From NCBI GenBank assembly GCA_037200045.1, contig JBBCHM010000002.1, forward strand, positions 733,241-797,240: a stretch of 64,000 nt of DNA. Direction: 5' to 3'. The notes under the pieces are model-generated. The model worked only from the letters and a program-made list of their open reading frames with translations, was not told the DNA's origin and did no database searches. A program made the translations under genes and the position numbers. How positions within the stretch are numbered: the first letter of the stretch is position 1; each line of letters begins with the position of its first letter. This DNA comes from Rhizomicrobium sp. GTDB taxonomy: Bacteria; Pseudomonadota; Alphaproteobacteria; Micropepsales; Micropepsaceae. Below are positions 1-64,000 of this stretch, in pieces.

Positions 1-1
1 A

Positions 2-334
2 GACGACGCCGTCTTGCGCGCCTGGATGGATGCCGAGGCCTATGCCTGTTCGGTCTACGCCACCGCGGCGCGCATCATGGCCGGCGACAAGATCGGGGCT
101 GAGGCGAGCTGCAACAAGATATTCTGGTCCGAACTCGACATCGCGCTGCATCGCGCCGCCCTTTCGATCCTCGGCGCGAACGCGGAGATAAGCGCCGTCG
201 GCGATGCGCCCTCCGTCGCGTCACCCTGGCTCGACGGCTTCTTCTTCTCGCTCGCCGGACCGATCTATGCCGGCGCCAACGAAATCCAGCGCAACATCAT
301 CGCGGAGCGGATGCTTGGGCTTCCGAAAGGCTGA
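2..334 (+). CDS. Acyl-CoA dehydrogenase, C-terminal part (5' end outside window)
   Basis: The reading frame is open from the window edge and ends at 334, so only the last 110 or so residues are seen. They form the helical C-terminal domain of an FAD acyl-CoA dehydrogenase, ending in the family signature GANEIQRNIIAERMLGLPKG. In this segment the residue after the Tyr of the Y-x-G motif is Ala (YAGANE), where medium-chain enzymes carry the catalytic Glu; this is common in FadE-type enzymes acting on bulky acids. The next gene is a second, shorter acyl-CoA dehydrogenase 6 bp downstream, so the two may form a mixed (alpha/beta) enzyme. Family certain, substrate unknown. Confidence 0.9.
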   Translation, partial: DDAVLRAWMDAEAYACSVYATAARIMAGDKIGAEASCNKIFWSELDIALHRAALSILGANAEISAVGDAPSVASPWLDGFFFSLAGPIYAGANEIQRNIIAERMLGLPKG

Positions 335-340
335 GACCAC

Positions 341-1411
341 GTGAACTGTAGATTCGCCGAAGAGAACCGGATGATGGCGGAGGCGCTCCGCGTCATGCTC
401 GCCGACAAATGCAGCGGCGCCGATTTGCGCAGGCTGCTCGCATCCGGCGCGAGCCACGATTCGACGCGCATGAGGATCCTGACCGACATGGGGCTGTCGG
501 GCGCCTGCGTGCCGGAAAACCTTGGCGGCCTTGGCCTGTCGGAGGCCGATTTTGTGCTGCTGGCGGAGACCGCAGGTCGCGCGCTGTTGCCGGAACCGCT
601 GGTGGAAGCGGCGGGCGTTGCCCTGCCCCTTCTTGCGGACGTTGCCCACAGTCAGCAAGCACGAGACGCGCTCGCGAGCGCGATATCCGGACAGATCCTT
701 GTGGTGTTCGGCCATCCGGAAAATCCATTCCTGTGCGACGCGGACACCGCGCAGGCCTTGCTGCTCGTCCGCGAGGGAACGCTCTATCTCGTGTCGCGCG
801 ATGCCGTAAAGCTAACGCCCGTCGCGAGCGCCGATCCGTTCCGACGGCTCTCCGTCGCGACCTGGGAACCGAGTATCGAAATACCGCTTGTATCCGGTGC
901 CAGCGCCGCCGCGCTTCTGGATTTGGCGCTGGACCGTGGCGCGCTTTTCGCCGCGGCTCAGGGGCTTGGAATCGCCGAGGCCTGCATCGCCATGGCCGCC
1001 GCCCACGCGCAGCAGCGCTTCCAGTTTGGCGCGCCGATCGGTGCGAACCAGGCCGTCAAGCATCTTCTCGCCAATGCCCAGGTGAAGCTCGAATTCGCGC
1101 GGCCGGTGACGTATGTCGCGGCAGCGGGGATCGGCGCGCAAACCGTTCGCTCGCGCGCAAGGGTGTCCCACGCGAAGCTTGCCGCCCTGGAAGCCGCGGA
1201 GTTCGCCGCGCGGGCCGCTATCCAGGTTCATGGTGCCATGGGCTACTCATGGGATATCGACGTGCATTTCCATCTGAAGCGAGCATTGGCGCTCGCCGGC
1301 GCCTGGGGCAGCGCGAGGTTTCATCGCGCACGCGTCGCCTGCCTACTGTGCGAGGGCGCACTCGGCCCCGAATATACATTCACGACGACGGAAGAGATTG
1401 CACATGCGTGA
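341..1411 (+). CDS. Acyl-CoA dehydrogenase family protein
   Basis: A 356-residue FAD-dependent acyl-CoA dehydrogenase, somewhat short for the family. The C-terminal half shows the usual helical block, with QRFQFGAPIGANQAVKH near residues 225-241 and IQVHGAMGYSWDIDVHFHLK near 296-315. The start is GTG at 341, 6 bp after the previous stop. Short paralogues placed right after a full-length one are typical of heterotetrameric FadE pairs (known for steroid side-chain oxidation), so I infer a joint enzyme with the upstream gene. The downstream CoA ligase overlaps it by 8 bp, which points to one operon that activates and then desaturates an acid. Confidence 0.88.
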   Translation: MNCRFAEENRMMAEALRVMLADKCSGADLRRLLASGASHDSTRMRILTDMGLSGACVPENLGGLGLSEADFVLLAETAGRALLPEPLVEAAGVALPLLADVAHSQQARDALASAISGQILVVFGHPENPFLCDADTAQALLLVREGTLYLVSRDAVKLTPVASADPFRRLSVATWEPSIEIPLVSGASAAALLDLALDRGALFAAAQGLGIAEACIAMAAAHAQQRFQFGAPIGANQAVKHLLANAQVKLEFARPVTYVAAAGIGAQTVRSRARVSHAKLAALEAAEFAARAAIQVHGAMGYSWDIDVHFHLKRALALAGAWGSARFHRARVACLLCEGALGPEYTFTTTEEIAHA

Positions 1412-3014
1412 TGGCGACGGCACGTCCCTCCCGGGCTTCCCGCAAGCCACCGCGGACAAATATCGCGCAACCGGATGGTGGGGCGACCAGACTCTGGCTC
1501 AGCGCATTGACGAACTCACGCGGCGCGCGCCCCTTCAACCCGCTTTTATCGTCGGCGACAGGCGAACGACGTGGCGCGAATATGCCGAATTGTCCCATCG
1601 CATCGCGCAGAGTCTCCTGCGCCTCGATTTGCCGAAAGGCGCCCGCATCGCCGTGCTGCTGCCCGACGGCGCCGAACTGCATGCCGCCTTCGTCGGCTGC
1701 GAGCGGGCAGGACTTGTCGCGGTCGGGATCGGCGCGCGCGCGGGAGAGGCGGAGATCGCCCACATCCTGAAGCGGACGCAGGCCGGGACTTTGCTCACGA
1801 CGCAGCGCCTCGGCTTGCGCGAGACCGCGACCATCATCGAGATGCTGGCCGCGCATGGCGCCAAGCCGCGCGTCGTTCGGCTTGAGGAATGCCTTGCGCA
1901 TCCCGCGTCTGGCATGGCGGAGCGGCCGCTCGGCCCCGACGAGCTGTTCCTGATCAACTCCACATCGGGCACGACCGGCCTGCCAAAATGCGTGATGCAC
2001 ACGCAGAATCGCTGGTTCTATTTCCACAAGCTGGCCGCGGCGGCCGCGGGCTTCCGCGACGACGAGATCTTCATGCCCATCGTGCCGGGCCCGTTCGGCT
2101 TCGGCTTGTGGACCGCGCATTTCTCGCCTGCCGCCCTGGGTTGCCCCTCCGTGCTGATGGCGCGGTTCGACGCCGATGCGGCGCTCGACCTGATCGCACG
2201 CGAGCGCGTGACGGTGCTCTGCTGCGTCAGCACCCAGTTCATCATGCTGCTCAATGCACAGGCCGAACGCCCGCGCGACCTGTCTTCGCTGCGCGCCATG
2301 TTCACCGGCGGAGAGGCGGTGCCGTTCGAGCGCGCGGCCGAATTCGAACGCGTGACCGGCGCGGCGGTGCTGCAATTCTACGGCTCCAACGAAACCGGCG
2401 CGCTCAGCCGCACCACGGCCGCCGACACGCGCGACCGGCGGCTGCGCACCGCCGGCCGGATCATCCCGGAAATGGATGTGCGCCTGTTCGATCCCGACAC
2501 GCTGGCGGACATCACGGAGACAAGCCGCATCGGCCAGCCGGGCTGCCGCGGCCCGGCGACATGCATCGGCTACTGGGACGACGCGGAGGCCAATCGCAAG
2601 CTGTTCACCGAAAGCGGCCACATGCTCATGGGCGACATCGTCGAGATCGACGAGGAAGGATATCTGCGCGTTGTCGGGCGTACATCCGATTTCATCATCC
2701 GGGGCGGCAAGAACATCAGCGCGCCGGCGGTCGAAGCCGAAGTCGCCACCCATCCCGATATCGCGATGGTGGCCGCCGTTCCCGCGCCCGACCCGGTGCT
2801 GGGAGAACGGGTCTGCATCTATGCGCTGGTGCGGCCGGGCCGCACGGTCGATCTGCAAAGCATAACGGCGCATCTTGCCCTGCGCGGCGTGAGCAAGGAG
2901 TGGTTCCCCGAACATCTGGTGGTACTTGACGATTTGCCACGCTCGTCCGGCGGCAAAATCGCCAAGGCTGAGCTGCGCGAAGATGCGCGCAAAAGATGGA
3001 GCGGCGAGCGTTGA
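1404..3014 (+). CDS. Class I adenylate-forming acyl-CoA ligase (AMP-binding)
   Basis: An approximately 536-residue ANL-superfamily enzyme that would activate a carboxylic acid with ATP and CoA. Motifs are in order: the P-loop-like STSGTTGLPK near residue 186, FYGSNETG near 325, the hinge GRTSDFIIRGGKN near 425, and the C-terminal catalytic Lys in SSGGKIAK near 514. I chose the ATG at 1404; a TTG two codons upstream is also open. The start overlaps the preceding dehydrogenase stop by 8 bp, so the genes are co-translated. Substrate is not readable; the set acid-CoA ligase, two dehydrogenases and an SDR suggests degradation of an aliphatic or alicyclic acid. Confidence 0.92.
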   Translation: MRDGDGTSLPGFPQATADKYRATGWWGDQTLAQRIDELTRRAPLQPAFIVGDRRTTWREYAELSHRIAQSLLRLDLPKGARIAVLLPDGAELHAAFVGCERAGLVAVGIGARAGEAEIAHILKRTQAGTLLTTQRLGLRETATIIEMLAAHGAKPRVVRLEECLAHPASGMAERPLGPDELFLINSTSGTTGLPKCVMHTQNRWFYFHKLAAAAAGFRDDEIFMPIVPGPFGFGLWTAHFSPAALGCPSVLMARFDADAALDLIARERVTVLCCVSTQFIMLLNAQAERPRDLSSLRAMFTGGEAVPFERAAEFERVTGAAVLQFYGSNETGALSRTTAADTRDRRLRTAGRIIPEMDVRLFDPDTLADITETSRIGQPGCRGPATCIGYWDDAEANRKLFTESGHMLMGDIVEIDEEGYLRVVGRTSDFIIRGGKNISAPAVEAEVATHPDIAMVAAVPAPDPVLGERVCIYALVRPGRTVDLQSITAHLALRGVSKEWFPEHLVVLDDLPRSSGGKIAKAELREDARKRWSGER

Positions 3015-3035
3015 ATGTGCTCGCCGGAGCCAAAA

Positions 3036-3857
3036 TCAAATGACCGAAGCGCCGCCATCCACGACGATGGCCTGCCCGGTGATATGCGCGCCGGCATCCG
3101 AGACGCAAAGCAACGCAGCGCCCTTCAAATCCGCCGGGCCGCCCAACTGGCCGCGCGGCGTGTCGGCGATCAGCTCGTCCCCGAAATTGTCCAGCGTGTA
3201 CGCGGTGAGCTTGGAGGCGAAATAGCCCGGCGCCAGCGCGTTCACCGTAATTCCGCGCGGCCCCCATTCGGCGGCGAGCGCGCGCGTCAAATTGATCATG
3301 CCGCCCTTGCTCGCATTGTAGGCGATGGTGCCGACCATGCGCGGGTGATGTCCGCCAAGACCCTCGACCGATGCGACATTCAAAATGCGCCCCTTTCCGC
3401 GCGGCAGCATCCAGCGACGGGCGACCGCCTGCGTCAGCAGGAACGGCCCGGTCAGGTTCACCGCCAGCAATTTGTCCCAAGCGTGCCGGGGAAATTCTTC
3501 GCTCGGCGAGCCCCAGGAGGTACCCGCATTGTTGACCAGGATGTCGATCTCGCGGCCCGCGGCGGCGACGGCTTCAACGACTTTGTCGATGTCGCCCGCG
3601 TTCCCAATGTCGGCGGTCACGGACGATGCGCCGACGCCCAGCTGTCCAAGATGTTCGACGGCGGCAGCGAGTTCGTCCGTCTTGCGGGCCGTTAGCACGA
3701 CATGCGCGCCGAATTCACCCAACGCCTCGGCGATCTGAAGGCCCAAGCCGCGCGATCCGCCGGTAATCAGTGCGGTCCGCCCGGACAAATCAAATAGGGC
3801 CTTCAGACTGTGAAACTGTTCATCATCGCCTGATTGCTTAGAAAGGCTACTCATCAT
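3036..3857 (-). CDS. SDR family NAD(P)-dependent oxidoreductase
   Basis: A 273-residue short-chain dehydrogenase. It has the cofactor motif TGGSRGLG near residues 33-40, NNAG near 114, the catalytic Ser in VASVEG near 160 and the YNASK pair near 178-182, followed by the typical NALAPGYF. The start is the first of two adjacent ATG codons (3857 or 3854); the open frame extends further upstream but that part has no family similarity. It is convergent with the CoA ligase (22 bp between stops) and probably acts as a 3-hydroxyacyl or gluconate-type dehydrogenase; the substrate is not clear. Confidence 0.92.
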   Translation of the reverse strand: MMSSLSKQSGDDEQFHSLKALFDLSGRTALITGGSRGLGLQIAEALGEFGAHVVLTARKTDELAAAVEHLGQLGVGASSVTADIGNAGDIDKVVEAVAAAGREIDILVNNAGTSWGSPSEEFPRHAWDKLLAVNLTGPFLLTQAVARRWMLPRGKGRILNVASVEGLGGHHPRMVGTIAYNASKGGMINLTRALAAEWGPRGITVNALAPGYFASKLTAYTLDNFGDELIADTPRGQLGGPADLKGAALLCVSDAGAHITGQAIVVDGGASVI

Positions 3858-4071
3858 CACACCGCTCGCTCGATTTCTTTCCACGGAGATTGCGGCGCGC
3901 ACTACGAAAACACAATGCAAATACCGACGAAGCGTTGTCCCGGTCGCGTCGCTCAAGCGGAGCTCTGGGGACGCATGCGCTCGCGCGCGCTTCAGCGAAA
4001 GTGTTTGATCGCGATGCCGGCGTTTTAAGTCGGGGGCCATTCGACCCGTTGGGGCCATCGGAAGAACCTGT

Positions 4072-4085
4072 GTGATCTGCATCAA
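4072..4085. promoter_or_regulatory. Putative FNR/FixK box upstream of chaB-ftsH
   Basis: GTGAT-CTGC-ATCAA matches the FNR/FixK consensus TTGAT-N4-ATCAA except for the first base. It lies 54 bp before the chaB start, a usual place for an activator box. Similar elements occur before the HlyD/ABC operon (7716) and hemA (29930). No promoter hexamers are clear in the AT-poor surroundings. Confidence 0.5.
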
Positions 4086-4139
4086 GAAACAAAAATCATC
4101 GGGGCTTAAGGTAGTGCTGAACCCTCTGAATTGTTGGTC

Positions 4140-4373
4140 ATGCCCTATCAAGCCAACAGCGACCTGCCGTCGGCGATCCGGCAGCATATGCCTGAGCATG
4201 CCCAGAGCATTTTTCGGGAGGCGTTCAATCATGCCTGGCAAGGCTATGCGCATAAGGGCGCCCGCCGCGAAGAGATCGCCCATCGCGTGGCTTGGGCTGC
4301 CGTAAAGAGGGGCTATCACAAGGTCGGCGACGATTGGGTGCCGCTGGACGTCAGCGATGAGTACGGCCGCTGA
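4140..4373 (+). CDS. ChaB family protein
   Basis: A 77-residue protein of the ChaB family, named after the E. coli cation-transport regulator; its biochemical role is unsettled. The whole length matches: a helical N-terminus ([17 protein letters not shown]), the conserved FNHAW and [10 protein letters not shown] segments, and the C-terminal [12 protein letters not shown] take ATG at 4140 as start because TTG codons at 4131 and 4134 only add three residues. It is 2 bp upstream of the ftsH-like gene, so they are likely one transcript, and a possible FNR/FixK box precedes it. Confidence 0.88.
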
Positions 4374-4375
4374 CC

Positions 4376-6234
4376 ATGGCCGACAAGAAGCCCTGGCAGT
4401 TCAAATTCAACTTCACCTATCTGCTGGGCGCGGTGCTCGTGATCCTGATCGTGCACGACATCGCGGGTCTGTCGAGCGCCAATCCCGCGATCCCCTACAG
4501 CGATTTTCAGACGCTGCTGAAGACGCGTCAAATCGACGACCTCGTTGTCGGCGACACGACGATCTCCGGCAAGTACAGGCAACCAAAGCCGGGTGGGCCC
4601 GCCGGATTTGCGACGATACGCGTCGACGGCAACCTTGCGAAAGACCTGCAGAATTCCGGCGTCAAATTCTCTGGCGAAGAAGGCGCGGCATCTTCGGAAG
4701 CCTATTGTCCTGGCTGCTGCCAATGGTGGGGTTCGCTTTTCTTTGGTTTCTGCTTCTGCGCCCCATGGCGGGCGAAGGCGGGATGTCGGGAGGCCTTCTC
4801 TCCGTCGGGCGCAGCAAGGCGAAGATCTATGCCGAGCGCGACCTTAAGGTCTCGTTCGCCGACGTCGCCGGCGTGGATGAGGCCAAGCAGGAATTGGCCG
4901 AGGTGGTCGGTTTCCTCAAGAACCCGCAGATCTATGGCCGGCTGGGCGCGCGCATCCCCAAGGGCGTTCTGCTGGTCGGGCCGCCGGGCACGGGAAAGAC
5001 CCTGCTGGCGCGCGCCGTCGCGGGCGAGGCCAATGTGCCGTTTTTCTCGATCACGGGATCCGAATTCGTCGAAATGTTCGTCGGCGTCGGGGCGGCGCGC
5101 GTGCGCGATCTGTTCGAACAGGCGCGGGCCAGCGCGCCGGCCATCGTCTTTATCGACGAACTCGATGCGCTGGGCCGCGCGCGCGGCATAGATTTTCCGA
5201 CCGGCGGCCATGACGAAAAGGAGCAAACGCTCAACCAGTTGCTGGCCGAGATGGACGGCTTCGATCCCAGCGCCGGCATCATCGTGTTGGCCGCGACCAA
5301 CCGGCCGGAGATTCTCGATCCGGCGTTGCTGCGCGCGGGACGCTTCGACCGGCAGGTGCTGGTCGACCGCCCCGACAAGAAGGGCCGCGCCGACATCCTG
5401 CGGGTGCACCTGAAGAATATCCAGACCGTCGCGAATATCGATGTAGAAGCCATTGCCGGCCTTACGCCGGGCTTTACCGGCGCCGATCTCGCCAATCTCG
5501 TGAACGAGGCGGCGCTGGTCGCGACGCGGCGCGGCGGCGAGTCGACGACCATCGAGGACTTCACCCAGGCCATCGAACGCATCGTCGCCGGACTGGAGAA
5601 GAAGAGCCGCATCCTGACCAAACGCGAGCGAGACATCGTCGCGCATCACGAGATGGGTCATGCGCTCGTCGCCATGGCCCTGCCCGGCACCGATCCGGTC
5701 CAGAAAGTCTCGATCATTCCGCGCGGTATTGCCGGCCTGGGCTATACGATGCGGCGGCCGACCGAAGATCGCTTCGTGCTGGGCCGTTCGGAACTGTTCA
5801 ACCGCATCGCCGTGCTGCTGGGCGGGCGCGCCGCCGAGAGCCTTGTCTTCGCCGAAGTCTCGACCGGCGCGGCGGACGATCTCGTCCGCGCCACGGACAT
5901 TGCGCGCAGCATGATCATGCGCTTCGGCATGACGCCCGAACTCGGCCAGGTGGCCTATGAATCGGAATCGGCGCCCATGCTTGGCGGGCAGATGTCCTGG
6001 CGGCCGCGCGCCTATGGCGACGAGACCGCAACCGCGATCGATTCGGCGCTCAAGGCTCTCGTGGCGCAGGCGTTCCAAGTCGCCCGCGGCATTCTGGAGC
6101 GCAACCGCGCGCTGCTGGAGGCAGGCGCCGCCGACTTGCTCGCCCACGAAATCCTGGACCAAGCCGACCTCGCGAAATATACGGCACGGCTGGCGAGTTC
6201 CTCGGCCACTCCGCCCGCTCTGGCGGCAAAGTAG
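4376..6234 (+). CDS. ftsH: FtsH-like ATP-dependent zinc metalloprotease (frameshift near 4680)
   Basis: A membrane-bound AAA+ protease that degrades membrane and short-lived regulatory proteins. The ATG at 4376 opens an N-terminal TM segment (about residues 12-31) and periplasmic domain; after about 4670-4690 the family sequence continues one frame back, with the second TM segment, Walker A GPPGTGKT (about 201), Walker [11 protein letters not shown], the second region of homology, and zinc site HEMGH (about 424) with the third ligand Asp in [13 protein letters not shown] replaces the usual HEAGH. One missing base would restore the whole protein, so it is either a sequencing error, a broken gene or recoding. 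Its setting beside chaB and stress genes suggests an accessory paralogue rather than the housekeeping copy. Confidence 0.88.
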
Positions 6235-6297
6235 GCTTGGCAGGTTCGCAGGCGGCCCGGCCTTGTTCAGGCTCCTAATCGGAGGTTCATGAATCCC

Positions 6298-7086
6298 TTA
6301 GTGTGTGCGAGTGACAGGCGTCGCGGGCGCGGCGGCGTTCGGCGGCGGCATCGCGGGAACGGCCCGCCAATCGCGCGCACAGGTTTCCACATAGGGCATA
6401 TAGCCTGCGGGATCGTCGCAGTAGAACCAGTCGGCCAGGATCGGCGGCGTGTCGGATGCGGTTTCCGAAAGCGGAACCGTGACGGGGACGGCGGTCCAGC
6501 CGCCCGGACATGCGGCGACATAAGGGAAATAACCCTTCGCCTGATCGCACCATTCCCAAGTCCCGTCGGAAATCGGTGCGCCGGTCGCCGGCGGCGGGGC
6601 CGCGATCGGCAGCGCCTTCCAATCGTGCCCGCAGGCCTTCACATAAGGATAATAGCCATTGGGTTGGTCGCAGTAATACCAGAACGGTCCGGACGGCGTG
6701 TTGTCGGATGCATCATGCGTTGGCACCGGCGACGTTGGGGAAGAATCCGGCGCATCGGGATAAGGATAGCTGTCCGGATAGGGATACGGATATGTCGGGT
6801 AAGGCCAATAGGAATAGGGGCCAACCCAAATGACACCGCCGCCATATCCGCCCGGATAGTGTCCGCCTCCATGGCCTCTGCCACCGCCGCCGTGCAGGCC
6901 GCCACCATGTGGCCACCCGCCATGAGCGCCGCCGCCATGGGGGCCACCACTATGGGAACCGCCACCGTGGGAGCCGCCGCCAGCGAACGAGCCGACGGCG
7001 GTGACGGCATTCGCGCCGTCGAGCGGCGCGATGCACATGCTCGATGCAAGCATAGCGGCGAGGAAAGAAGCGGCTATCTTATTCAT
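6298..7086 (-). CDS. Exported Gly/His-rich protein with three CD-x3-GYxPYV-x2-C repeats
   Basis: A 262-residue protein of unknown function. It begins with a signal peptide (about residues 1-27, ending near GANA), then a Gly/His/Ser-rich stretch (about 40-85) that could bind metal or lie in the cell wall, then a Pro/Tyr-rich linker. The C-terminal half has three copies of a short module with two Cys: YCDQPNGYYPYVKAC, WCDQAKGYFPYVAAC and YCDDPAGYMPYVETC, each followed by a Trp and a V/L-P. I chose the ATG at 7086 because it starts the signal peptide; the open frame extends 12 codons further. It lies between ftsH and usp on the opposite strand. Confidence 0.75.
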   Translation of the reverse strand: MNKIAASFLAAMLASSMCIAPLDGANAVTAVGSFAGGGSHGGGSHSGGPHGGGAHGGWPHGGGLHGGGGRGHGGGHYPGGYGGGVIWVGPYSYWPYPTYPYPYPDSYPYPDAPDSSPTSPVPTHDASDNTPSGPFWYYCDQPNGYYPYVKACGHDWKALPIAAPPPATGAPISDGTWEWCDQAKGYFPYVAACPGGWTAVPVTVPLSETASDTPPILADWFYCDDPAGYMPYVETCARDWRAVPAMPPPNAAAPATPVTRTH

Positions 7087-7243
7087 GCATGAACTCCTGC
7101 AGCGATGCTGGGCACCACTCAACTATCTCCCAACTATCGTTGTGCTACTTGATCCATGTCAGCCCGCGCGCCGCGATCTCGATCTCAATTGAATTCCGTT
7201 CAAATGACGCAGGCGAGCCCGCGGCTGTCGGGAGGATAAAAAC

Positions 7244-7675
7244 ATGAAACGGATATTGGTGGCGTCGGACGGCTCGAAAGGCGGCGACCGTGCCGTCGCA
7301 TTGGCGGCAGGCCTGGCTGCCGCGATCGGCGGTGAACTGACCATCATCACCGTGATGGATCGAGCGATCAGCGACGATCTGGAGCGGTTCCGGCGCATCG
7401 AGAAGATCGCGCTCGACGAACTCCTCGAGACCGAGGCCAAGGCACTGCTCGAGCGCGCCCGTTCGATCGCGGCGAAGAACGGCGTCGCCAAGGCGAAAAC
7501 CTTGGCCGAGGAAGGCGATGCGGCGACAGCGATCCTGGCTGCCGCGAAAGCGGGCAAGAGCGACGTCGTCGTGGTCGGCAAGCGCGGGCGGGGGCGGCTG
7601 AAGGGATTGTTGCTGGGCAGCACATCCCAAAAGCTCGTGAGTTTGGCGAATTGCAGCGTGGTCGTGGTTCCCTGA
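7244..7675 (+). CDS. Universal stress protein (UspA family)
   Basis: A 143-residue single-domain universal stress protein. The N-terminus MKRILVASDGSKGGDRAV is typical, and the ATP-binding loop GKRGRGRLKGLLLGST near residues 110-125 fits G-x2-G-x9-G-S/T, so it belongs to the ATP-binding type. A good ribosome site (GGAGG) precedes the ATG. It sits upstream of the HlyD/ABC operon and downstream of ftsH; together they look like an anaerobic or stress island. Half of an FNR-like site (TTGAT-CCAT-GTCAG, near 7148) lies upstream but is weak. Confidence 0.93.
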   Translation: MKRILVASDGSKGGDRAVALAAGLAAAIGGELTIITVMDRAISDDLERFRRIEKIALDELLETEAKALLERARSIAAKNGVAKAKTLAEEGDAATAILAAAKAGKSDVVVVGKRGRGRLKGLLLGSTSQKLVSLANCSVVVVP

Positions 7676-7715
7676 CGCATTTTGGCACGACAAATCGCGG
7701 GCGTGCGGCGCGGCG

Positions 7716-7729
7716 CTGATTTCGATCAA
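7716..7729. promoter_or_regulatory. Putative FNR/FixK box upstream of the HlyD/ABC operon
   Basis: CTGAT-TTCG-ATCAA is one base from the FNR/FixK consensus. It ends 7 bp before the TTG at 7737. If it is a class II activator site the transcript would begin near 7764, which would rule out that TTG and favour the GTG at 7788 or 7854 as the true start of the membrane fusion protein. Confidence 0.5.
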
Positions 7730-7736
7730 GGCAAGA

Positions 7737-8837
7737 TTGCGCTCGACGCGCGATAGTGAGAATGTCGATCAACCGTCCGCCAGATACGTGCCCGAAGACA
7801 TCTCTCCACCGCGAACAGGACTCGATGCCGCCTTTGCGCGGACGTCTTCATTCGTGCGCGGCCGGTTCGGCTATCTGGTCTTTGGCATCATCGCTCTGGC
7901 TGTCGTCGCGGGAGTCGGCTGGTACGCCGGCTGGTTCGGCGGTTCCCGCTCCGCTTCCGTCCTGGTCGTTTCCGGCGACATCGAGGCCCATGAAAGCGTC
8001 CTGAGCTTCAAGACGGTTCAGTCGCGCATCGTTCTTCTGCCGTTCGACGAGGGCGCGACGGTCAGCGCCGGCACCGTGCTGGCGCGTGTCGACGATAGCG
8101 ACTATCGCCAGCAGGTCGTCATCGCCGAGGCCGCGCTGAACGCGGCACAGCGCCAGCTCGACGCCACGCGGCAATCCGTCGAAGCGGCCAGACAGACCAT
8201 CGCGGACGACGCGGCGGACTTTTCGGAAAAGACCGTCGATGCCGGGCGGGAGCAGTCTTTGTGGTCGCAGCACGCCACCTCGGCGCAGGCCAGGGATCTC
8301 GCGCGCACCGCGATGACCCAATCCGGCGCCACATTGGAGCGCGATCGGGCGCTCGAGCGGGTTGCCGAACGCAATACCGATCTCGGCGTGGCGAATGTGA
8401 AGAGCGCGCAAGCCGCCCTGGACATGGCGCGGATCGTGCTCGGCTACACGGTTCTGCGCGCCCCGTTCAACGGCGTCATCCTGACGAGGCAGGCCGAGCT
8501 CGGCGAAGTCGAGGTGCCGGGGACGCCGGTCGTCACGCTGGCGGATCTCGATCACGTCTGGCTCCGGGCCTATGTCAACGAACCCGACATCGGAAAAATC
8601 CGCTTCGGCCAGCGCGTCGCCGTCACCACCGATAGTTATCCGAACAAGATCTATCGCGGCCGGATATCCTTCATCTCCTCGCAGGCCGAGTTCACGCCCA
8701 AGAGCGTCGAGACGCATGCCGAGCGGGTCACGCTGGTCTATCGCGTGAAGATCGATCTGGAGAATCCGTCGCACGAACTGGTTCCCGGACTGCCGGCCGA
8801 TGCGCGCATCGAACTCCTCCCGGAAGGCAAGCCGTGA
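7737..8837 (+). CDS. HlyD family membrane fusion protein of ABC exporter
   Basis: A periplasmic adaptor of up to 366 residues anchored by one N-terminal TM segment (about residues 45-65), followed by a lipoyl half-motif, an alpha-helical hairpin rich in Ala/Gln/Arg, the second half-motif (LRAPFNGVI near 240) and a beta-barrel. It is the YbhG/YhiI type. The start is uncertain: TTG 7737, GTG 7788 and GTG 7854 are all in frame, and the FNR/FixK-like box at 7716-7729 argues for a later start. Its stop overlaps the GTG of the first ATPase, so it is the first gene of a five-gene exporter operon. Confidence 0.88.
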   Translation: MRSTRDSENVDQPSARYVPEDISPPRTGLDAAFARTSSFVRGRFGYLVFGIIALAVVAGVGWYAGWFGGSRSASVLVVSGDIEAHESVLSFKTVQSRIVLLPFDEGATVSAGTVLARVDDSDYRQQVVIAEAALNAAQRQLDATRQSVEAARQTIADDAADFSEKTVDAGREQSLWSQHATSAQARDLARTAMTQSGATLERDRALERVAERNTDLGVANVKSAQAALDMARIVLGYTVLRAPFNGVILTRQAELGEVEVPGTPVVTLADLDHVWLRAYVNEPDIGKIRFGQRVAVTTDSYPNKIYRGRISFISSQAEFTPKSVETHAERVTLVYRVKIDLENPSHELVPGLPADARIELLPEGKP

Positions 8838-9775
8838 GCGCCGCGCCGGCTATCGATATCCGCGATGTCAGCAGGAGCTTTGGGCCGCACAGGGCGGTAT
8901 CGCATCTGAGCTTCTCCGTCCTTCCCAACGAGATATTCGGATTGGTGGGGCCGGACGGCGCCGGAAAAACAACGACCATGCGCATGCTGGCCGGCGTGAT
9001 GCGGCCGGATGAAGGATCGATCATCGTCGACGGGGTGGATGTCGTGGCCAACCCCGACCTCGCCAAGGCGCGGTTCAGCTATATGCCGCAGCGCTTCGGG
9101 TTGTACGAAGACCTCACGGTGGACGAGAACATCCGTTTCTACGCCGATCTGTTCGGCATACCCAGGGCGGTGCGCGAGGAGCGTTCGGCGCGGCTGCTCG
9201 CGGCGTCCGACATGGGCCGGTTCCGCGACCGGCTGGCCGGTGTGCTGTCCGGCGGGATGAAGCAGAAGCTGGGCCTTACCTGCGCGCTGATCCATGCACC
9301 GAAGATCGTCCTGCTCGACGAGCCGACGACCGGCGTGGATCCGGTCTCGCGCCGCGATTTCTGGCGCATCCTATATGACCTTCGCGAAGGTGGCCTCACG
9401 ATCGTGATATCGACCGCCTATCTGGACGAGGCGGAGCGCTGCCATCGCCTGGCCCTTCTGTATGAGGGCGAACTCCTCGAATGCGATACGCCCGCCGCGC
9501 TCAAGCGGCACATGCCGGGCGCGATCCTGTCGATCGCGTCGCGAAGCGCGCGCGCGATCAGGGACACGGTCGGCGGCTGCCCCGGCGTGCTGAATACCAT
9601 GCTCGTCGGCAACAGCATCCATGTGGTCGTCGACGACGCCGACCGCCGCATGCCAGAAATCGAAAAAGCGCTGGCCGCAAGCGGCCTTCCGTTCGATTCG
9701 CTTACGAGGGTTGAGCCGACCATAGAGGATCTGTTCGTCACCTTGCAGAATCCGAGGAAGGACGCGGCGGCATGA
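8834..9775 (+). CDS. ABC transporter ATP-binding protein (first of pair)
   Basis: A 313-residue ATPase of the ABC-2 exporter type. It has Walker A GPDGAGKTTT near residue 39 (Asp in place of the common Asn), signature LSGGMKQKLGL near 139, and Walker B IVLLDEPTTGVDP near 159. The start is GTG at 8834, overlapping the upstream stop by 4 bp; the stop overlaps the next ATPase start in the same way. With the HlyD protein, a second ATPase and two permeases it matches the YbhGFSR/RbbA-like exporter plan. In many relatives the two ATPases are fused as one YbhF-type protein; here they are separate. Confidence 0.93.
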   Translation: MSAAPAIDIRDVSRSFGPHRAVSHLSFSVLPNEIFGLVGPDGAGKTTTMRMLAGVMRPDEGSIIVDGVDVVANPDLAKARFSYMPQRFGLYEDLTVDENIRFYADLFGIPRAVREERSARLLAASDMGRFRDRLAGVLSGGMKQKLGLTCALIHAPKIVLLDEPTTGVDPVSRRDFWRILYDLREGGLTIVISTAYLDEAERCHRLALLYEGELLECDTPAALKRHMPGAILSIASRSARAIRDTVGGCPGVLNTMLVGNSIHVVVDDADRRMPEIEKALAASGLPFDSLTRVEPTIEDLFVTLQNPRKDAAA

Positions 9776-10734
9776 GCGGCGCCGGGCGCACCGCGCCGCC
9801 CATCGTTGCGCGCAACCTCACCAAGCGGTTCAACACGTTCGTCGCCGTCGATCATGTCAGCTTCGAAGTCGCGCGCGGCGAGATCCTCGGCTTCATCGGG
9901 CCGAACGGCGCGGGAAAGTCCACGATCATCCGCGTGCTGTGCGGTCTGCTGCGCCCCACCGAGGGGCAGGTCTTCGTCGCGGGGATCGACGTGGCGCGCA
10001 GCCCGGAGGCCGCGCGCCAGCATATCGGCTATATGTCCCAGAAGTTCTCCCTGTACGGCGATCTTTCGGTGATCGAGAACCTGCGCTTCTTCGGCGGCAT
10101 CTATCGCGTTCCGGCCGAAAGGCTGGCCGAGCGCATTCGCTACGCGGTCGACATGGCCGGGCTCGCCGGCCGCGAGGATGCCCTTGTGTCTTCGCTCGCC
10201 GGCGGCTGGAAGCAGCGCCTGGCACTCGGCTGTGCCATCCTGCACAACCCACCGATCCTGTTTCTCGACGAGCCGACATCCGGCGTCGATCCGATCTCGC
10301 GCCGGCGCTTCTGGGACCTGATCCACGACCTCGCGGCGAGCGGCGTGACCATCCTCGTCACCACGCATTACATGGACGAAGCCGAATATTGCGACCGCAT
10401 TGTTCTCATCAATCAGGGCCGCATCGTCGCGTCGGGCAGCCCCGCGGAGCTCAAGCGGACTTCGTTGAGCGGCAATCTGTTTCTGGTTGAATGCGGCAGC
10501 GTCGGCCGCGCCTTGCACGTGCTCGGCGCCGCAAAGGGCGTGCGCGACGTGGCGGCCTTCGGCGATGCCCTGCATGTCCTGACGGATGGCTCGCTGGCCG
10601 GCGACGCGGCGATTCGCGGTCCCTTGGAAACGAACAACATTCCGATCACGCGGATTTCGCCCATTGAGCCGGGTCTCGAAGACGTGTTCGTCGGGCTCGT
10701 TGCCCGCCCCCCGGCGAATGCGTCCGCGCCATGA
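9772..10734 (+). CDS. ABC transporter ATP-binding protein (second of pair)
   Basis: A 320-residue ABC ATPase paralogous to the preceding gene. It has Walker A GPNGAGKST near residue 43, a modified signature LAGGWKQRLALG near 142 (Ala for Ser), and Walker B ILFLDEPTSGVDP near 163. The ATG overlaps the stop of the first ATPase and its own stop overlaps the first permease, so the order of translation is coupled. The two different nucleotide-binding domains probably form an asymmetric heterodimer under the two permeases. Confidence 0.93.
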   Translation: MSGAGRTAPPIVARNLTKRFNTFVAVDHVSFEVARGEILGFIGPNGAGKSTIIRVLCGLLRPTEGQVFVAGIDVARSPEAARQHIGYMSQKFSLYGDLSVIENLRFFGGIYRVPAERLAERIRYAVDMAGLAGREDALVSSLAGGWKQRLALGCAILHNPPILFLDEPTSGVDPISRRRFWDLIHDLAASGVTILVTTHYMDEAEYCDRIVLINQGRIVASGSPAELKRTSLSGNLFLVECGSVGRALHVLGAAKGVRDVAAFGDALHVLTDGSLAGDAAIRGPLETNNIPITRISPIEPGLEDVFVGLVARPPANASAP

Positions 10735-11864
10735 GTTTCATCCGGCTCTGGGCGATCGCCCGCAAGGAGTTGCTTCAGGTCTGGCGCGATCCGCGCAGCC
10801 TGATGATCGCGCTGCTTCTCCCGGTGGTTCAGATGTTCATGCTGGGTTATGGCGTGAGTCTGGACATCAAGCATGTTCCCCTCTGCACGCTGGACCGGGA
10901 GGGAAGCCAGCAGAGCCTGTTGCTACTGAAGGACTTTGCCGCGTCGCAGTACTTCGACGTCGTGAAAATCCTGGCGAATGACCGCCAGCTCGCCGCCGCC
11001 ATCGACGACGGTACGTGCCGGATCGCGATCGTGATCCCGCCGGATTTCTCCCTGCGTCTCAACGACAGCGGGAAGAGTTCCGTTCAGGCGATCGTCGACG
11101 CGACCGACGACAACACGGCCAGTGTCGCCGCCGGCTATGCCCAGGCCGTCGTGGCAAGCTTCTCCACGAAGGTGCAGCTTGATGCGTCGGGCACGCAGGG
11201 GCCACCTTTGGCCATCACGCCCATCGCGATCCAGTCGCGGGTCTGGTTCAACGAGGACCTGGAAAGCAAGGATTTCATCATCCCGGGCCTGGCGGCGATG
11301 ATCCTGGCACTCGTCGGCGCGCAGCTCACATCGCTGACCGTGTCGCGCGAATGGGAACGCGGAACGATGGAACTTCTCATTTCGACGCCGGTGACGCCGA
11401 TGGAGGTGATGCTGGGAAAGCTGCTGCCCTATTTCGGCATCGGTCTCATCGACGCCGGTATCTGCATCGCGCTGGCGATATTCTGGTTTCAGGTGCCGTT
11501 TCGCGGCGCGTTCTTCACGCTCTTCGCCACGACCGCGCTGTTCCTTGTCGTCGTGCTCGGCATCGGATACCTGATCTCAGTATCGATCCGAAGCCAGCTC
11601 GGGGCGAGCCAGATCGCGCTGCTGCTCACGATGCTGCCGACGACGCTGCTTTCGGGCTACGCCTTTCCGATCGACCAGATGCCTGTACCGATCCAGGCGA
11701 TAACCTATCTGGTTCACGCGCGATACTATGTGACGATCCTGAAGGGGGTGTTCCTCAAGGGGCTCGGCCTGGTCCAACTGGGCGGCCCGATTCTCGCACT
11801 CGTGCTCTACGCGGCCGTGATAGCGTTCTTCGCGTCCCGCGCGTTCAAGAAGACCTTGGATTGA
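10731..11864 (+). CDS. ABC-2 type permease (YbhS/YbhR-like), first
   Basis: A 377-residue inner-membrane permease of the ABC-2 family. An N-terminal TM segment (about residues 20-40) is followed by a large periplasmic domain (about 45-175) and then about five TM segments in the C-terminal half, with the family motif REWERGTMELLISTPVTPME near residues 205-224. It is translationally coupled to the upstream ATPase and 3 bp from the second permease. The exporter's substrate is unknown; relatives export drugs or modify the membrane. Confidence 0.92.
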   Translation: MSFIRLWAIARKELLQVWRDPRSLMIALLLPVVQMFMLGYGVSLDIKHVPLCTLDREGSQQSLLLLKDFAASQYFDVVKILANDRQLAAAIDDGTCRIAIVIPPDFSLRLNDSGKSSVQAIVDATDDNTASVAAGYAQAVVASFSTKVQLDASGTQGPPLAITPIAIQSRVWFNEDLESKDFIIPGLAAMILALVGAQLTSLTVSREWERGTMELLISTPVTPMEVMLGKLLPYFGIGLIDAGICIALAIFWFQVPFRGAFFTLFATTALFLVVVLGIGYLISVSIRSQLGASQIALLLTMLPTTLLSGYAFPIDQMPVPIQAITYLVHARYYVTILKGVFLKGLGLVQLGGPILALVLYAAVIAFFASRAFKKTLD

Positions 11865-11867
11865 TCC

Positions 11868-13001
11868 ATGTTCGACCGCATCATCCAGATCTTCATCAAG
11901 GAGATGATCGAGCTGAAGCGCGACAGGTGGGCGCGTTTTCGCCTCATCGTGCCGCCGATTATCCAGATGCTCGTCTTCGGCTATGCCGCGACCTTCGAGG
12001 TGTTCGACGTCTCCACGGTGATCCTGGACATGGATCATTCGCAGGAAAGCCGGGACTTGGTGTCGCATTTCACGGCGAGCGGGCGCTTCTCCATCGCCGC
12101 GTATGCGCAAAACGAGGGCGACGTCACCCGCATCATCGACCGCGGCGACGCGGCGATCGCCATCGTGATCCATCCGGGCTTCGCCGAATTGCTCCGCAAG
12201 GGCGCGACGGCGCCGGTCCAGGTGGCGGTCGACGGCACCAATTCGAACACCGCGCTCATCGCCCTTGGCTATGTCGGACAGGTCGCCGCGACGTTTTCGC
12301 AAGACTATGCCGCCAATTTCCTGCATCGAACGAGCGGCGGGCTGAGCCTGCGCCAGGCATCGGTGACGATCGACCAGCGCCCCTGGTACAACGAAGACAC
12401 CAACAGCCGATGGTTCTTCGTTCCGGGCGTGATCGGCACGCTGACGCTCACCCTCATCGTCAACCTCACGGCCTTCGCCATCGTTCGCGAGCGGGAGGTG
12501 GGGACGCTCGAGCAGATCATGGTCACGCCGATCCGGCCGATCGAATTCATTCTGGGCAAGACGCTGCCCTTCTTCGTCATCGGGCTCGGGGAGGTGGCTC
12601 TCGTCACCGCGGTCGGAATGCTCTGGTTCCAGGTGCCGTTCAACGGCGATCCGCTCGTCATGCTGGTGGGAACGTCGCTGTTCCTTCTCAGCACGCTGGC
12701 GCTCGGCCTGCTGATCTCGACGATCTGCACGACCCAGCAGCAGGCCTTCGCGACGAATTTCTTCGTCGTCAATCCGCTCTTCACGCTGTCGGGCTTCAGC
12801 TTTCCGATTGCCAGCATGCCGCGTGCGCTGCAATGGTTTTCCTACGTCAACCCGCTTCGATATTATTTGATCTTGATCCGGGCCTGTTTTCTCAAGGGCG
12901 TCGGTTTCACGGTCCTCTGGCCCGAGCTTGGCGCACTCGCGATCCTTGCAACGGTGCTTCTGGCCGCGAGCGTCTTTCGCTTTCGCAAATCGCTGGACTG
13001 A
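11868..13001 (+). CDS. ABC-2 type permease (YbhS/YbhR-like), second
   Basis: A 377-residue permease with the same plan as the previous gene: an N-terminal TM segment, a periplasmic domain and C-terminal TM segments, with REREVGTLEQIMVTPIRPIE near residues 205-224. The equal length and matching motif point to gene duplication. It ends the exporter operon; a possible terminator hairpin follows at 13029. Confidence 0.92.
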   Translation: MFDRIIQIFIKEMIELKRDRWARFRLIVPPIIQMLVFGYAATFEVFDVSTVILDMDHSQESRDLVSHFTASGRFSIAAYAQNEGDVTRIIDRGDAAIAIVIHPGFAELLRKGATAPVQVAVDGTNSNTALIALGYVGQVAATFSQDYAANFLHRTSGGLSLRQASVTIDQRPWYNEDTNSRWFFVPGVIGTLTLTLIVNLTAFAIVREREVGTLEQIMVTPIRPIEFILGKTLPFFVIGLGEVALVTAVGMLWFQVPFNGDPLVMLVGTSLFLLSTLALGLLISTICTTQQQAFATNFFVVNPLFTLSGFSFPIASMPRALQWFSYVNPLRYYLILIRACFLKGVGFTVLWPELGALAILATVLLAASVFRFRKSLD

Positions 13002-13028
13002 CCGTTGGTTGCCGAAACCTCGGCGGCG

Positions 13029-13054
13029 CGCGGCCCCATCAAGAAGGGGTCGCG
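13029..13054. terminator. Possible bidirectional terminator hairpin
   Basis: CGCGGCCCC and GGGGTCGCG form a 9-bp stem with one G-U pair and an 8-base loop. It lies between the convergent exporter and tpsB genes. There is no clear U-tract on either side. Confidence 0.4.
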
Positions 13055-13059
13055 TCCAA

Positions 13060-14859
13060 TCAGTAGGCAAGCGTTACCGAAAGATTGAGCAGGCTTCCGC
13101 CCGACTTGCCGCCAGGCGGCGCCTGCAATTGCCAGCCATAGTCAGCGCGCAGATCCACGAAGCGATCGATGCCGTAGCGCAGACCGAGGCCGGCACTTTG
13201 GAGCGTCGCACTCTTGGGCAGGTTCTGCTGCGCGTTGCGATAGGCGACGAAGCCCATATCGTAGAAGACGAGCCCCTGCGCCTGATCCTGCACATCGGTG
13301 TCGAAGATCGATTTCAGCGGATGGAATGCGGGGCCGTGCAATTCGGCGCTGAACAGCGCGCCTTGCGAGCCGTCCACCGTGCGCGGGTCATAGCCGCGCA
13401 CGCTGTCGTTTCCGCCGGCGCCGAGCTGCTCGCTGGGCAGGAGCTCGGCGTCGGCGATCTGACCCTCAACGCGAACGACGCTGCTGAACTGATAGGGCAG
13501 ATAGGTCACGCGCGTGATTTCGATATTGTCATAGAGATAATTAGCCTTGGCGCCCGCCGTCCCGGAAGCGGCGAAAACGGCTGTCGAATTCCCGTTCGAA
13601 AGCCCGCCGGGACTGTAGACGACCTGATTTTCGATCGCGGTCTGGCCGTGGGCGTCCGGCAAAGTGCCGTCGTAGATCAAGAGGAACTGTTCTATATTGG
13701 TCGTGTTGGCGAAGATCTGCGTTCCGCCGAATGCGATATTGTTGTCGCTGCGCTTGTAGTCGAAACCGAATTTGAGTGTCTGGGACAGGCCGTCCCAGGG
13801 CGGCGCGATGCCGACATAACGCACGCTAAGCTGCAAGCTGTGGCCGACCTGATCGAAATTCTGCCCGAGATCGGGCACCAATTCGACGTAGGAGCCGAAA
13901 GCCTCGATGTCGTCGCCCCAAGGCAGCGGCGCCAGATAGTCGAGCGAATGGGCCGTGAACCGCGGCTTGTCGGAATGCCCCGGCCCGCGATCACGCGAGC
14001 GGAACAGATCGGGGCTCGTCAGGAACTGATAGGAGATCTGCTGGTCGAGGCCGAAAACATTGCCCCAGTTGATTCCCGCGCCGTAGCGCTCGCGATTCGT
14101 CACCGGAAGACCGTCATTGTCGAAGCTGGCATAGACGCGAAACGGAAGACGATCGTCGACCTTGAGCGCCAGATCGGTAGCGCCGGTGGTCGCGCTGCGC
14201 TCGAGAACCGCGCTGACACGTCGAAACGGATTGCGGTTGAGCCGGTTCAAATCGATCCGCAGAGTCTGGAAATCGATGCGGTCGCCGGGTTCGAGCCGCA
14301 TTTCGCCGGTCAGAAGCGGCGTCGAGAACCATTCATTGCCTTGGACATGCACCTGGCCGAGCCGATAGACCGTGACGACCGCCTGGACGGTACCTGTGGA
14401 GATGTCCTGCTCGGGAAAGCCAACATCGACCACCGGCAGGTCGTGCGCGCGATACCATTTGACGACCGCTTCGGATATGCGCGGCAGATCATCGGTGTAG
14501 AGCGGCCGGCCTAGAAAGGCCGACAGCTGGGTCTTGATCTCATCGCGGTTCAGCAACGGCAGGCCGCCGTCCACCTCCACGCCCGAGACCTTGACCCCGT
14601 TACGCACGACCTTGGCGAGCTTGTCGACGAAGCGCAGCCCGAGAAGCGAATCGAGCAGCTTCTTGCGCACGGCCGTCGGCACGACCGGGTTTGCCTCCGG
14701 CGGCACGGTCACCGGAGTGGCCATCTGGGTTTTCGGTTCCTTGGGCGCGATCTGTTTGAAATCCTGAGCCGCCGCCGACAGGGCCGAAAGACCGGCCAGC
14801 AGGCACAGACCGGCAACGACCGCGCGCACGCTTCGCTTCGATTTGGCGCCTGGGATCAT
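13060..14859 (-). CDS. Two-partner secretion transporter TpsB (ShlB/FhaC/HecB family)
   Basis: A 599-residue outer-membrane transporter that exports a large partner exoprotein. A signal peptide (about residues 12-35) is followed by a proline-containing linker, POTRA-type domains (about 90-260, including VHVQGNEWFSTPLLTGEMRL) and a 16-strand-type barrel ending in a terminal aromatic residue (LSVTLAY). The open frame continues far upstream into out-of-frame repeat DNA; I chose the ATG at 14859 because the signal peptide begins there and it overlaps the stop of the upstream exoprotein (ATGA). This coupling shows that the MBG-repeat protein is its cargo. Apparently intact, unlike its partner. Confidence 0.9.
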   Translation of the reverse strand: MIPGAKSKRSVRAVVAGLCLLAGLSALSAAAQDFKQIAPKEPKTQMATPVTVPPEANPVVPTAVRKKLLDSLLGLRFVDKLAKVVRNGVKVSGVEVDGGLPLLNRDEIKTQLSAFLGRPLYTDDLPRISEAVVKWYRAHDLPVVDVGFPEQDISTGTVQAVVTVYRLGQVHVQGNEWFSTPLLTGEMRLEPGDRIDFQTLRIDLNRLNRNPFRRVSAVLERSATTGATDLALKVDDRLPFRVYASFDNDGLPVTNRERYGAGINWGNVFGLDQQISYQFLTSPDLFRSRDRGPGHSDKPRFTAHSLDYLAPLPWGDDIEAFGSYVELVPDLGQNFDQVGHSLQLSVRYVGIAPPWDGLSQTLKFGFDYKRSDNNIAFGGTQIFANTTNIEQFLLIYDGTLPDAHGQTAIENQVVYSPGGLSNGNSTAVFAASGTAGAKANYLYDNIEITRVTYLPYQFSSVVRVEGQIADAELLPSEQLGAGGNDSVRGYDPRTVDGSQGALFSAELHGPAFHPLKSIFDTDVQDQAQGLVFYDMGFVAYRNAQQNLPKSATLQSAGLGLRYGIDRFVDLRADYGWQLQAPPGGKSGGSLLNLSVTLAY

Positions 14860-15559
14860 CCTGCGGACAACAATCGGTCGGTGGCGTCTATGGCGTTCGA
14901 AAAATCCGTGATGCTGACCGGCTTGAACGGACTGATCGTTCCGGGCAGGCCAACCTGGAACAAAAGCACATTGTCGTCGGATCCGACCGTGCCGGTCACC
15001 ACGTTGCTCAATGTGAAGGTGCCCAGGCTGCCGGTCAGCGTGAAGCTGGACGGGCCATGATAGCCGCCGTCCGATATCAGCGGTGCCGTCGAGCCGTTCG
15101 GCACCACGGGCGTCAGCGTTAGCAGACCCGCGAAATAGATGATCGCATAATTGGGGGCGGTCGCGCCGAACGGCACGATGTTGTACTTCAGCGGATCGTC
15201 CGCGACCGGGAAGAGGCCGTATTCGAGTCCGGTCACGATGGAACTGTCCTGGCCGAGCACGAAGCCCGTGTAACTTGCCGTCGGCGTCGCTGCATCGAGC
15301 GAGACGGACGCGATGTCGTCTGCCCTCACGCTCAGCGCGGCCGGCGTCACGGTCAACGTGGCGCCGGTGAAGCCGACAATGGTGTAGTTCGCCGATGACG
15401 CCAGCGAGCCCTGGGTGATGGCATAGCCGCCGACATTGCTGGTTGTCGTCGCGGCCGTTACCAGCGCGCCCGAGAGCATATCGCCGTTGACGAGCCCGTC
15501 GCCACCCACTGCATAGGTCAGCGCCGGATTGGCGTCGCCATAGACGCGACTCTGATCGT

Positions 15560-18460
15560 TCGCGGCGATCATGATCGGGCGCGCATCCACCGTCAGGATG
15601 CCGCCGACATAGGTCAGAGCGTAATTGGTCGACGAGGCGAGCGTGCCCTGCGTGATGGCATAGCCGCCGACATTGCTGGTTGTCGTTGCGGCCGTTACCA
15701 GCGCGCCCGATAAGGCGTCGCCGTTGACGAGGCCCTCGCCGCCCACTGCGTAGGTCAGCGAGGGATTGGCATCGCCATAGTGCCGCGTCAGGTCGTCCGC
15801 CGTCACCGTGATCGGGCGCGCATCGACCGTCAGCACACCGCCGACATAGGTCAAATCGTAGTTGGCCGACGCGGCCAGCGTGCCTTGCGTGACGGCGTAG
15901 TTGCCGACACTGCTTGTCCCAGCGGCAGATGTCGCCAGCGCACCCGACAGCATATCGCCATTGACGAGACCGTCGCCACCCACCGCATAGGTCAGCGCGG
16001 GATTGGCATCGCCGTAATGCCGCGTCAGGTCGTCCGCCGTCACCGTGATCGGGCGCACCGTCACGCTCAGCGTGGCGCCGGTATAGCCGATGTCGTAATT
16101 CGTATTGTTGGCATCGGTCAGAGTGCCTTGCGTGATGGTATAGCCGCCGACATTGCTGGTCGTCGTCGCGGTCGTCGCCAGCGCGCCCGACAACGCGTCG
16201 CCGTTGACGAGCCCCCCACCACCCACCGCATAGGTCAGCGCGGGGATTGGCATCGCCATAGTGCCGCGTCAGGTCGTCCGCCGTCACCGTGATCGGGCGC
16301 GCATCGACCGTCAGCACACCGCCGACATAGGTCAAATCGTAGTTGGCCGACGCGGCCAGCGTGCCTTGCGTGACGGCGTAGTTGCCGACACTGCTTGTCC
16401 CAGCGGCAGATGTCGCCAGCGCACCCGACAGCATATCGCCATTGACGAGACCGTCGCCACCCACCGCATAGGTCAGCGCGGGATTGGCATCGCCGTAATG
16501 CCGCGTCAGGTCGTCCGCCGTCACCGTGATCGGGCGCACCGTCACGCTCAGCGTGGCGCCGGTATAGCCGATGTCGTAATTCGTATTGTTGGCATCGGTC
16601 AGAGTGCCTTGCGTGATGGTATAGCCGCCGACATTGCTGGTCGTCGTCGCGGTCGTCGCCAGCGCGCCCGACAACGCGTCGCCGTTGACGAGCCCCCCAC
16701 CACCCACCGCATAGGTCAGCGCGGGATTGGCATCGCCGTAGTGCCGGGTCTGGCCGTCCGCCGTCACCGTGATGGGGCGCGCATCGACCGTCAGCACACC
16801 GCCGACATAGGTCAGAGCATAATTGGCTGACGCCACTAGCGTGCCTTGCGCGATGGCATAGCCCCCGACATTGCTGGTCGTCGTCGCAGAGGTCGCCAGC
16901 GCGCCCGACAACACATCGCCGTTGACGAGGCCGCTGCCGCCCACCGCATAGGTCAGTGTCGGATTGGTATCGCCGTAATGCCGCGTCTGACCGTCCGCCG
17001 TCACCGTGATCGGGCGCGCATCGACCGTCAGGACGCCGCCGATATAGGTCAGCGCATAATTGGCCGACGCTGCCAGCGTGCCTCGCGTGATGGCATAGCC
17101 ACCGACATTGCTGGTTGTCGTTGCGGCCGTCGCCAGCGCACCCGAGAGCGTGTCGCCGTTCACCAGGCCCTCGCCGCCCACCGCATAGGTCAGCGCGGAA
17201 TTGGCATCGCCGTAATGCCGCGTTAGGTCGTCCGCCGTCACTGTGATCAGGCGCGCATCCACCGTCAGGACGCCGCCAACATAGGTCAGAGCGTAATTGG
17301 TCGACGCTGCCAGCGTGCTCTGCGTGATGGCATAGCCGCCGACGTTGCTGGTTGTCGCTGCGGCCGTCGCCAGCGCGCCCGACAACGCGTCGCCGTTGAC
17401 GAGACCCTCGCCGCCTACCACATAGGTCAGCGTGGGGTTGGTGTCGCCGTAGTGCCGCGTCAGGTCGTCTGCCGTCACCGTGATCGGGCGCGCATCGACC
17501 GTCAGCACGCCGCCGATATAGGTCAGCGCATAATTGGCCGACGCCGCCAGCGTGCCCTGCGTAATGGCGTAGCCGCCGACATTGCTGGTCGTCGTCGCGG
17601 ACGTTGCCAGCCACCCGAAAGCGCGTCGCCGTTGACGAGGCCGCCGCCGCCCACCGCGTAGGTCAGCGTGGGGTTGGTGTCGCCATAATGCCGCGTCAGG
17701 TCGTCCGCCGTCACCGTGATCGGCCGCGCATCGACCGTCAGCACGCCGCCGACATAGGTTAGATCGTAGTTGGCCGATGCCGCGAGCGTGCCTTGCGTGA
17801 TGGCGTAGCCGTTGACACCGCTGGTCGTCGTCGCGGACGTTGCCAGGCCACCCGAAAGCGCGTCGCCGTTGACGAGCCCCCCGCCGCCCACCGCGTAGGT
17901 CAGCGCCGGATTGGTGTCGCCGTAATGCCGTGTGAGGTCGTCCGCCGTCACCGTGATCGGGCGCACCGTCACGCTCAGCGTGGCGCCGGTATAGCTGATG
18001 TCGTAATTCGTATTGTTGGCGTCGGTCAGGGTTCCTTGCGTGATGGCATAGCCGCCGACACTGCTGGCCATCGTTGCGGCCGTCGCCAGACCACCCGACA
18101 ACGCGTCGCCATTGACGAGGCCGCCGCCGCCCACCGCGTAGGTCAGCACGGGATTGGCATCGCCGTAGTGCCGGGTCTGGCTGTCCGCCGTCACCGTGAT
18201 CGGGCGCGCATCGACCGTCAGCACGCCGCCGATATAGGTCAGATCGTAATTGGCCGACGCCGCCAGCGTACCCTGGGTGATGGCGAAATCGCCGGCATTG
18301 CTGGTCGCGCCCGCAACCGTCGCCAGGCCGCCCGACAACGCGTCGCCGTTGGCGAGACCGTCGCCACCCACCACATAGGTCAGCGCAGGATTGGCATCGC
18401 CATAGTGCCGCGTCTGGCCGTCCGCCGTCACCGTGATCGGGCGCGTATCGACCGTCAGCG
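15560..18460 (-). repeat. Array of about 13 MBG-type protein repeats, period about 238 bp
   Basis: A near-regular coding repeat of about 79 residues: a start RPITVTADDLTRHYGDANP, the centre GLVNGDALSGALAT, and the end NYALTYVGGVLTVDA. Copies begin (minus strand) near 18434, 18196, 17955, 17716, 17479, 17240, 17002, 16761, 16521, 16284, 16040, 15803 and 15573. A variant unit carries DANNTNYDIGYTGATLSVTV instead and recurs about every third unit. Nucleotide identity between units is high, which favours unequal exchange and also assembly errors. Confidence 0.88.
15780..16740. repeat. 480-bp tandem duplication of two repeat units
   Basis: The segment 15780-16260 and the segment 16261-16740 appear identical over two MBG units, apart from one extra G at 16230-16240 (CGCGGGGATT against CGCGGGATT in the other copy). 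That extra base shifts the frame of the exoprotein. Perfect identity contrasts with the divergence of the other units. Confidence 0.75.
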
Positions 18461-20635
18461 CGCCGTTCACGAAGCTGATTGCATAGCCGTCGAGCGACAA
18501 CAACGTGCCCGTCGTTCCCGCGATCGTGTAGGGACTCCCGGCCACACTGGCCGTCGCCACCGCGCCGGTGGACGTCACCGATGGCGCACCCGAATAGACG
18601 GCCGCCGCCGTGTCGCCGAGGAAGGCGCCGGTCACGCCGGATTGCAGACCGCTCACGCTATAGTCCGCGGCCACGTCCGCGGTGGCATCGTTGCCGTAGG
18701 TCTTGGTGAGGTTGGCGGTCGTGATGGTGAGCGTCGGCCGATAGGCGAAGATGTAGCGATCGCCGCTCTGCGTCACGCTGCCCGGCGCGTAGGTCGCGAA
18801 GGTCGCGTGCCACACCGCGGTGTTGCCGCTGTCGAGATCGCCGAACGTGTCGTCGGTGGGCGCGCTGGAATAGATCAGCCAGCGGCCGGTGCCGGAGACG
18901 TTCACGGCATCGCTGCCTTCGTCGTTGACGAAGGCGCCGGCCGCGGCCAGCACCACGTCCTCGTCAGTGCCGGCCGTGACCTGGCTGCCCGTGGCGATGG
19001 TGATGTCGCCGGCGCCGGTCACGGTGACCGCACCGGTGCTGGTCACGCCCGCTGTGCCGTTCACCGTGCCGATTCCGAGATCGCCGCTATCGGCGACGGA
19101 TACCGTGCCGGTGTTGGCCGCCAGCGTGCCGATGTTGTTGGTGCTGTCGGTCAGCTCATAGCTGGCGCCCGCACCCAGCAGATCCAGGTTCGCGGCGGCG
19201 ATCGCCACGCTTTGCGTGACCGGACCGGAAAGCGTCCAGGACGAGGGAGGCGCTGCTCAGATCCGGGAGGTCGTCGAGCACCAGGCCGCCGCCATTGCTC
19301 GATTGAATCGCGAGATTGGTGCCGGGCATAAGGCCGCCGCCGCCGAACAGGAAATCGCTGCCGCTGTTACCGCCGATCGCCGCGGTCACGCCGCCGAACA
19401 TCGCGGAGCTTGTGCCGGCGCGGGACAGCAGGCGCAGATAGTTGCCGTAGAGATCGGCCGTCACATTGCCCGCCGGCGAGTCGACATAGGTGTTGGCGGC
19501 GACGGAGGCGCCGTCGAGATAGGTCAGCACCTGCTGCGTGCCGGCCAGCGTGCCGTGAGACACCAGGATATAATAGTAGCCGTTCGCGCCCGTCGTGGCG
19601 CCGCCCACGCCGGTGCCGTCGACCAGCGCCGACACATTCACCGCGCCGGCCGAACCGGACGCCAGCGGGGTCACGCTTGCATCGCTGTAGGCGACGCCCG
19701 TGATCGCCTCCGGCGTCGCCGGATATCGCCACAGGAAATACGGATAGAGCCCCGCACCCGTGCCCCAGACCGTGCTGTCGAAGCCTGCGGGCAGCGTGCC
19801 CTGAAGCTGGGCCGTCGTCTCGCCGGTGACGCCATCGACCGGATTGCCCGCGCCCCTGCCAGACGCGGTGCCGGAGGTCTGCGTATCGAAATAATTGACG
19901 TCGACATCCGAGGATATCGTGTCGTCGTTGTTGCCGAGGAAGCCGCCCACCGCCGCCGCCGGGTCGCTGCTGCTCACCGCGCCGGTGGAATAGGACTCGG
20001 CGATCGCGCCCCCGTCCTCGTTCTCGCCCACCAATCCGCCGACGGATGCGACGAAGCCTCCGCCGCCGTTCAGGCCGGCATGCGCCGCACCCGTCGCATA
20101 ACTTTGCAAGATGGCGCCGGCGTTGTCGCCGACCAAACCGCCCACCCAGGCGCTGTCGTCGCCGCCCGTGGCCGCGCCTGTCGCGTAGGACTGCAAAATG
20201 AGACCATCGTTCTCGCCGGCCAGACCGCCGACAGAAGCCCCGCCATCGCCGGCCGTCGCGGCGCCCGTGGCATAGGATTGCTGGATGCCGCCAATACTGG
20301 TGCCGACGAGACCGCCGACCCAAGCGCCGCCGTCACCGCCGTGGCCGAACCCGTCGCATATGACCCGCCGATGAGGCCGGCATTCGCGCCTGCCAGACCG
20401 CCGACAGAAGCTCCGCCGTCGCCGGCGGACACGGCACCGGTGGCATAAGACTGCCCGATGAGGCCATTGTTGAACCCCACCAGCCCTCCCGCCAGACTTT
20501 GGTGGTTGCCAGCCGTCACGGAGCCGGTGGCATAGGATTGTTCGATATCGCCTTCATTGTCGGCCACCAAACCGCCGGCGTAAGAGCGATCGCCTTCGCT
20601 GATGGTCACCGTGGAACGGGAATGGATATTCGGCA

Positions 20636-20818
20636 GGCGTTCGCCATCCTCGATCATGCCGCAACGTGAAACGCCAGCGTCTCGCGGCCGCGCTCGATGG
20701 CCCTCGTCGACCGACGATCCCGCCGATACGACGCCGGGAAAATCGGAAAGGAAATTCCGTACACCGTGCGGCTTCGCACTTTTTCCTCGTGAACCAATGC
20801 CCAAACCGTTTTCGACAT
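20636..20818 (-). CDS. hicB: HicB-like antitoxin, frameshifted and cut off by exoprotein sequence
   Basis: The antitoxin of a HicAB pair. A very strong ribosome site (AAGGAGG) precedes the ATG at 20818 (MSKTVWALVHEEK). Correcting three single-base indels gives the HicB core: YGISFPDFPGVVSAGSS, then VDEAIERGRETLAFH, then GMIEDGERLP. The normal HicB C-terminus with its DNA-binding domain does not follow; instead the frame enters NIHSRSTVTISEGDRS and the GLUG repeats of the exoprotein. Seen: truncated, fused sequence. Inferred: either a deletion joined two genes, or the assembly did. The end coordinate is the approximate junction. Confidence 0.7.
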
Positions 20819-20855
20819 GCGACCTCCTTGATCGGCGAACTCGAGATAGGCGCCG

Positions 20856-21045
20856 CTACCAGTCTCCAGCCGGCCTGCCGGAAGACGCTGCGCAAGGTTC
20901 CGAGGGGATATCCCGCGCGCCCATATCGATGGTCACGCGCCCCGGCCTTGAAGGATGCGTGTACTGAACGTGGTCGCCGGGGCCCTTGCGCTTCACCACC
21001 CCAGCCATCATCGATGAGCCGCCGGACGACCTCCCGAGGCGTCAT
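20856..21045 (-). CDS. hicA: HicA-like mRNA interferase toxin (frameshifted)
   Basis: The toxin of a HicAB module, a small dsRBD-fold RNase that cleaves mRNA. From ATG 21045 the sequence MTPREVVRRLIDDGW is in frame; then, with two or three single-base corrections, VVKRKGPGDHVQYTHP, SRPGRVTIDMGARDIP and GTLRSVFRQAGW follow, giving the family length of about 60 residues. The catalytic His is the one in GDHVQYTHP. The TAG at 20858-20856 would be the stop. The hicB start is 37 bp further on, and the promoter with a palindrome lies directly upstream. The indels look like sequence errors because the protein is conserved in all frames. Confidence 0.72.
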
Positions 21046-21079
21046 CGTCCCACGCTTGTTCACATCGCCCCCCCTCGGC

Positions 21080-21115
21080 TTGTGTAGATATACACAACAC
21101 CGCGCCCATGCGCAA
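21080..21115 (-). promoter_or_regulatory. hicAB promoter with overlapping palindromic operator
   Basis: On the minus strand TTGCGC (21115-21110) and TATATC (21092-21087) are separated by 17 bp. The -10 lies inside a perfect inverted repeat TTGTGTA-GATA-TACACAA (21080-21097). A repressor bound there would block the promoter, which is how HicB proteins autoregulate. Confidence 0.6.
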
Positions 21116-21138
21116 GCCATCGTGTGTATGCACTGTGT

Positions 21139-21155
21139 AGGGAGTAGCGCTCCCT
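21139..21155 (-). terminator. Hairpin after nusB
   Basis: AGGGAG-CGCTA-CTCCCT on the minus strand, 8 bp after the nusB stop. A 6-bp stem without a clear U-tract; it may end the rib operon before the hicAB promoter. Confidence 0.4.
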
Positions 21156-21162
21156 AGAACTG

Positions 21163-21646
21163 CTATTCGTCCGTCCGGCGGGTTTCGCCGAATTCGGCGG
21201 CGCGTTTTCGGTGCGCCAGCTTGTCCAATGCGGCATTCACGAAGGACGGTTCGTCGGCCGGAGAAAAAAGCGTGGGCGATCTCGGACATATTCGTCGATC
21301 ACCACCCCGGGCGGGCACGTCGCGGCGCGCGATCAGCTCGAAGGTCGCGGCGCGCAGGATGGCGCGCAGGATCGAATCCACGCGCTCCAGCCGCCAGTCC
21401 GCCGCCAGTATCTTGGCGATGGAGCGGTCGATCTCGACCTGGTGCTGCGGCACGCCGCGCACGATGGCTCCGAAGAAATCCGCGTCGGCCTCGCCGCCGC
21501 CGATCTCCGGCTCGCGGCCCAGACGATGCTCGATGAATTCGAGGGCGACGGTTTCCGCGTCCTCGCCGGTGAGCTCCATCTGGTAGACCGCCTGCAACCG
21601 CGTTCAGGCGCGCGGCGCGCCGGGAATCGTAATCCTTGGCGGTCAC
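21163..21646 (-). CDS. nusB: Transcription antitermination factor NusB (frameshifted)
   Basis: The RNA-binding protein that acts with S10 in rRNA antitermination. The pieces are: from GTG 21646, [15 protein letters not shown]; then [56 protein letters not shown]; then, after another frame change, EIAHAFFSG and [20 protein letters not shown]. At least three single-base indels interrupt it. The GTG overlaps the ribH stop (GTGA), the usual ribH-nusB coupling. As nusB is normally important for growth, I read the indels as sequence errors. Confidence 0.85.
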
Positions 21647-22099
21647 CGGTGAACGCCGAGGCGATTGCGCGCGTGGACGAGCGCCAGACACGCCCGCGCC
21701 GCGTCGCCGCCCTTGTCGCCGATCTCGACCGCGGCGCGTTCGCGGGCCTGGTCCTCGTCTTCCACCTGTCAGGATGCCATTGCCGATGCACAAGCCGTGA
21801 TTGATGCCGAGATCCATCAGGCCGCGCGCGGATTCGTTGGAGACGATCTCGAAATGATAGGTCTCGCCGCGGATGACGCAGCGAGCGCGATATAGCCGTC
21901 ATAGCCGCGCCCGCCATGCTCGCCCGAACGCGCGGCGATGGCGATGGCCGGGCGGGATCTCGAGGGCGCCGGGCACCGCGAGGCGCTCGAAATGCGCGTC
22001 GGCCTTCTCCAGCGCCGCCGTGGCGCCGTCGAGCAGCGCGTCGGAGATGTGGGTGTAGAACCGCGCCTCGACGATCAGGATGTTCGGCTTTTCAATCAT
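21643..22099 (-). CDS. ribH: 6,7-dimethyl-8-ribityllumazine synthase (frameshifted)
   Basis: The enzyme that condenses 5-amino-6-ribitylaminouracil with 3,4-dihydroxy-2-butanone phosphate, the penultimate step to riboflavin. From ATG 22099 the sequence [20 protein letters not shown] and [11 protein letters not shown] is clear; after frame changes [30 protein letters not shown] and CIGNGILT follow, including the catalytic His region. The start overlaps the ribBX stop by 8 bp and the stop overlaps the nusB start. Several single-base indels are needed to join the pieces. Confidence 0.87.
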
Positions 22100-23231
22100 G
22101 GGTCTGTTCCTCGCCGCGGATGGCGTGCGTGCCGACGATGTTGAGGTCGTAGCCTTCCAGCGCGACGATCTTCTTCTCCGGCGTGTCGGTCAAAAGGACC
22201 ATGTCCTTCACGCCGAGATCGAGCAGTATCTGCGCGCCGACGCCCGTAACTCCTTCACCCGGCGGCGGTCGATGTCCTCGGTCACCCGCCGCGTCACGAT
22301 GTCGGAGACGAAGGTCGGACGCGTGGTGCGCATGCAGCACCACGACGCCGCGCCCCTCCTTGGCGATGATGCGCATGGATTCGCCCAGCACGTCGCGTTT
22401 CGGCGGACTTCCAGTCCAGCATGTCGGTGAAGATGTTGACCGCGTGCATGCGCACCAGCACCGGCTCCGGCCCCGACAGATCGCCCTTCACCAGCGCGAT
22501 ATGCTCGGCATATTCGAGCTCGTTGGACGTAGACATACATCGTCCAGAGGCCGCCATGTGGCTTTCGAACGGCCCTTCGACCGTGCGCTTGACGAAGTGG
22601 TCGTATTTGCGGCGGTAGGAGATCAAATCCGCGATGGTGCCGATCTTGAGGCCGTGGAGCTGGGCGAAGGGCACGAGGTCGGGCAGCCGCGCCATCGTGC
22701 CGTCGTCGTTCATGATCTCGCAGATGACGCCGGCCGGGATCAGGCCGGCCAGGCGGGCGATGTCGACCGCCGCTTCGGTGTGCCCCGCCCCGCACCAGCG
22801 CGCCGCCATGGCGGGCGACCAGCGGAAAAACATGGCCGGGCGAGGTGATGTCGGCGGCGCCCTTGGTCGGATCGATCGCCCACCGAGATCGTGTGGGCGC
22901 GGTCATGCGCCGAGATGCCGGTCGAGATGCCTTCGCGGGCCTCGATGGAGATCGTGAAGGCGGTCTGGTTCGGGGTGCCGTTGACCTGGGTCATCATCGG
23001 GATGTTCAGGTCGTTGGCGCGCTCCTGCGTCAGCGCCAGGCAGATCAGGCCGCGGCCGAACCTGGCCATGAAATTGACCGCCTGGGGCGTGCACATCTGC
23101 GCCGGGATGACGAGGTCGCCCTCGTTCTCGCGTCGTCGGCGTCCATCAGGATGAACATGCGCCCGTTGCGCGCGTCCCTCGATGACGTCTTCGATCTTCG
23201 AAATGTAATCGTGATAGACCGCGACGTTCAT
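22092..23231 (-). CDS. ribB: 3,4-dihydroxy-2-butanone 4-phosphate synthase with degenerate GTP cyclohydrolase II domain (RibBX-like, frameshifted)
   Basis: The N-terminal domain ([55 protein letters not shown]) is a DHBP synthase that makes the four-carbon unit of riboflavin. The C-terminal domain resembles GTP cyclohydrolase II, but where that enzyme has its three zinc Cys this protein reads [20 protein letters not shown], with no Cys. It is therefore probably not a cyclohydrolase, as in RibBX proteins, and a separate RibA is expected elsewhere. At least six single-base indels break the frame. The ATG overlaps the ribE stop (ATGA). Confidence 0.85.
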
Positions 23232-23823
23232 CCCTTCACGAGCCTCGCCACATAGCGCGCCAGAAGATCGATCTCGAGATTGACCTTCATGCCGGGCTTC
23301 AGCTTTCCGAAGGTCGTCACCTTCTGCGTGTGCGGGATGATGTTCACGCCGAAGCGGGCGCCGTCGACGTCGTTGACCGTCAGCGACACGCCGTCGAGCG
23401 CCACCGAGCCCTGGCCGCGATGAGCCTGGCCAGCGCGACCGGCGCCTCGAACACCACGCGGATGGATTCGCCTTCCGGGAGGACCAATTTGACCTCGGCC
23501 ACGCCGTCGACATGGCCGCTGACGATATGGCCGCCGAACTCGTCGCCGACCCGCATGGTGGGCGTTCGAGGTTGACGCCGTCGCCCGGCTTCCAGCTTCC
23601 CAGCGTGGTCTTCGACAGCGTCTCGCCCGAGGCGGTGGCGGCGAACCAGCAGTCTTTGGCGGTGCCCTTGTCGACTACGGTCTGGCAGATGCCCGCGCAG
23701 GCGATGGAGGCGCCGAGCTCGATCCGCGACACGTCGTAGTCGGTCGCGATCACGACATGGGTGTCGCCGCGCTTCTCGACCTGGCGCACGCGACCCGACA
23801 TCGGTGACAATTCCGGTGAACAT
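23228..23823 (-). CDS. ribE: Riboflavin synthase alpha subunit (frameshifted)
   Basis: The trimeric enzyme that dismutates two lumazine molecules to riboflavin. From ATG 23823 it starts [10 protein letters not shown], then in another frame [19 protein letters not shown] and [20 protein letters not shown], then [20 protein letters not shown] (the second-barrel GHxVSGHVD motif), then [11 protein letters not shown] and [10 protein letters not shown]. Both barrels are represented. At least three indels. The stop overlaps the ribBX start; ribD ends 10 bp upstream of the start. Confidence 0.88.
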
Positions 23824-23833
23824 GGCGCTCCTT

Positions 23834-24937
23834 TTAGGCTCTGGCCCGATAGCTTTCCAGCAGATCGGCGCCGATTTTCCGCACCGACTCCAGCGTAAAC
23901 CTTGGCGCCGCGCCCATGGTAGCGGCCGCCAGCGCACCGATCCCATCGTGCCCACCGCCGCCCAGCGCCATCGGCGCGGTGAATATCTCCAGCGCATCCG
24001 CCAGCCCTGGTCGAGGAAGGCGGCGTGGACGGCGGCGCCGCCCTCCACCAACAGCCGCGTAACGTTCCGCTTCGACAGTTTCGGTCAGCATTTGCGTTCA
24101 GGTCCGGTCTGCCCCGCGCGTCCGGCGCGACACGGACGATCTCGACGCCCTTGGCGGACAGCTTCGCACCATCCGCCTCGATCGTGGTGAAGACAACCGT
24201 CGGATTGCGGAAGGCTCCTTCCGCCAATTTCGCGGTCGCACTCAGCCGCAAGCGCGAGTCGAGGACCACCCGCAGGGGAGAATGGCGCTCGAGACCCCGC
24301 GATGCGGCAGGTCAGTTCCGGATCGTCGGCCAAAGCGGTGCCGATGCCCACCAGGATCGCGTCGTTGCGCGCGCGCAGGAGATGTCCGAAGCGGCGGGAC
24401 TGCGGGCCGGTGATCCATTTGCTGTCGCCGGATGACGTCGCGGTCTTGCCGTCCAGACTCTGGGCGATCTTCAGCGTGACGAAAGGCCGGCCGCGCCGGA
24501 TGTGGCTGAAGAAGCCTTCGAGGGCGGGCGCCGCCGCCTGTTCCTCGATCCCGACATCGACGGCGATCCCGGCCGCCGTCAGCCTGGCGATCCCTGCCCG
24601 TCCACGCGCGGATCAGGATCGCCGCAAGCGACCACCGCGCGCGCCACGCCGGCCGCGAATCAGAAGATCGGCGCAGGGGCCTCCGGTCAGCCCGATATGC
24701 GAACAGGGTTCGAGCGTCACATAGGCCGTCGCGCCGCGCGCCGCCGCGCCGGCCGCGGCAGAGCCACCGCCTCGGCGTGCGGGCGGCCGCTTCGTCGGTC
24801 CGACCGCGCGCCACGACGCTGCCGTCCGGCGCGACGAGGACGCAGCCGACCGAAGGCACCCGGCCGGTGCGGCCGACGCCGCGCGACGCCAGCGCGATGG
24901 CGTGGCGCATGTGGCGGCGGTCGGCCTCCGCCGTCAT
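23834..24937 (-). CDS. ribD: Bifunctional diaminohydroxyphosphoribosylaminopyrimidine deaminase / reductase (frameshifted)
   Basis: The second and third steps of riboflavin synthesis. The ATG at 24937 opens [20 protein letters not shown] and [15 protein letters not shown]; the zinc deaminase motif follows in another frame around 24780-24660 (a [16 protein letters not shown]-like stretch). The reductase part shows [37 protein letters not shown] and [13 protein letters not shown]. Many single-base indels (at least six) separate the pieces. The start overlaps the CPBP stop (ATGA). Confidence 0.85.
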
Positions 24938-25721
24938 GGGTAGAACACCGAGAACAGGATGGCGGTCGCGTTGTAGGCGGCGTGCGCCGCGAAAGACGTC
25001 CGCAGCGAGCCGGTGCGCACGACCCATTGCGCCAGGATCACGCGGCCGCGAACAGCTCGGCGGTGAATACCAGACCCTGAAGGCCGGGATGGATGAAGAG
25101 ATGTCCGTGCGCCAGCGCGAAGCCGAGCGCGGTGATCAGCGTGCCCAGCCACGCCCCCCGTCGCGCGCAGCGCCCAGGAGAGGAACAGGCCGCGAAAGAA
25201 ATACTCCTCGACGAAGGGCGCGAACAACGCGATGACCGCGAGGGCGAGCACGAACTGGCCGGCGCCGTGCGGTTCGAGCATGCGCTCGATATCGGTCTCT
25301 TCGAACCGGATATGCAGGAAGCGCTGCAGCAGCTCGTTTCCGCCGTTGAGCAGGATCGACAAGCCGAGACCGCTCAGGACCGCCAAGACAAAGCCGGCGC
25401 GCGAACCGAAGAAAAGAAATGCGCCGTCGGCCGCTCGAACCGCCAGCGGGCCACCAGCCAGACGACGACCAGGAGGCCGACATCGCTCAGCACGATGAGC
25501 GCCTGGTTGGCCGTGAAGCTGGTGCGCAGGAAGGCGGTGAGGTTCGCGGCCGTCGGGTGGAAACCGTATCGCATCGCGATCAGGACGCCGGCGACGCCCG
25601 CCAGCGCGGCCAGCACGATGCCGGCGAAGGTCCCGCCGAAGAAGGCGATGAAGAGGTCCCACCATCGCACGCGGCCGTCGCGCCGGCTTGGCACGGGCTC
25701 TGGGACTGACGGTTCGGCCAT
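24934..25721 (-). CDS. CPBP family intramembrane metalloprotease (frameshifted)
   Basis: A CAAX-protease/bacteriocin-processing type membrane enzyme inserted in the riboflavin operon. It starts MAEPSVPEPVPSRRDG at 25721, followed by hydrophobic segments (FIAFFGGTFAGIVLAALAGV, LIVLSDVGLLVVVWLVA), the first motif VEEYFFRGLF, a second block near 25080, and the last motif HAAYNATAIL. About three to four single-base indels are needed. The stop overlaps the ribD start. Its link to flavin synthesis is not known; position in the operon suggests co-expression only. Confidence 0.8.
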
Positions 25722-25741
25722 CGGCGCTCGCGACAAGATTT

Positions 25742-26204
25742 TCAGGTCTTGTCGTCCCCGCCTTCGAGCTCGCCGATCAGCATCTCGAAATCCTTGGTCT
25801 CGCGAAATTCTTGTAGACCGAGGCGAAGCGCACATAGGGCCACTTTGTCGAGGCTTTGCAGGGCCTGCATGATCAGCTCGCCGATCACCGGCGACGGGAT
25901 CTCGTTCTCGCCCATGCTTTCGAGCCGGCGCACGATGCCGGTGATGGTGCGGTCGATGCGCTCGCGCTCCACGGGGCGCTTGCGCAAAGCGTGGTTCATC
26001 GAGCGTTCGAGCTTCTCGCGCTCGAAGGGCTCGCGCCGCCCGTTCTTCTTCACCACGATCAATTCGCGCAGCTGGACGCGCTCGAAGGTCGTGAAGCGGC
26101 CGCCGCATTCGGGCAATGGCGCCGCCGCCGGATCGCCGAATTGTCCTCGCTCGGACGGCTGTCCTTCACCTGGGTATCGTCATGTCCGCAAAAGGGCAGC
26201 GCAT
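25742..26204 (-). CDS. nrdR: Transcriptional repressor NrdR (frameshifted)
   Basis: The zinc-ribbon/ATP-cone repressor of ribonucleotide reductase genes. From ATG 26204 a corrected start gives [20 protein letters not shown] and the second pair [17 protein letters not shown], so four zinc Cys are present; then the ATP cone [16 protein letters not shown] and [16 protein letters not shown], and the end [17 protein letters not shown]. At least four indels, one in the TTTTT run right after the start. It lies 12 bp after glyA, the standard alphaproteobacterial order. Confidence 0.9.
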
Positions 26205-26216
26205 GGTCGCTCTCGT

Positions 26217-27489
26217 TTATGGGTAGATGGGAAATCGGTGGCAAAGATCGTGCACCCGCGCCGCGACGGAGGCCTCGACCGCGACGTCTCCGCCTCGCCG
26301 TTCTTGGCGACCGCGTCGACGATCTCGACGATCAGTTTTCCGATCTCGCGGAATTCCGCCGTGCCGAAGCCGCGTGTCGTGCCGGCGGGCGTGCCGAGGC
26401 GGATGCCGGAGGTGATCGCCGGCCTTTTCGGTATCGAACGGCACGGCGTTCTTGTTGGTGGTGATCGCGGCGCGGTCCAGCGCCTTCTCGGTGTCACGGC
26501 CCTTGGCGCCCTTGGGGCGCAGGTCCACCAGCATCAGATGCGTGTCGGTGCCGCCCGAGACGATGTCGAGCCCCCGCAGCCTGCAGCGTCTCGGCGAGGA
26601 CTTTCGCGTTGTCGACCACGGCCTTCGCATAGAGCTTGAATTCGGGGCGAAGGGCTTCGCCGAACGCGACTGCCTTCGCGGCGATCACGTGCATCAGAGG
26701 GCCGCCCTGCAGGCCCGGGAACACGGCGGAGTTGATCTTCTTGCCGAGCTCGGCGTCGCGCGACAGGATCATGCCGCCGCGCGGGCCGCGCAGCGTCTTA
26801 TGCGTCGTCGTCGTGACGACATGGGCGTGCTCCAGCGGATTGGGATGCACGCCGCCCGCGACCAACCCGGCGAAATGCGCCATGTCCACCATCAGATAGG
26901 CGCCGACCGCGTCCGCGATGGCGCGGAAGCGCGGAAAGTCGATGATCCGCGGATAGGCCGAGCCGCCGGCGATGATGATCTTCGGCTTGTGGGCGCGAGC
27001 GAGCGCTTCGACCTCGTCCATGTCGATTCGCTGATCCTGGCGGCGCACCGTGTAGGACACCGGCTTGAACCACTTGCCGGACTGGTTGGCGGGCGCCCCA
27101 TGCGTCAGATGGCCACCGGCCGCCAGATCGAGGCCCAGAAAAATATCTCCAGGTTGCATGAGGGCGAAGAACACGGCTTGGTTGGCCTGCGCGCCGGAAT
27201 GCGGCTGGACGTTGACGAAGTCGCAGTCGAACAACTGCCGGGCGCGGCCGATCGCGAGTTCCTCGGCGATGTCGACGAATTCGCAGCCGCCATAGTAACG
27301 CCGACCGGGATAGCCTTCGGCGTACTTGTTGGTCAGCACCGAACCCTGAGCTTCGAGAACCGCGCGCGAGACAATGTTCTCGGACGCGATCAGCTCGATC
27401 TTCTCGCGCTGGCGGCCGAGTTCCAGCGCGATGGCGCGCGCCACATCGGGATCGGTTTCGGCCAATTTGCCGTTGAAAAAGCTTGACAA
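26217..27489 (-). CDS. glyA: Serine hydroxymethyltransferase (frameshifted near the 3' end)
   Basis: The PLP enzyme that interconverts serine and glycine with tetrahydrofolate. The first 340 residues are in one frame and include [37 protein letters not shown], the PLP-lysine motif [16 protein letters not shown] and LQGGPLMH. After about 26575 the frame changes several times ([51 protein letters not shown]). I prefer the TTG at 27489 as start ([13 protein letters not shown]), because AGGAG lies 5 bp upstream and it matches the family N-terminus; an ATG at 27522 is also open. First gene of the operon running to nusB. Confidence 0.92.
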
Positions 27490-27906
27490 TAATACTCCTG
27501 CAGCGTCGGCGACTGCCACCATTGCGACCTCGAATACCGTTGGACCTGCGGCCCCTCGGAGCCGGCTGGATACCCCTACCCCTTTACCAAATCTAGCGCC
27601 AGATCGCCCCGCCCCTCCCAGGTCTGCGACGCCTGGGCGCTGTCAGGCCGGGCGAGATGTTGGCCGCTCCAAGACTTCCCCAAGGAGAGTTGACAGCGAT
27701 TTCATGACGAAGGGACGATGGGATTGCTGTCTCACAAAGACGAACGAATCGACTCAAGTCGAAACCGGCATTAACTCAAATAGAAAAGAATAAATTGCCG
27801 CAGGCAATCCACGCACACTCAAAGTAACTTGTATGTATTGATTTCGCGCCCAGACCAAGCAATACCAATACGTTGATTGAAACCCATGAGTAGAGGGTGT
27901 GTACCT
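27490..27906. other. Intergenic region between glyA and mucR (divergent promoters)
   Basis: About 415 bp without a convincing gene. The glyA side is GC-rich with short C-runs. The mucR side (27760-27900) is AT-rich and carries GTATTG (27833-27838) and its inverted copy CAATAC (27861-27866), then a second CCAATACG and TTGATTG, which could be regulator sites. A short duplication (ATGAGTAG twice, 27885 and 27907) surrounds the mucR start. No riboswitch fold was recognised. Confidence 0.5.
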
Positions 27907-28348
27907 ATGAGTAGCGAAGACATGCCGGTCGGGCGCTCCGAAGAAATTCTGAAGCTCGCCAGCGATATCGTTGCAGCCTATGTCAGCAACAACCCCGTCG
28001 CGGTCGGGGACCTTCCCGCGATGATCAAGAGCGTCCACGCCCACCTTGGGCGGACTTTCCGGCATCGAAGGGGTTGACTTCGTCACCTCGCAGAAACCCG
28101 CGGTTCCCGTGAAGAAGTCGATCACGCCGGACTATCTGATCTGCCTGGAGGACGGCAAAAGGCTGAAGATGCTCAAGCGCTATCTGCGCTCGCGCTTCAA
28201 GCTGACGCCGGACCAGTACCGCGCCAAATGGGGCCTGCCGGCCGACTATCCGATGGTCGCCGCGAACTACGCCGCCAAGCGGTCCGAGTTCGCCAAGAAA
28301 ATCGGCCTGGGCCGCACATCGCCGCCCAAGAGCCGCCGCCGGGGCTAG
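27907..28348 (+). CDS. MucR/Ros family transcriptional regulator (one frameshift near 28050)
   Basis: A Ros/MucR-type H-NS-like regulator of about 146 residues. The N-terminal part MSSEDMPVGRSEEILKLASD and AMIKSVHAHLG is in one frame, and GVDFVTSQKPAVPVKKSIT, YLICLEDGKRLKMLKRYLR, TPDQYRAKWGLPADYPMVA in another; one extra base in CTTGGGCGG would join them. The zinc-finger region has Cys only once (ICLEDGK) and shows KRYLRSRF where zinc-binding members have His, so it probably folds without zinc, as described for the Mesorhizobium Ml proteins. Role: global regulator of surface or motility genes by family analogy. Confidence 0.88.
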
Positions 28349-28557
28349 GTGGACGGCGGCGGTCGGGCGCCGCCGTTCTTTTTCCGCAGGACGTAATTCA
28401 GCTTGCGCAGCGCGGCGTCGGAGAGGGCTGTGCGCGATGCGCCGGCCGGCCCCATCACGCTCGCCTCGGTGCCCGTCCTGGAATCGACGGCCGTCACCTT
28501 GACCACGCTGCCCTGCACGACGAATTCAACGTAGACCGCGCCGTCTTCCGGCGGCAT
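28345..28557 (-). CDS. Small protein following hemA (DUF6898-like)
   Basis: A 70-residue protein of unknown function starting [20 protein letters not shown] and continuing AVDSRTGTEASVMGPA and LSDAALRKLNYVLRKK. The ATG shares one base with the hemA stop (TGATG), so translation is coupled. Small proteins of this type after hemA are usual in alphaproteobacteria; I recall the DUF6898 name but cannot confirm it here. It converges with mucR, overlapping it by 4 bp. Confidence 0.7.
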   Translation of the reverse strand: MPPEDGAVYVEFVVQGSVVKVTAVDSRTGTEASVMGPAGASRTALSDAALRKLNYVLRKKNGGARPPPST

Positions 28558-29774
28558 CAGGCGGCGCGACTCAGCCGGTGCGCCGTCCAGACCTGATCCA
28601 GCGCCTGCACCAGCGCGTCCATCATCGCGTCGCTGTGCATCGGCGAAGGCGTGAAGCGCAGCCTTTCCTTGCCGCGCGGCACGGTGGGGAAGTTGATGGG
28701 CTGCACATAGATCGCGTGATCGCGCAACAGCGCGTCGGACACCGACTTGCACAGCGCCGCGTCGCCCACGAACACCGGAACGATGTGGCTTGGCGAATCC
28801 ATGACCGGCAATCCGGCCTCCGCGAACAGGCGCTTGAGCCGCGCGGCCCGCTCATGCAGGCGACCGCGCTCGACATCGCTGGCCTTCAGATGGCGGATGC
28901 TGGCGAGCACGCCGGCCGCGATCGCCGGCGCCAGCGAGGTCGTGAAGATGAAGCCGGGCGCGAAGGAACGGATGCAGTCGATGAGCTCCGACGAGGCCGC
29001 GATATAGCCGCCCATGACCCCGAACGCCTTGGCGAGCGTGCCCTCGATGATGTCGACGCGGTGCATCACCCCGTCGCGCGCCGCCACGCCGGCGCCGCGC
29101 GGACCATAGAGGCCGACGCCGTGGACTTCATCGAGATAGGTGAGGGCGCCGTATTTCTCGGCGAGGTCGCAGAAATCCGAAATCTTCCCGAAATCACCGT
29201 CCATCGAATAGACCGACTCGAAAGCGATCAGCTTGGGCGCCGCAGGATCGGCCGAAGCCAGCAGAGACTCCAGATGCTGAAGATCATTGTGGCGGAAGAG
29301 ATGCTTCTCCATGCCGCCATGTTTGATGCCTTCGATCATCGAGGCGTGGTTCAACTCGTCGGAGAACACGATCAACCCGGGAAGGATCTTCCCGAGCGTG
29401 GCGAGCGTCGCGTCGTTGGAGACATAGCCGGAGGTGAAGAGCAGCGCGGCGTCCTTGCCGTGCAGGTCGGCGAGCTCGCGCTCCAGCTCGACATGGTAGT
29501 GCGTGGTGCCAGAGATGTTGCGGGTGCCGCCGGCGCCGGCGCCGGTCGCGTCGATCGCCTCGTGCATGGCGGCGAGCACGACCGGGTGCTGGCCCATGCA
29601 CAGATAGTCGTTGCTGCACCACACCGTGATCGGCCGCTTGTCGGCATCGGTATAGAAATCGGCCTTGGGATAGCCGCCGCGCTGGCGCACGATGTCCGCG
29701 AAGATGCGGTAGCGCCCCTCGCGCCGCAGCCCGGCGAGCGCGTCGCGGAAGCGGGTGAGATAGGGAAACGACAT
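28557..29774 (-). CDS. hemA: 5-aminolevulinate synthase
   Basis: The PLP enzyme that condenses glycine and succinyl-CoA to 5-aminolevulinate, the first step of haem synthesis by the C4 (Shemin) route. The 405-residue frame has [17 protein letters not shown], the glycine-rich [27 protein letters not shown] and the PLP-lysine motif [17 protein letters not shown] chose ATG 29774 ([13 protein letters not shown]); the open frame runs further upstream without similarity. An FNR/FixK-like box lies 156 bp upstream, which fits oxygen control of haem synthesis known in Rhodobacter. Confidence 0.96.
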
Positions 29775-29929
29775 ATTTCCAGTCCCGTGCAACCTTACCT
29801 GGGGCCGGCCCCGGCCGGATTCAACCGGGCCGGAAGATACCCCAATCCGCCCGGTGGAGCCTATGCCTTTTGTCACATGACTGGTCCTTGAGCCACACAT
29901 CATCGTGGCCGCGCGAGGCGCCGGATACC

Positions 29930-29943
29930 TTGATCTGGATCAC
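29930..29943. promoter_or_regulatory. Putative FNR/FixK box upstream of hemA
   Basis: TTGAT-CTGG-ATCAC matches the consensus TTGAT-N4-ATCAA except for the last base. It lies between the hemA start and the end of the neighbouring MarR gene (stop at 29967), so its target would be hemA. Confidence 0.55.
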
Positions 29944-29966
29944 CGCCCGTGGACCGGCCGGGGCGG

Positions 29967-30491
29967 CTAGAGGCGGAAGCGAACCTGGTCGACCCAGAAT
30001 CGCTCCAGGCGCCCCATCAGGGTGTTCAGCGCGACCATCGAATCGGACGGCAGATCCGCCACCACGCCCATCGACTGCTCGTGCCGGCAAAAGAGCGCGC
30101 GCAGCGCCGCGCGCACGCCTTCGCCCTTGACCGTGAGCGACAGCCGCACCGAGCGCCGGTCGGTCTCCGACGGCTTCTGATCGACATAGCCGTGGGTGAC
30201 GAGCTTCTTGAGATTGTAGGTGGCGTTCGTTCCCTGGTAGTGGCCGCGGGCGCGCAGATCGCCGGGCGCGAGGCTTTCCTCGCTGAAGTGATACAGCATG
30301 AGCGCCTGGACGCCGTTGATGTCCTGGATCTTCCGGCGATCGAGCTCGTCCTTCACCAGCTCCTGAAGGCCGCGGTGAAGCTTCTCGACAAGCTCGACGG
30401 TGCGGCCGCACCATTCGGCCTGCGGCCCGCCGAGAGGTTGGATCCGAAGGTATTGGGCGTGAGAGGCCATGGCTGGGTTCGCGTGAGACAT
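29967..30491 (-). CDS. MarR/LdtR-like winged-helix regulator (second of tandem pair)
   Basis: A 174-residue DNA-binding protein with the plan of LdtR-type MarR regulators: helical dimerisation ends and a central winged helix with LRARGHYQGTNATYNLKKLV as recognition region and KPSETDRRSVRLSLT in the wing. The C-terminus RLERFWVDQVRFRL is identical or nearly so to that of the next gene upstream (30554-31060), so they are duplicates. I chose ATG 30491. LdtR controls cell-wall transpeptidase genes in relatives; the target here is unknown. Confidence 0.88.
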   Translation of the reverse strand: MSHANPAMASHAQYLRIQPLGGPQAEWCGRTVELVEKLHRGLQELVKDELDRRKIQDINGVQALMLYHFSEESLAPGDLRARGHYQGTNATYNLKKLVTHGYVDQKPSETDRRSVRLSLTVKGEGVRAALRALFCRHEQSMGVVADLPSDSMVALNTLMGRLERFWVDQVRFRL

Positions 30492-30553
30492 TGCACGCGC
30501 ATGCTCTACCGCCGGCCTTTCCGACGTGTTGACGAGCCCCTTCGGAAAGATAC

Positions 30554-31060
30554 CTATAGCCGGAAGCGGACCTGGTCGATCCAGAAGCGCTCCAGACGCT
30601 TCAAGGTCACGTTCAAAAGGTCCAGATCGTTCGCCGCCACATTGCCGACCGCGTTCAGCGAGCCCAGATGACGCTCGAACAGCTCGCGCAGCGTGTCGCG
30701 CACCGCCTCGCCCTTGCGCGTCAGGCGCACCAGCACCGAACGGCGGTCGGCTTCCGAACGTTCGTGGTGGATGTAGCCGGACTCGACGAGCTTCTTGAGA
30801 TTGTACGACACGTTGGAGCCCAGATAGTGGCCCCGCGTGCGCAGCTCGCCGGCGGTCAGCTCCTGGTCGCCGACATTGAACAGGAGCAGCGCCTGGACGC
30901 TGTTGATCTCCCGCTCGTCGCGGCGGTCCAGTTCGTCCTTGATCACATCGAGCAGTTGGCGATGCAGACGCTCGACCAGATTGAGCGTCTCCAGATAGTA
31001 CTTCGCTTCCACGCGGGCGCTCTCGAGCACCGCGGTCTGCGGTTTCGTGAATGCTGTCAT
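30554..31060 (-). CDS. MarR/LdtR-like winged-helix regulator (first of tandem pair)
   Basis: A 168-residue paralogue of the previous gene. The matching blocks are LVERLHRQLLDVIKDELDRR, LRTRGHYLGSNVSYNLKKLV, RSEADRRSVLVRLTRKGE and the end RLERFWIDQVRFRL. It has a good ribosome site (GGAAG) before ATG 31060. The two genes are in the same direction, 62 bp apart. Duplication with divergence in the N-terminal arm suggests different effectors or heterodimers. Confidence 0.9.
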   Translation of the reverse strand: MTAFTKPQTAVLESARVEAKYYLETLNLVERLHRQLLDVIKDELDRRDEREINSVQALLLFNVGDQELTAGELRTRGHYLGSNVSYNLKKLVESGYIHHERSEADRRSVLVRLTRKGEAVRDTLRELFERHLGSLNAVGNVAANDLDLLNVTLKRLERFWIDQVRFRL

Positions 31061-31129
31061 CGTCTTCCTTCCGCTTTTTGCGGAAGCCCACCTTTGTTAT
31101 GCTGACAGAGTAGGAGCGATTTCTTAAAA

Positions 31130-31145
31130 GGCGGTAAAAACCGCC
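31130..31145 (-). terminator. Intrinsic terminator after the acyl-CoA dehydrogenase gene
   Basis: On the minus strand GGCGGT-TTTT-ACCGCC is followed by a TTTT run, 14 bp after the stop at 31159. Confidence 0.6.
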
Positions 31146-31158
31146 GCATTGCAGCGTA

Positions 31159-33650
<2,492 letters not shown>

Positions 33651-33689
33651 GGCGGGGCTCATAAAGCATGGATATGCGCGCGTCCAGTA

Positions 33690-33769
33690 GAGGCGATGTA
33701 AATCGCCTCCCGGTCAACGCCTTCCACATGCTTTGGTTTACCGCGCGTATCCCACCAAAGAGGTGGGAT
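33690..33769 (-). terminator. Two hairpins between tetR and the lipoprotein gene
   Basis: Two perfect stems: GAGGCGAT-GTAA-ATCGCCTC (33690-33709) and ATCCCACC-AAAGA-GGTGGGAT (33749-33769, next to the tetR stop at 33774). The second is a probable terminator of the tetR transcript; neither has a strong U-tract. Confidence 0.5.
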
Positions 33770-33773
33770 TAAC

Positions 33774-34379
33774 TCAATCCCGCCGGGTCGAAAACAGGCT
33801 GCGCAGGATGATTTCCGCGCGCGACGGCAGCACATCCAGTCCGGATTTGCGCTGACCCAGATCGATGACGTTTCGCAGGATTAGCATCGCCAGGCCGTGC
33901 ACGGCGGCCCAGACCGCAAGTCCGAGCGCGGAATCGTGCAGCGCCGCGCCGATTTCGGCGCCGATGGCGTCGGCGGCGGTACCGAGCTCGGGAAAGGCGT
34001 CGCGGTTGGGAAGCTGCGGCCCAAACATCAGGCTGGTCAATTCGGGCCGGCGGACCACGAAGCGCATATAGGCCGCGCCGATCTTGGCGATGCGGTCGGA
34101 TTCGGCGCCGGTCGAACTGCCGGCCGCCTGCAGATCGCCGCGCAGCTCGACGAAGCCTTCGATGGCGAGCTCGACTAGGAGCGATTCATGATTGGGGAAA
34201 TGACGATAGGGAGCGGCATGGCTTACGCCGGCGCGGCGCGCGACGGCCCGCAGGCTGAGCTGCGCCAAGGACTCTTCTTCGAGAATCTTCCGCGCCGCGT
34301 CGAGAAGCGCGTTGCGCAGATCACCGTGATGATAGGCCCGCGTGCGCACGGGCTGCGCGACCGGATTTGTGCTGTCCAT
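33774..34379 (-). CDS. TetR/AcrR family transcriptional regulator
   Basis: A 201-residue regulator with an N-terminal HTH (DAARKILEEESLAQLSLRAV, RRAGVSHAAPYRHFPNHESL) and a TetR_C-like ligand domain. I chose ATG 34379 because AGAAGG lies 5 bp upstream; GTG 34394 is also open. The ATG shares a base with the stop of the upstream oxidoreductase gene (TGATG), so it is the last gene of a chain MFS - oxidoreductase - tetR. It may control that unit or the adjoining valine-type genes. Confidence 0.9.
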   Translation of the reverse strand: MDSTNPVAQPVRTRAYHHGDLRNALLDAARKILEEESLAQLSLRAVARRAGVSHAAPYRHFPNHESLLVELAIEGFVELRGDLQAAGSSTGAESDRIAKIGAAYMRFVVRRPELTSLMFGPQLPNRDAFPELGTAADAIGAEIGAALHDSALGLAVWAAVHGLAMLILRNVIDLGQRKSGLDVLPSRAEIILRSLFSTRRD

Positions 34380-35257
34380 CAATCCTTCTTCCACTGTGCT
34401 TCCTGTCTCGCGAAGAGGCTGGACGTGTCCCAGCGCTTGCCGCCCATCGCCTCAACCTCCGCGTAAAACTGATCCACCAGGGATGTAACAGGAAGCGTCG
34501 TTCCGTTCCGGCGCGCCTCGTCCAGGCAGATCGCAAGGTCTTTTCGCATCCACTCTACGGCGAAACCATGTCGAAACTGTCCCAAGAGCATGGTCGCGTG
34601 GCGATTTTCCATCTGCCAGGACTGCGCCGCGCCTTTCGAAATGACCTCGACAACGGCGAGGGGATCGAGGCCCGCGGCGCGCGCGAAACTCAGTCCTTCG
34701 GACAGCGCCTGCACCAGGCCCGCGATGCAGATCTGGTTGACCATCTTGGTCAATTGTCCCGCGCCGGCTTCGCCCATCAGGCGGCATTGCCGCGCATAGG
34801 CGGCCATTACCAGCTCGCCCTTGGCATAGGCCGCGGCCGATCCGCCGCACATGATCGTCAACTGTCCGTTCTTGGCGCCCTGCTCTCCGCCGGAGACCGG
34901 CGCGTCGAGAAAATACATGCCGCGCCGCAGCGCTTCTTCCGCGAGCTCGCGCGCCAGACCGGCGGAGGCGGTGGTGTGGTCGATGAAGACCGCGTCGCGC
35001 TTCATGGTGATGAAGGCGCCGTGCCGGCCGGTGGCGACTTCGCGGACATCCGCGTCGCGGCCGACGCAGGCCAGCACGACATCGGCGTTCGCCGCGGCCT
35101 CGGCCGGCGTCGGCGCCGAGACGCCGCCGAACTCCTCGACCCAGCGCTCGGCCTTGGCGGCGGTGCGGTTGAAGACGGTCAGATCGTGGCCGGCGCGCTT
35201 GAGATGACCCGCCATCGGGTAGCCCATCACGCCGAGACCGAGGAAAGCGATGCGCAT
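34379..35257 (-). CDS. NAD(P)-dependent beta-hydroxyacid dehydrogenase (3-hydroxyisobutyrate dehydrogenase family)
   Basis: A 292-residue dehydrogenase with the Rossmann motif IAFLGLGVMGYPMAGHL at the N-terminus, the substrate motif FLDAPVSGGEQGAKNGQLTI near 120-139 and the catalytic Lys in GQLTKMVNQICIAG near 170. By family it oxidises 3-hydroxyisobutyrate or reduces tartronate/succinate semialdehydes. The ATG shares one base with the MFS stop (TAATG) and its stop shares one with tetR. Confidence 0.93.
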   Translation of the reverse strand: MRIAFLGLGVMGYPMAGHLKRAGHDLTVFNRTAAKAERWVEEFGGVSAPTPAEAAANADVVLACVGRDADVREVATGRHGAFITMKRDAVFIDHTTASAGLARELAEEALRRGMYFLDAPVSGGEQGAKNGQLTIMCGGSAAAYAKGELVMAAYARQCRLMGEAGAGQLTKMVNQICIAGLVQALSEGLSFARAAGLDPLAVVEVISKGAAQSWQMENRHATMLLGQFRHGFAVEWMRKDLAICLDEARRNGTTLPVTSLVDQFYAEVEAMGGKRWDTSSLFARQEAQWKKD

Positions 35258-36822
35258 TATTCCATGACCTCCGCGGCGGGCTGTGGCGCGCCCGACTGGA
35301 ACGTCGGACGCTTCATCAGCCAGATGATCAGAATGGTCGGCAGGCTGACATAGAACATGAACAGGAAATCGTTCTGGAAGCCGAACACCTGCGCCCGGTA
35401 TTCGATCATGTTGTTCAGGTTGGCAAGCCCGAACGGGATCTGCGGGCTCATCATCAGCGACGGACCGTTGACGCCCAGCGCGCGATTGAATGTCGAGGCG
35501 TATTGGCCCATCGCCGCATGCGCGGCCTGGACGCTGTCTCCCAGCACCGAGGTCGTCACGCTGACGCCGATGGCGCTGCCGACATTGCGCATCAGATTGG
35601 TCAGCGCCGTGCCGTCGGTGCGGTACTGCGCCCCGAGCGTCGCGAAGGCGGTGAGATTCATCGGCACGAAGACCAGGCCCATGCCGAGACCCTGGATGAA
35701 CGTCACCCAGATCAGCGTCCAATCGTCGATCTGCGGCGTCCAGCCGGCCATGTCCCACATCGACCAGGACAGCATGCCGGCGCCGATCGTCATGAGAAGA
35801 CGTGGATCGACGCGCAGCGCGACGCGGCCGGCGAACATCATGGCGAACATCGTGCCGAAGCCGCGCGGCGCCATCAGCATGCCGGTCTGGTAGACGCTGT
35901 AGCCGGCGAGATTTTGCAGGAACGGCGGCAGCAACGCCGAACTCGCGAGCAAGACGGCGCCGAGCGCGAACATCAGCACAAGGCCGAACAGGAAGTTGCG
36001 GTCGGCGAATATTCCCGGCGGGATGAACGGCTTGGAGGCCGTCAGCATGTGCGCGAGGAAGAGATAGATGCCGATGCCGGCGATCAGCGCCTCCAGGATG
36101 ATCTCGCCCGAGCCGAACCAGCCCTGGTCGGTGCCGCGATCCAGCACGAGCTGGAGGGAAGCCAGCCCCACGGCGAGCGCGCCGAAACCGAACCAGTCGA
36201 AGCGCAAACCCTGATCGTGGGGACTGTCCTTGAAGAACAGCCAGATGCCGGTGACGGCGGCGACGCCGAACGGCACGTTGACGTAGAACACCCAGCGCCA
36301 GCTATAGGCCTCGGTCAGATAACCGCCGAGCGTCGGGCCCAGGATCGGGCCGAGCATCACGCCCATGCCCCAGATCGCCATGATGTTGCCGCGCTTGTGC
36401 GGCGGAAACAGATCGAGCATCACCGCCTGGCTGAGCGGCGACAGCGCCGCGCCGAAGCATCCCTGCAGCAGGCGGAACAGGACCATCTGTTCGAGCGACT
36501 GCGCCGCGCCGCACATCATCGAGGTGATGGTGAATCCGGCCAGCGAGACCAGGAGGAAGTTGCGCTTGCCGAAGCGCGAGGCGATCCAGCCGACCGGCGC
36601 GGTCATGATCGCGGCCGCGACGATGTAGGAGGTCAGCACCCAGGTGATCTGGTCGCGCGACGCCGACAATTCGCCCTGCATATAGGGCAGCGCGACATTG
36701 GCGATCGTCGAGTCGAGGGCCTGCATCAGCGTGCCGGCCATCGAGGCGGCCAGCACGATCCACAGCTCTACCTTGTTCTCGTAGGAGTCGGCGGTATGGA
36801 TGGTCGCTGCATGCGCCGACAT
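35257..36822 (-). CDS. emrB: DHA2 family MFS multidrug transporter (EmrB/QacA type)
   Basis: A 521-residue drug:H+ antiporter with 14 predicted TM segments. The family motifs are LDSTIANVALPYMQGEL near residue 38 (motif D1) and GWIASRFGKRNFLL near 79 (motif A), with GPILGPTLGGYL near 157 (motif C). It lies 13 bp after the EmrA-like adaptor, so together they form a tripartite pump with an outer-membrane channel not in this window. The marR gene starts the operon. Confidence 0.94.
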   Translation of the reverse strand: MSAHAATIHTADSYENKVELWIVLAASMAGTLMQALDSTIANVALPYMQGELSASRDQITWVLTSYIVAAAIMTAPVGWIASRFGKRNFLLVSLAGFTITSMMCGAAQSLEQMVLFRLLQGCFGAALSPLSQAVMLDLFPPHKRGNIMAIWGMGVMLGPILGPTLGGYLTEAYSWRWVFYVNVPFGVAAVTGIWLFFKDSPHDQGLRFDWFGFGALAVGLASLQLVLDRGTDQGWFGSGEIILEALIAGIGIYLFLAHMLTASKPFIPPGIFADRNFLFGLVLMFALGAVLLASSALLPPFLQNLAGYSVYQTGMLMAPRGFGTMFAMMFAGRVALRVDPRLLMTIGAGMLSWSMWDMAGWTPQIDDWTLIWVTFIQGLGMGLVFVPMNLTAFATLGAQYRTDGTALTNLMRNVGSAIGVSVTTSVLGDSVQAAHAAMGQYASTFNRALGVNGPSLMMSPQIPFGLANLNNMIEYRAQVFGFQNDFLFMFYVSLPTILIIWLMKRPTFQSGAPQPAAEVME

Positions 36823-36835
36823 CGCGGTATCTCTG

Positions 36836-37972
36836 TCAGATGCTGTCGAGCAGACGCGACCAGCGGCGATGTCCGGTGTCGATCGAGATCACCGTGCTGA
36901 GGCCGGCGCGCAGCGGGACGTTGCAGGAATTCTTCGTGACGCGGACGCGGACCGGAACGCGCTGGACGACCTTCACCCAATTGCCGCTCGCGTTCTCGGC
37001 CGGCAGGGCCGAGAACTGCGAATCGCTGCCGGCGCTGATCGAATCCACCACGCCGCTGAATTCGCAGCCCGGATAGGTGTCGACGGAGAAATCCACCGGA
37101 TTGCCCTTGCGGACATAGGTGAGCTCGGTCTCCTTCAGATTGGCCTCGACCCAGACGTTCTTGCTGGCGATGAGGCCGACCGCGCTGGTCGTGGTGAAGG
37201 CGGACATCGCCGAGATCACCAGCGTGCCCGGCTGCAGCGAATCCACTTCGCTGACGATGCCGTCGAACGGGGCGCGCACCACCGTGTGGTCGAGCTGGCG
37301 CTGCGCCTCGGCCACGGCGGCCAAGGCGCGCATATAGGCCGGCGTCTGGGTCGCGGGAATGTCGAGATTATTGTTGAGCTGGGCCAGGGTCTGGCGCGCC
37401 TGCTGCTGCAGCGACACGACCATCGCCTGGGCGCTTTGCAGGGCGCCGCGCGCCTGATCGACCTGGGTGCCGGCGATGGCGTTCTGGCGCTGCAGCGCGA
37501 GATAGCGCGCATAGGTCTTGGAATTCAGGTCGACCTGGGCCTGCTGCGACGCCATCTGGCCGAGGATCGAGCGGTATTGCGCCTTGGTGCCCTCGACGTC
37601 CTGGACAGTCTGCGCGAGCGCCGCCTTGGCGTTGTCGAGCGCGATCTGGAAGGGACGGGGATCGAGGCGGAAGAGAACGTCGCCGGCCTTGACCTGCTGG
37701 CCCTCATGCACATCGACGTCCTGCACGAGGCCCGACACGTCGGTCGAGACCATCAGCTTGGCGGCGTGCACATAGGCGTCGTCCGACGACACATAGCGGC
37801 CGCCGGTCAGATAGAAATAGAGGGCCAATGCGAGGATGAGGGCCAGGCCCCAGATCATGGCGATGCGGCGCAGGCGGGCCTTGTCGGCCCAAATCGACGC
37901 GGCCCAATCGCGCACGCGGGTGCCCATGCCGGGCGCGGCGTAGCCGACGGAATCGGTTCTCATAGCGGACAT
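36836..37972 (-). CDS. emrA: HlyD family efflux adaptor (EmrA type)
   Basis: A 378-residue periplasmic adaptor. A cytoplasmic N-terminus is followed by one TM segment (IAMIWGLALILALALYFYL, about residues 38-56), the lipoyl part DDAYVHAAKLMVSTDVSGLV, a long helical hairpin rich in Ala/Gln, and the barrel with VRAPFDGIVSEVDSLQPGT. ATG 37972 is chosen as it gives the normal EmrA N-terminus. It is 11 bp from the marR stop and 13 bp before emrB. Confidence 0.93.
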   Translation of the reverse strand: MSAMRTDSVGYAAPGMGTRVRDWAASIWADKARLRRIAMIWGLALILALALYFYLTGGRYVSSDDAYVHAAKLMVSTDVSGLVQDVDVHEGQQVKAGDVLFRLDPRPFQIALDNAKAALAQTVQDVEGTKAQYRSILGQMASQQAQVDLNSKTYARYLALQRQNAIAGTQVDQARGALQSAQAMVVSLQQQARQTLAQLNNNLDIPATQTPAYMRALAAVAEAQRQLDHTVVRAPFDGIVSEVDSLQPGTLVISAMSAFTTTSAVGLIASKNVWVEANLKETELTYVRKGNPVDFSVDTYPGCEFSGVVDSISAGSDSQFSALPAENASGNWVKVVQRVPVRVRVTKNSCNVPLRAGLSTVISIDTGHRRWSRLLDSI

Positions 37973-37983
37973 GACGGTGCTTT

Positions 37984-38454
37984 CTATTCTCCGGCCTCTA
38001 CCAGCGCATGGTCTGACAGGGCTTCGTTTGCGATATTTTCCTTGATCACCAGCAGCGCGTCGATCAGCTCTTCGCGGGTCTTGTCGTCGAGGCCGGCGAT
38101 GATGCGTTCGCTCATCGTCTCGCGCGTATGGGTGATGGTTTCCAGTACCGGTTTTGCCGCAGGCAACAGATGAAGCCGCCGGATGCGGCGGTCGAAGGGA
38201 TCGCTGCGCCGCTCCACCATGCCGCGGGCTTCGAGCCGGTCGACGAGCCGGGCGACCGTCATCGGCTCGACCTCGCAGATCGCCGCCAGCTCGTTCTGCG
38301 ACATGCCCGGCTGCTTTTCCAAGCGCGACAGGATGATCCACTGCGCCCGCGTCATGGCGTTGCTGGCACGCGCCTTCTGGTCGAACAGGGTGCGCATGGC
38401 CCGCGCCACGTCGTGCAGGATGATCAGGAGATCGCGGTCGAACGATTCGGACAT
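37984..38454 (-). CDS. MarR family regulator of the emrAB operon
   Basis: A 156-residue winged-helix protein with AQWIILSRLEKQPGMSQNEL, the recognition helix VEPMTVARLVDRLEARGMV and the wing DPFDRRIRRLHLL. It is the first gene of marR-emrA-emrB. A palindromic site lies 21-48 bp upstream (38475-38502) and probably mediates autorepression, as for EmrR/MprA-type proteins. Confidence 0.93.
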   Translation of the reverse strand: MSESFDRDLLIILHDVARAMRTLFDQKARASNAMTRAQWIILSRLEKQPGMSQNELAAICEVEPMTVARLVDRLEARGMVERRSDPFDRRIRRLHLLPAAKPVLETITHTRETMSERIIAGLDDKTREELIDALLVIKENIANEALSDHALVEAGE

Positions 38455-38474
38455 GGGCTCAAATTCTTAAGCAG

Positions 38475-38502
38475 TGATAACATAAGGGACGTTATATTAT
38501 CA
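38475..38502. promoter_or_regulatory. Palindromic operator before marR-emrAB
   Basis: TGATAA (38475-38480) and TTATCA (38497-38502) are inverted around an AT-rich centre; an inner pair CATAA/TTATA widens the symmetry. The site lies in an AT-rich island between the divergent-facing ends of marR (start 38454) and the modE-like stop (38512), the expected place for the MarR operator and promoter. Confidence 0.55.
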
Positions 38503-38511
38503 TACAAGACC

Positions 38512-38910
38512 TTAAGCCGGCTTCCTTTCGAATTTCTTGCCGCGCTGCGGCGCCGATCTTCGGCCTTTCCGCTGGGACGCCAAGGCATTGGCCAGGGCTT
38601 TCAGGTCCCGGGCCGCAGCGCCGCCAGCCGCGCTCTCCACCCGCCGGTACCGCGCGACCACGGTGCGTCCCAGGGGCGACAGGCGGGCCCCTCCGCCGTC
38701 CTTGCCGCCGGTTGCGGTCTCGGACAGCTTCTCGCCGAACATATCGTCCAGCGCCTTCAGAAGCAGCCAGGCGCGGCGATAGCTCATCTTCATGCGGGCC
38801 GCGGCTTTGCGGATCGAGCCGGTCTCCGCCACCAGCTCCAGGAGCCGTACCTTGCCGGGGCCGAGCTGTGTGCCGTCGGCGAAGTCGATGCGAATCGTCA
38901 GGCGCGTCAT
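38512..38910 (-). CDS. ModE-like winged-helix (LysR-type HTH) regulator
   Basis: A 132-residue protein matching the N-terminal DNA-binding domain of ModE: RIDFADGTQLGPGKVRLLEL, SIRKAAARMKMSYRRAWLLL and LSPLGRTVVARYRRVE. The C-terminal molybdate-binding TOBE domains are absent, so it may not sense molybdate. The end is Lys/Arg-rich. ATG 38910 is chosen; the upstream extension has no similarity. Confidence 0.88.
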   Translation of the reverse strand: MTRLTIRIDFADGTQLGPGKVRLLELVAETGSIRKAAARMKMSYRRAWLLLKALDDMFGEKLSETATGGKDGGGARLSPLGRTVVARYRRVESAAGGAAARDLKALANALASQRKGRRSAPQRGKKFERKPA

Positions 38911-38939
38911 GGCGCGAAATATGGAGCGCGGCCCGCGCA

Positions 38940-38971
38940 AAAGAAAACAGGGGCGGACTTTCGTCCGCCCC
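38940..38971 (-). terminator. Strong rho-independent terminator after pstS
   Basis: On the minus strand GGGGCGGAC-GAAA-GTCCGCCCC (perfect 9-bp stem with a GNRA tetraloop) is followed by TGTTTTCTTT. It lies about 25 bp after the pstS stop. Confidence 0.85.
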
Positions 38972-38996
38972 TGCCCTCACACCAAGGGAGGTGTTC

Positions 38997-40028
38997 TTAC
39001 TGTCCCGAGCCCTGGATCTGCTTCCAGCTGGCTTCGATCGCCTGCACCGCGTTGTCCGGCAGCGGCACGTAGATCAGACTCTTCGCCGCGTCGTCGCCAT
39101 TGGCGTAGGCCCATTTGAAGAACTTCAGCGTCTCGGCCGAGGCCGCCAGATCGGACGGCTGCTTGTACATCAGGATGTAGGTCGTCGCCGTGATCGGCCA
39201 GGAATCGGCGCCGGGCTGGTCGACGAGGATGATGTAGAAGTTGTTCTGCGCCGCGGACGCCCAATCCGCATGCGAGCCGGCCGCGCCGAAGGTGGCAAGC
39301 GACGGCTCGACGAGCTTGCCGTCCTTGTTCTGCATGCGGGCGTATTTCAGATGGTTCTGCAGGGCATAGGCGTATTCGACATAGCCGATCGAACCCGCGG
39401 TCTGCGCCACATTGCCGGCGACGCCCTCATTGCCCTTGGCGCCGATGCCGAGCGGCCAATCGACCGAGGTGTTCGCGCCGACATTGGTCTTCCACTCGCC
39501 GCTGACGCGCGACAGATAGGTCGAGTACACGAAGGTCGTGCCCGATCCGTCCGAACGATGCACGACGGCGATCGCCTGGCTCGGAAGGTTCACGCCCGGG
39601 TTGAGCTTCTTGATCGCCGGATCGTCCCAGCGAACGATGTGGCCGAGATAGATGTTGGCCAGGGTCGCACCGTCCAGCACGAGCTGGCCGGCGGCGACGC
39701 CCGGGATGTTGTAGACGGCCACGATGCCGCCGATCACGGTGGGGAACTGCACCAGGCCGGCCGCGTTGAGCTGGGCCGCCGGCAGGGGCATGTCGGAGGC
39801 GCCGAAGGTGACGGTGCGCGCCTTGATCTGCGCGATGCCGCCGCCGGAGCCGATCGACTGGTAGTTCAGGCCGACGCCGCTCACGCCCTTATAGGCCTGG
39901 GCCCATTTGGCGTAGATCGGATAGGGAAAGGTCGCGCCCGCGCCGGAAATTTCCGCGGCGACCGCGGCCGTCGCGGCGAACGCGATGCCCGCGAGCGCCG
40001 TGGCGATTAGTTTGAACGAAATTCTCAT
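38997..40028 (-). CDS. pstS: Phosphate ABC transporter substrate-binding protein PstS
   Basis: A 343-residue periplasmic phosphate-binding protein. A signal peptide (about residues 1-24, cut near AAVAAE) is followed by [40 protein letters not shown] and the phosphate loop [20 protein letters not shown]. No pstCAB genes are nearby. It follows an OprP-like porin on the same strand and probably shares its promoter. Confidence 0.96.
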
Positions 40029-40046
40029 TGGATCCTCTTTCGGTCT

Positions 40047-40065
40047 GGAGAGCCTTGCACTCTCC
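40047..40065 (-). other. Hairpin between the porin gene and pstS
   Basis: GGAGAG-7 bases-CTCTCC lies between the porin stop and the pstS ribosome site (GAGGA). It could be a weak attenuator that sets the porin/PstS ratio; no U-tract is present. Confidence 0.35.
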
Positions 40066-40086
40066 GGTTATGCCCCAATCTTGCGA

Positions 40087-41733
40087 CTAGTTTGCGAACT
40101 GCAAACGCACGCCGACGATGTTCATGTCCTGTCCGTCGCGATTCGGGATCGCGAGCGTCCCCTTCTTCACGGTCACGATATTGTCGTCGATCATCAGGCG
40201 GATATTGCGGTTCATGTACCAGTTGAGCGCGATCGCAACGATCTTCTCGTCGCCGCCGAACACGCCGCTGGCGACATTGGTGTGCCAGTTGAGGTCGGTG
40301 TCGCTATAGCGCACCGCAAGTTCCCAGGCGCCCCAGGAATCGCCGCTCCAGGAGAAGGGCGCCGACGGGATCGGGGCCTGGAAGCCGCCGACTTCGTTGT
40401 TGATCGCGCCGGGCGTGTACTGCTTGGCCTCGCCGGTCAGGATCCACGAGCCTTCCAGATACCAGCCCGAGAAGGACGGATGGTCGATGACCACCGGACT
40501 TCCCAGCGACGGGTTGCGGTCGAGCGTGAACTCCGAATATTCGCCGCCGAGGAAGAAGTTGTTCCAGTTGCCGCCGAAGTCGACCGCGAACATGTCGGCC
40601 GTCTTGGCGTTGATGCCGCCGGTCGAGATCAGGCGCGTGCCGTCGACGCGGATTTCCGGACGATCCTGGAGATTGAACTGCGCCGTGCCGCCGTTGCTGC
40701 AGACCGGCGGGGTCGCCGTCGAGCAGCCCGAGCCGGCGACGCCGCCGGGGGTCACCGAACCGGAGCTGAACACATGCGCGCCGCTGGCGCCGATCTGGAC
40801 GTTCGACGCGACGCCATCCGTCCACAGACGTTCGGAGACGCGGCCCAGGATCTGGCTGTTCTCGTCGCCGCCATTGCCGTGGTTGTTGGCGGAGCCCGTC
40901 TTGTTGCCGGTATAGGCGAAGGTGCCGGCAAGGTTGTCGCCGCCCCATAGCGTGTCGGTCTTCTGCCAGCCGATTTCGATGCCGCGACGCGAGTCGCCCG
41001 CGCCGAAGCTGTCGGCCGCGATGTTGTCGATCTCCGGGCGCTCCAGGAAGATCAGCGAGGCCGAGGAAGTCGTGCCTTCGAACATGAAGGCCGGCTCGAT
41101 CACGCCGACGTTGAAGTGCCAATGCGGGATGCCGGTATAGGTGATGACCGCCTTGTTCAGGAGCGGGTCGCCTTCGCCGGCGGTCGGGTACGCGCCGCCC
41201 GTGCCGGCCGGAACCGGCGTGTTGCCGAGGCCGCCATTGGTGCCGCCCGCGTTCAAGCGCAATTCATAGGAGAAATCGTTGAAGACCTTGCCTTCGACGC
41301 CGAAATAGGCGCGGCGGATGACGGCGCCCGAGGACAGATCGCCCGGACCGGCAAAGCCGGCGGGATGCGTCGAGTCCTGCGAGAAGCCGGCGAAGTCGCT
41401 CTGGAAGCGCACGCGGAACGCCATCGTGAAGCGTCCGTCGCCCGACTTCACGGTCGGACGGCCGTTGTCGAAGCTCCAGGTCGTGTCGTTGAAGTTCTGC
41501 TCCAGCGTGGAAAGGCGGCTGTGGTCGGCGTTGCGATGCTCTTCGGCGGCGGCAAGCTCGGCTTCCAGCGCGTCGATGCGCGCGGAGAGCTCGGCATTGC
41601 TCGGGCCGGCGGCGGTGGCCGGCGGCGGCGCGGACGAATAGCTCGAATCGGACGACTTCGCGAAGCCGGCCCCCGACGACGCGACCAATGCGACCACGGC
41701 AACCGTGGTCAGCAGAAACGATTTCCCTTGCAT
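40087..41733 (-). CDS. OprP/OprO-like phosphate-selective porin
   Basis: A 548-residue outer-membrane protein. The signal peptide (about residues 1-26) is followed by a coiled-coil segment (NAELSARIDALEAELAAAEE) and a barrel domain of the OprO/OprP family (PTVKSGDGRFTMAFRVRFQS, SGAVIRRAYFGVEGKVFNDF), ending in a Phe-containing strand VRLQFAN. I chose the ATG at 41733; one at 41748 is also open. A possible Pho box lies about 90 bp upstream, and pstS follows, so phosphate uptake across the outer membrane is the likely role. Confidence 0.9.
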   Translation of the reverse strand: MQGKSFLLTTVAVVALVASSGAGFAKSSDSSYSSAPPPATAAGPSNAELSARIDALEAELAAAEEHRNADHSRLSTLEQNFNDTTWSFDNGRPTVKSGDGRFTMAFRVRFQSDFAGFSQDSTHPAGFAGPGDLSSGAVIRRAYFGVEGKVFNDFSYELRLNAGGTNGGLGNTPVPAGTGGAYPTAGEGDPLLNKAVITYTGIPHWHFNVGVIEPAFMFEGTTSSASLIFLERPEIDNIAADSFGAGDSRRGIEIGWQKTDTLWGGDNLAGTFAYTGNKTGSANNHGNGGDENSQILGRVSERLWTDGVASNVQIGASGAHVFSSGSVTPGGVAGSGCSTATPPVCSNGGTAQFNLQDRPEIRVDGTRLISTGGINAKTADMFAVDFGGNWNNFFLGGEYSEFTLDRNPSLGSPVVIDHPSFSGWYLEGSWILTGEAKQYTPGAINNEVGGFQAPIPSAPFSWSGDSWGAWELAVRYSDTDLNWHTNVASGVFGGDEKIVAIALNWYMNRNIRLMIDDNIVTVKKGTLAIPNRDGQDMNIVGVRLQFAN

Positions 41734-41822
41734 GGAACCCCTCTTCAAAATGGTTTGGAAAGGGTCTGCCCGGATGTCGTGCCCTTCCGCGGCGCTTCTT
41801 TTCAGCGGTGGGTAACGGCGGA

Positions 41823-41840
41823 GTGACGTATTTGTGAAGC
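41823..41840 (-). promoter_or_regulatory. Possible Pho box upstream of the porin-pstS unit
   Basis: On the minus strand two 7-bp half sites, GCTTCAC and ACGTCAC, are separated by AAAT. The Pho box consensus is two CTGTCAT-like repeats separated by 4 bp of A/T. The match is imperfect (about 12 of 18) but both the spacing and the neighbouring genes fit PhoB control. Confidence 0.4.
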
Positions 41841-41949
41841 TAATGCGACACAGATCGCGGCATGCCGTTTCGGGGCATTCCGGCGTGACATCCCGGGCAC
41901 AGCCGCGAAAAAAGGCATTTCGGGGCGCCCCGCAGGGGCCGCGAGGCCG

Positions 41950-42435
41950 CTAGGTCGCCTGCGCCAGCGCGCCGTATTTGCCGCGATAGAAGACGAGCGG
42001 CGGGCCGCTGTCCTGGCGCGCGAAATGGACGACGCGGCCGATCAGGATCGCGTGGTCGCCGGCATCGTGCACCGTCTGCGCCTCGCATTCGAAGACCGCC
42101 AGGGCATCGGCCAGCGCCGGCGGGCCGAGTGTGGTGACACTGAGCGCGATTCCGTCGAGGCTGTGATTGCCCCGGCTCGCCAGCCGCGACGACACGTCCT
42201 GGTGCGCCGTGCCGAGGATGCTGACCGTGTAGCAATCCGCCTTGGTGAACGCCTCGTAACGATCCGATTTGCGATCCATGCACCACAGCACCAGCGGCGG
42301 ATCGAGCGAGACCGAGGTGAAGGAATTCACGGTGATGCCCAGGTGATGCTCGGCGCTGACCTTGGTGGTCACGACGGCGACGCCGGTCGGGTAGCTTCCC
42401 AGCGCGGTGCGGAAGGCGCGGGTATCGAAGGTCAT
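41950..42435 (-). CDS. Flavin reductase family protein
   Basis: A 161-residue FMN-binding split-barrel protein of the HpaC type, which supplies reduced flavin to a monooxygenase. Motifs: SYPTGVAVVTTKV near residue 14, GITVNSFTSVSLDPPLVLWC near 33-52, and the end GPPLVFYRGKYGALAQ. No partner monooxygenase is adjacent. Divergent from motB. Confidence 0.92.
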   Translation of the reverse strand: MTFDTRAFRTALGSYPTGVAVVTTKVSAEHHLGITVNSFTSVSLDPPLVLWCMDRKSDRYEAFTKADCYTVSILGTAHQDVSSRLASRGNHSLDGIALSVTTLGPPALADALAVFECEAQTVHDAGDHAILIGRVVHFARQDSGPPLVFYRGKYGALAQAT

Positions 42436-42550
42436 GGCGTTTCACACTCGGTTAAGCGGCGGTCAGGCATTGTTCGCACGTTAGGCGAGGCATGGCGCGG
42501 CGCAAAGACCGCTCCACCCGTCTGCGGGTATTAGAGCGGGATCAAGGGCC

Positions 42551-43471
42551 ATGGCCAGCGACGGCGCGGTCGTCATCAAACGCATCAAGAAGGGCGGGCA
42601 CGGCGGCCATCACGGTGGCGCGTGGAAGGTCGCCTATGCCGACTTCGTGACCGCGATGATGGCGTTCTTCCTTCTCATGTGGCTGATCAACACGACCACG
42701 CCCGAACAGAAGCGCGGCATCGCGGATTACTTCGCGCCGCAGAGCATCGCCGAAACCGTCAGCGGCGCCGGCAATGTGCTCGGCGGCAAGGTGATGAGCG
42801 AGGACAGCTCCAAGGCCGGCGGCGCGGCGTCGGTGTTCCAGAAGAACAGCCCGACCTCGCCCGCCACGCCGACTCATTCGACCCAGGCCGGCACCGCCCA
42901 TGGCGGCGCGACGGACGCCAGCAGCCAGGGCGCGGCGGGCGCGGCCGACGGCACCGGCACGGCCTCGACCCAGGACGGCGATTTCGAGCACGCCGCCGAG
43001 GCGATCCACCAGGCGATCCAGGACAATCCCGACATCGCGACGCTCTCCAAGCAGGTGATCATCGACAACACGCCGGAGGGGCTGCGCATCCAGCTCGTCG
43101 ACCAGGACGGACGGCCGATGTTCCAGCCGGGAACCGCCGAGCCGATGCCCTATACCAAGCGGCTGCTGGCGGAGATCGGCAAGATCATCGACCGGCTGCC
43201 GAACCGGGTGTCGATCGGCGGCCACACCGAGGCGACCCCGTTCGAGGGGCCGAACGGCATGACCAATTGGGAATTGTCCTCGGCGCGGGCCAACGCGGCG
43301 CGGGCGCTGCTCACATCGGGCGGCCTCGTCCAGGACCGCATTTATGAAGTGGCCGGCAAGGCGGGCTCGGAGCCGCTCCTGCCGGAGGACCCCAACGCCT
43401 CGGCCAACCGCCGGCTCAGCATCGTCCTGCTGCGCGAGGCGCCGCCGGTGGCGCCGGGCCATCAACTCTGA
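42551..43471 (+). CDS. motB: Flagellar motor protein MotB
   Basis: A 306-residue stator protein. After a basic N-terminus one TM segment carries the proton-binding Asp in YADFVTAMMAFFLLMWLIN (about residues 30-48). A Gly/Ala/Thr-rich linker leads to an OmpA-like peptidoglycan-binding domain with RVSIGGHTEATPFEG and NWELSSARANAARALL near 235-260. No motA is next to it. The neighbouring bpt gene begins 69 bp downstream. Confidence 0.94.
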   Translation: MASDGAVVIKRIKKGGHGGHHGGAWKVAYADFVTAMMAFFLLMWLINTTTPEQKRGIADYFAPQSIAETVSGAGNVLGGKVMSEDSSKAGGAASVFQKNSPTSPATPTHSTQAGTAHGGATDASSQGAAGAADGTGTASTQDGDFEHAAEAIHQAIQDNPDIATLSKQVIIDNTPEGLRIQLVDQDGRPMFQPGTAEPMPYTKRLLAEIGKIIDRLPNRVSIGGHTEATPFEGPNGMTNWELSSARANAARALLTSGGLVQDRIYEVAGKAGSEPLLPEDPNASANRRLSIVLLREAPPVAPGHQL

Positions 43472-43540
43472 TCGACCGCCGGACTGGCGTACGCGCCCGA
43501 AGTTTTGTCATAGTCGCGGGGTGGGAGTCCGGGTTCGCAC

Positions 43541-44272
43541 GTGACCGAGCAGCATAACGCACGCGTACCGCAGTTTTTCCTGACGCCCGGCGGGCCGTGC
43601 CCCTATTTGCCCGGCCGGATCGAGCGCAAGGTGTTCGCGCGGCTGTCCGGCACCTTCGCCCAGCCGCTGAGCGAGGCGCTGACCCATTCCGGCTTTCGCC
43701 GCAGCCAGTCGATCGCCTACCGCCCGGCCTGCGAGGGCTGTTCGGCCTGCGTCTCGGTCCGCATCCTGGTCAACGCGTTCGAGATCTCCCGCAGCTTCCG
43801 GCGGGTGGAAAAGCACAATGCCGACCTGGTGCGCAGCGAGGTCGTGGCGGAGGCGACACGCGAGCAGTTCGCGCTGCTGCGGACCTATCTGGATTCGCGC
43901 CACGCCGGCGGCGGCATGTCGGACATGGGACTGTTCGACTATGTCGCCATGGTCGAGGAGACACCGGTCGAAACCCAGATCATCGAATACCGCCGGCCGA
44001 CCAATGACGGACGGCCCGGCGCGCTGATCGCCTGCGCCCTGACCGACGTGCTGCGCGACGGCGTGTCGATGGTCTACAGCTTCTTCCATCCGGGCGAGGA
44101 CGCGCGCAGCCTGGGCACCTTCATGATCCTCGACCACATCCGCGACGCCAAGAGCCGCGGGCTGCCGCATGTCTATCTCGGCTATTGGGTCGAGGGCAGC
44201 GAGAAGATGTCCTACAAGACCCGCTTCCGCCCGATGGAAGCGCTCGGCCGCGAAGGCTGGGCGCGGATTTAG
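43541..44272 (+). CDS. bpt: Aspartate/glutamate leucyl(arginyl)-transferase
   Basis: A 243-residue aminoacyl-tRNA-protein transferase that adds a destabilising residue to N-terminal Asp or Glu and so feeds proteins to ClpS/ClpAP. Motifs: [32 protein letters not shown] (Cys-rich N-terminal domain) and [19 protein letters not shown] near the end. The start is GTG at 43541. A short duplication (GAAGGCTGGGCGCG) spans its stop codon. Confidence 0.95.
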
Positions 44273-44827
44273 AAGGCTGGGCGCGCATTCGAATGCGAAA
44301 GGCGGTTCGAATGGGGGAAACGTCCCGCAGCGCCTTGATGCACCTTCCGTTTCGGTGAGGGTAGTTGTTCCGACTTCCCGACGCCGCGTGCGACCGCCGT
44401 CCGAACGCTTACAATTTTTGGGATTTAGAGGAGATGGTGCTTGGACCGACTCGGTTCAAGGGGGGTGCTAAATGGTTTCGCCTTCGTGCCTTCAGCGTAT
44501 CGGCATGGCTTGGGCAAATTTCGCTGCCCGCCGTGCTCTGGTTAGACGACCGACTTAAGTTCGCTGGTGGCGACTTAATCATGATCATGCCATCTCCCAG
44601 GTTTGCGTAAGATTCTGTCACTATGTTACAGAAACGACGAAGGCCGCACCGTTTGGGAACGACCCGTCCGATGCGGCCTTAGCCTACGTTTTTAACATGC
44701 GGTCTTTCCGCACTAAGCATCACCTCGATTCGGTTCCGCCGGTTGGGACGGGGTTAGAGGTTAGCGGGCGTGACCCGCCGGGATCGGGCTTCGGTGATTG
44801 CACACCGGGCCTGATTTCGTTTTCTGG
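44273..44827. other. Gene-free stretch between bpt and the DUF5343 gene
   Basis: About 555 bp. It holds a perfect 14-bp palindrome CGCATTCGAATGCG (44284-44297) and a 9-bp inverted repeat AAGGCCGCA/TGCGGCCTT with a 23-base loop (44640-44680), which may be a terminator for one side. Open frames here (for example 44365-44610) have no family resemblance and atypical composition; I see no gene. It probably marks the left end of inserted DNA carrying the DUF5343 gene. Confidence 0.5.
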
Positions 44828-45547
44828 CTATGCGCTGCCGGAATTTTCCTTGTCCGCTTCGGCCTGCGTGATGATCGGAATGCTAAAGTCCAGCGTCGCG
44901 CCGAACAGTGCGACAAACTTATCGCGCGTCGCCTTCGTCCATCCCTTACCATCCTGCGGAATGCTCGCCATCAGGCCGGCAAGCGCTGGCGGCATATTAG
45001 ATTGGATGTGCGACTTCTCGCGCCCCGCCGCGACAAACGACGACGATTTTATAGCCGGCGTAGAGACTGCGCGGCCTCGCGGCTTAGCCGTCGGCGTGGT
45101 GCGCGGTGCCGGCGACTTCTCCGGCCTGATGCCGGCAGCAGCGTATAGCCCGCAAAACAACGTCACCATCCGGTCTTGCTGGCCAAGCGGATTATAGCTG
45201 CGGAATGCATCGCGTACCTGCGTGTCCGTCGCCGTTGCCGGATCGATGATCGTCAGCACATCGGCGTATGCACCGTTCAACCATTCGGCAAGACGCTTCT
45301 GATATTCGCCCTGTGGTGCGAGACGGAGGCTTTCCAGTGTTGGCGTCGGCGCGCCGCTCTCATCAATCAAGTCCAACGCCTGCAGAGCGTACAAGGTCCG
45401 TGGGCGGAGACTTTCGGTGATCCCGACACGCCCAAGCACGTCCGCCGTGATCGGCGTTCCCAGACCCCTACTGCGATAGCGGGTGATGATCTCCAACACC
45501 GCGGAGGGCGGAGCATAGGGGCCCGAACGGTCGGCAGTAACGGCCAT
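44828..45547 (-). CDS. DUF5343 domain-containing protein
   Basis: A 239-residue protein. The N-terminal 140 residues fit DUF5343: PYAPPSAVLEIITRYRSRG, LQALDLIDESGAPTPTLESL, LAEWLNGAYADVLTIIDPAT and DAFRSYNPLGQQDRMVTLFC. A Pro/Thr-rich linker leads to a second short block (GWTKATRDKFVALFGATLDF). The function is unknown; in many genomes DUF5343 genes lie in mobile or defence islands. It is flanked by AT-rich non-coding DNA, and an inverted repeat precedes it. Confidence 0.8.
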   Translation of the reverse strand: MAVTADRSGPYAPPSAVLEIITRYRSRGLGTPITADVLGRVGITESLRPRTLYALQALDLIDESGAPTPTLESLRLAPQGEYQKRLAEWLNGAYADVLTIIDPATATDTQVRDAFRSYNPLGQQDRMVTLFCGLYAAAGIRPEKSPAPRTTPTAKPRGRAVSTPAIKSSSFVAAGREKSHIQSNMPPALAGLMASIPQDGKGWTKATRDKFVALFGATLDFSIPIITQAEADKENSGSA

Positions 45548-46009
45548 GGCAGTGACACTCTGTTTCGACTACAGCGGAAACGTACCAGAAGTTACGAAAA
45601 AATCAATATTCGTTCCCGTACAATTTCTGCCACGAATATTCCATAGTAACTCATTGTAATATATACATTTTACTTTTTGTCTTTGAGACATTCACGGAAA
45701 CGTGCGATATCATTTTGAACGGATGAATAAAATTGCAGCGGTGTTTCTCTCCCCTAGGTTGCCAATTTGTTTGCGACTCCTCGCCGCCGTATCGGCCAAA
45801 ATTAATCTTTCAAGCGATTGCTTTTACTAGCTAGGAAGTGGAAGCGAAAGAGAAATTCCTTGGCTCATCGGCGCTGGACGGACAGTATAAAAGCTGCCAG
45901 AAATTGTCGGGTGACAACGTTATCAATATCTATGAAACCGTACTCGTCCAATCCGATTTACTATTGTGACGCCGAAACTCAGCGCTGGACATACAGCACG
46001 CGTGTCGCC
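45548..46009. other. AT-rich region without a convincing gene
   Basis: About 460 bp, much richer in A/T than the flanks. A short frame 45838-45969 (+, GTG start, 43 residues, MEAKEKFLGSSALDGQYKSC) has a natural composition and may be a gene remnant, but it has an in-frame stop 6 bp upstream and no ribosome site. The composition and the lone DUF5343 gene suggest acquired DNA. Confidence 0.45.
45605..45640. promoter_or_regulatory. Inverted repeat upstream of the DUF5343 gene
   Basis: AATATTCGT and ACGAATATT form a perfect 9-bp inverted repeat with an 18-bp spacer, 58-93 bp before the DUF5343 start. It could be a dimeric repressor site; which protein would bind is unknown. Confidence 0.45.
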
Positions 46010-46498
46010 TCAGACCGACCGCCACATTTCCAGTTCATCGTAGAACAGCCCGTCGATCTTCATCGAACGCGGCTTGCGGCCGGTGATCGTGAAGCCGTGG
46101 CGCTCGTATAATCGGATGGCGCGGGCGTTTTCGGATTCGACCGTCAGAACAAGCTGTTCCGCCCTGCCCTTCGCGTAGTCGATGAAGTTCGTCATCAGCG
46201 CGTCGGCGGTCCCCGAGCCGCGCGCGGCCGCGCGGACATACATCGCGCCCAGATGGGCGACATGCGCCGTCTTCTTCGAAGTGGCCTCCGTCGAGAAGGC
46301 GTTGATGCCCGCGAGCGCGCCATCGACAAAGGCGCCGAACCAGACGCGCGTATCCGTCCAGTCGCGCCAGCGCGCGATCGGATAGGCGCCCTCGACATCG
46401 GGATCGGCACTGAACGCGGTCGGGTGCAGGCGCAGCGCTTCGAGCCGGATGTCGCGCAGCGCCTGTGCATCGTCGGCGGTCAGGCGGCGGACGCTCAC
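46010..46498 (-). CDS. GNAT family N-acetyltransferase
   Basis: A 162-residue GCN5-type acetyltransferase. It starts with GTG at 46498, overlapping the metG stop (GTGA). The acetyl-CoA region reads HVAHLGAMYVRAAARGSGTA near residues 83-102 and the C-terminal motif is ENARAIRLYERHGFTITGR. The open frame continues through metG in another phase, but that part is not coding. Substrate unknown. Confidence 0.9.
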   Translation of the reverse strand: MSVRRLTADDAQALRDIRLEALRLHPTAFSADPDVEGAYPIARWRDWTDTRVWFGAFVDGALAGINAFSTEATSKKTAHVAHLGAMYVRAAARGSGTADALMTNFIDYAKGRAEQLVLTVESENARAIRLYERHGFTITGRKPRSMKIDGLFYDELEMWRSV

Positions 46499-48207
46499 GT
46501 GGACGTGCCGCCGAAGCGCGCCCGCCATTGCGCGACCTGCTCGTCGGTGATCTTGGCGAACAGCACCGGCGGCGGATCGATCGGCTGGCCGGGTTCGAGC
46601 TGGCCGAGGAAGCGCGCCATCGGCTCGTCCGGCCAGGGGACGATCGGCGGCGCGGCCATGATCGCCTGGTGGATGTGGCGCGCGATGGTCGGCATCACCG
46701 GCCAGCACAGATGGCCCAGCAAGTGCACGAGGTTGAGGCCCATGCGGACGCCCGCCGCGGCGCGGTCGCGGTCGGTCTTGATCGCGGTCCAGGGCGCGGC
46801 CCGCGTGATGTATTCGTTGGCGACGACGCAGATCGCGCGCAGCTCGGCGAGCGCCTTGCGGAATTCGCAATTCTCCAGATAATCCGTGTACTGAGCGATC
46901 AGCGCGTCGAGCTCGGCGCAGACGGCGGCTTCCTCCGGCCCATAGGCGCCCTCGCCCGGCACCTTGGCGTCGAACTTGGACGCGCAGTATTTGGTGATCC
47001 GGTTGACGAAATTGCCCAGGACGTCGTTGAGGTCCTTGTTGATGACGCCGGCGAAATGTTCCCAGGTGAAGTTGGTGTCCGAACTCTCCGGCGCGTTCGC
47101 CATCAGGTAATAGCGCCAGTAGTCGGCCGGCAGGATGTCGAGCGCGCCGTCCATGAAGATGCCGCGCTTGCCGGAGGTCGAGAACTTGCCGCCGTCGTAA
47201 TTGATGTAGTTGAAGCCCTTCAGCCGGTCGACCTTGTGCCAGGGCTCGGCGGTGCCCAGGATCATCGCGGGGAAGATGATGGTGTGGAAGGGCACGTTGT
47301 CCTTGCCCATGAACTCGACATAGGTGACGTCCTTGGCGTCGTACCACCAGCTTCGCCACGCCGCGTCGTCGAGCTGGTTCTTGTCGGCCCATTCCTTGGT
47401 GGCGGCGATGTATTCGATCGGCGCGTCGAACCAGACGTAGAACACCTTGCCCTTGAGCGCGCCGTCGGCGATGTCGTCGGGTACGGGAAAGCCCCATTCC
47501 AGGTCGCGGGTGATGCCGCGGTCCTGCAGGCCCTCGTCCAGCCATTTGTTGGCGATGGAGCTGACGAGCACCGGCCAGTCGTTCCGGTGGCCGGCGATCC
47601 AGGCGCGCAGTTCGTCGACGAATTTCGACTGCTTGAGGAACAGATGCACGCTGTCGCGGATCTCGATGTCCTTGGCGCCGGAGACCGCCGAGCGCGGGTC
47701 GATCAGGTCGACCGGATCGAGCACCCGGGTGCAGTTCTCGCACTGGTCGCCGCGGGCGCGGTCATAGCCGCAATGCGGACAGGTGCCGATGACATAGCGG
47801 TCGGGCAGGAAGCGGCCGTCGGTCGCCGAATAGGCCTGCTTGGTGGTGCGCACGTCGAGATGGCCGTTGGCCCACAGCCGGCGCGCGAAATGCCAGGTCA
47901 GCTCGCGGTTCTGGCCCGAGGAGGAGCGGCCGAAATGGTCCCAGGAGAGGCCGAAGCGGGCGCCGAGATCGGCCTGCACCGCGTGCCATTTGTCGCAATA
48001 TTCGGCGACGGGGATGCCGTCCTCGGCGGCGGCGAGCTCGATGGGCGCGCCGTGCTCGTCGGTGGCGCAGATCGCCAGCGTCTCATAGCCCCTGGCCCGG
48101 CAGAAGCGGGCATAGACGTCCGCCGGCAGCATCGAGCCGACGAGGTTGCCCAGATGCTTGACGCCGTTGACGGACGGGATGGCGGAGGTGATGAGGACGC
48201 GTTTCAT
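46495..48207 (-). CDS. metG: Methionyl-tRNA synthetase
   Basis: A 570-residue class I synthetase that charges tRNA-Met. The HIGH-type motif is in VNGVKHLGNLVGS near residue 14-26, a zinc knuckle in CPHCGYDRARGDQCENC near 145, and the KMSKS-type loop reads KFSTSGKRG near 335. It lacks the C-terminal dimerisation domain found in many relatives. ATG 48207 is the natural start (MKRVLITSAIPSVNG). The acetyltransferase overlaps its end. Confidence 0.95.
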   Translation of the reverse strand: MKRVLITSAIPSVNGVKHLGNLVGSMLPADVYARFCRARGYETLAICATDEHGAPIELAAAEDGIPVAEYCDKWHAVQADLGARFGLSWDHFGRSSSGQNRELTWHFARRLWANGHLDVRTTKQAYSATDGRFLPDRYVIGTCPHCGYDRARGDQCENCTRVLDPVDLIDPRSAVSGAKDIEIRDSVHLFLKQSKFVDELRAWIAGHRNDWPVLVSSIANKWLDEGLQDRGITRDLEWGFPVPDDIADGALKGKVFYVWFDAPIEYIAATKEWADKNQLDDAAWRSWWYDAKDVTYVEFMGKDNVPFHTIIFPAMILGTAEPWHKVDRLKGFNYINYDGGKFSTSGKRGIFMDGALDILPADYWRYYLMANAPESSDTNFTWEHFAGVINKDLNDVLGNFVNRITKYCASKFDAKVPGEGAYGPEEAAVCAELDALIAQYTDYLENCEFRKALAELRAICVVANEYITRAAPWTAIKTDRDRAAAGVRMGLNLVHLLGHLCWPVMPTIARHIHQAIMAAPPIVPWPDEPMARFLGQLEPGQPIDPPPVLFAKITDEQVAQWRARFGGTST

Positions 48208-48351
48208 GGCCGGCTCGAAAAGGGCGCGCAGATTAGCGGGATGCGCGGGCGCGTCCACCCTTAAGGGGGCGGGGCGGCAATGCAAAGGTCGCGGCGGCGG
48301 CCGCCGGCCGGCTTGCCTAGGCGGCGCGATCTCAGTATCCCGGGGACGCCG

Positions 48352-48426
<75 letters not shown>

Positions 48427-48645
48427 GTTTTATTCAATATATTCAACTATTTAATCGGCAGTCCACATCTGGCGCATAATCCGACGCAGATTTTATGCGC
48501 AATTTATCTGCAACTCAAAATGCCCGCAGACCCACTAGGAAGGCGCAGGAGAGGCGTTGTTTCCGGCCCTCCTTGGATAGCTTCGCGCCGCCAACCACGC
48601 GCCAGAGCGCGGGCTTGCGAGTCGGCGACGGCAGCTCGACCGGCG

Positions 48646-49665
48646 TCACGCGGCCGAGCGCGCGCCGACGGCAATCTGACCGATGAAGTAGCCTCCGTGC
48701 GCCGCCGAAAAATACGTGAACTGGTTCATGGTCCGCGCATAGGTCTCGTTCGTCACGAAGACCTGCATGGTGGCCCCGTTGGTATCCACGATCACGCAAT
48801 TGGCTTGGTTGTTGGTGATCACCTGGAGCCCGCGGTTAGACCAAGCTTCATAGGCAAGATGGTCGGAAGATGCATTGCCGAAAAGCGTGAGCTTCGGACG
48901 CAGGACGTTCAGAAAGCCAAAGTCACGATCTGAGTGGCGGCCATGATGAGGTGCGACGAGAAGATCGACGTCTTCGACATCGGCGCGATGATTGGCGAGG
49001 ATGTGTTCCCAGGTATCGTCATGGGAGTCACCGGCGATGATGATCCGGCCCGCCGCCGACTTATACAAAATCACATATGAGCTGTCGTTGTGCTCACCCC
49101 TCTCGTTGGCACTCGCAATCAGCGCCTTCGTCGGCGCGAGAATGTGGAGGCCATCGCCGCCGGTGCCGCTGTCGTCTTCGTTCCAGTACTTGCCGCGGTC
49201 ACCGGCATGAAGGGTGAGGCGCCTGGGCGCGCTCACCAAAGTGCCGTCGCGCAGCGATTTGTAGAAGTCCCAATCATCCTCACGGAACGGTGCGTTATTT
49301 CCGAACGGCTTGTCTTCGCAGGTGTTCTGCGTGTCCCAGAAATTGTAGACCGGGAACGCCTCGAAGACATCCTTGATGCCGTCCATGTGATCCATGTCGG
49401 GATGCGTCAGGAGGAACCTGAAGATGCTCTTGATCCCGCGACGCCGCATGTACTCGATCGGGTTCACAGGAAATTCCTTCTGCCCAAAATTCCCTTTCGG
49501 AGACTGGCGCGCGGCCTCCGCCCTCAGAAACTTGGTCAGCTCATTGTCTTGCGCGGAATAATCGTGCCGCGCGTTGCAGACGTCGATCACGGTTACATGA
49601 CCGTTCGGATGCTCAATGATGGAGCAGTCGCCCTGCTTGACGTTCAAGAAGTGAAAAATACCCAT
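48646..49665 (-). CDS. Metallo-beta-lactamase-fold protein (ComEC/Rec2-type domain), island cargo
   Basis: A 339-residue cytoplasmic protein. It starts MGIFHFLNVKQGDCSIIEHP, typical of soluble ComEC-like MBL domains; the metal motif is FRFLLTHPDMDHMDGI (HxxxDH, about residues 87-93), further ligands are likely in IIIAGDSHDDTW (about 218-228) and VAPHHGRHSDRDF (about 247-259). A good ribosome site (AAGGA) precedes ATG 49665. It is the last gene before attL and follows a membrane protein by 18 bp. MBL proteins of this type occur in several anti-phage and conflict systems; that role here is inference from context only. Confidence 0.85.
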   Translation of the reverse strand: MGIFHFLNVKQGDCSIIEHPNGHVTVIDVCNARHDYSAQDNELTKFLRAEAARQSPKGNFGQKEFPVNPIEYMRRRGIKSIFRFLLTHPDMDHMDGIKDVFEAFPVYNFWDTQNTCEDKPFGNNAPFREDDWDFYKSLRDGTLVSAPRRLTLHAGDRGKYWNEDDSGTGGDGLHILAPTKALIASANERGEHNDSSYVILYKSAAGRIIIAGDSHDDTWEHILANHRADVEDVDLLVAPHHGRHSDRDFGFLNVLRPKLTLFGNASSDHLAYEAWSNRGLQVITNNQANCVIVDTNGATMQVFVTNETYARTMNQFTYFSAAHGGYFIGQIAVGARSAA

Positions 49666-49683
49666 TACCCAAATCCTTTCTGG

Positions 49684-50346
49684 TTAGTTTCCCGCGCCTT
49701 TCTGCGCGAGGACGGTGGTTACAAATCGATGGCCGCTGACATTTGCGGCTCTTGTGGCGAGCGCCCATTGGAGGACGAGGACGATGACGTAGATGGCGGC
49801 CGTCTTGATCGGCATGGTCACGGCGGCGGCGGCGCCCAGGATCACGACCAGGATCAGCGAGATGAAGGAATAGTCGCGGGCGAACAGGAATTTGCGATGC
49901 ACATGCTCGATGACCGGATGGCTGGCGATCGTCCGATACAGGCGATACCAGAGAGCGTTCTGCTCCTTCCGTTCGGTGGGCAGCGGACCGAACGCGGTCG
50001 ATAGCGCGGCCATGTCGACGCGCGGATCACGAGGGCCATACCGTGAAAAGGCTTCGGAGCCCGGATACGGGAACCGCCAACGCAGAAAGACCATCCGGGC
50101 CTTCAATTCGTCGCCGATCTGCGCGTTGAGAATTCCGGTCAATACGACGCCCACGCCAGCCGGCAATGCCGACATCCAGCCCGTCGCCAGGGCGATCCAG
50201 TCTCCGACCGTGATCGCCATCGCGTGTTCCACCAAATAGAAGGCCGCCGCGTTCAGTGCGAGCACGGCGAACAAGCTCTTGGCATTGTTTTCGTTGAGCG
50301 TTTGACTGCCGACTGCTGCTTCTGCCACGGGATGCCCCAAAAACAA
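49684..50346 (-). CDS. Membrane protein with 2+2 TM segments, island cargo
   Basis: A protein of up to 220 residues, no family recognised. Two hydrophobic segments near the N-terminus (SLFAVLALNAAAFYLVEHAM, about 24-43, and a following one to about 70 containing GVGVVLTGILNA) are followed by a soluble Arg/Glu-rich part (about 80-160) and two C-terminal segments (FISLILVVILGAAAAVTM and AAIYVIVLVLQWALA). The start is uncertain: TTG 50346 or GTG 50328. It is the first gene after a consensus-like promoter and is probably co-transcribed with the MBL protein. Confidence 0.75.
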   Translation of the reverse strand: MFLGHPVAEAAVGSQTLNENNAKSLFAVLALNAAAFYLVEHAMAITVGDWIALATGWMSALPAGVGVVLTGILNAQIGDELKARMVFLRWRFPYPGSEAFSRYGPRDPRVDMAALSTAFGPLPTERKEQNALWYRLYRTIASHPVIEHVHRKFLFARDYSFISLILVVILGAAAAVTMPIKTAAIYVIVLVLQWALATRAANVSGHRFVTTVLAQKGAGN

Positions 50347-50399
50347 TAAGGCGGAACACCAGAATCAATGCCCTGGTGGCCCGCCCCCTTCTGCGGCAC

Positions 50400-50428
50400 A
50401 CTATGTGGGGTCGAAGTCTAGATGTCAA
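50400..50428 (-). promoter_or_regulatory. Sigma70-like promoter for the island cargo pair
   Basis: On the minus strand a consensus -35 TTGACA (50428-50423) is followed after 17 bp by CATAGT (50405-50400). It lies 54 bp before the membrane protein frame, downstream of the two hairpins that close the packaging transcript. Confidence 0.6.
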
Positions 50429-50533
50429 TACGTCGCGGCGACTCGGCTTTACAGATTGTATTGGAAGGAATTCGAGTCGATGGCGGTCGCTGCGCTCAAC
50501 CCAAGGCCCGCGCCGCCCCAGCATATAAGAGTT

Positions 50534-50614
50534 GGGGCCGGACGTTGGATGCCGCCCGGCCCCTCTGCGTCGGCGCGCTGCTAGGAAAGGTCCCACCTTC
50601 GCGGGCTAGCAGCG
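50534..50614 (-). terminator. Two hairpins ending the island's packaging transcript
   Basis: CGCTGCTAG/CTAGCAGCG (50576-50614, 9-bp stem, 21-base loop) and GGGGCCGG/CCGGCCCC (50534-50563, 8-bp stem) follow the stop at 50633. Neither has a U-tract, but both are strong and separate the packaging genes from the cargo promoter. Confidence 0.5.
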
Positions 50615-50632
50615 TTGGAACGCGCCGCAGGT

Positions 50633-51322
50633 TCAGGCCGCCAGGTCGTCCCGGGCAGCCGCGATCAGTTCATCGGCCTTCTTGAAATCGACGGTATCGG
50701 CAACCGACTGAAGCATCGTGTCGCGGAATTGTTGTGCGTAGCCTTGTTGTTCGCGAAGGCCTTTCAGTGCCGCCGCCTCGTTCGGTGCGTGGGCTTCGAT
50801 CAAGGTATCGCGAACAAACTGATGCATCTCCGGGACGACGCCGGAGAGGTACGCCTGACAACTGGCGACAGCCAGAAGAGTGTCCTCGTCGCCCGCTTTG
50901 CGCGCTGCCTCCAACAGGTTCAGCCGATCACCGTTCGGCAGGGACTTGAAGTGCGCTCTGATTTCCTGATGGCGCATGCAAGTCGGGTATTGCGGGTTCG
51001 GCGGATTGTAGGCCTTCGCGGTAATCGCCTCGAGATGCGCCGCCCGTTGCATGGCGGCCTCATTCGCCACATCGAGCGCTTCAACGAGAGGCAGGATCGC
51101 GCGGGCAGCCTTCGAACTCTTAACAAGCCGAGCGCCCTGCGTGCTCGTTTCATCGGCCGTATATCGCGCGTGATGCTGGCGAAACGTCTGGTAGCCGCCC
51201 AGGAGCGTCTTGATCGCGCTAGAGAGGCCGTCATCGGCATTCGGGAAGCGAGCGGCCCATTGTTCGAACATTTCATGGCGCTGCGGGTGTTGGCCGGAGC
51301 GACCGGGGAATGAGGCAGGCAT
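50633..51322 (-). CDS. Unknown helical protein of the island
   Basis: A 229-residue protein of no recognised family. It is mostly helical, with Ala/Glu/Gln/Arg-rich stretches (AARAILPLVEALDVANEAAM, RLNLLEAARKAGDEDTLLAV) and a Pro/Tyr/Cys segment NPPNPQYPTCMRHQEI in the middle. A strong ribosome site (AGGAG) precedes ATG 51322. It follows the terminase nuclease gene by 13 bp, so it belongs to the packaging operon and might be a portal-adaptor, scaffold or phage-interfering protein; the sequence does not decide. Confidence 0.7.
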   Translation of the reverse strand: MPASFPGRSGQHPQRHEMFEQWAARFPNADDGLSSAIKTLLGGYQTFRQHHARYTADETSTQGARLVKSSKAARAILPLVEALDVANEAAMQRAAHLEAITAKAYNPPNPQYPTCMRHQEIRAHFKSLPNGDRLNLLEAARKAGDEDTLLAVASCQAYLSGVVPEMHQFVRDTLIEAHAPNEAAALKGLREQQGYAQQFRDTMLQSVADTVDFKKADELIAAARDDLAA

Positions 51323-51335
51323 GTCAATTCTCCTT

Positions 51336-52016
51336 TCAGGTTAGCGAGTATTTTCCGACAGAGGCGGTTTGGTATTTTGGTTTACCGACGAAGACCCAGA
51401 GCGCGAGCGCAACTGCCAAAACCAGATCGTCGTGCTTGCCGACTCGCGCGTCATACGAGTAGCGACCGGCGGCGCTGACGCTGCGGCGGAAGTTCTTGAG
51501 TTCGTCGGCCATCGCGCCCGCTTCAGCAAGATCAGCCGCAAACCGTAGCTGGCCGGAATGTAGCCGGGCGTCGAGAGCGCTAATCAGCGTTTGCTTTGGC
51601 ACATGCCAATTCCGCACGCCGCGCGCCGACTGACGATCACCGCCCGTGATCGTGACGCGGATCGGCTTGTGCCCGCCATGATCCCAAAGATCGGCAACGG
51701 GACGACCGACGCCGGTGGCGTCAATCACGAACTCGCAGCCCTCGCTGAGTGGCGGGCGACCAAGGAGCCTCGCCATCTCCTGAACCTGATCGACGTAACT
51801 CAAGCCAAGCGGGAGCCGCCGCAGGTAGCGAACATCAAATGTCTCGCCGGCTGCCGTTTCTTGGCCGCTATAATAGACGTGCGAGGTAACAACACGCTCC
51901 ATGACAGCTATCGCTGTTGGATCGGCGCTCTGACCAAGATCTGCTGCCAGAACAAAACTGTGTTCCGAGACAGCCTTGAGACCGCGTTTGATTTGTCGGC
52001 TGGTTGTCATTGCCAT
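51336..52016 (-). CDS. Terminase large subunit, nuclease part (separate gene)
   Basis: A 226-residue RNase H-fold nuclease domain of a phage large terminase. The three acidic clusters are present: SFVLAADLGQSADPTAIAVM near residue 20, CEFVIDATGVGRPVADLWD near 93, and GKHDDLVLAVALAL near 194. ATG 52016 overlaps the end of the ATPase gene by 10 bp; a second ATG at 52010 overlaps it as ATGA. In most phages both domains form one protein, so this is a split terminase with translational coupling. Confidence 0.88.
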   Translation of the reverse strand: MAMTTSRQIKRGLKAVSEHSFVLAADLGQSADPTAIAVMERVVTSHVYYSGQETAAGETFDVRYLRRLPLGLSYVDQVQEMARLLGRPPLSEGCEFVIDATGVGRPVADLWDHGGHKPIRVTITGGDRQSARGVRNWHVPKQTLISALDARLHSGQLRFAADLAEAGAMADELKNFRRSVSAAGRYSYDARVGKHDDLVLAVALALWVFVGKPKYQTASVGKYSLT

Positions 52017-52756
52017 AGCGAGACAACCTCCGAACTGAAGGCGACCCGAATGATTTCACTCGGGAAGACCTGCTCGTCATTTTCCACGAACTCGCAAAGG
52101 TACTCCTGCCGATAAAGCGCCTCGCCGAGCGCCTTTCGTTCATCGGCCAGGAACGCAGGGCTGATGCGGCTGCACTGGTTGGCCGTGATCCGCGTGCGCT
52201 CCCAAGTGGTGCCGCCGTTCTCCCACCAATCGTGGAAGAAGCCGCGACGGCCTTGCGGCGTACTGAGGGCGATAATGTCGCCATCGCTGACCGCCAGCAT
52301 CGGGCGGCACGCGGCAACAATCTCGTCGGGAATGCGCGAAGCCTCATCGAGGATCAGGAGCGCGACATTTGCGAAGCCGCGCACAGTCGTCTCGCTGGAC
52401 GGCAAGCTGATTATCCGGGAGCCATTCTCCAACTCAAGACGATGGGCGGACTCTCCGACGATCCTTGGCAAACCCCAGACCCTCGAATGCAGGGATAGGC
52501 ATGTTCGGACTGTCTCCGCCGATTGCCGTTGGCTGGGGCTGATAACCAGCACGGGTGAGTTGGGCTGGGCGACCGCCTTCTCGATTGCCTTGAGGCCCGC
52601 GGTCGTACTCTTGCCGCCCTGCCGGTGGACGTTCCAAAGCTGGCGCTTCGATTGCGAACGGATCGCCTGCACCTGCCAGTTATCGGGATGCATGATGCCC
52701 GCGTCCTGAAACCAGTAGGCGCTATCCAAGGACCGGGCGAGATCGCGGGCTAGCAT
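52007..52756 (-). CDS. Terminase large subunit, ATPase part (separate gene)
   Basis: A 249-residue motor ATPase domain of the Terminase_6 type. The Walker A form is WNVHRQGGKSTTAGL near residue 41, Walker B VALLILDEASRIPDE near 130, and the coupling motif DGDIIALSTPQGRRGFF near 157. It ends after VFPSEIIRVAFSSEVVSLWQ, exactly where the nuclease domain would begin in a fused protein. The ATG at 52756 overlaps the small gene before it by 7 bp. Confidence 0.9.
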   Translation of the reverse strand: MLARDLARSLDSAYWFQDAGIMHPDNWQVQAIRSQSKRQLWNVHRQGGKSTTAGLKAIEKAVAQPNSPVLVISPSQRQSAETVRTCLSLHSRVWGLPRIVGESAHRLELENGSRIISLPSSETTVRGFANVALLILDEASRIPDEIVAACRPMLAVSDGDIIALSTPQGRRGFFHDWWENGGTTWERTRITANQCSRISPAFLADERKALGEALYRQEYLCEFVENDEQVFPSEIIRVAFSSEVVSLWQ

Positions 52757-52920
52757 AGGCCCGGCCGTTTCGATTTGACTTTGCCAGTGGCAAAATCGAG
52801 CGTGTCATTCGTCTTCGGATACTCAGGCGGTGACGGATACTTTTTCGCTTCCTCGCTGATGATCGTGGTGACCGCCTGCATCTGCAGGAAGTTCGCTATG
52901 TGGTCTGCTGCCTTGGTCAT
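52750..52920 (-). CDS. Small 56-residue protein in the packaging operon
   Basis: A short frame starting MTKAADHIANFLQMQAVTTI and continuing SEEAKKYPSPPEYPKTNDTL to KRPGLC. Its ATG overlaps the stop of the small-terminase-like gene (ATGA) and its stop overlaps the terminase ATPase start by 7 bp. This perfect fit in the operon and the natural composition support a real gene. No family recognised. Confidence 0.7.
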   Translation of the reverse strand: MTKAADHIANFLQMQAVTTIISEEAKKYPSPPEYPKTNDTLDFATGKVKSKRPGLC

Positions 52921-53537
52921 GCGGCTAGCCCTCGTTCCTCGTTGGTCCTGATTGTCTCTGCGGCCTTGCTCTCGATCCGATGCAGGACCTTTGCGACGGC
53001 CTGCCGGGCGTCCGGGAATGGCGCTAAGGCCTTGACCAGTTCCACCCGCATCTCGACGTAGGCGGGCAGGACCAAGACGTTGTTGATGGTCGTGCTGCCG
53101 GTGGAGAGGTCGCCAAGCAGTTCGCCGGTCACTTCGAGATTGCGATGAAGCTGCCCCGCGACCCGCGCCACCATCGCGCTATCGCCGCACTCCTCTGCAA
53201 CATCGAGGCTGGAGAACAACCGATTGCGCAGGGCTACTAGGTTCATCAAGAGCGACTGGCTCTCCGTCTCGCGGAGCCGGTCCAGGTCGACGCCTTCGAT
53301 GCTTGGGCCTGCGATCAATCTGGCGCGGAGCTGCGGCGGCAGATGGTTCTTGGCGTGGCGATAGAGTGAGTCGATACCAAGCTTGTATCTGCGCTTCAGG
53401 GCGCGCACCGAGACGCCGCGCGCTAACGCCAGATCAATCGACGCATGTTCCCGGTGATTGCAGATCGAGCATTGCGTTGGGGTCCGCCGCTTCATTCTTG
53501 GCCGCAAATCCGCATGGCATCGAAACTTGATGCGCAT
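52917..53537 (-). CDS. Small-terminase-like DNA-binding protein
   Basis: A 206-residue protein (if ATG 53537 is used). Residues near the start hold a CSICNH motif and an HTH-like segment LARGVSVRALKRRYKLGIDS, then a long helical part (DLDRLRETESQSLLMNLVAL). The plan, an N-terminal HTH with a helical oligomerisation part, and the place directly upstream of the large terminase genes fit a terminase small subunit. Other starts (TTG 53567, ATG 53495) are possible. There is no clear ribosome site. Confidence 0.7.
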   Translation of the reverse strand: MRIKFRCHADLRPRMKRRTPTQCSICNHREHASIDLALARGVSVRALKRRYKLGIDSLYRHAKNHLPPQLRARLIAGPSIEGVDLDRLRETESQSLLMNLVALRNRLFSSLDVAEECGDSAMVARVAGQLHRNLEVTGELLGDLSTGSTTINNVLVLPAYVEMRVELVKALAPFPDARQAVAKVLHRIESKAAETIRTNEERGLAA

Positions 53538-53782
53538 ATTTCGCGGAAAGGCTAAGGCGACATGCAAAGGTAAAGCAATGATATCAAGCGTTGGCGCGTC
53601 ATTGGCCCCTTATAATTGATAAGTTGGCGATGTATTGGAGAGTGATTGGATCGTCTCAGAATGGCCCGGATCGCGGCATTGCGCATGCAACTGATTTGGC
53701 GCGGCGCAAAGATGGTCGAAGATCGCCGCGCTCATTCATTCGGCACGATCTGATTTTCGTCATACCGAACGCTTCGCTTGAA

Positions 53783-54388
53783 CTATTCCCCTCGCTCATT
53801 CTCGATGACCTTGGCGATGTAGCGCTCAGGATACCGAATTGTCTCTCGCGCGGCGCACGTCAAGATTGTGTTGATCTGGTCGGCGCACCTATCAGCGTCG
53901 ATGAACGCCATAAGGCGGGTAGCCATCTTCCAAGCTCGCTCGGCACCCATTCTCTCAATCAGTAGACTATACCCTCCCCTTCCTTCGGACAGCGCCACCA
54001 GTTCGTATTCGACGCGCACTGCCTTCGCATAGTACGCCCGACTTTCATCCCTGCCGATCATTCTGATTTCATCCAGATCAAGCACGTCGTGCGGATCAGG
54101 ATTGTCTACCTGCCACTTCGACAACTCTTCGATGCGGCGGTGCCTGGATATGCAGCCGGCGATGTAGCGGTGTCTTCTGCGCTTGCTGTCGAGGCGCGCG
54201 CACTTGCGCAGGATGTTCCTTGCCCATTCGTCGAAGTCCTCTGGGTGAGCCTCTTTCATTTCTGCGAGCAGGCGCGGCCCTTCCTCTCCAAGTACATCGA
54301 ATGCCCGCTGTCTCAGGGGCGATCTGTGAAGATTGCGCAGGAACCGATTTCTTCCTTCCCCGGATTGATCGAACCTAACCATCTTCAT
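53783..54388 (-). CDS. Unknown island protein
   Basis: A 201-residue protein if ATG 54388 is used (GAGGA lies just upstream); the frame is open to 54475. It is rich in Arg/Glu and helical, with FLRNLHRSPLRQRAFDVLGE, CARLDSKRRRHRYIAGCISR and RYPERYIAKVIENERGE. Four Cys are scattered. No family recognised. It lies between the HTH genes and the packaging genes, with about 215 bp to the next gene. Confidence 0.6.
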   Translation of the reverse strand: MKMVRFDQSGEGRNRFLRNLHRSPLRQRAFDVLGEEGPRLLAEMKEAHPEDFDEWARNILRKCARLDSKRRRHRYIAGCISRHRRIEELSKWQVDNPDPHDVLDLDEIRMIGRDESRAYYAKAVRVEYELVALSEGRGGYSLLIERMGAERAWKMATRLMAFIDADRCADQINTILTCAARETIRYPERYIAKVIENERGE

Positions 54389-54490
54389 TTCCTCATGGCC
54401 CTGCCAACCGAAGGTAAATCGCGCGTAGCGCAATTTCTCTTTCAGAACGGCTTCGATAAGAACGGATTGACTCAAGAAGGATTAGCACCT

Positions 54491-54545
54491 GATTTTTAGG
54501 GGGGAGCATCGCGGATATTTAGGGGACAGCATCGCCGATTTTTCC
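54491..54545. repeat. Two tandem 23-24 bp repeats (possible iterons)
   Basis: GATTTTTAGGGGGGAGCATC (54491 on) and GATATTTAGGGGACAGCATC (54514 on) are two copies of one unit with the common core TTTAGGGG-N2-3-AGCATCGC, and a third GATTTTT follows at 54538. They lie at the 3' end of a HTH gene of replication-initiator size. They may be iterons or regulator sites. Confidence 0.45.
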
Positions 54546-54883
54546 TAGTTGCTTTCTCCAGCCCGCAGAATGATCCGATACGTGTTCGACCCTGTGAATT
54601 GATTGCCGCGCTTCAGCTTTCGTAGATGCCCTCGTTCAATCAACTGCGCCACACTTGATCGGATCGTGTCATGCGCAAGCTCAGTTCGCAGGTGCAGGCT
54701 CTCCTGCGACGGCCAGATGATCACCTTGCCGGTGCGGCGATATTCTTCCGCTGACTCTGCCATCGTCATGTAATCCGCCATGACGTATCCGATCTTGAAG
54801 GCCGCAGGCCGCAATCCGTTGTCGGCACAAACTTGGTCCCGCCAGATTGCCTTCACGGTGCGCAGAGGCATTCGCGCGGTCAT
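54545..54883 (-). CDS. Helix-turn-helix protein (possible replication or regulatory protein)
   Basis: A 112-residue protein with a winged-helix-like core: GKVIIWPSQESLHLRTELAH, TIRSSVAQLIERGHLRKLKR and the end GSNTYRIILRAGESN. Such short winged helices occur in plasmid and phage replication initiators. The ATG overlaps the stop of the upstream gene (ATGA). Direct repeats lie just after its stop. Confidence 0.65.
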   Translation of the reverse strand: MTARMPLRTVKAIWRDQVCADNGLRPAAFKIGYVMADYMTMAESAEEYRRTGKVIIWPSQESLHLRTELAHDTIRSSVAQLIERGHLRKLKRGNQFTGSNTYRIILRAGESN

Positions 54884-55077
54884 TGGGGCAATCCTTTGAT
54901 GATCGGCTCGAAGGCATCGGTGCCCTCGGGGCCTGCGTTTGGAATGATGCGCAGGTGTCCACGCGCGATGAGTTCCAAGACCCCACGCTCTGCCTCTGCT
55001 TCACTGATCCCACTGTCGCGCGCGATCTTGCGCGCGAGCCAGCGAGACTGCGGACGCAGTTCGACTCCCGATGGCAT
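54880..55077 (-). CDS. Small putative HTH protein of the island
   Basis: A 65-residue protein: QSRWLARKIARDSGISEAEA, RGVLELIARGHLRIIPNAGP and the end FEPIIKGLPQ. The pattern of short helices followed by ARGHLRI resembles a winged helix and the C-terminal part of the next gene. Coupled to it by ATGA; 9 bp after the AlpA-like gene. Confidence 0.6.
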   Translation of the reverse strand: MPSGVELRPQSRWLARKIARDSGISEAEAERGVLELIARGHLRIIPNAGPEGTDAFEPIIKGLPQ

Positions 55078-55086
55078 CAGCCGCCC

Positions 55087-55380
55087 CTAGCGACGTTTTG
55101 ACTTGGGGTTCTTTTGATCCTGCCGGGTCTTCAGCCAAGTGAGGACCGCTTCGGGATCAAACCAGTTGCGCGCGCCGATGCGGATAAACGGCATGCCATC
55201 TGGCAGGCCGATCATCATTGACAGGCGGTAGGGACCGCATTGCAGGATTTTGCAAATGGCCTTGCTGTTCACCAACCGCCCATCGAACAGCTCCATTGGC
55301 TGATCCTTGACGCGAACGGGCGGCACGTTGCGCGCGGCCTTGTCTTTACGGTTTGCTACTTGAACTTTCTGTGCATCCAC
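55087..55380 (-). CDS. AlpA/excisionase-like DNA-binding protein
   Basis: A 97-residue protein whose C-terminal 60 residues fit the MerR-like excisionase fold: LVNSKAICKILQCGPYRLSM, GMPFIRIGARNWFDPEAVLT, then a basic tail NPKSKRR. The DNA-reading wing F-I-R-I-G-x-R-N-W-F is clear. Placed between the integrase and the HTH genes, it is likely the recombination directionality factor or a regulator. Confidence 0.75.
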   Translation of the reverse strand: MDAQKVQVANRKDKAARNVPPVRVKDQPMELFDGRLVNSKAICKILQCGPYRLSMMIGLPDGMPFIRIGARNWFDPEAVLTWLKTRQDQKNPKSKRR

Positions 55381-55536
55381 TGACGTCTCCTAAGCTTCAT
55401 GCCTAAAAGACGTACCGACGGCATCGAGGTTTTCGGCTGTTGGAGGCCGAATGCGGCGCGTTTGGCATGGAAAGTAGAGGAAATCCGCCAAATAAATATT
55501 TTTGGCGAAATCTCTGAAATCGCAGAAAGCCCCGAT

Positions 55537-56838
55537 TTAGCTGCGTTTCAGACCGCGCGCTTTGAATTGAACGATTTTGGCGCTTGGACCGCCTGCCATG
55601 ACTGCGCCCAGACGCTCTACAGCATCTCTCTGCGCGTCGTCGAAGAGATGGGCGTAGCGCGCTGTCGTCGTGACCTGGGTATGGCCCAGTAGCTGTCCGA
55701 TCAAAGGTAGGCTTGCGCCGCTGGATGCCAAAACGCTGGCCGCCGTGTGCCTCAGATCATGGATGCGGGCGGCATTCTTTCCGGTTCGGGGAATGCCAGC
55801 CTTCTTGCAGAGAGCGGCCCATGGCTTCTTCAGGTCGATTACGTGGCCGCTCTTGCCATCCTTCGCCGGGAAGACGAAGCCTTCCACTCTGCGCCGCCAT
55901 TCTTCCAGTGCGGGTCGATCCTCCGGCGCGGCCTTACCAACTTCGACCTTCAGGCGTTTCAGATCGGCATCAGCTAGCGCCCGTCGTTTCGAAAGCAATG
56001 CGCGCGCCGGTGCTGCCAACGGAACGCGGTGTTCGCGCTTTTGTTTGGTGGCGTGACTCGGCTTGGTCCAGTTGCCCTCGGCCAGATCAACCTGGTCCCA
56101 AGTTGCCGAACGGGTTTCCCCGCGCCGGGCGCCGGTCAAGAGCAGCAGGCGGAACAGGTCAGCAATGTTCTGGTCGGGATGCCCGTTGAGGGCCTTCGTC
56201 AGCGATATGATTTCCACCTTCGTTAGGTAGCGGGTTCGCGCCTCTACCGGATTGCGCTTCACGCCCTTGGCCGGGTTCTTCTCGATCCACTCGGCATCAA
56301 TGGCGAAGTTGAAAAGCTTGCTGCATAGCGCGAGGCAAAAGTTTGCCGAGGTCGGGGCGTCGCGATCCTTGATCGCGCGGTGAAGGCCCTCCACATCGGC
56401 TCGCTTGATATCTACGACTTTGCGCTTCCCAAACCGAGGAAGGATGTCGTTCTCCATCATGCGGGAATAGTCACTGCGCGTCGAAGCCCGAAGCTTGGGA
56501 AGATGCTCTTCCTTGAACCGCTCGCACAGGTCCGCCACCGTAGGCGCTTCCCTAGCGTCCTCTGCTTCTCGCGCCGGGTCGGCCCCGCGGTGCTTGATCG
56601 CGTCCTTTAGTTCAGCGGCTTTGGCCCGCGCGCCATTGGTGGTGTACTCCGGGAACTTTCCAATGGTGTAGATGCGCCGCCGCCCATTGGCGGTATAGTC
56701 CAGAACGAATGCGCGCGTTCCTGACGGCAGGACCCGCACGCCCAAGCCCCGGACCTTGTCGTCACGGAGAACACTCATGCCGGATTTTGGGGGTAGAAGC
56801 GCTCGGACGATCTGATCGGTCAGCATTCTCTTAGCCAT
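55537..56838 (-). CDS. Tyrosine-type site-specific integrase (P4 type)
   Basis: A 433-residue recombinase. The N-terminal arm-binding domain of the DUF4102 type (MSVLRDDKVRGLGVRVLPSG) is followed by a SAM-like core-binding domain (about 105-190) and the catalytic domain with R in LLLLTGARRGETRSATWD, H-x-x-R in RIHDLRHTAASVLAS, GH in LIGQLLGHTQV, and the nucleophile Tyr in TTTARYAHLF. A good ribosome site (AGGAG) precedes ATG 56838. It lies about 175 bp from attR, as usual for tRNA-targeting islands. Confidence 0.96.
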   Translation of the reverse strand: MAKRMLTDQIVRALLPPKSGMSVLRDDKVRGLGVRVLPSGTRAFVLDYTANGRRRIYTIGKFPEYTTNGARAKAAELKDAIKHRGADPAREAEDAREAPTVADLCERFKEEHLPKLRASTRSDYSRMMENDILPRFGKRKVVDIKRADVEGLHRAIKDRDAPTSANFCLALCSKLFNFAIDAEWIEKNPAKGVKRNPVEARTRYLTKVEIISLTKALNGHPDQNIADLFRLLLLTGARRGETRSATWDQVDLAEGNWTKPSHATKQKREHRVPLAAPARALLSKRRALADADLKRLKVEVGKAAPEDRPALEEWRRRVEGFVFPAKDGKSGHVIDLKKPWAALCKKAGIPRTGKNAARIHDLRHTAASVLASSGASLPLIGQLLGHTQVTTTARYAHLFDDAQRDAVERLGAVMAGGPSAKIVQFKARGLKRS

Positions 56839-57014
56839 GCTATCTCCTGCCTATATGCGAAATATGCGCAAAGCGAATGCAATGCGTTGGCGGGCAGATG
56901 ATATGGCGACGATACGCGGAAGGGAATGAAATAGTAGCAGTATCAACTACTTACCGTAACAATTCGGCCAATAAGCCTTAGAAATCAATGCGTTGACTAA
57001 CCCCGTAGAACTTT

Positions 57015-57058
57015 TTTGTAATCAGGGGGTCACAGGTTCGAGTCCTGTAGCCGGCACC
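57015..57058. repeat. attR: 44-bp copy of the tRNA-Thr 3' end
   Basis: Exact copy of 48383-48426. The sequence before it (AACTTTT) does not match the tRNA, so the tRNA is not duplicated. It is the right end of the island; rpiB begins beyond it. Confidence 0.9.
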
Positions 57059-57123
57059 ATCTTTGTTGGCGGGCGGGCAAAGCAGCCGCCACGCCAACCC
57101 TACTTTGCCCGCCCGCGTCGCTA

Positions 57124-57618
57124 TTACGAAACCTGATCCGTCTGCGTGATCCGGCGCGCGTGGCGCGCTTCTCCTGGAAACGGCGCCGCGAGCCAGCGCG
57201 CGACGGCGTCCTTGGCTTGATCGAACGTCAGAAACCGAAGGCCGAGGGAGAGCGCGTTTGCGTTATTGTGCTCGCGCGTCGACACGAGAATATCCAGATG
57301 TTTTCCGGACGCGTCCACTTGGCTGTTCCCGGGGTCACCATAGTAGAGCGCGCAGCGAACGCCTTTGAACCGGTTGGCCACGATCGCTTCGCCTTGTCCG
57401 GAAGCCCCGGCGACGATGGCACGGCTGTCTTTCCCCGCGGCGACGTCGTCCGAAAGTTTCCTGGCGGCAACGGCGATGATTCCGGGGTAGTCGTCCCGCG
57501 GATCGTTTACCAGGGCGCCGCAATCTTCGACGTCGCAATGGAGTTGGTCGCGGACATATTCGACAAGTTTATTCTTGATTTCAAATCCGGCATGATCCGA
57601 GGCGAAATACACTTTCAT
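57124..57618 (-). CDS. rpiB: Ribose-5-phosphate isomerase B family protein
   Basis: A 164-residue RpiB/LacAB-type sugar-phosphate isomerase. It starts MKVYFASDHAGFEIKNKLVE; the phosphate loop region reads IVAGASGQGEAIVANRFKG near residues 68-86, and STREHNNANALSLGLRFL near 113-130 is typical. The usual catalytic Cys (in CGTGIG of E. coli RpiB) is replaced by Ser in ASGQGE, which is common in one RpiB subgroup. Next to the island end. Confidence 0.9.
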   Translation of the reverse strand: MKVYFASDHAGFEIKNKLVEYVRDQLHCDVEDCGALVNDPRDDYPGIIAVAARKLSDDVAAGKDSRAIVAGASGQGEAIVANRFKGVRCALYYGDPGNSQVDASGKHLDILVSTREHNNANALSLGLRFLTFDQAKDAVARWLAAPFPGEARHARRITQTDQVS

Positions 57619-57732
57619 GGCGATATTCCAGCACCTTCAAGCCGGGAGTTTTTCACGGTTTTTGGATGAATTTCCAGGTGGCCATTATGCTGGCGAGCCA
57701 ACGGCACTCGCCCGTCGGAGCAATGTGCCCAA

Positions 57733-57812
57733 CGCTGTCGTTCCCGCGCAAGCGGGAACCCGGGCTCTATCCGGCGGCCCGCTGGATGCCCGCCGGCGCG
57801 GGCATGACAGCG
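57733..57812. repeat. Intergenic palindromic repeat element, about 80 bp
   Basis: Ends CGCTGTC/GACAGCG are inverted; inside are a TTCCCGC-GCAA-GCGGGAA hairpin (57741-57758) and a GCCCG-CGGGC hairpin (57788-57803). Translation in one frame gives PAPAGIQRAAG, the familiar signature of dispersed proteobacterial palindromic repeats. It forms the 3' end of the small gene at 57767-57982. Confidence 0.7.
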
Positions 57813-57982
57813 AGCGGGTTTGTCGGATCGAACTTCGCTCTCAACATGCGGTTGACGTCCGCCGCCGGAGCGCGTTGCAGCGGCGCTTCCGCGCCGTGCG
57901 CGGGGCGCAGCGCCAGGACCGCTGCGAACAGGCCGGCGAAAACTGCGTAGCCGACGACTTCCAGCTTGGTGATCGAGCGCAT
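57767..57982 (-). CDS. Small protein with N-terminal hydrophobic segment
   Basis: A 71-residue frame starting MRSITKLEVVGYAVFAGLFA with one hydrophobic segment (about residues 9-28, ending near AHGAEA), probably a signal or anchor sequence. The last 15 residues are encoded by the palindromic repeat, so the original C-terminus seems to have been replaced. AAAGGCGG upstream of ATG 57982 may be the ribosome site. No family recognised. Confidence 0.55.
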   Translation of the reverse strand: MRSITKLEVVGYAVFAGLFAAVLALRPAHGAEAPLQRAPAADVNRMLRAKFDPTNPLAVMPAPAGIQRAAG

Positions 57983-58258
57983 GCGCAAACCCGCCTTTCG
58001 CGGTGAATGTCCAGCAATGAGATGGATTTTCAACGCGCCCGGCATGAATGTCTAGTTGAAAGATGGGGATTCCGTGGTAAGAGTGCCGCACGTGCAGGAC
58101 GGAGAGGCGCTTGGATAAGGCGGCGTGGGAGCGGGGCAAGGAACGGCAGCCGGCGTCGCGGCGCGTGGCCTTCGCCGCGCTCGGCATTCCGCTTGCCGCG
58201 GATCGCGGTACGCCGTCCGCCCTCCCCCAACCATCTCTCGCACACACAGGAGAACGAC

Positions 58259-59197
58259 ATGGGCTTGCATGAGCAGATCAGCCGCAAGGGCGACGCGACG
58301 GGGCTGGCCCACCGGCCGGTCGCCGGACGGATCGGCGCCGAGATTCTCGGCGTCAAGCTGGGCGGGGACCTTGCGGCCGAGACCGTCGCCGCCATCCGCC
58401 AGGCGCTTCTGACCCACAAGGTCCTCTTCTTCCGCGAGCAGCAGCATCTCGACGATGCCGGGCAGGAGGCGTTCGGCAAGCTTCTCGGCAATCTCGTGCC
58501 GCATCCGACCGTGCCGAAGATCGAGGGCACGGAGAGCGCGCTGAACATCCTGTCCGACGGCACCTATGCCGCGAACCAGTGGCACACCGACGTGACCTTC
58601 GTGGACGCCTATCCGCTGGCCTCGATCCTGCGCGCGGTGATCCTGCCGTCCAGGGGCGGCGACACGGTGTGGGCGAACACCGCCGCGGCCTATGACCACC
58701 TGCCGGCGCCGCTGCGCGACCTGGCGGACAAGCTCTGGGCGGTGCACAGCAACGCCTATGACTATGCCGCGGCGCGGCCCGACGCCTCCGCCGACCGGCT
58801 GAAGCACCATGCCAACGTGTTCGCCTCGACGGTGTACGAGACCGAACATCCGCTGGTGCGCATCCATCCGGAGACCGGCGAGCGCACGCTGCTGCTCGGC
58901 AATTTCGCGCAGAAGATCGTCGGGCTGAACCGCGAGGATTCCGCGCGGCTGATCGCGATCTTCCAGGATCACATCACGCGGCTGGAGAACACGGTGCGCT
59001 GGCACTGGGCGCCGGGCGACGTGGCGATCTGGGACAACCGCGCGACGCAGCATTACGGCATCGGCGATTTCACCGAGAAGCGCGAACTGCATCGCGTGAC
59101 GATCGACGGCGACGTGCCGCTCGGCGCCGACGGCCGCCACAGCCTGACGCGCCGCAAGGAAGTCCGGCGGCCGGACCTGAAGGTCGCGGCGGAATAG
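58259..59197 (+). CDS. TauD/TfdA family Fe(II)/2-oxoglutarate dioxygenase
   Basis: A 312-residue non-haem iron dioxygenase. The HxD motif is in [17 protein letters not shown] near residue 100, the second His and the 2-oxoglutarate Arg are in [14 protein letters not shown] near 263 and KRELHRVTI near 281. AGGAG lies 6 bp before ATG 58259; the upstream extension of the frame is not similar to anything. It resembles alkylsulfatase/taurine dioxygenases. A 102-residue DUF2285-like gene follows after 20 bp. Confidence 0.94.
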
Positions 59198-59217
59198 CGG
59201 AGGGGCCGGCGGAGGAC

Positions 59218-59526
59218 ATGGGGACCGTTCTGGCTTTTCCCGCGCCGGCGCGCCGCGCGCCGTACCGCCCGCCGCCCGGCATCAGGGCGCGCGGCACCTG
59301 GACCATTTGCCCGTGGAGCGAAGAGGTCTCGGACTACGACAAGCGCCACATTTCCACCTATGCGTGGCTGCTGCACGACGAGTCCGAGGGCGCGACGGAA
59401 GAGGAGCTGGCGCGGACGATCTTCGGGCTCGATCCCGGACATGCCTATGCGCGCGGCGTGGTGCGGTCGCATCTGAGGCGCGCCCATTGGGTCGCCGACA
59501 CGCTGTTCCCGCTGCTGGACTGGTGA
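59218..59526 (+). CDS. Small DUF2285-like protein, paralogue 1
   Basis: A 102-residue protein. After a Pro/Ala/Arg-rich lead (residues 1-28) the conserved part reads WTICPWSEEVSDYDKRHIST, then LLHDESEGATEEELARTIFG, then VRSHLRRAHWVADTLFPLLD. The same pattern (CPWS-x2-V-x2-YD, GA-x3-E-(L/M)A, SHL-x-RAHW) occurs in the gene at 63561-63902. It resembles DUF2285 proteins, which act as DNA-binding regulators in mobile elements, but I cannot confirm this. It follows the TauD-like gene by 20 bp. Confidence 0.72.
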   Translation: MGTVLAFPAPARRAPYRPPPGIRARGTWTICPWSEEVSDYDKRHISTYAWLLHDESEGATEEELARTIFGLDPGHAYARGVVRSHLRRAHWVADTLFPLLDW

Positions 59527-59988
59527 TCAGGCGGCGCGCGGACGCTTGGCCTTGGCGCGCGCCTTGCCGGCCTTCTGCATCGCCAGGGCGCTGGCCAGCG
59601 TGGTGTGGTCGAGGATGTCCGACGCGGCGTCGCGCACCCGCCGCATGCTCTGGCGCACCAGGCAGCCCGCCTCGTCCTTGCAGTCGGCGCAGCGCCGATA
59701 GGCGGTGACGCTGGCGCAGGCGATCGGCGCCAGGGGCCCGTCGATGATCCGCACGATCTGGCCGAGCGTGATCTCGCTCGGCGGCTTGGCGAGCGCGTAG
59801 CCGCCATGCTGGCCGCGAACGGTGCGCACCAACCCGCTGCCGCGCAGCTCCAGGAGGATGAGATCGAGGAATTTCTTGGAGATGGTCTCCTGACGGGCGA
59901 TGTCCCACGCCTGCAGCAGGGCGCCGGGTTCGAGCTTTGCGAGCGCGAACATCGCCTTGAATGCGTATTTTGCCTTGTTGGAAAGCAT
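59527..59988 (-). CDS. Rrf2 family transcriptional regulator
   Basis: A 153-residue winged-helix regulator: MLSNKAKYAFKAMFALAKLE, ETISKKFLDLILLELRGSGL and the wing VRGQHGGYALAKPPSEITLG. A Cys-rich segment ACASVTAYRRCADCKDEAGC near residues 90-109 could hold an iron-sulphur cluster as in IscR/RsrR-type members. The Lys/Arg-rich tail is typical. It converges with the small DUF2285-like gene. Its targets may include the oxygenase cluster. Confidence 0.92.
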   Translation of the reverse strand: MLSNKAKYAFKAMFALAKLEPGALLQAWDIARQETISKKFLDLILLELRGSGLVRTVRGQHGGYALAKPPSEITLGQIVRIIDGPLAPIACASVTAYRRCADCKDEAGCLVRQSMRRVRDAASDILDHTTLASALAMQKAGKARAKAKRPRAA

Positions 59989-60074
59989 GTCAGCCCTTGC
60001 GCGCTATATAGAACGCCCCCGCCCGATCCGCAAGAACGCGCGGCAATGTCTAGCACATCGCTATCCGAATGGCG

Positions 60075-60431
60075 CTAGCCGGCCGATTCGGCCCGCAGCA
60101 CGTCGAGGCGGAGCGGCAGTTGGGCGCCGAGCCACAGGCTGTGGGTCGCGTGGTCCTCGTAATCGTCGCCGGTCAGCGGATGGACCATGATGCTCAGCCC
60201 GTCGCGGTGCAGCATCAGAAAGGGCACGAGCCCGGCGAACGCTTCGGGCGCGAAGGCGACCTGGTACATCGCCGCGTCGTGCGGGCCGACCGGAACGTCG
60301 TGCCAGCGCCCGAGCACGACCGTGAAATCGCGGGCGATGGCGTCGCGCAGCCGCGCCGCCGCCGGCTTGGTCGCGGGCGTGTAGTAGACATGGGCGTGAA
60401 AGCCTTCGATCGGCGTCTGGGCGGAACCCAT
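60075..60431 (-). CDS. DOPA 4,5-dioxygenase family protein
   Basis: A 118-residue protein of the small DOPA-dioxygenase family. It starts GFHAHVYYTPATKPAAARL (His-x-His near the N-terminus) and has VPVGPHDAAMYQVAFAP, LHRDGLSIMVHPLTGDD and DHATHSLWLGAQLPLRLD; these His residues are the probable metal ligands. Bacterial members cleave catechols by extradiol chemistry or are of unknown use. ATG 60431 chosen; it lies 2 bp after the stop of the upstream small gene. Confidence 0.88.
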   Translation of the reverse strand: MGSAQTPIEGFHAHVYYTPATKPAAARLRDAIARDFTVVLGRWHDVPVGPHDAAMYQVAFAPEAFAGLVPFLMLHRDGLSIMVHPLTGDDYEDHATHSLWLGAQLPLRLDVLRAESAG

Positions 60432-60433
60432 CG

Positions 60434-60694
60434 TCACTTGCGTCCCTTGGAAAGCGGGCCGCGAAGGACCCACGCCGCGATTGTCGCCGCCTTGCGGGTG
60501 AATGCAAGGCCGAGCCCGGACCAGGGGCGCGGCGGGCGGGCGGCGCGCCGGGCCTCGCAATCGCAGGCCGCCTCGATCTCGATCCCCGCGAGAAAAAGCG
60601 GCGAGCTTTTCAATTGCCAAGCGGCCACCATATGGCATTCCCCCGCACAGCCGGACAGGTCGCCACCCCATTCGCCATCGACGTTTCGCGGCAT
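60434..60694 (-). CDS. Small Cys-containing hypothetical protein
   Basis: An 86-residue frame starting MPRNVDGEWGGDLSGCAGEC with further Cys in IEAACDCEARRAA and a basic tail RGPLSKGRK. No family recognised. It is in the same direction as the DOPA-dioxygenase-like gene, whose start follows 2 bp later, and begins divergently from the alpha/beta hydrolase; this arrangement supports, but does not prove, a real gene. Confidence 0.5.
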   Translation of the reverse strand: MPRNVDGEWGGDLSGCAGECHMVAAWQLKSSPLFLAGIEIEAACDCEARRAARPPRPWSGLGLAFTRKAATIAAWVLRGPLSKGRK

Positions 60695-60758
60695 GTCGTC
60701 ATCCTCGTCGCGGGACGGCCGGGAGAGTTCACAGGTCCGCCGGCCGTGGCACTGGACT

Positions 60759-60779
60759 TACTATATTAACTTGATAGAC
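60759..60779. promoter_or_regulatory. 21-bp palindromic element, copy 1 (before the hydrolase)
   Basis: Read on the minus strand it is GTCTAT-N8-TATAGTA, 29 bp before the hydrolase start and between two divergent genes. The same element occurs before the CmcJ-like gene at 62677-62697. CTAT and ATAG are inverted, so a dimeric regulator may bind. Confidence 0.5.
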
Positions 60780-60808
60780 TAAAGGCGAATTCAATCGGAT
60801 CGCAAGCC

Positions 60809-61834
60809 ATGACGATCGGCGTTGGGAGCAGGCTGGACGCCGAATCGTACCCGCCGCGCGCCGAGCTCCTGCGCCTCATCCCGGGCGTGGAGCCGGCAAC
60901 GCCGGCGCCGGCGGCGCTCCGGGTGATCGAGCAACTCGCGCATAACGGCCCAAGGCCCTCCGCCGATATCGAGGAGGTCCGGCGGCGCTATGAGGAAAGC
61001 CGGCGGCCGCTGCTCGCGCCGCTGGAAGATGTCGACCGGGTCTTCCAGGTCTTTCCGCGGATCGGGGACGGGCCTTCCCTGCGCATCATCCGGCCGAGGG
61101 GCGGCGCCGAGCGCGCGGCGTCTCCGGCGATCGTCTACCTGCATGGCGGCGGCTGGACGGTCGGCACGTTCGAAATCTATGAGCCGCTGTGCCGGCAGAT
61201 CGCCAACGCCACGGACAGCGTCGTCATCTGGGTCCGCTACCGGCTGGCGCCCGAGCATCCCTTCCCGGCGGCGTTCGAGGACACCCGCAAGGCGCTGCGC
61301 TGGGTGCACGACAATCATCGCTGGCTGGGGGTTGATCCCACGCGCATCGGCATCGCCGGCGACAGCTCGGGCGGCAATCTGGCGGCGGCCGTGTGCCTCG
61401 CCGAACGCGACGCGCGGTCGGAGGTGCAGCCGCGCTTCCAGATTCTACTCTATCCGTGCCTCGACATGCGCGCCTCGATGCCGTCGCACAAGGCGTTCGC
61501 CGAGGGCTATCTGCTGACGTCCAAGCTCTATCGCTGGTATCGCGAGAATTACGTGCGCGATTTCGTCAAGCCGCAGCATTGGCGGCTGTCGCCGCTGTTC
61601 GCCTACGACCTGAGCGGCTTGCCGCCGGCGGTGGTGCTCTATGCGGGGTTCGATCCGTTGCGCGACGAGGCCGCCGCCTATGCCGGACGGCTGGGCTGCG
61701 CCGGCGTCGCGGTGGAGCAGCTCTACTTCCCCGACATGATCCACGGCTTCATGACCATGGGCGGCGCCATTCCCGCCGCCGGCGTCGCGGTGCGCCGCGT
61801 GGCGGACGCCCTGGCCCGCCTGCCGGTCGGCTGA
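60809..61834 (+). CDS. Alpha/beta hydrolase (hormone-sensitive lipase family esterase)
   Basis: A 341-residue esterase. The oxyanion-hole motif is VYLHGGGWTVGTFE near residue 111, the nucleophile elbow GIAGDSSGGNLAAA near 188, the acid Asp in YAGFDPLRDEAAAY near 280, and the catalytic His in PDMIHGFMTM near 312. The long N-terminal cap (about 80 residues) is normal for this group. It is divergent from the Cys-containing small gene. Probable role: hydrolysis of an ester or lactone in the surrounding oxidative pathway. Confidence 0.94.
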   Translation: MTIGVGSRLDAESYPPRAELLRLIPGVEPATPAPAALRVIEQLAHNGPRPSADIEEVRRRYEESRRPLLAPLEDVDRVFQVFPRIGDGPSLRIIRPRGGAERAASPAIVYLHGGGWTVGTFEIYEPLCRQIANATDSVVIWVRYRLAPEHPFPAAFEDTRKALRWVHDNHRWLGVDPTRIGIAGDSSGGNLAAAVCLAERDARSEVQPRFQILLYPCLDMRASMPSHKAFAEGYLLTSKLYRWYRENYVRDFVKPQHWRLSPLFAYDLSGLPPAVVLYAGFDPLRDEAAAYAGRLGCAGVAVEQLYFPDMIHGFMTMGGAIPAAGVAVRRVADALARLPVG

Positions 61835-61841
61835 CGCCTTC

Positions 61842-62573
61842 TCAGAACGGCTCGGCCCAGGGGCGCAGATCGAGCTCCAGCGTCCAGGCGCTGCGGTGCT
61901 GGTGATGCAGCGTCCAATAGGCCTCGGCGATGGCGTCGATCTTGAGCAGCCCGTCGGGCCCGCGCTGGTCCTTGAGCTGCGGAACGCGGGACAGCAGGCG
62001 GTCGCCTTCGATGCCGCCGTCGATGACGACATGGCCGACATGGATGTTCTTGGGACCGTATTCGCGCGCGATGCTTTGCGCCGTCGCCCGGAGCGCCGCC
62101 TTGGCGGCGGCGAAGGGCGCGAAATTCGCCTTGCCGCGCAGGCTCCCCGAAGCGCCGGTGAAGATCAGCGTGCCGCCGCCCTGTTCCAGGAACACCGGAA
62201 TCGCGGCCTGCGCGACGTGAAAGCCACCCAGCGCGTGCTCGCGCCAATGCTGCTCGAACTGCTCGGGCGCAACGTTCAGGAACGGCGCCGGATTGTTGCT
62301 GCCGGCATTGTGCACCACGACCCGCAGCGGCCCGAGCTGTTCGGCGGCGGCGACGAAACGCGCCGCATCGCCCGCCTTCGCCGCGTCGCCGACGATGGCG
62401 GCGACCTTGGTCCCGGATTCCTCCAGTTCCTTTTCCGTTTGCGCCAGCTTTTCGCGGTTCCGTCCGGCGATGGCGACGGAAAACCCGCCGGCCGCGAACC
62501 GGCGGGCGATGGCGGCACCGAGGCCGTGCGAGGCGCCGACGCCGACGACGAGGATGCTGGGTTGATCGGTCAT
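61842..62573 (-). CDS. SDR family protein with Phe in place of the catalytic Tyr
   Basis: A 243-residue short-chain dehydrogenase-like protein. The cofactor motif is VVGVGASHGLGAAIARRFAA near residues 9-28, NAG occurs in VVHNAGSNNPAPF, and Ser in TGASGSLRGKANF near 140. The catalytic motif Y-x3-K reads F-x3-K (FAPFAAAKAAL near 151-155), so the usual Tyr is absent. It may lack normal activity, use another base or serve as a binding protein. It is convergent with the hydrolase and divergent from the CmcJ-like gene. Confidence 0.9.
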   Translation of the reverse strand: MTDQPSILVVGVGASHGLGAAIARRFAAGGFSVAIAGRNREKLAQTEKELEESGTKVAAIVGDAAKAGDAARFVAAAEQLGPLRVVVHNAGSNNPAPFLNVAPEQFEQHWREHALGGFHVAQAAIPVFLEQGGGTLIFTGASGSLRGKANFAPFAAAKAALRATAQSIAREYGPKNIHVGHVVIDGGIEGDRLLSRVPQLKDQRGPDGLLKIDAIAEAYWTLHHQHRSAWTLELDLRPWAEPF

Positions 62574-62676
62574 GGGGAGCCGTCCGGTTCGAATGTCGCC
62601 GCCATCCTAGCGCCGGACGCGGCCGACAGCTCCCCCGTTTGCGCATGGGCCCCGCGCGCTTTGCTTACTTGTCTTT

Positions 62677-62697
62677 GTCTATTGATGAACTATAGTA
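62677..62697. promoter_or_regulatory. 21-bp palindromic element, copy 2 (before the CmcJ-like gene)
   Basis: GTCTAT-N8-TATAGTA on the plus strand, 21 bp before the ATG at 62719, followed by AGGAGG (a strong ribosome site). Identical ends and spacing to the copy at 60759-60779, with different centre bases. Confidence 0.5.
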
Positions 62698-62718
62698 TTA
62701 ACACGACAGGAGGACGGC

Positions 62719-63564
62719 ATGAACATTCATCAGCTCGACTCGCTCGGCGGCGTCCGCGCCACGCTCAATTACCTGCTTCGCACCGACAAGAAGCCCTACA
62801 ACTACACCTTCGATCCGCCGCCCGGCGTGCCGGCGCGCTACGGCGAGGTGAACGCGATCGACAACGTCCTGATCCGCGACGCGCGGCCGGCGGCGGACGC
62901 GCTCTCCCTCGACGAACAGGGCTTCGCGCTGCGCCGCCACGAGAGCGCGGTCGAGGACTTCTACGACGAGGACCAGATCCGCGACCGCTATTATCCGGAG
63001 ATCGACGCGTTCCTGAAGCGCGAGACCGGCGGCGAGAAGGTCATTATCTTCGATCACACGATCCGCTCGCTGCCCAAATTCGAGGCCGGCATCGCCGGCA
63101 TGCGCGAGCCGGTGCGGCGGGTCCACAACGACTACACCGAGCTGTCGGGGCGCCGGCGCGTCACCGACCATCTGGACGGCCCGGAGGCGGCGGCGCGGCT
63201 GCGCAACCGCTTCATCGAGGTCAATGTCTGGCGGCCGATCCGCGGCCCGCTGGAGGACACGCCGCTCGCCGTGCTCGACGCGCGGACGGTGGCGCCCGAC
63301 GATCTCATCGCGAGCGATCTGATCTACAAGGACAAGGTCGGCGAGACCTATGCGGTGCAGTTCAATCCGAAGCACCGCTGGTATTATTTCCCGCGCATGC
63401 AGCGCGACGAGGTCATCCTCATCAAGGGCTTCGATTCCGATACGGCGATCCCGTCCCGCTTCACGCCGCATACCGGCTTCGACGATCCCACGGCGCCGCC
63501 GAACGCGCTGCCGCGCGAGAGCATCGAGGTGCGCGCCCTGGTGTTCTTCCCGCCCGCCGCATGA
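62719..63564 (+). CDS. CmcJ/NvfI-type Fe(II)/2-oxoglutarate oxygenase
   Basis: A 281-residue oxygenase of the family that includes CmcJ (cephamycin methoxylation partner) and fungal NvfI. The iron-binding motif is in EPVRRVHNDYTELSGRR near residues 131-147, the second His and Arg in AVQFNPKHRWYYFPRMQRDE near 212-231, and FTPHTGFDDPTAPPNALPRE near 249-268 is a hallmark of the family. AGGAGG precedes the ATG. It overlaps by 4 bp the next gene, a DUF2285-like small protein. Confidence 0.93.
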   Translation: MNIHQLDSLGGVRATLNYLLRTDKKPYNYTFDPPPGVPARYGEVNAIDNVLIRDARPAADALSLDEQGFALRRHESAVEDFYDEDQIRDRYYPEIDAFLKRETGGEKVIIFDHTIRSLPKFEAGIAGMREPVRRVHNDYTELSGRRRVTDHLDGPEAAARLRNRFIEVNVWRPIRGPLEDTPLAVLDARTVAPDDLIASDLIYKDKVGETYAVQFNPKHRWYYFPRMQRDEVILIKGFDSDTAIPSRFTPHTGFDDPTAPPNALPRESIEVRALVFFPPAA

Positions 63565-63902
63565 GCGGTGCCGTGGAGCTCGGCGAGTGTCAGGCCTATT
63601 GCGACGCCGGCCAGCCGGATCGGGCACCCCTGCCCGCTCCACGGCCGGCGGACCATGCGATCCGGCTGTGGAACGCCTGTCCGTGGAGCGACGCCGTCAC
63701 CGCCTATGATCTGCGGAACGTCCATCTCTACAACGAGCTGCTGAACGCCGAAGCGCAAGGCGCCTCGCTGCGCGAGATGGCCAGCGCCCATTTCCGCATC
63801 GGCGTCGATGCGCATCCGGGTTGGGCGCTCCATGTCGTCAGCACGCATCTGGAACGCGCGCACTGGATGCAGGACAGCGAATTCGCCTATCTGGACCGGT
63901 GA
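63561..63902 (+). CDS. Small DUF2285-like protein, paralogue 2
   Basis: A 113-residue protein coupled to the CmcJ-like oxygenase (ATGA). The conserved core reads WNACPWSDAVTAYDLRNVHL, then LLNAEAQGASLREMASAHFR, then VSTHLERAHWMQDSEFAYLD, closely parallel to paralogue 1 at 59218-59526. The N-terminal 35 residues differ. Each paralogue follows a different iron-dependent oxygenase, which suggests a common role in expression or assembly of these enzymes. Confidence 0.72.
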   Translation: MSGAVELGECQAYCDAGQPDRAPLPAPRPADHAIRLWNACPWSDAVTAYDLRNVHLYNELLNAEAQGASLREMASAHFRIGVDAHPGWALHVVSTHLERAHWMQDSEFAYLDR

Positions 63903-64000
63903 ACCGGCGCGCCCTGGGCCTTCGCCGCGGTCAAGAGGCCGGCGCAGTTGGCGTCCTTCGCCAATCCCGGATCGACGAAGGGCAGGATCGCGGCCGGCGG
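63887..64000 (-). CDS. 3' end of a minus-strand gene running off the window
   Basis: An open frame from the window edge to a TAG at 63887: the last residues read AILPFVDPGLAKDANCAGLL and TAAKAQGAPVHRSR. It overlaps the end of the plus-strand gene by 16 bp. Too short to identify; the composition is natural. Confidence 0.4.
   Translation of the reverse strand, partial: PPAAILPFVDPGLAKDANCAGLLTAAKAQGAPVHRSR

Follow-up and report, generated by a model that had tools for sequence, protein, structure and literature searches.

Why would two Fe/2-oxoglutarate oxygenases from different families each be followed by a member of one and the same family of small proteins? The question arises from four genes of the 64-kb window (the whole stretch of DNA analysed):

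58259..59197, + strand: TauD-family Fe/2-oxoglutarate dioxygenase, probably AtsK-type (alkylsulfatase-like) (PF02668, 199 bits)
59218..59526, + strand: smallA, stand-alone DUF2285/QseM-like protein, 102 aa (sequence match and AlphaFold model)
62719..63564, + strand: CmcJ/NvfI-family oxygenase (NF041278, 324.8 bits; match to NvfI 7de2/7emz)
63561..63902, + strand: smallB, stand-alone DUF2285/QseM-like protein, 113 aa (match to QseM 7UQT)

The arrangement is as the earlier note had described it, with smallA starting 20 bp past the TauD stop codon and smallB overlapping the CmcJ-family gene by 4 bp (ATGA). The two small proteins are indeed paralogues (42% identity over 92 aa, E 3e-21) with the common core CPWSxxVxxYD ... 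GA ... E ... HLxRAHW, and the comparison of the TauD and CmcJ proteins gave no meaningful alignment, in agreement with the claim that the two oxygenases are unrelated in sequence. Both small ORFs score as coding, orthologue pairs of the small genes have a dN/dS of ~0.35 (NG86), and both oxygenase–small gene pairs were found again in a related genome, G067, with the TauD pair also present in G066. The genome from which the window comes (G000) has 12 oxygenase genes of these types, 8 TauD and 4 CmcJ, and the small family is represented there by 2 good copies only. That both copies would sit immediately behind one of the 12 genes by chance has a probability of ~1e-5. Coding scores, dN/dS, recurrence and this probability together indicate that the pairing is real and not due to chance.

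Identity of the small proteins

Neither smallA nor smallB gave anything above cut-off with Pfam and NCBIfam; for PF10074, whose gathering cut-off is 26.4, smallB reached 14 bits (E 0.078) and smallA had no match. The identification came from the search of solved structures, in which smallB matched QseM (7UQT) by single-sequence phmmer against PDB sequences (E 4.2e-10) and the small-family profile had this same protein as its one match (E 7.2e-24). The AlphaFold model of smallA, with pLDDT values of 84-94 in most core blocks, has the order H1-H2-extended turn-H3 (helices 39-56, 61-67 and 76-95), and Foldseek ranked QseM 7UQT first (prob 1.0, TM 0.56/0.66, rmsd 5.3 over 81 columns), with a weak match to RovC 6XZ5, the other DUF2285 structure, in second place. 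When plasmids were searched for the small family, only QseM-type proteins annotated as DUF2285 were obtained, the best with 46% identity. By homology and predicted fold, smallA and smallB are almost certainly QseM-like proteins made of a lone DUF2285 (extended-turn HTH) domain, so that the 'DUF2285-like' part of the earlier suggestion of regulators stands, while the regulatory role stays a proposal. The iron chaperone that the note had also offered finds support in neither sequence nor structure, and this reading was dropped.

QseM of ICEMlSymR7A is an antiactivator of FseA and TraR, contacts TraR through an uncharacterised surface, and is a monomer that is unlikely to bind DNA, while the DUF2285 domain of FseA does bind DNA (PMC10359603, from which we also took the QseM residue numbering and mutant data). 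Like QseM, the small proteins consist of a lone DUF2285 domain encoded by a small stand-alone ORF, are of similar length with helices predicted in a similar order, have the PWS-YD-HL-RA-W core, retain R68 and W71, and carry a negative net charge. With FseA and RovC they share the DUF2285 fold, but they are far shorter, fall below the PF10074 cut-off, and contain neither the DUF6499 half of the FseA/RovC-type DUF6499-DUF2285 fusion nor a basic DNA-binding face, the core net charge (our stand-in for surface charge) being -3 and -4 for smallA and smallB.

A genus-specific clade

Both small genes belong to a genus-specific clade of 13 copies in 7 genomes that stands apart from the QseM genes carried by integrative and conjugative elements (SH-aLRT 96). 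For comparison we took the 42 remaining copies of the genus and family set. DUF6499 (FseA) was present within 3 kb of 34/42 of the others versus 0/13 in the clade, and Cys9 was found in 11/13 clade members versus 0/42. R28 and D31, the helix 1 residues with which QseM contacts FseA, were both kept in 2 of the 13 versus 33 of the 42, the window proteins having W28/H31 (smallA) and E28/N31 (smallB); that these contacts are mostly replaced in the clade makes it less certain that a regulator is still bound. Of the contact residues nearer the C-terminus, R68 and W71 are retained in all 13 members; the residues holding the QseM fold are likewise kept, and the mean core charge of the clade (-2.2) is like that of QseM. 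Our search for DUF6499 (PF20109) found none in G000 (96.4% complete), G066 or G023, and detected it in 26 of the 69 genomes of the genus. Unlike QseM, which is encoded on a transfer module, the clade genes are located in catabolic (probably organosulfur) operons and not beside qseC, fseA or DUF6499, and their products mostly lack the R28/D31 pair and the GY motif, have the new Cys9 and usually end in a C-terminal Trp. The sole result of a search for related loci was a copy in the MAG BS750m-G3, on a contig that is evidently that of G031 C1.

Could these genes be mere leftovers of conjugative elements that stayed behind next to cargo genes and have no selected role? One copy, G031 C8, does have a Trb conjugation module on one side and a meta-cleavage operon on the other, the small genes diverge faster than TauD or Rrf2, and core residues are lost in the G066 119-kb copy. 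This reading is nevertheless quite improbable given the dN/dS, the core residues retained elsewhere, the new cysteine, and an operonic placement that is conserved across species.

The probable organosulfur locus and its neighbourhoods

The best PDB match of the TauD-family protein was AtsK 1oih (390.9 bits; the taurine dioxygenases 1gqw/3pvj reached about 170-175), with the HTD motif aligned, which suggests an AtsK-like product of the alkylsulfatase type. AtsK and Rv3406, type II alkylsulfatases, are its closest solved relatives, and no small DUF2285 partner is known for them in the literature surveyed. The CmcJ-family protein resembles NvfI and CmcJ by its family model and by a match to NvfI 7de2/7emz over ~250 residues (E ~1e-37, HxD motif aligned), but differs from them in being a bacterial copy in a sulfur-regulon locus. 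Between the two pairs lie the following genes:

59527..59988, − strand: Rrf2-family regulator (PF02082, 122.5 bits)
60075..60431, − strand: DOPA 4,5-dioxygenase family protein (PF08883)
60809..61834, + strand: alpha/beta hydrolase, same cluster (PF07859, 236.8 bits; orthologues in G067 and G066)
61842..62573, − strand: short-chain dehydrogenase (SDR), same cluster (PF00106; orthologues in G067 and G066)

The relatives' versions of this locus carry sulfur-assimilation-type genes, and the cluster or regulon includes luciferase-like monooxygenases, an NMT1-type binding protein, a hexapeptide transferase and Rrf2; the DOPA 4,5-dioxygenase gene recurs in the relatives' sulfur cluster (L096 807-1175, L098 12263-12631), and a sulfatase gene adjoins one of the G066 small-gene copies. 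The Rrf2 gene is convergent with smallA, and in the window their stop codons abut. The convergent order was seen in 4/4 genomes, in G031 even though TauD is missing there; in the genus search, close Rrf2 orthologues occurred in no genomes but the four that also have an orthologue of smallA. The Rrf2 family includes CymR, a regulator of cysteine metabolism (PMC5015018), and a local Rrf2 among sulfur-assimilation genes would suit a CymR-like role, although this one is alphaproteobacterial, has a Cys-rich C-terminal half, and has a DNA target that is only putative. Taken together, the locus is very probably part of an organosulfur-scavenging regulon. Observations that go against recruitment of the small proteins into such a regulon are the size of the clade, just 13 copies, the G049 and G045 members, which have no sulfur or catabolic neighbours, and the erosion of the palindrome at TauD-smallA (below).

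Among the 11 clade copies in catabolic loci, 6 have a Fe/2-oxoglutarate oxygenase as their direct same-strand neighbour, amounting to ~3 independent pairings; elsewhere the neighbour is a sulfatase, a pirin or a meta-cleavage operon, or there is Rrf2 and nothing else. The earlier idea that the pairing itself was selected, to be checked by neighbourhood statistics, is only partly borne out: an oxygenase as direct neighbour is particular to this genus-specific clade, and across the wider QseM family DUF6499/FseA takes the partner's place. Most placements are better accounted for by a common organosulfur regulon than by enzyme class.

The same neighbourhoods bear on a rival reading, in which each small protein would serve its oxygenase, or organosulfur enzymes in general, as an accessory subunit or a maturation factor. 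Translational coupling to CmcJ (the 4-bp overlap in G000 and G067), tight spacing behind TauD (G000, G067, G066 and G023), direct neighbours from two Fe/2-oxoglutarate families that are not related, together with one sulfatase and one pirin, and a QseM fold known to act through protein binding would all favour such a role. However, the CmcJ orthologue in G066 has no small gene, and no TauD was detectable beside the smallA orthologue of G031, where a remnant search gave just a five-residue C-terminal resemblance that we did not count as evidence. Moreover, a single small fold would need to suit AtsK-like, NvfI-like and flavin enzymes as well as a sulfatase, and the nearest homologue is a regulator. 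Since each partner occurs without the other, the oxygenase subunit was rejected as first choice and we consider it unlikely; nothing supports the small proteins as stable subunits, as the note had allowed.

Promoter palindrome and proposed mode of action

A 21-bp palindrome matrix, trained on the G066/G067 sites only, was scanned over the window and gave these sites:

60760..60780: palindromic site ACTATATTAACTTGATAGACT, upstream of the hydrolase (score 30.8, top position in the window)
62676..62696: palindromic site TGTCTATTGATGAACTATAGT, divergent SDR/CmcJ promoter (score 22.8, second)
58049..58069: probable eroded palindrome TGTCTAGTTGAAAGATGGGGA, upstream of TauD (score 7.2, weak)

The third-best position scored 10.4. 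The eroded site resembles the G066 site at the same place (AGTCTAGTTGAAAGATAGAGT), and 14 other window positions score higher. Sites orthologous to the SDR/CmcJ palindrome are present in G067 and G066, and the palindrome also occurs at other TauD genes and upstream of small genes with differing neighbours in G066 and G031, the G031 C8 and C1 copies having no site. Genome-wide, the pattern with 1 mismatch was not clearly commoner than its reversed control and we claim no enrichment, so the case rests on promoter position and conservation. The palindrome marks promoters of the locus, including that of CmcJ-smallB, and is a candidate sulfur-limitation operator in the genus.

That the small proteins themselves are DNA-binding transcription factors, for instance on this palindrome, is suggested by its position upstream of several small genes and by the DNA-binding DUF2285 domain of FseA. 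We regard it as very unlikely, because the basic surface that FseA needs and the DUF6499 half are missing, the lone-domain relative QseM, a monomer, probably does not bind DNA (PMC10359603), and the palindrome is also found at the Rrf2-paralogue loci L137, L138 and L142, where no small gene was seen. Another possibility is that they still work as antiactivators, on a quorum-sensing receptor of the LuxR/TraR type, and tie the use of sulfur sources to cell density. QseM binds TraR, and G000, G066, G067 and G031 each have two LuxR-type receptors, but the luxR loci and the small genes are not linked and G023 has a clade member with no receptor detected, making this the most improbable of the readings.

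The computations show the homology and predicted fold, the clade's separation, the lack of the former target, the altered contacts, purifying selection and the promoter palindrome held in common; sulfur scavenging by the locus, regulation through protein-protein contact and a target within the local circuit are inferred. The explanation we favour, with a probability of about 50%, is that QseM-like proteins were recruited into the organosulfur-scavenging regulon and act by binding a regulator; that they are protein-level regulators at all has similarly even odds. Ancestrally they would have kept FseA, which activates conjugation, in check on integrative and conjugative elements, and within one alphaproteobacterial genus they would have moved from there into organosulfur-scavenging operons. 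Each would now be encoded at the end of a catabolic operon and, like QseM, would most likely be neither a DNA binder nor an enzyme subunit, instead binding and damping a transcriptional regulator, so that the operon or regulon would receive feedback locally. Within this circuit the neighbouring Rrf2 protein would be the first candidate target, in itself an unlikely one, and a LuxR-type receptor the second. A rather unlikely extension is an exapted chromosomal system, in which QseM-type antiactivators, released from conjugation, are hard-wired as the final genes of organosulfur-scavenging operons, the new cysteine tunes binding to Rrf2 or another transcription factor, and each operon reports its own activity to the regulon.

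In the QseM literature consulted, lone DUF2285 (QseM-like) proteins figure as controls on the horizontal transfer of genes. A clade with a lost transfer target, altered contacts and metabolic operons would show the re-aiming of an antiactivator domain, and would correct a probable error, that of taking small ORFs next to Fe/2-oxoglutarate oxygenases for subunits of the enzyme. smallA and smallB would offer a simple paralogue pair with which to find the new target.

Two oxygenase-linked genes and their QseM-like products

The earlier note had described two Fe/2-oxoglutarate oxygenase genes, unrelated in sequence, each followed by a member of one small-protein family, and this observation was confirmed: direct comparison of the AtsK-like TauD-family oxygenase (TauD) with the CmcJ/NvfI-family oxygenase (CmcJ) found no alignment, while smallA (102 residues) and smallB (113 residues) share 42% identity across 92 residues (E 3e-21). 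The relevant features of the window are:

TauD-family gene, end 59197 (PF02668, 199 bits)
smallA, start 59218, after a 20-bp gap from the TauD end
palindrome at 60760, hydrolase gene (matrix score 30.8)
palindrome at 62676, CmcJ-smallB (matrix score 22.8)
CmcJ gene, end 63564 (NF041278, 324.8 bits)
smallB, start 63561, with an ATGA overlap with CmcJ

Since the genome (G000) holds only two good small-family copies, 8 TauD-family and 4 CmcJ-family genes, the chance of two direct downstream placements is ~1e-5, assuming 4000-4500 genes. Orthologous small genes gave NG86 dN/dS values of ~0.3-0.37, a weaker constraint than that on TauD (0.15) or the Rrf2 regulator gene convergent with smallA (0.13) and near that on the cluster's hydrolase gene (0.33).

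Curated family libraries missed the small proteins or placed them below cut-off (PF10074, DUF2285, 14 bits, smallB). Among solved structures the sole match was 7UQT, the QseM protein encoded on symbiosis island ICEMlSymR7A, at E 4.2e-10 for smallB by itself and 7.2e-24 for a profile of 12 sequences; this bears out the "DUF2285-like" option among those the note had listed. The AlphaFold model of smallA (mean pLDDT 75, first 25 residues disordered) has helices at 39-56, 61-67 and 76-95 plus an extended turn, and Foldseek ranked QseM first (E 7.9e-4, probability 1.0, TM 0.56/0.66, rmsd 5.3), with the other DUF2285 structure, RovC, a weak second. QseM, which consists of a DUF2285 domain alone (extended-turn HTH type), is unlikely to bind DNA and targets the DUF6499 portion of the activator protein FseA; R28, D31, R68 and W71 are required for antiactivation, and Y18, D19, Y26, L29, L30, H65 and L66 hold the fold (PMC10359603).

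A genus-specific clade and its neighbours

Small-family matches occur in 30 of 96 genomes sampled from the order (one family), and 34 copies lie <=3 kb from a DUF6499 domain, as expected from the qseM-fseA layout on conjugative elements. A branch with SH-aLRT 96 separates the two window copies and 11 more from the rest, in a tree of few columns whose inner order is poorly resolved. This clade and the remaining copies differ in having DUF6499 within 3 kb (0/13 vs 34/42, p 1e-7), Cys at QseM position 9 (11/13 vs 0/42, p 7e-10) and both R28 and D31 (2/13 vs 33/42, p 7e-5; all Fisher tests, uncorrected for relatedness). R68 and W71, common to QseM and the clade, are retained in all 13 members, whose net charge is negative on average. 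The old target is also lost: PF20109 (DUF6499) was not detected in G000 (96.4% complete), G066 (one contig) or G023, while 26 of the 69 genomes of the genus gave hits in the same search. When 387 genomes from the class were searched, the clade profile reached 133-144 bits only within this genus, partly by construction as training members are among those scores, and <=85.5 bits elsewhere.

Eleven clade copies lie in catabolic loci. The small gene is directly beside TauD in G000, G067, G066 and G023 and directly after CmcJ in G000 and G067; others adjoin a sulfatase (G066), follow a pirin (G031 C13) or a flavin monooxygenase gene in a meta-cleavage operon with an adjoining Trb module (G031 C8), or are convergent with Rrf2 without TauD (G031 C1). 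Another G066 copy, its core residues lost, adjoins an alcohol dehydrogenase gene, and a TauD-family gene lies 2.7 kb away. The note's interpretation, that the pairing itself is selected, is partly supported: the TauD pairing is conserved across relatives, yet neither partner requires the other, since CmcJ of G066 has no small gene beside it and smallA of G031 has no TauD.

Two divergent members (L163 in G049, L164 in G045) have unrelated neighbours, neither sulfur nor catabolic; one adjoins an AraC-type regulator gene, the other a CBS-domain gene. The locus at G066:C1:119806 (L037) holds a smallA relative with core residues lost and upstream DNA resembling that of the window TauD; it is possibly a TauD-small operon minus its TauD. 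QseM-family genes at L038 (G031 C8) and L042 (G067, 625-636 kb) adjoin genes for the meta-cleavage breakdown of aromatics or steroids (BphC-type extradiol dioxygenase, hydrolase, flavin monooxygenase). The Trb conjugation module alongside in G031 suggests conjugative-element cargo, a possible route of QseM relatives into catabolic operons.

Putative sulfur genes and a promoter palindrome

The closest PDB relative of TauD is the alkylsulfatase AtsK (390.9 bits, against ~170-175 for the taurine dioxygenases 1gqw/3pvj). The cluster is syntenic in G067 and G066 (TauD, small gene, Rrf2 on the opposite strand, hydrolase, SDR, CmcJ, with a small gene after CmcJ in G067), flanked there by genes for a TonB receptor, luciferase-like monooxygenases, an NMT1-type binding protein, a hexapeptide transferase that we read as CysE-like and a DOPA-dioxygenase-family protein. 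The window's own genome has the same Ssu/CysE-type genes elsewhere on the contig (L165). The locus reads as a putative organosulfur-scavenging regulon.

Cluster promoters have in common a 21-bp inverted repeat that approximates ACTCTAT-N7-ATAGAGT. When the whole 64-kb window was scanned with a matrix built from G066 and G067 sites alone, two positions stood out, 60760 and 62676, the next scoring 10.4; 30 shuffled windows mostly peaked at <=13, with one at 21.9. The repeat also lies upstream of other TauD-family genes (G000, G066, G067, G031), of the sulfatase-adjoining G066 small gene and of the G031 C13 small gene, and scanned ICE-type loci gave no score above 9. The genome-wide count at one mismatch was not clearly above the reversed control, and the case for the palindrome is therefore one of position and conservation. 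A second Rrf2 group, 57-62% identical to the window Rrf2 (L137-L140 and L142; G039, G027, G026, G028, G016), has the palindrome at five of six loci, consistent with Rrf2 as its putative ligand.

Elsewhere in the window, 48352-56838 is a candidate integrated phage-like island, with coding scores below the rest, between a tRNA-Thr (48352-48426) and an rpiB-like gene:

52010-52756, minus strand, terminase large-subunit N-terminal match
54548-54883, minus strand, weak replication/HTH-type match
55540-56838, minus strand, tyrosine integrase

A large tandem array at 15384-18465 (period ~237/480 bp, ~13/6.4 copies) encodes MBG_2 repeats, probably of a secreted adhesin-like protein split across several ORFs.

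Candidate partners of the small proteins

The small proteins are not equated with QseM itself, since the DUF6499 target was not detected in the genome and two contact residues, R28 and D31, are replaced. This replacement together with the new Cys suggests that the partner has changed. By linkage, the leading candidate is Rrf2: its close orthologue (79-100%) is confined to the four genomes that have a smallA-type gene at this position, and the two genes are convergent in the three clusters as well as in G031. A LuxR-type receptor may be the target instead; G000, G066, G067 and G031 have two each, and none was detected in G023. That the small proteins work like QseM is plausible, at about even odds. 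They would then act through binding to a partner protein, for which a regulator of the operon or regulon is the most plausible choice, and such binding would provide local feedback.
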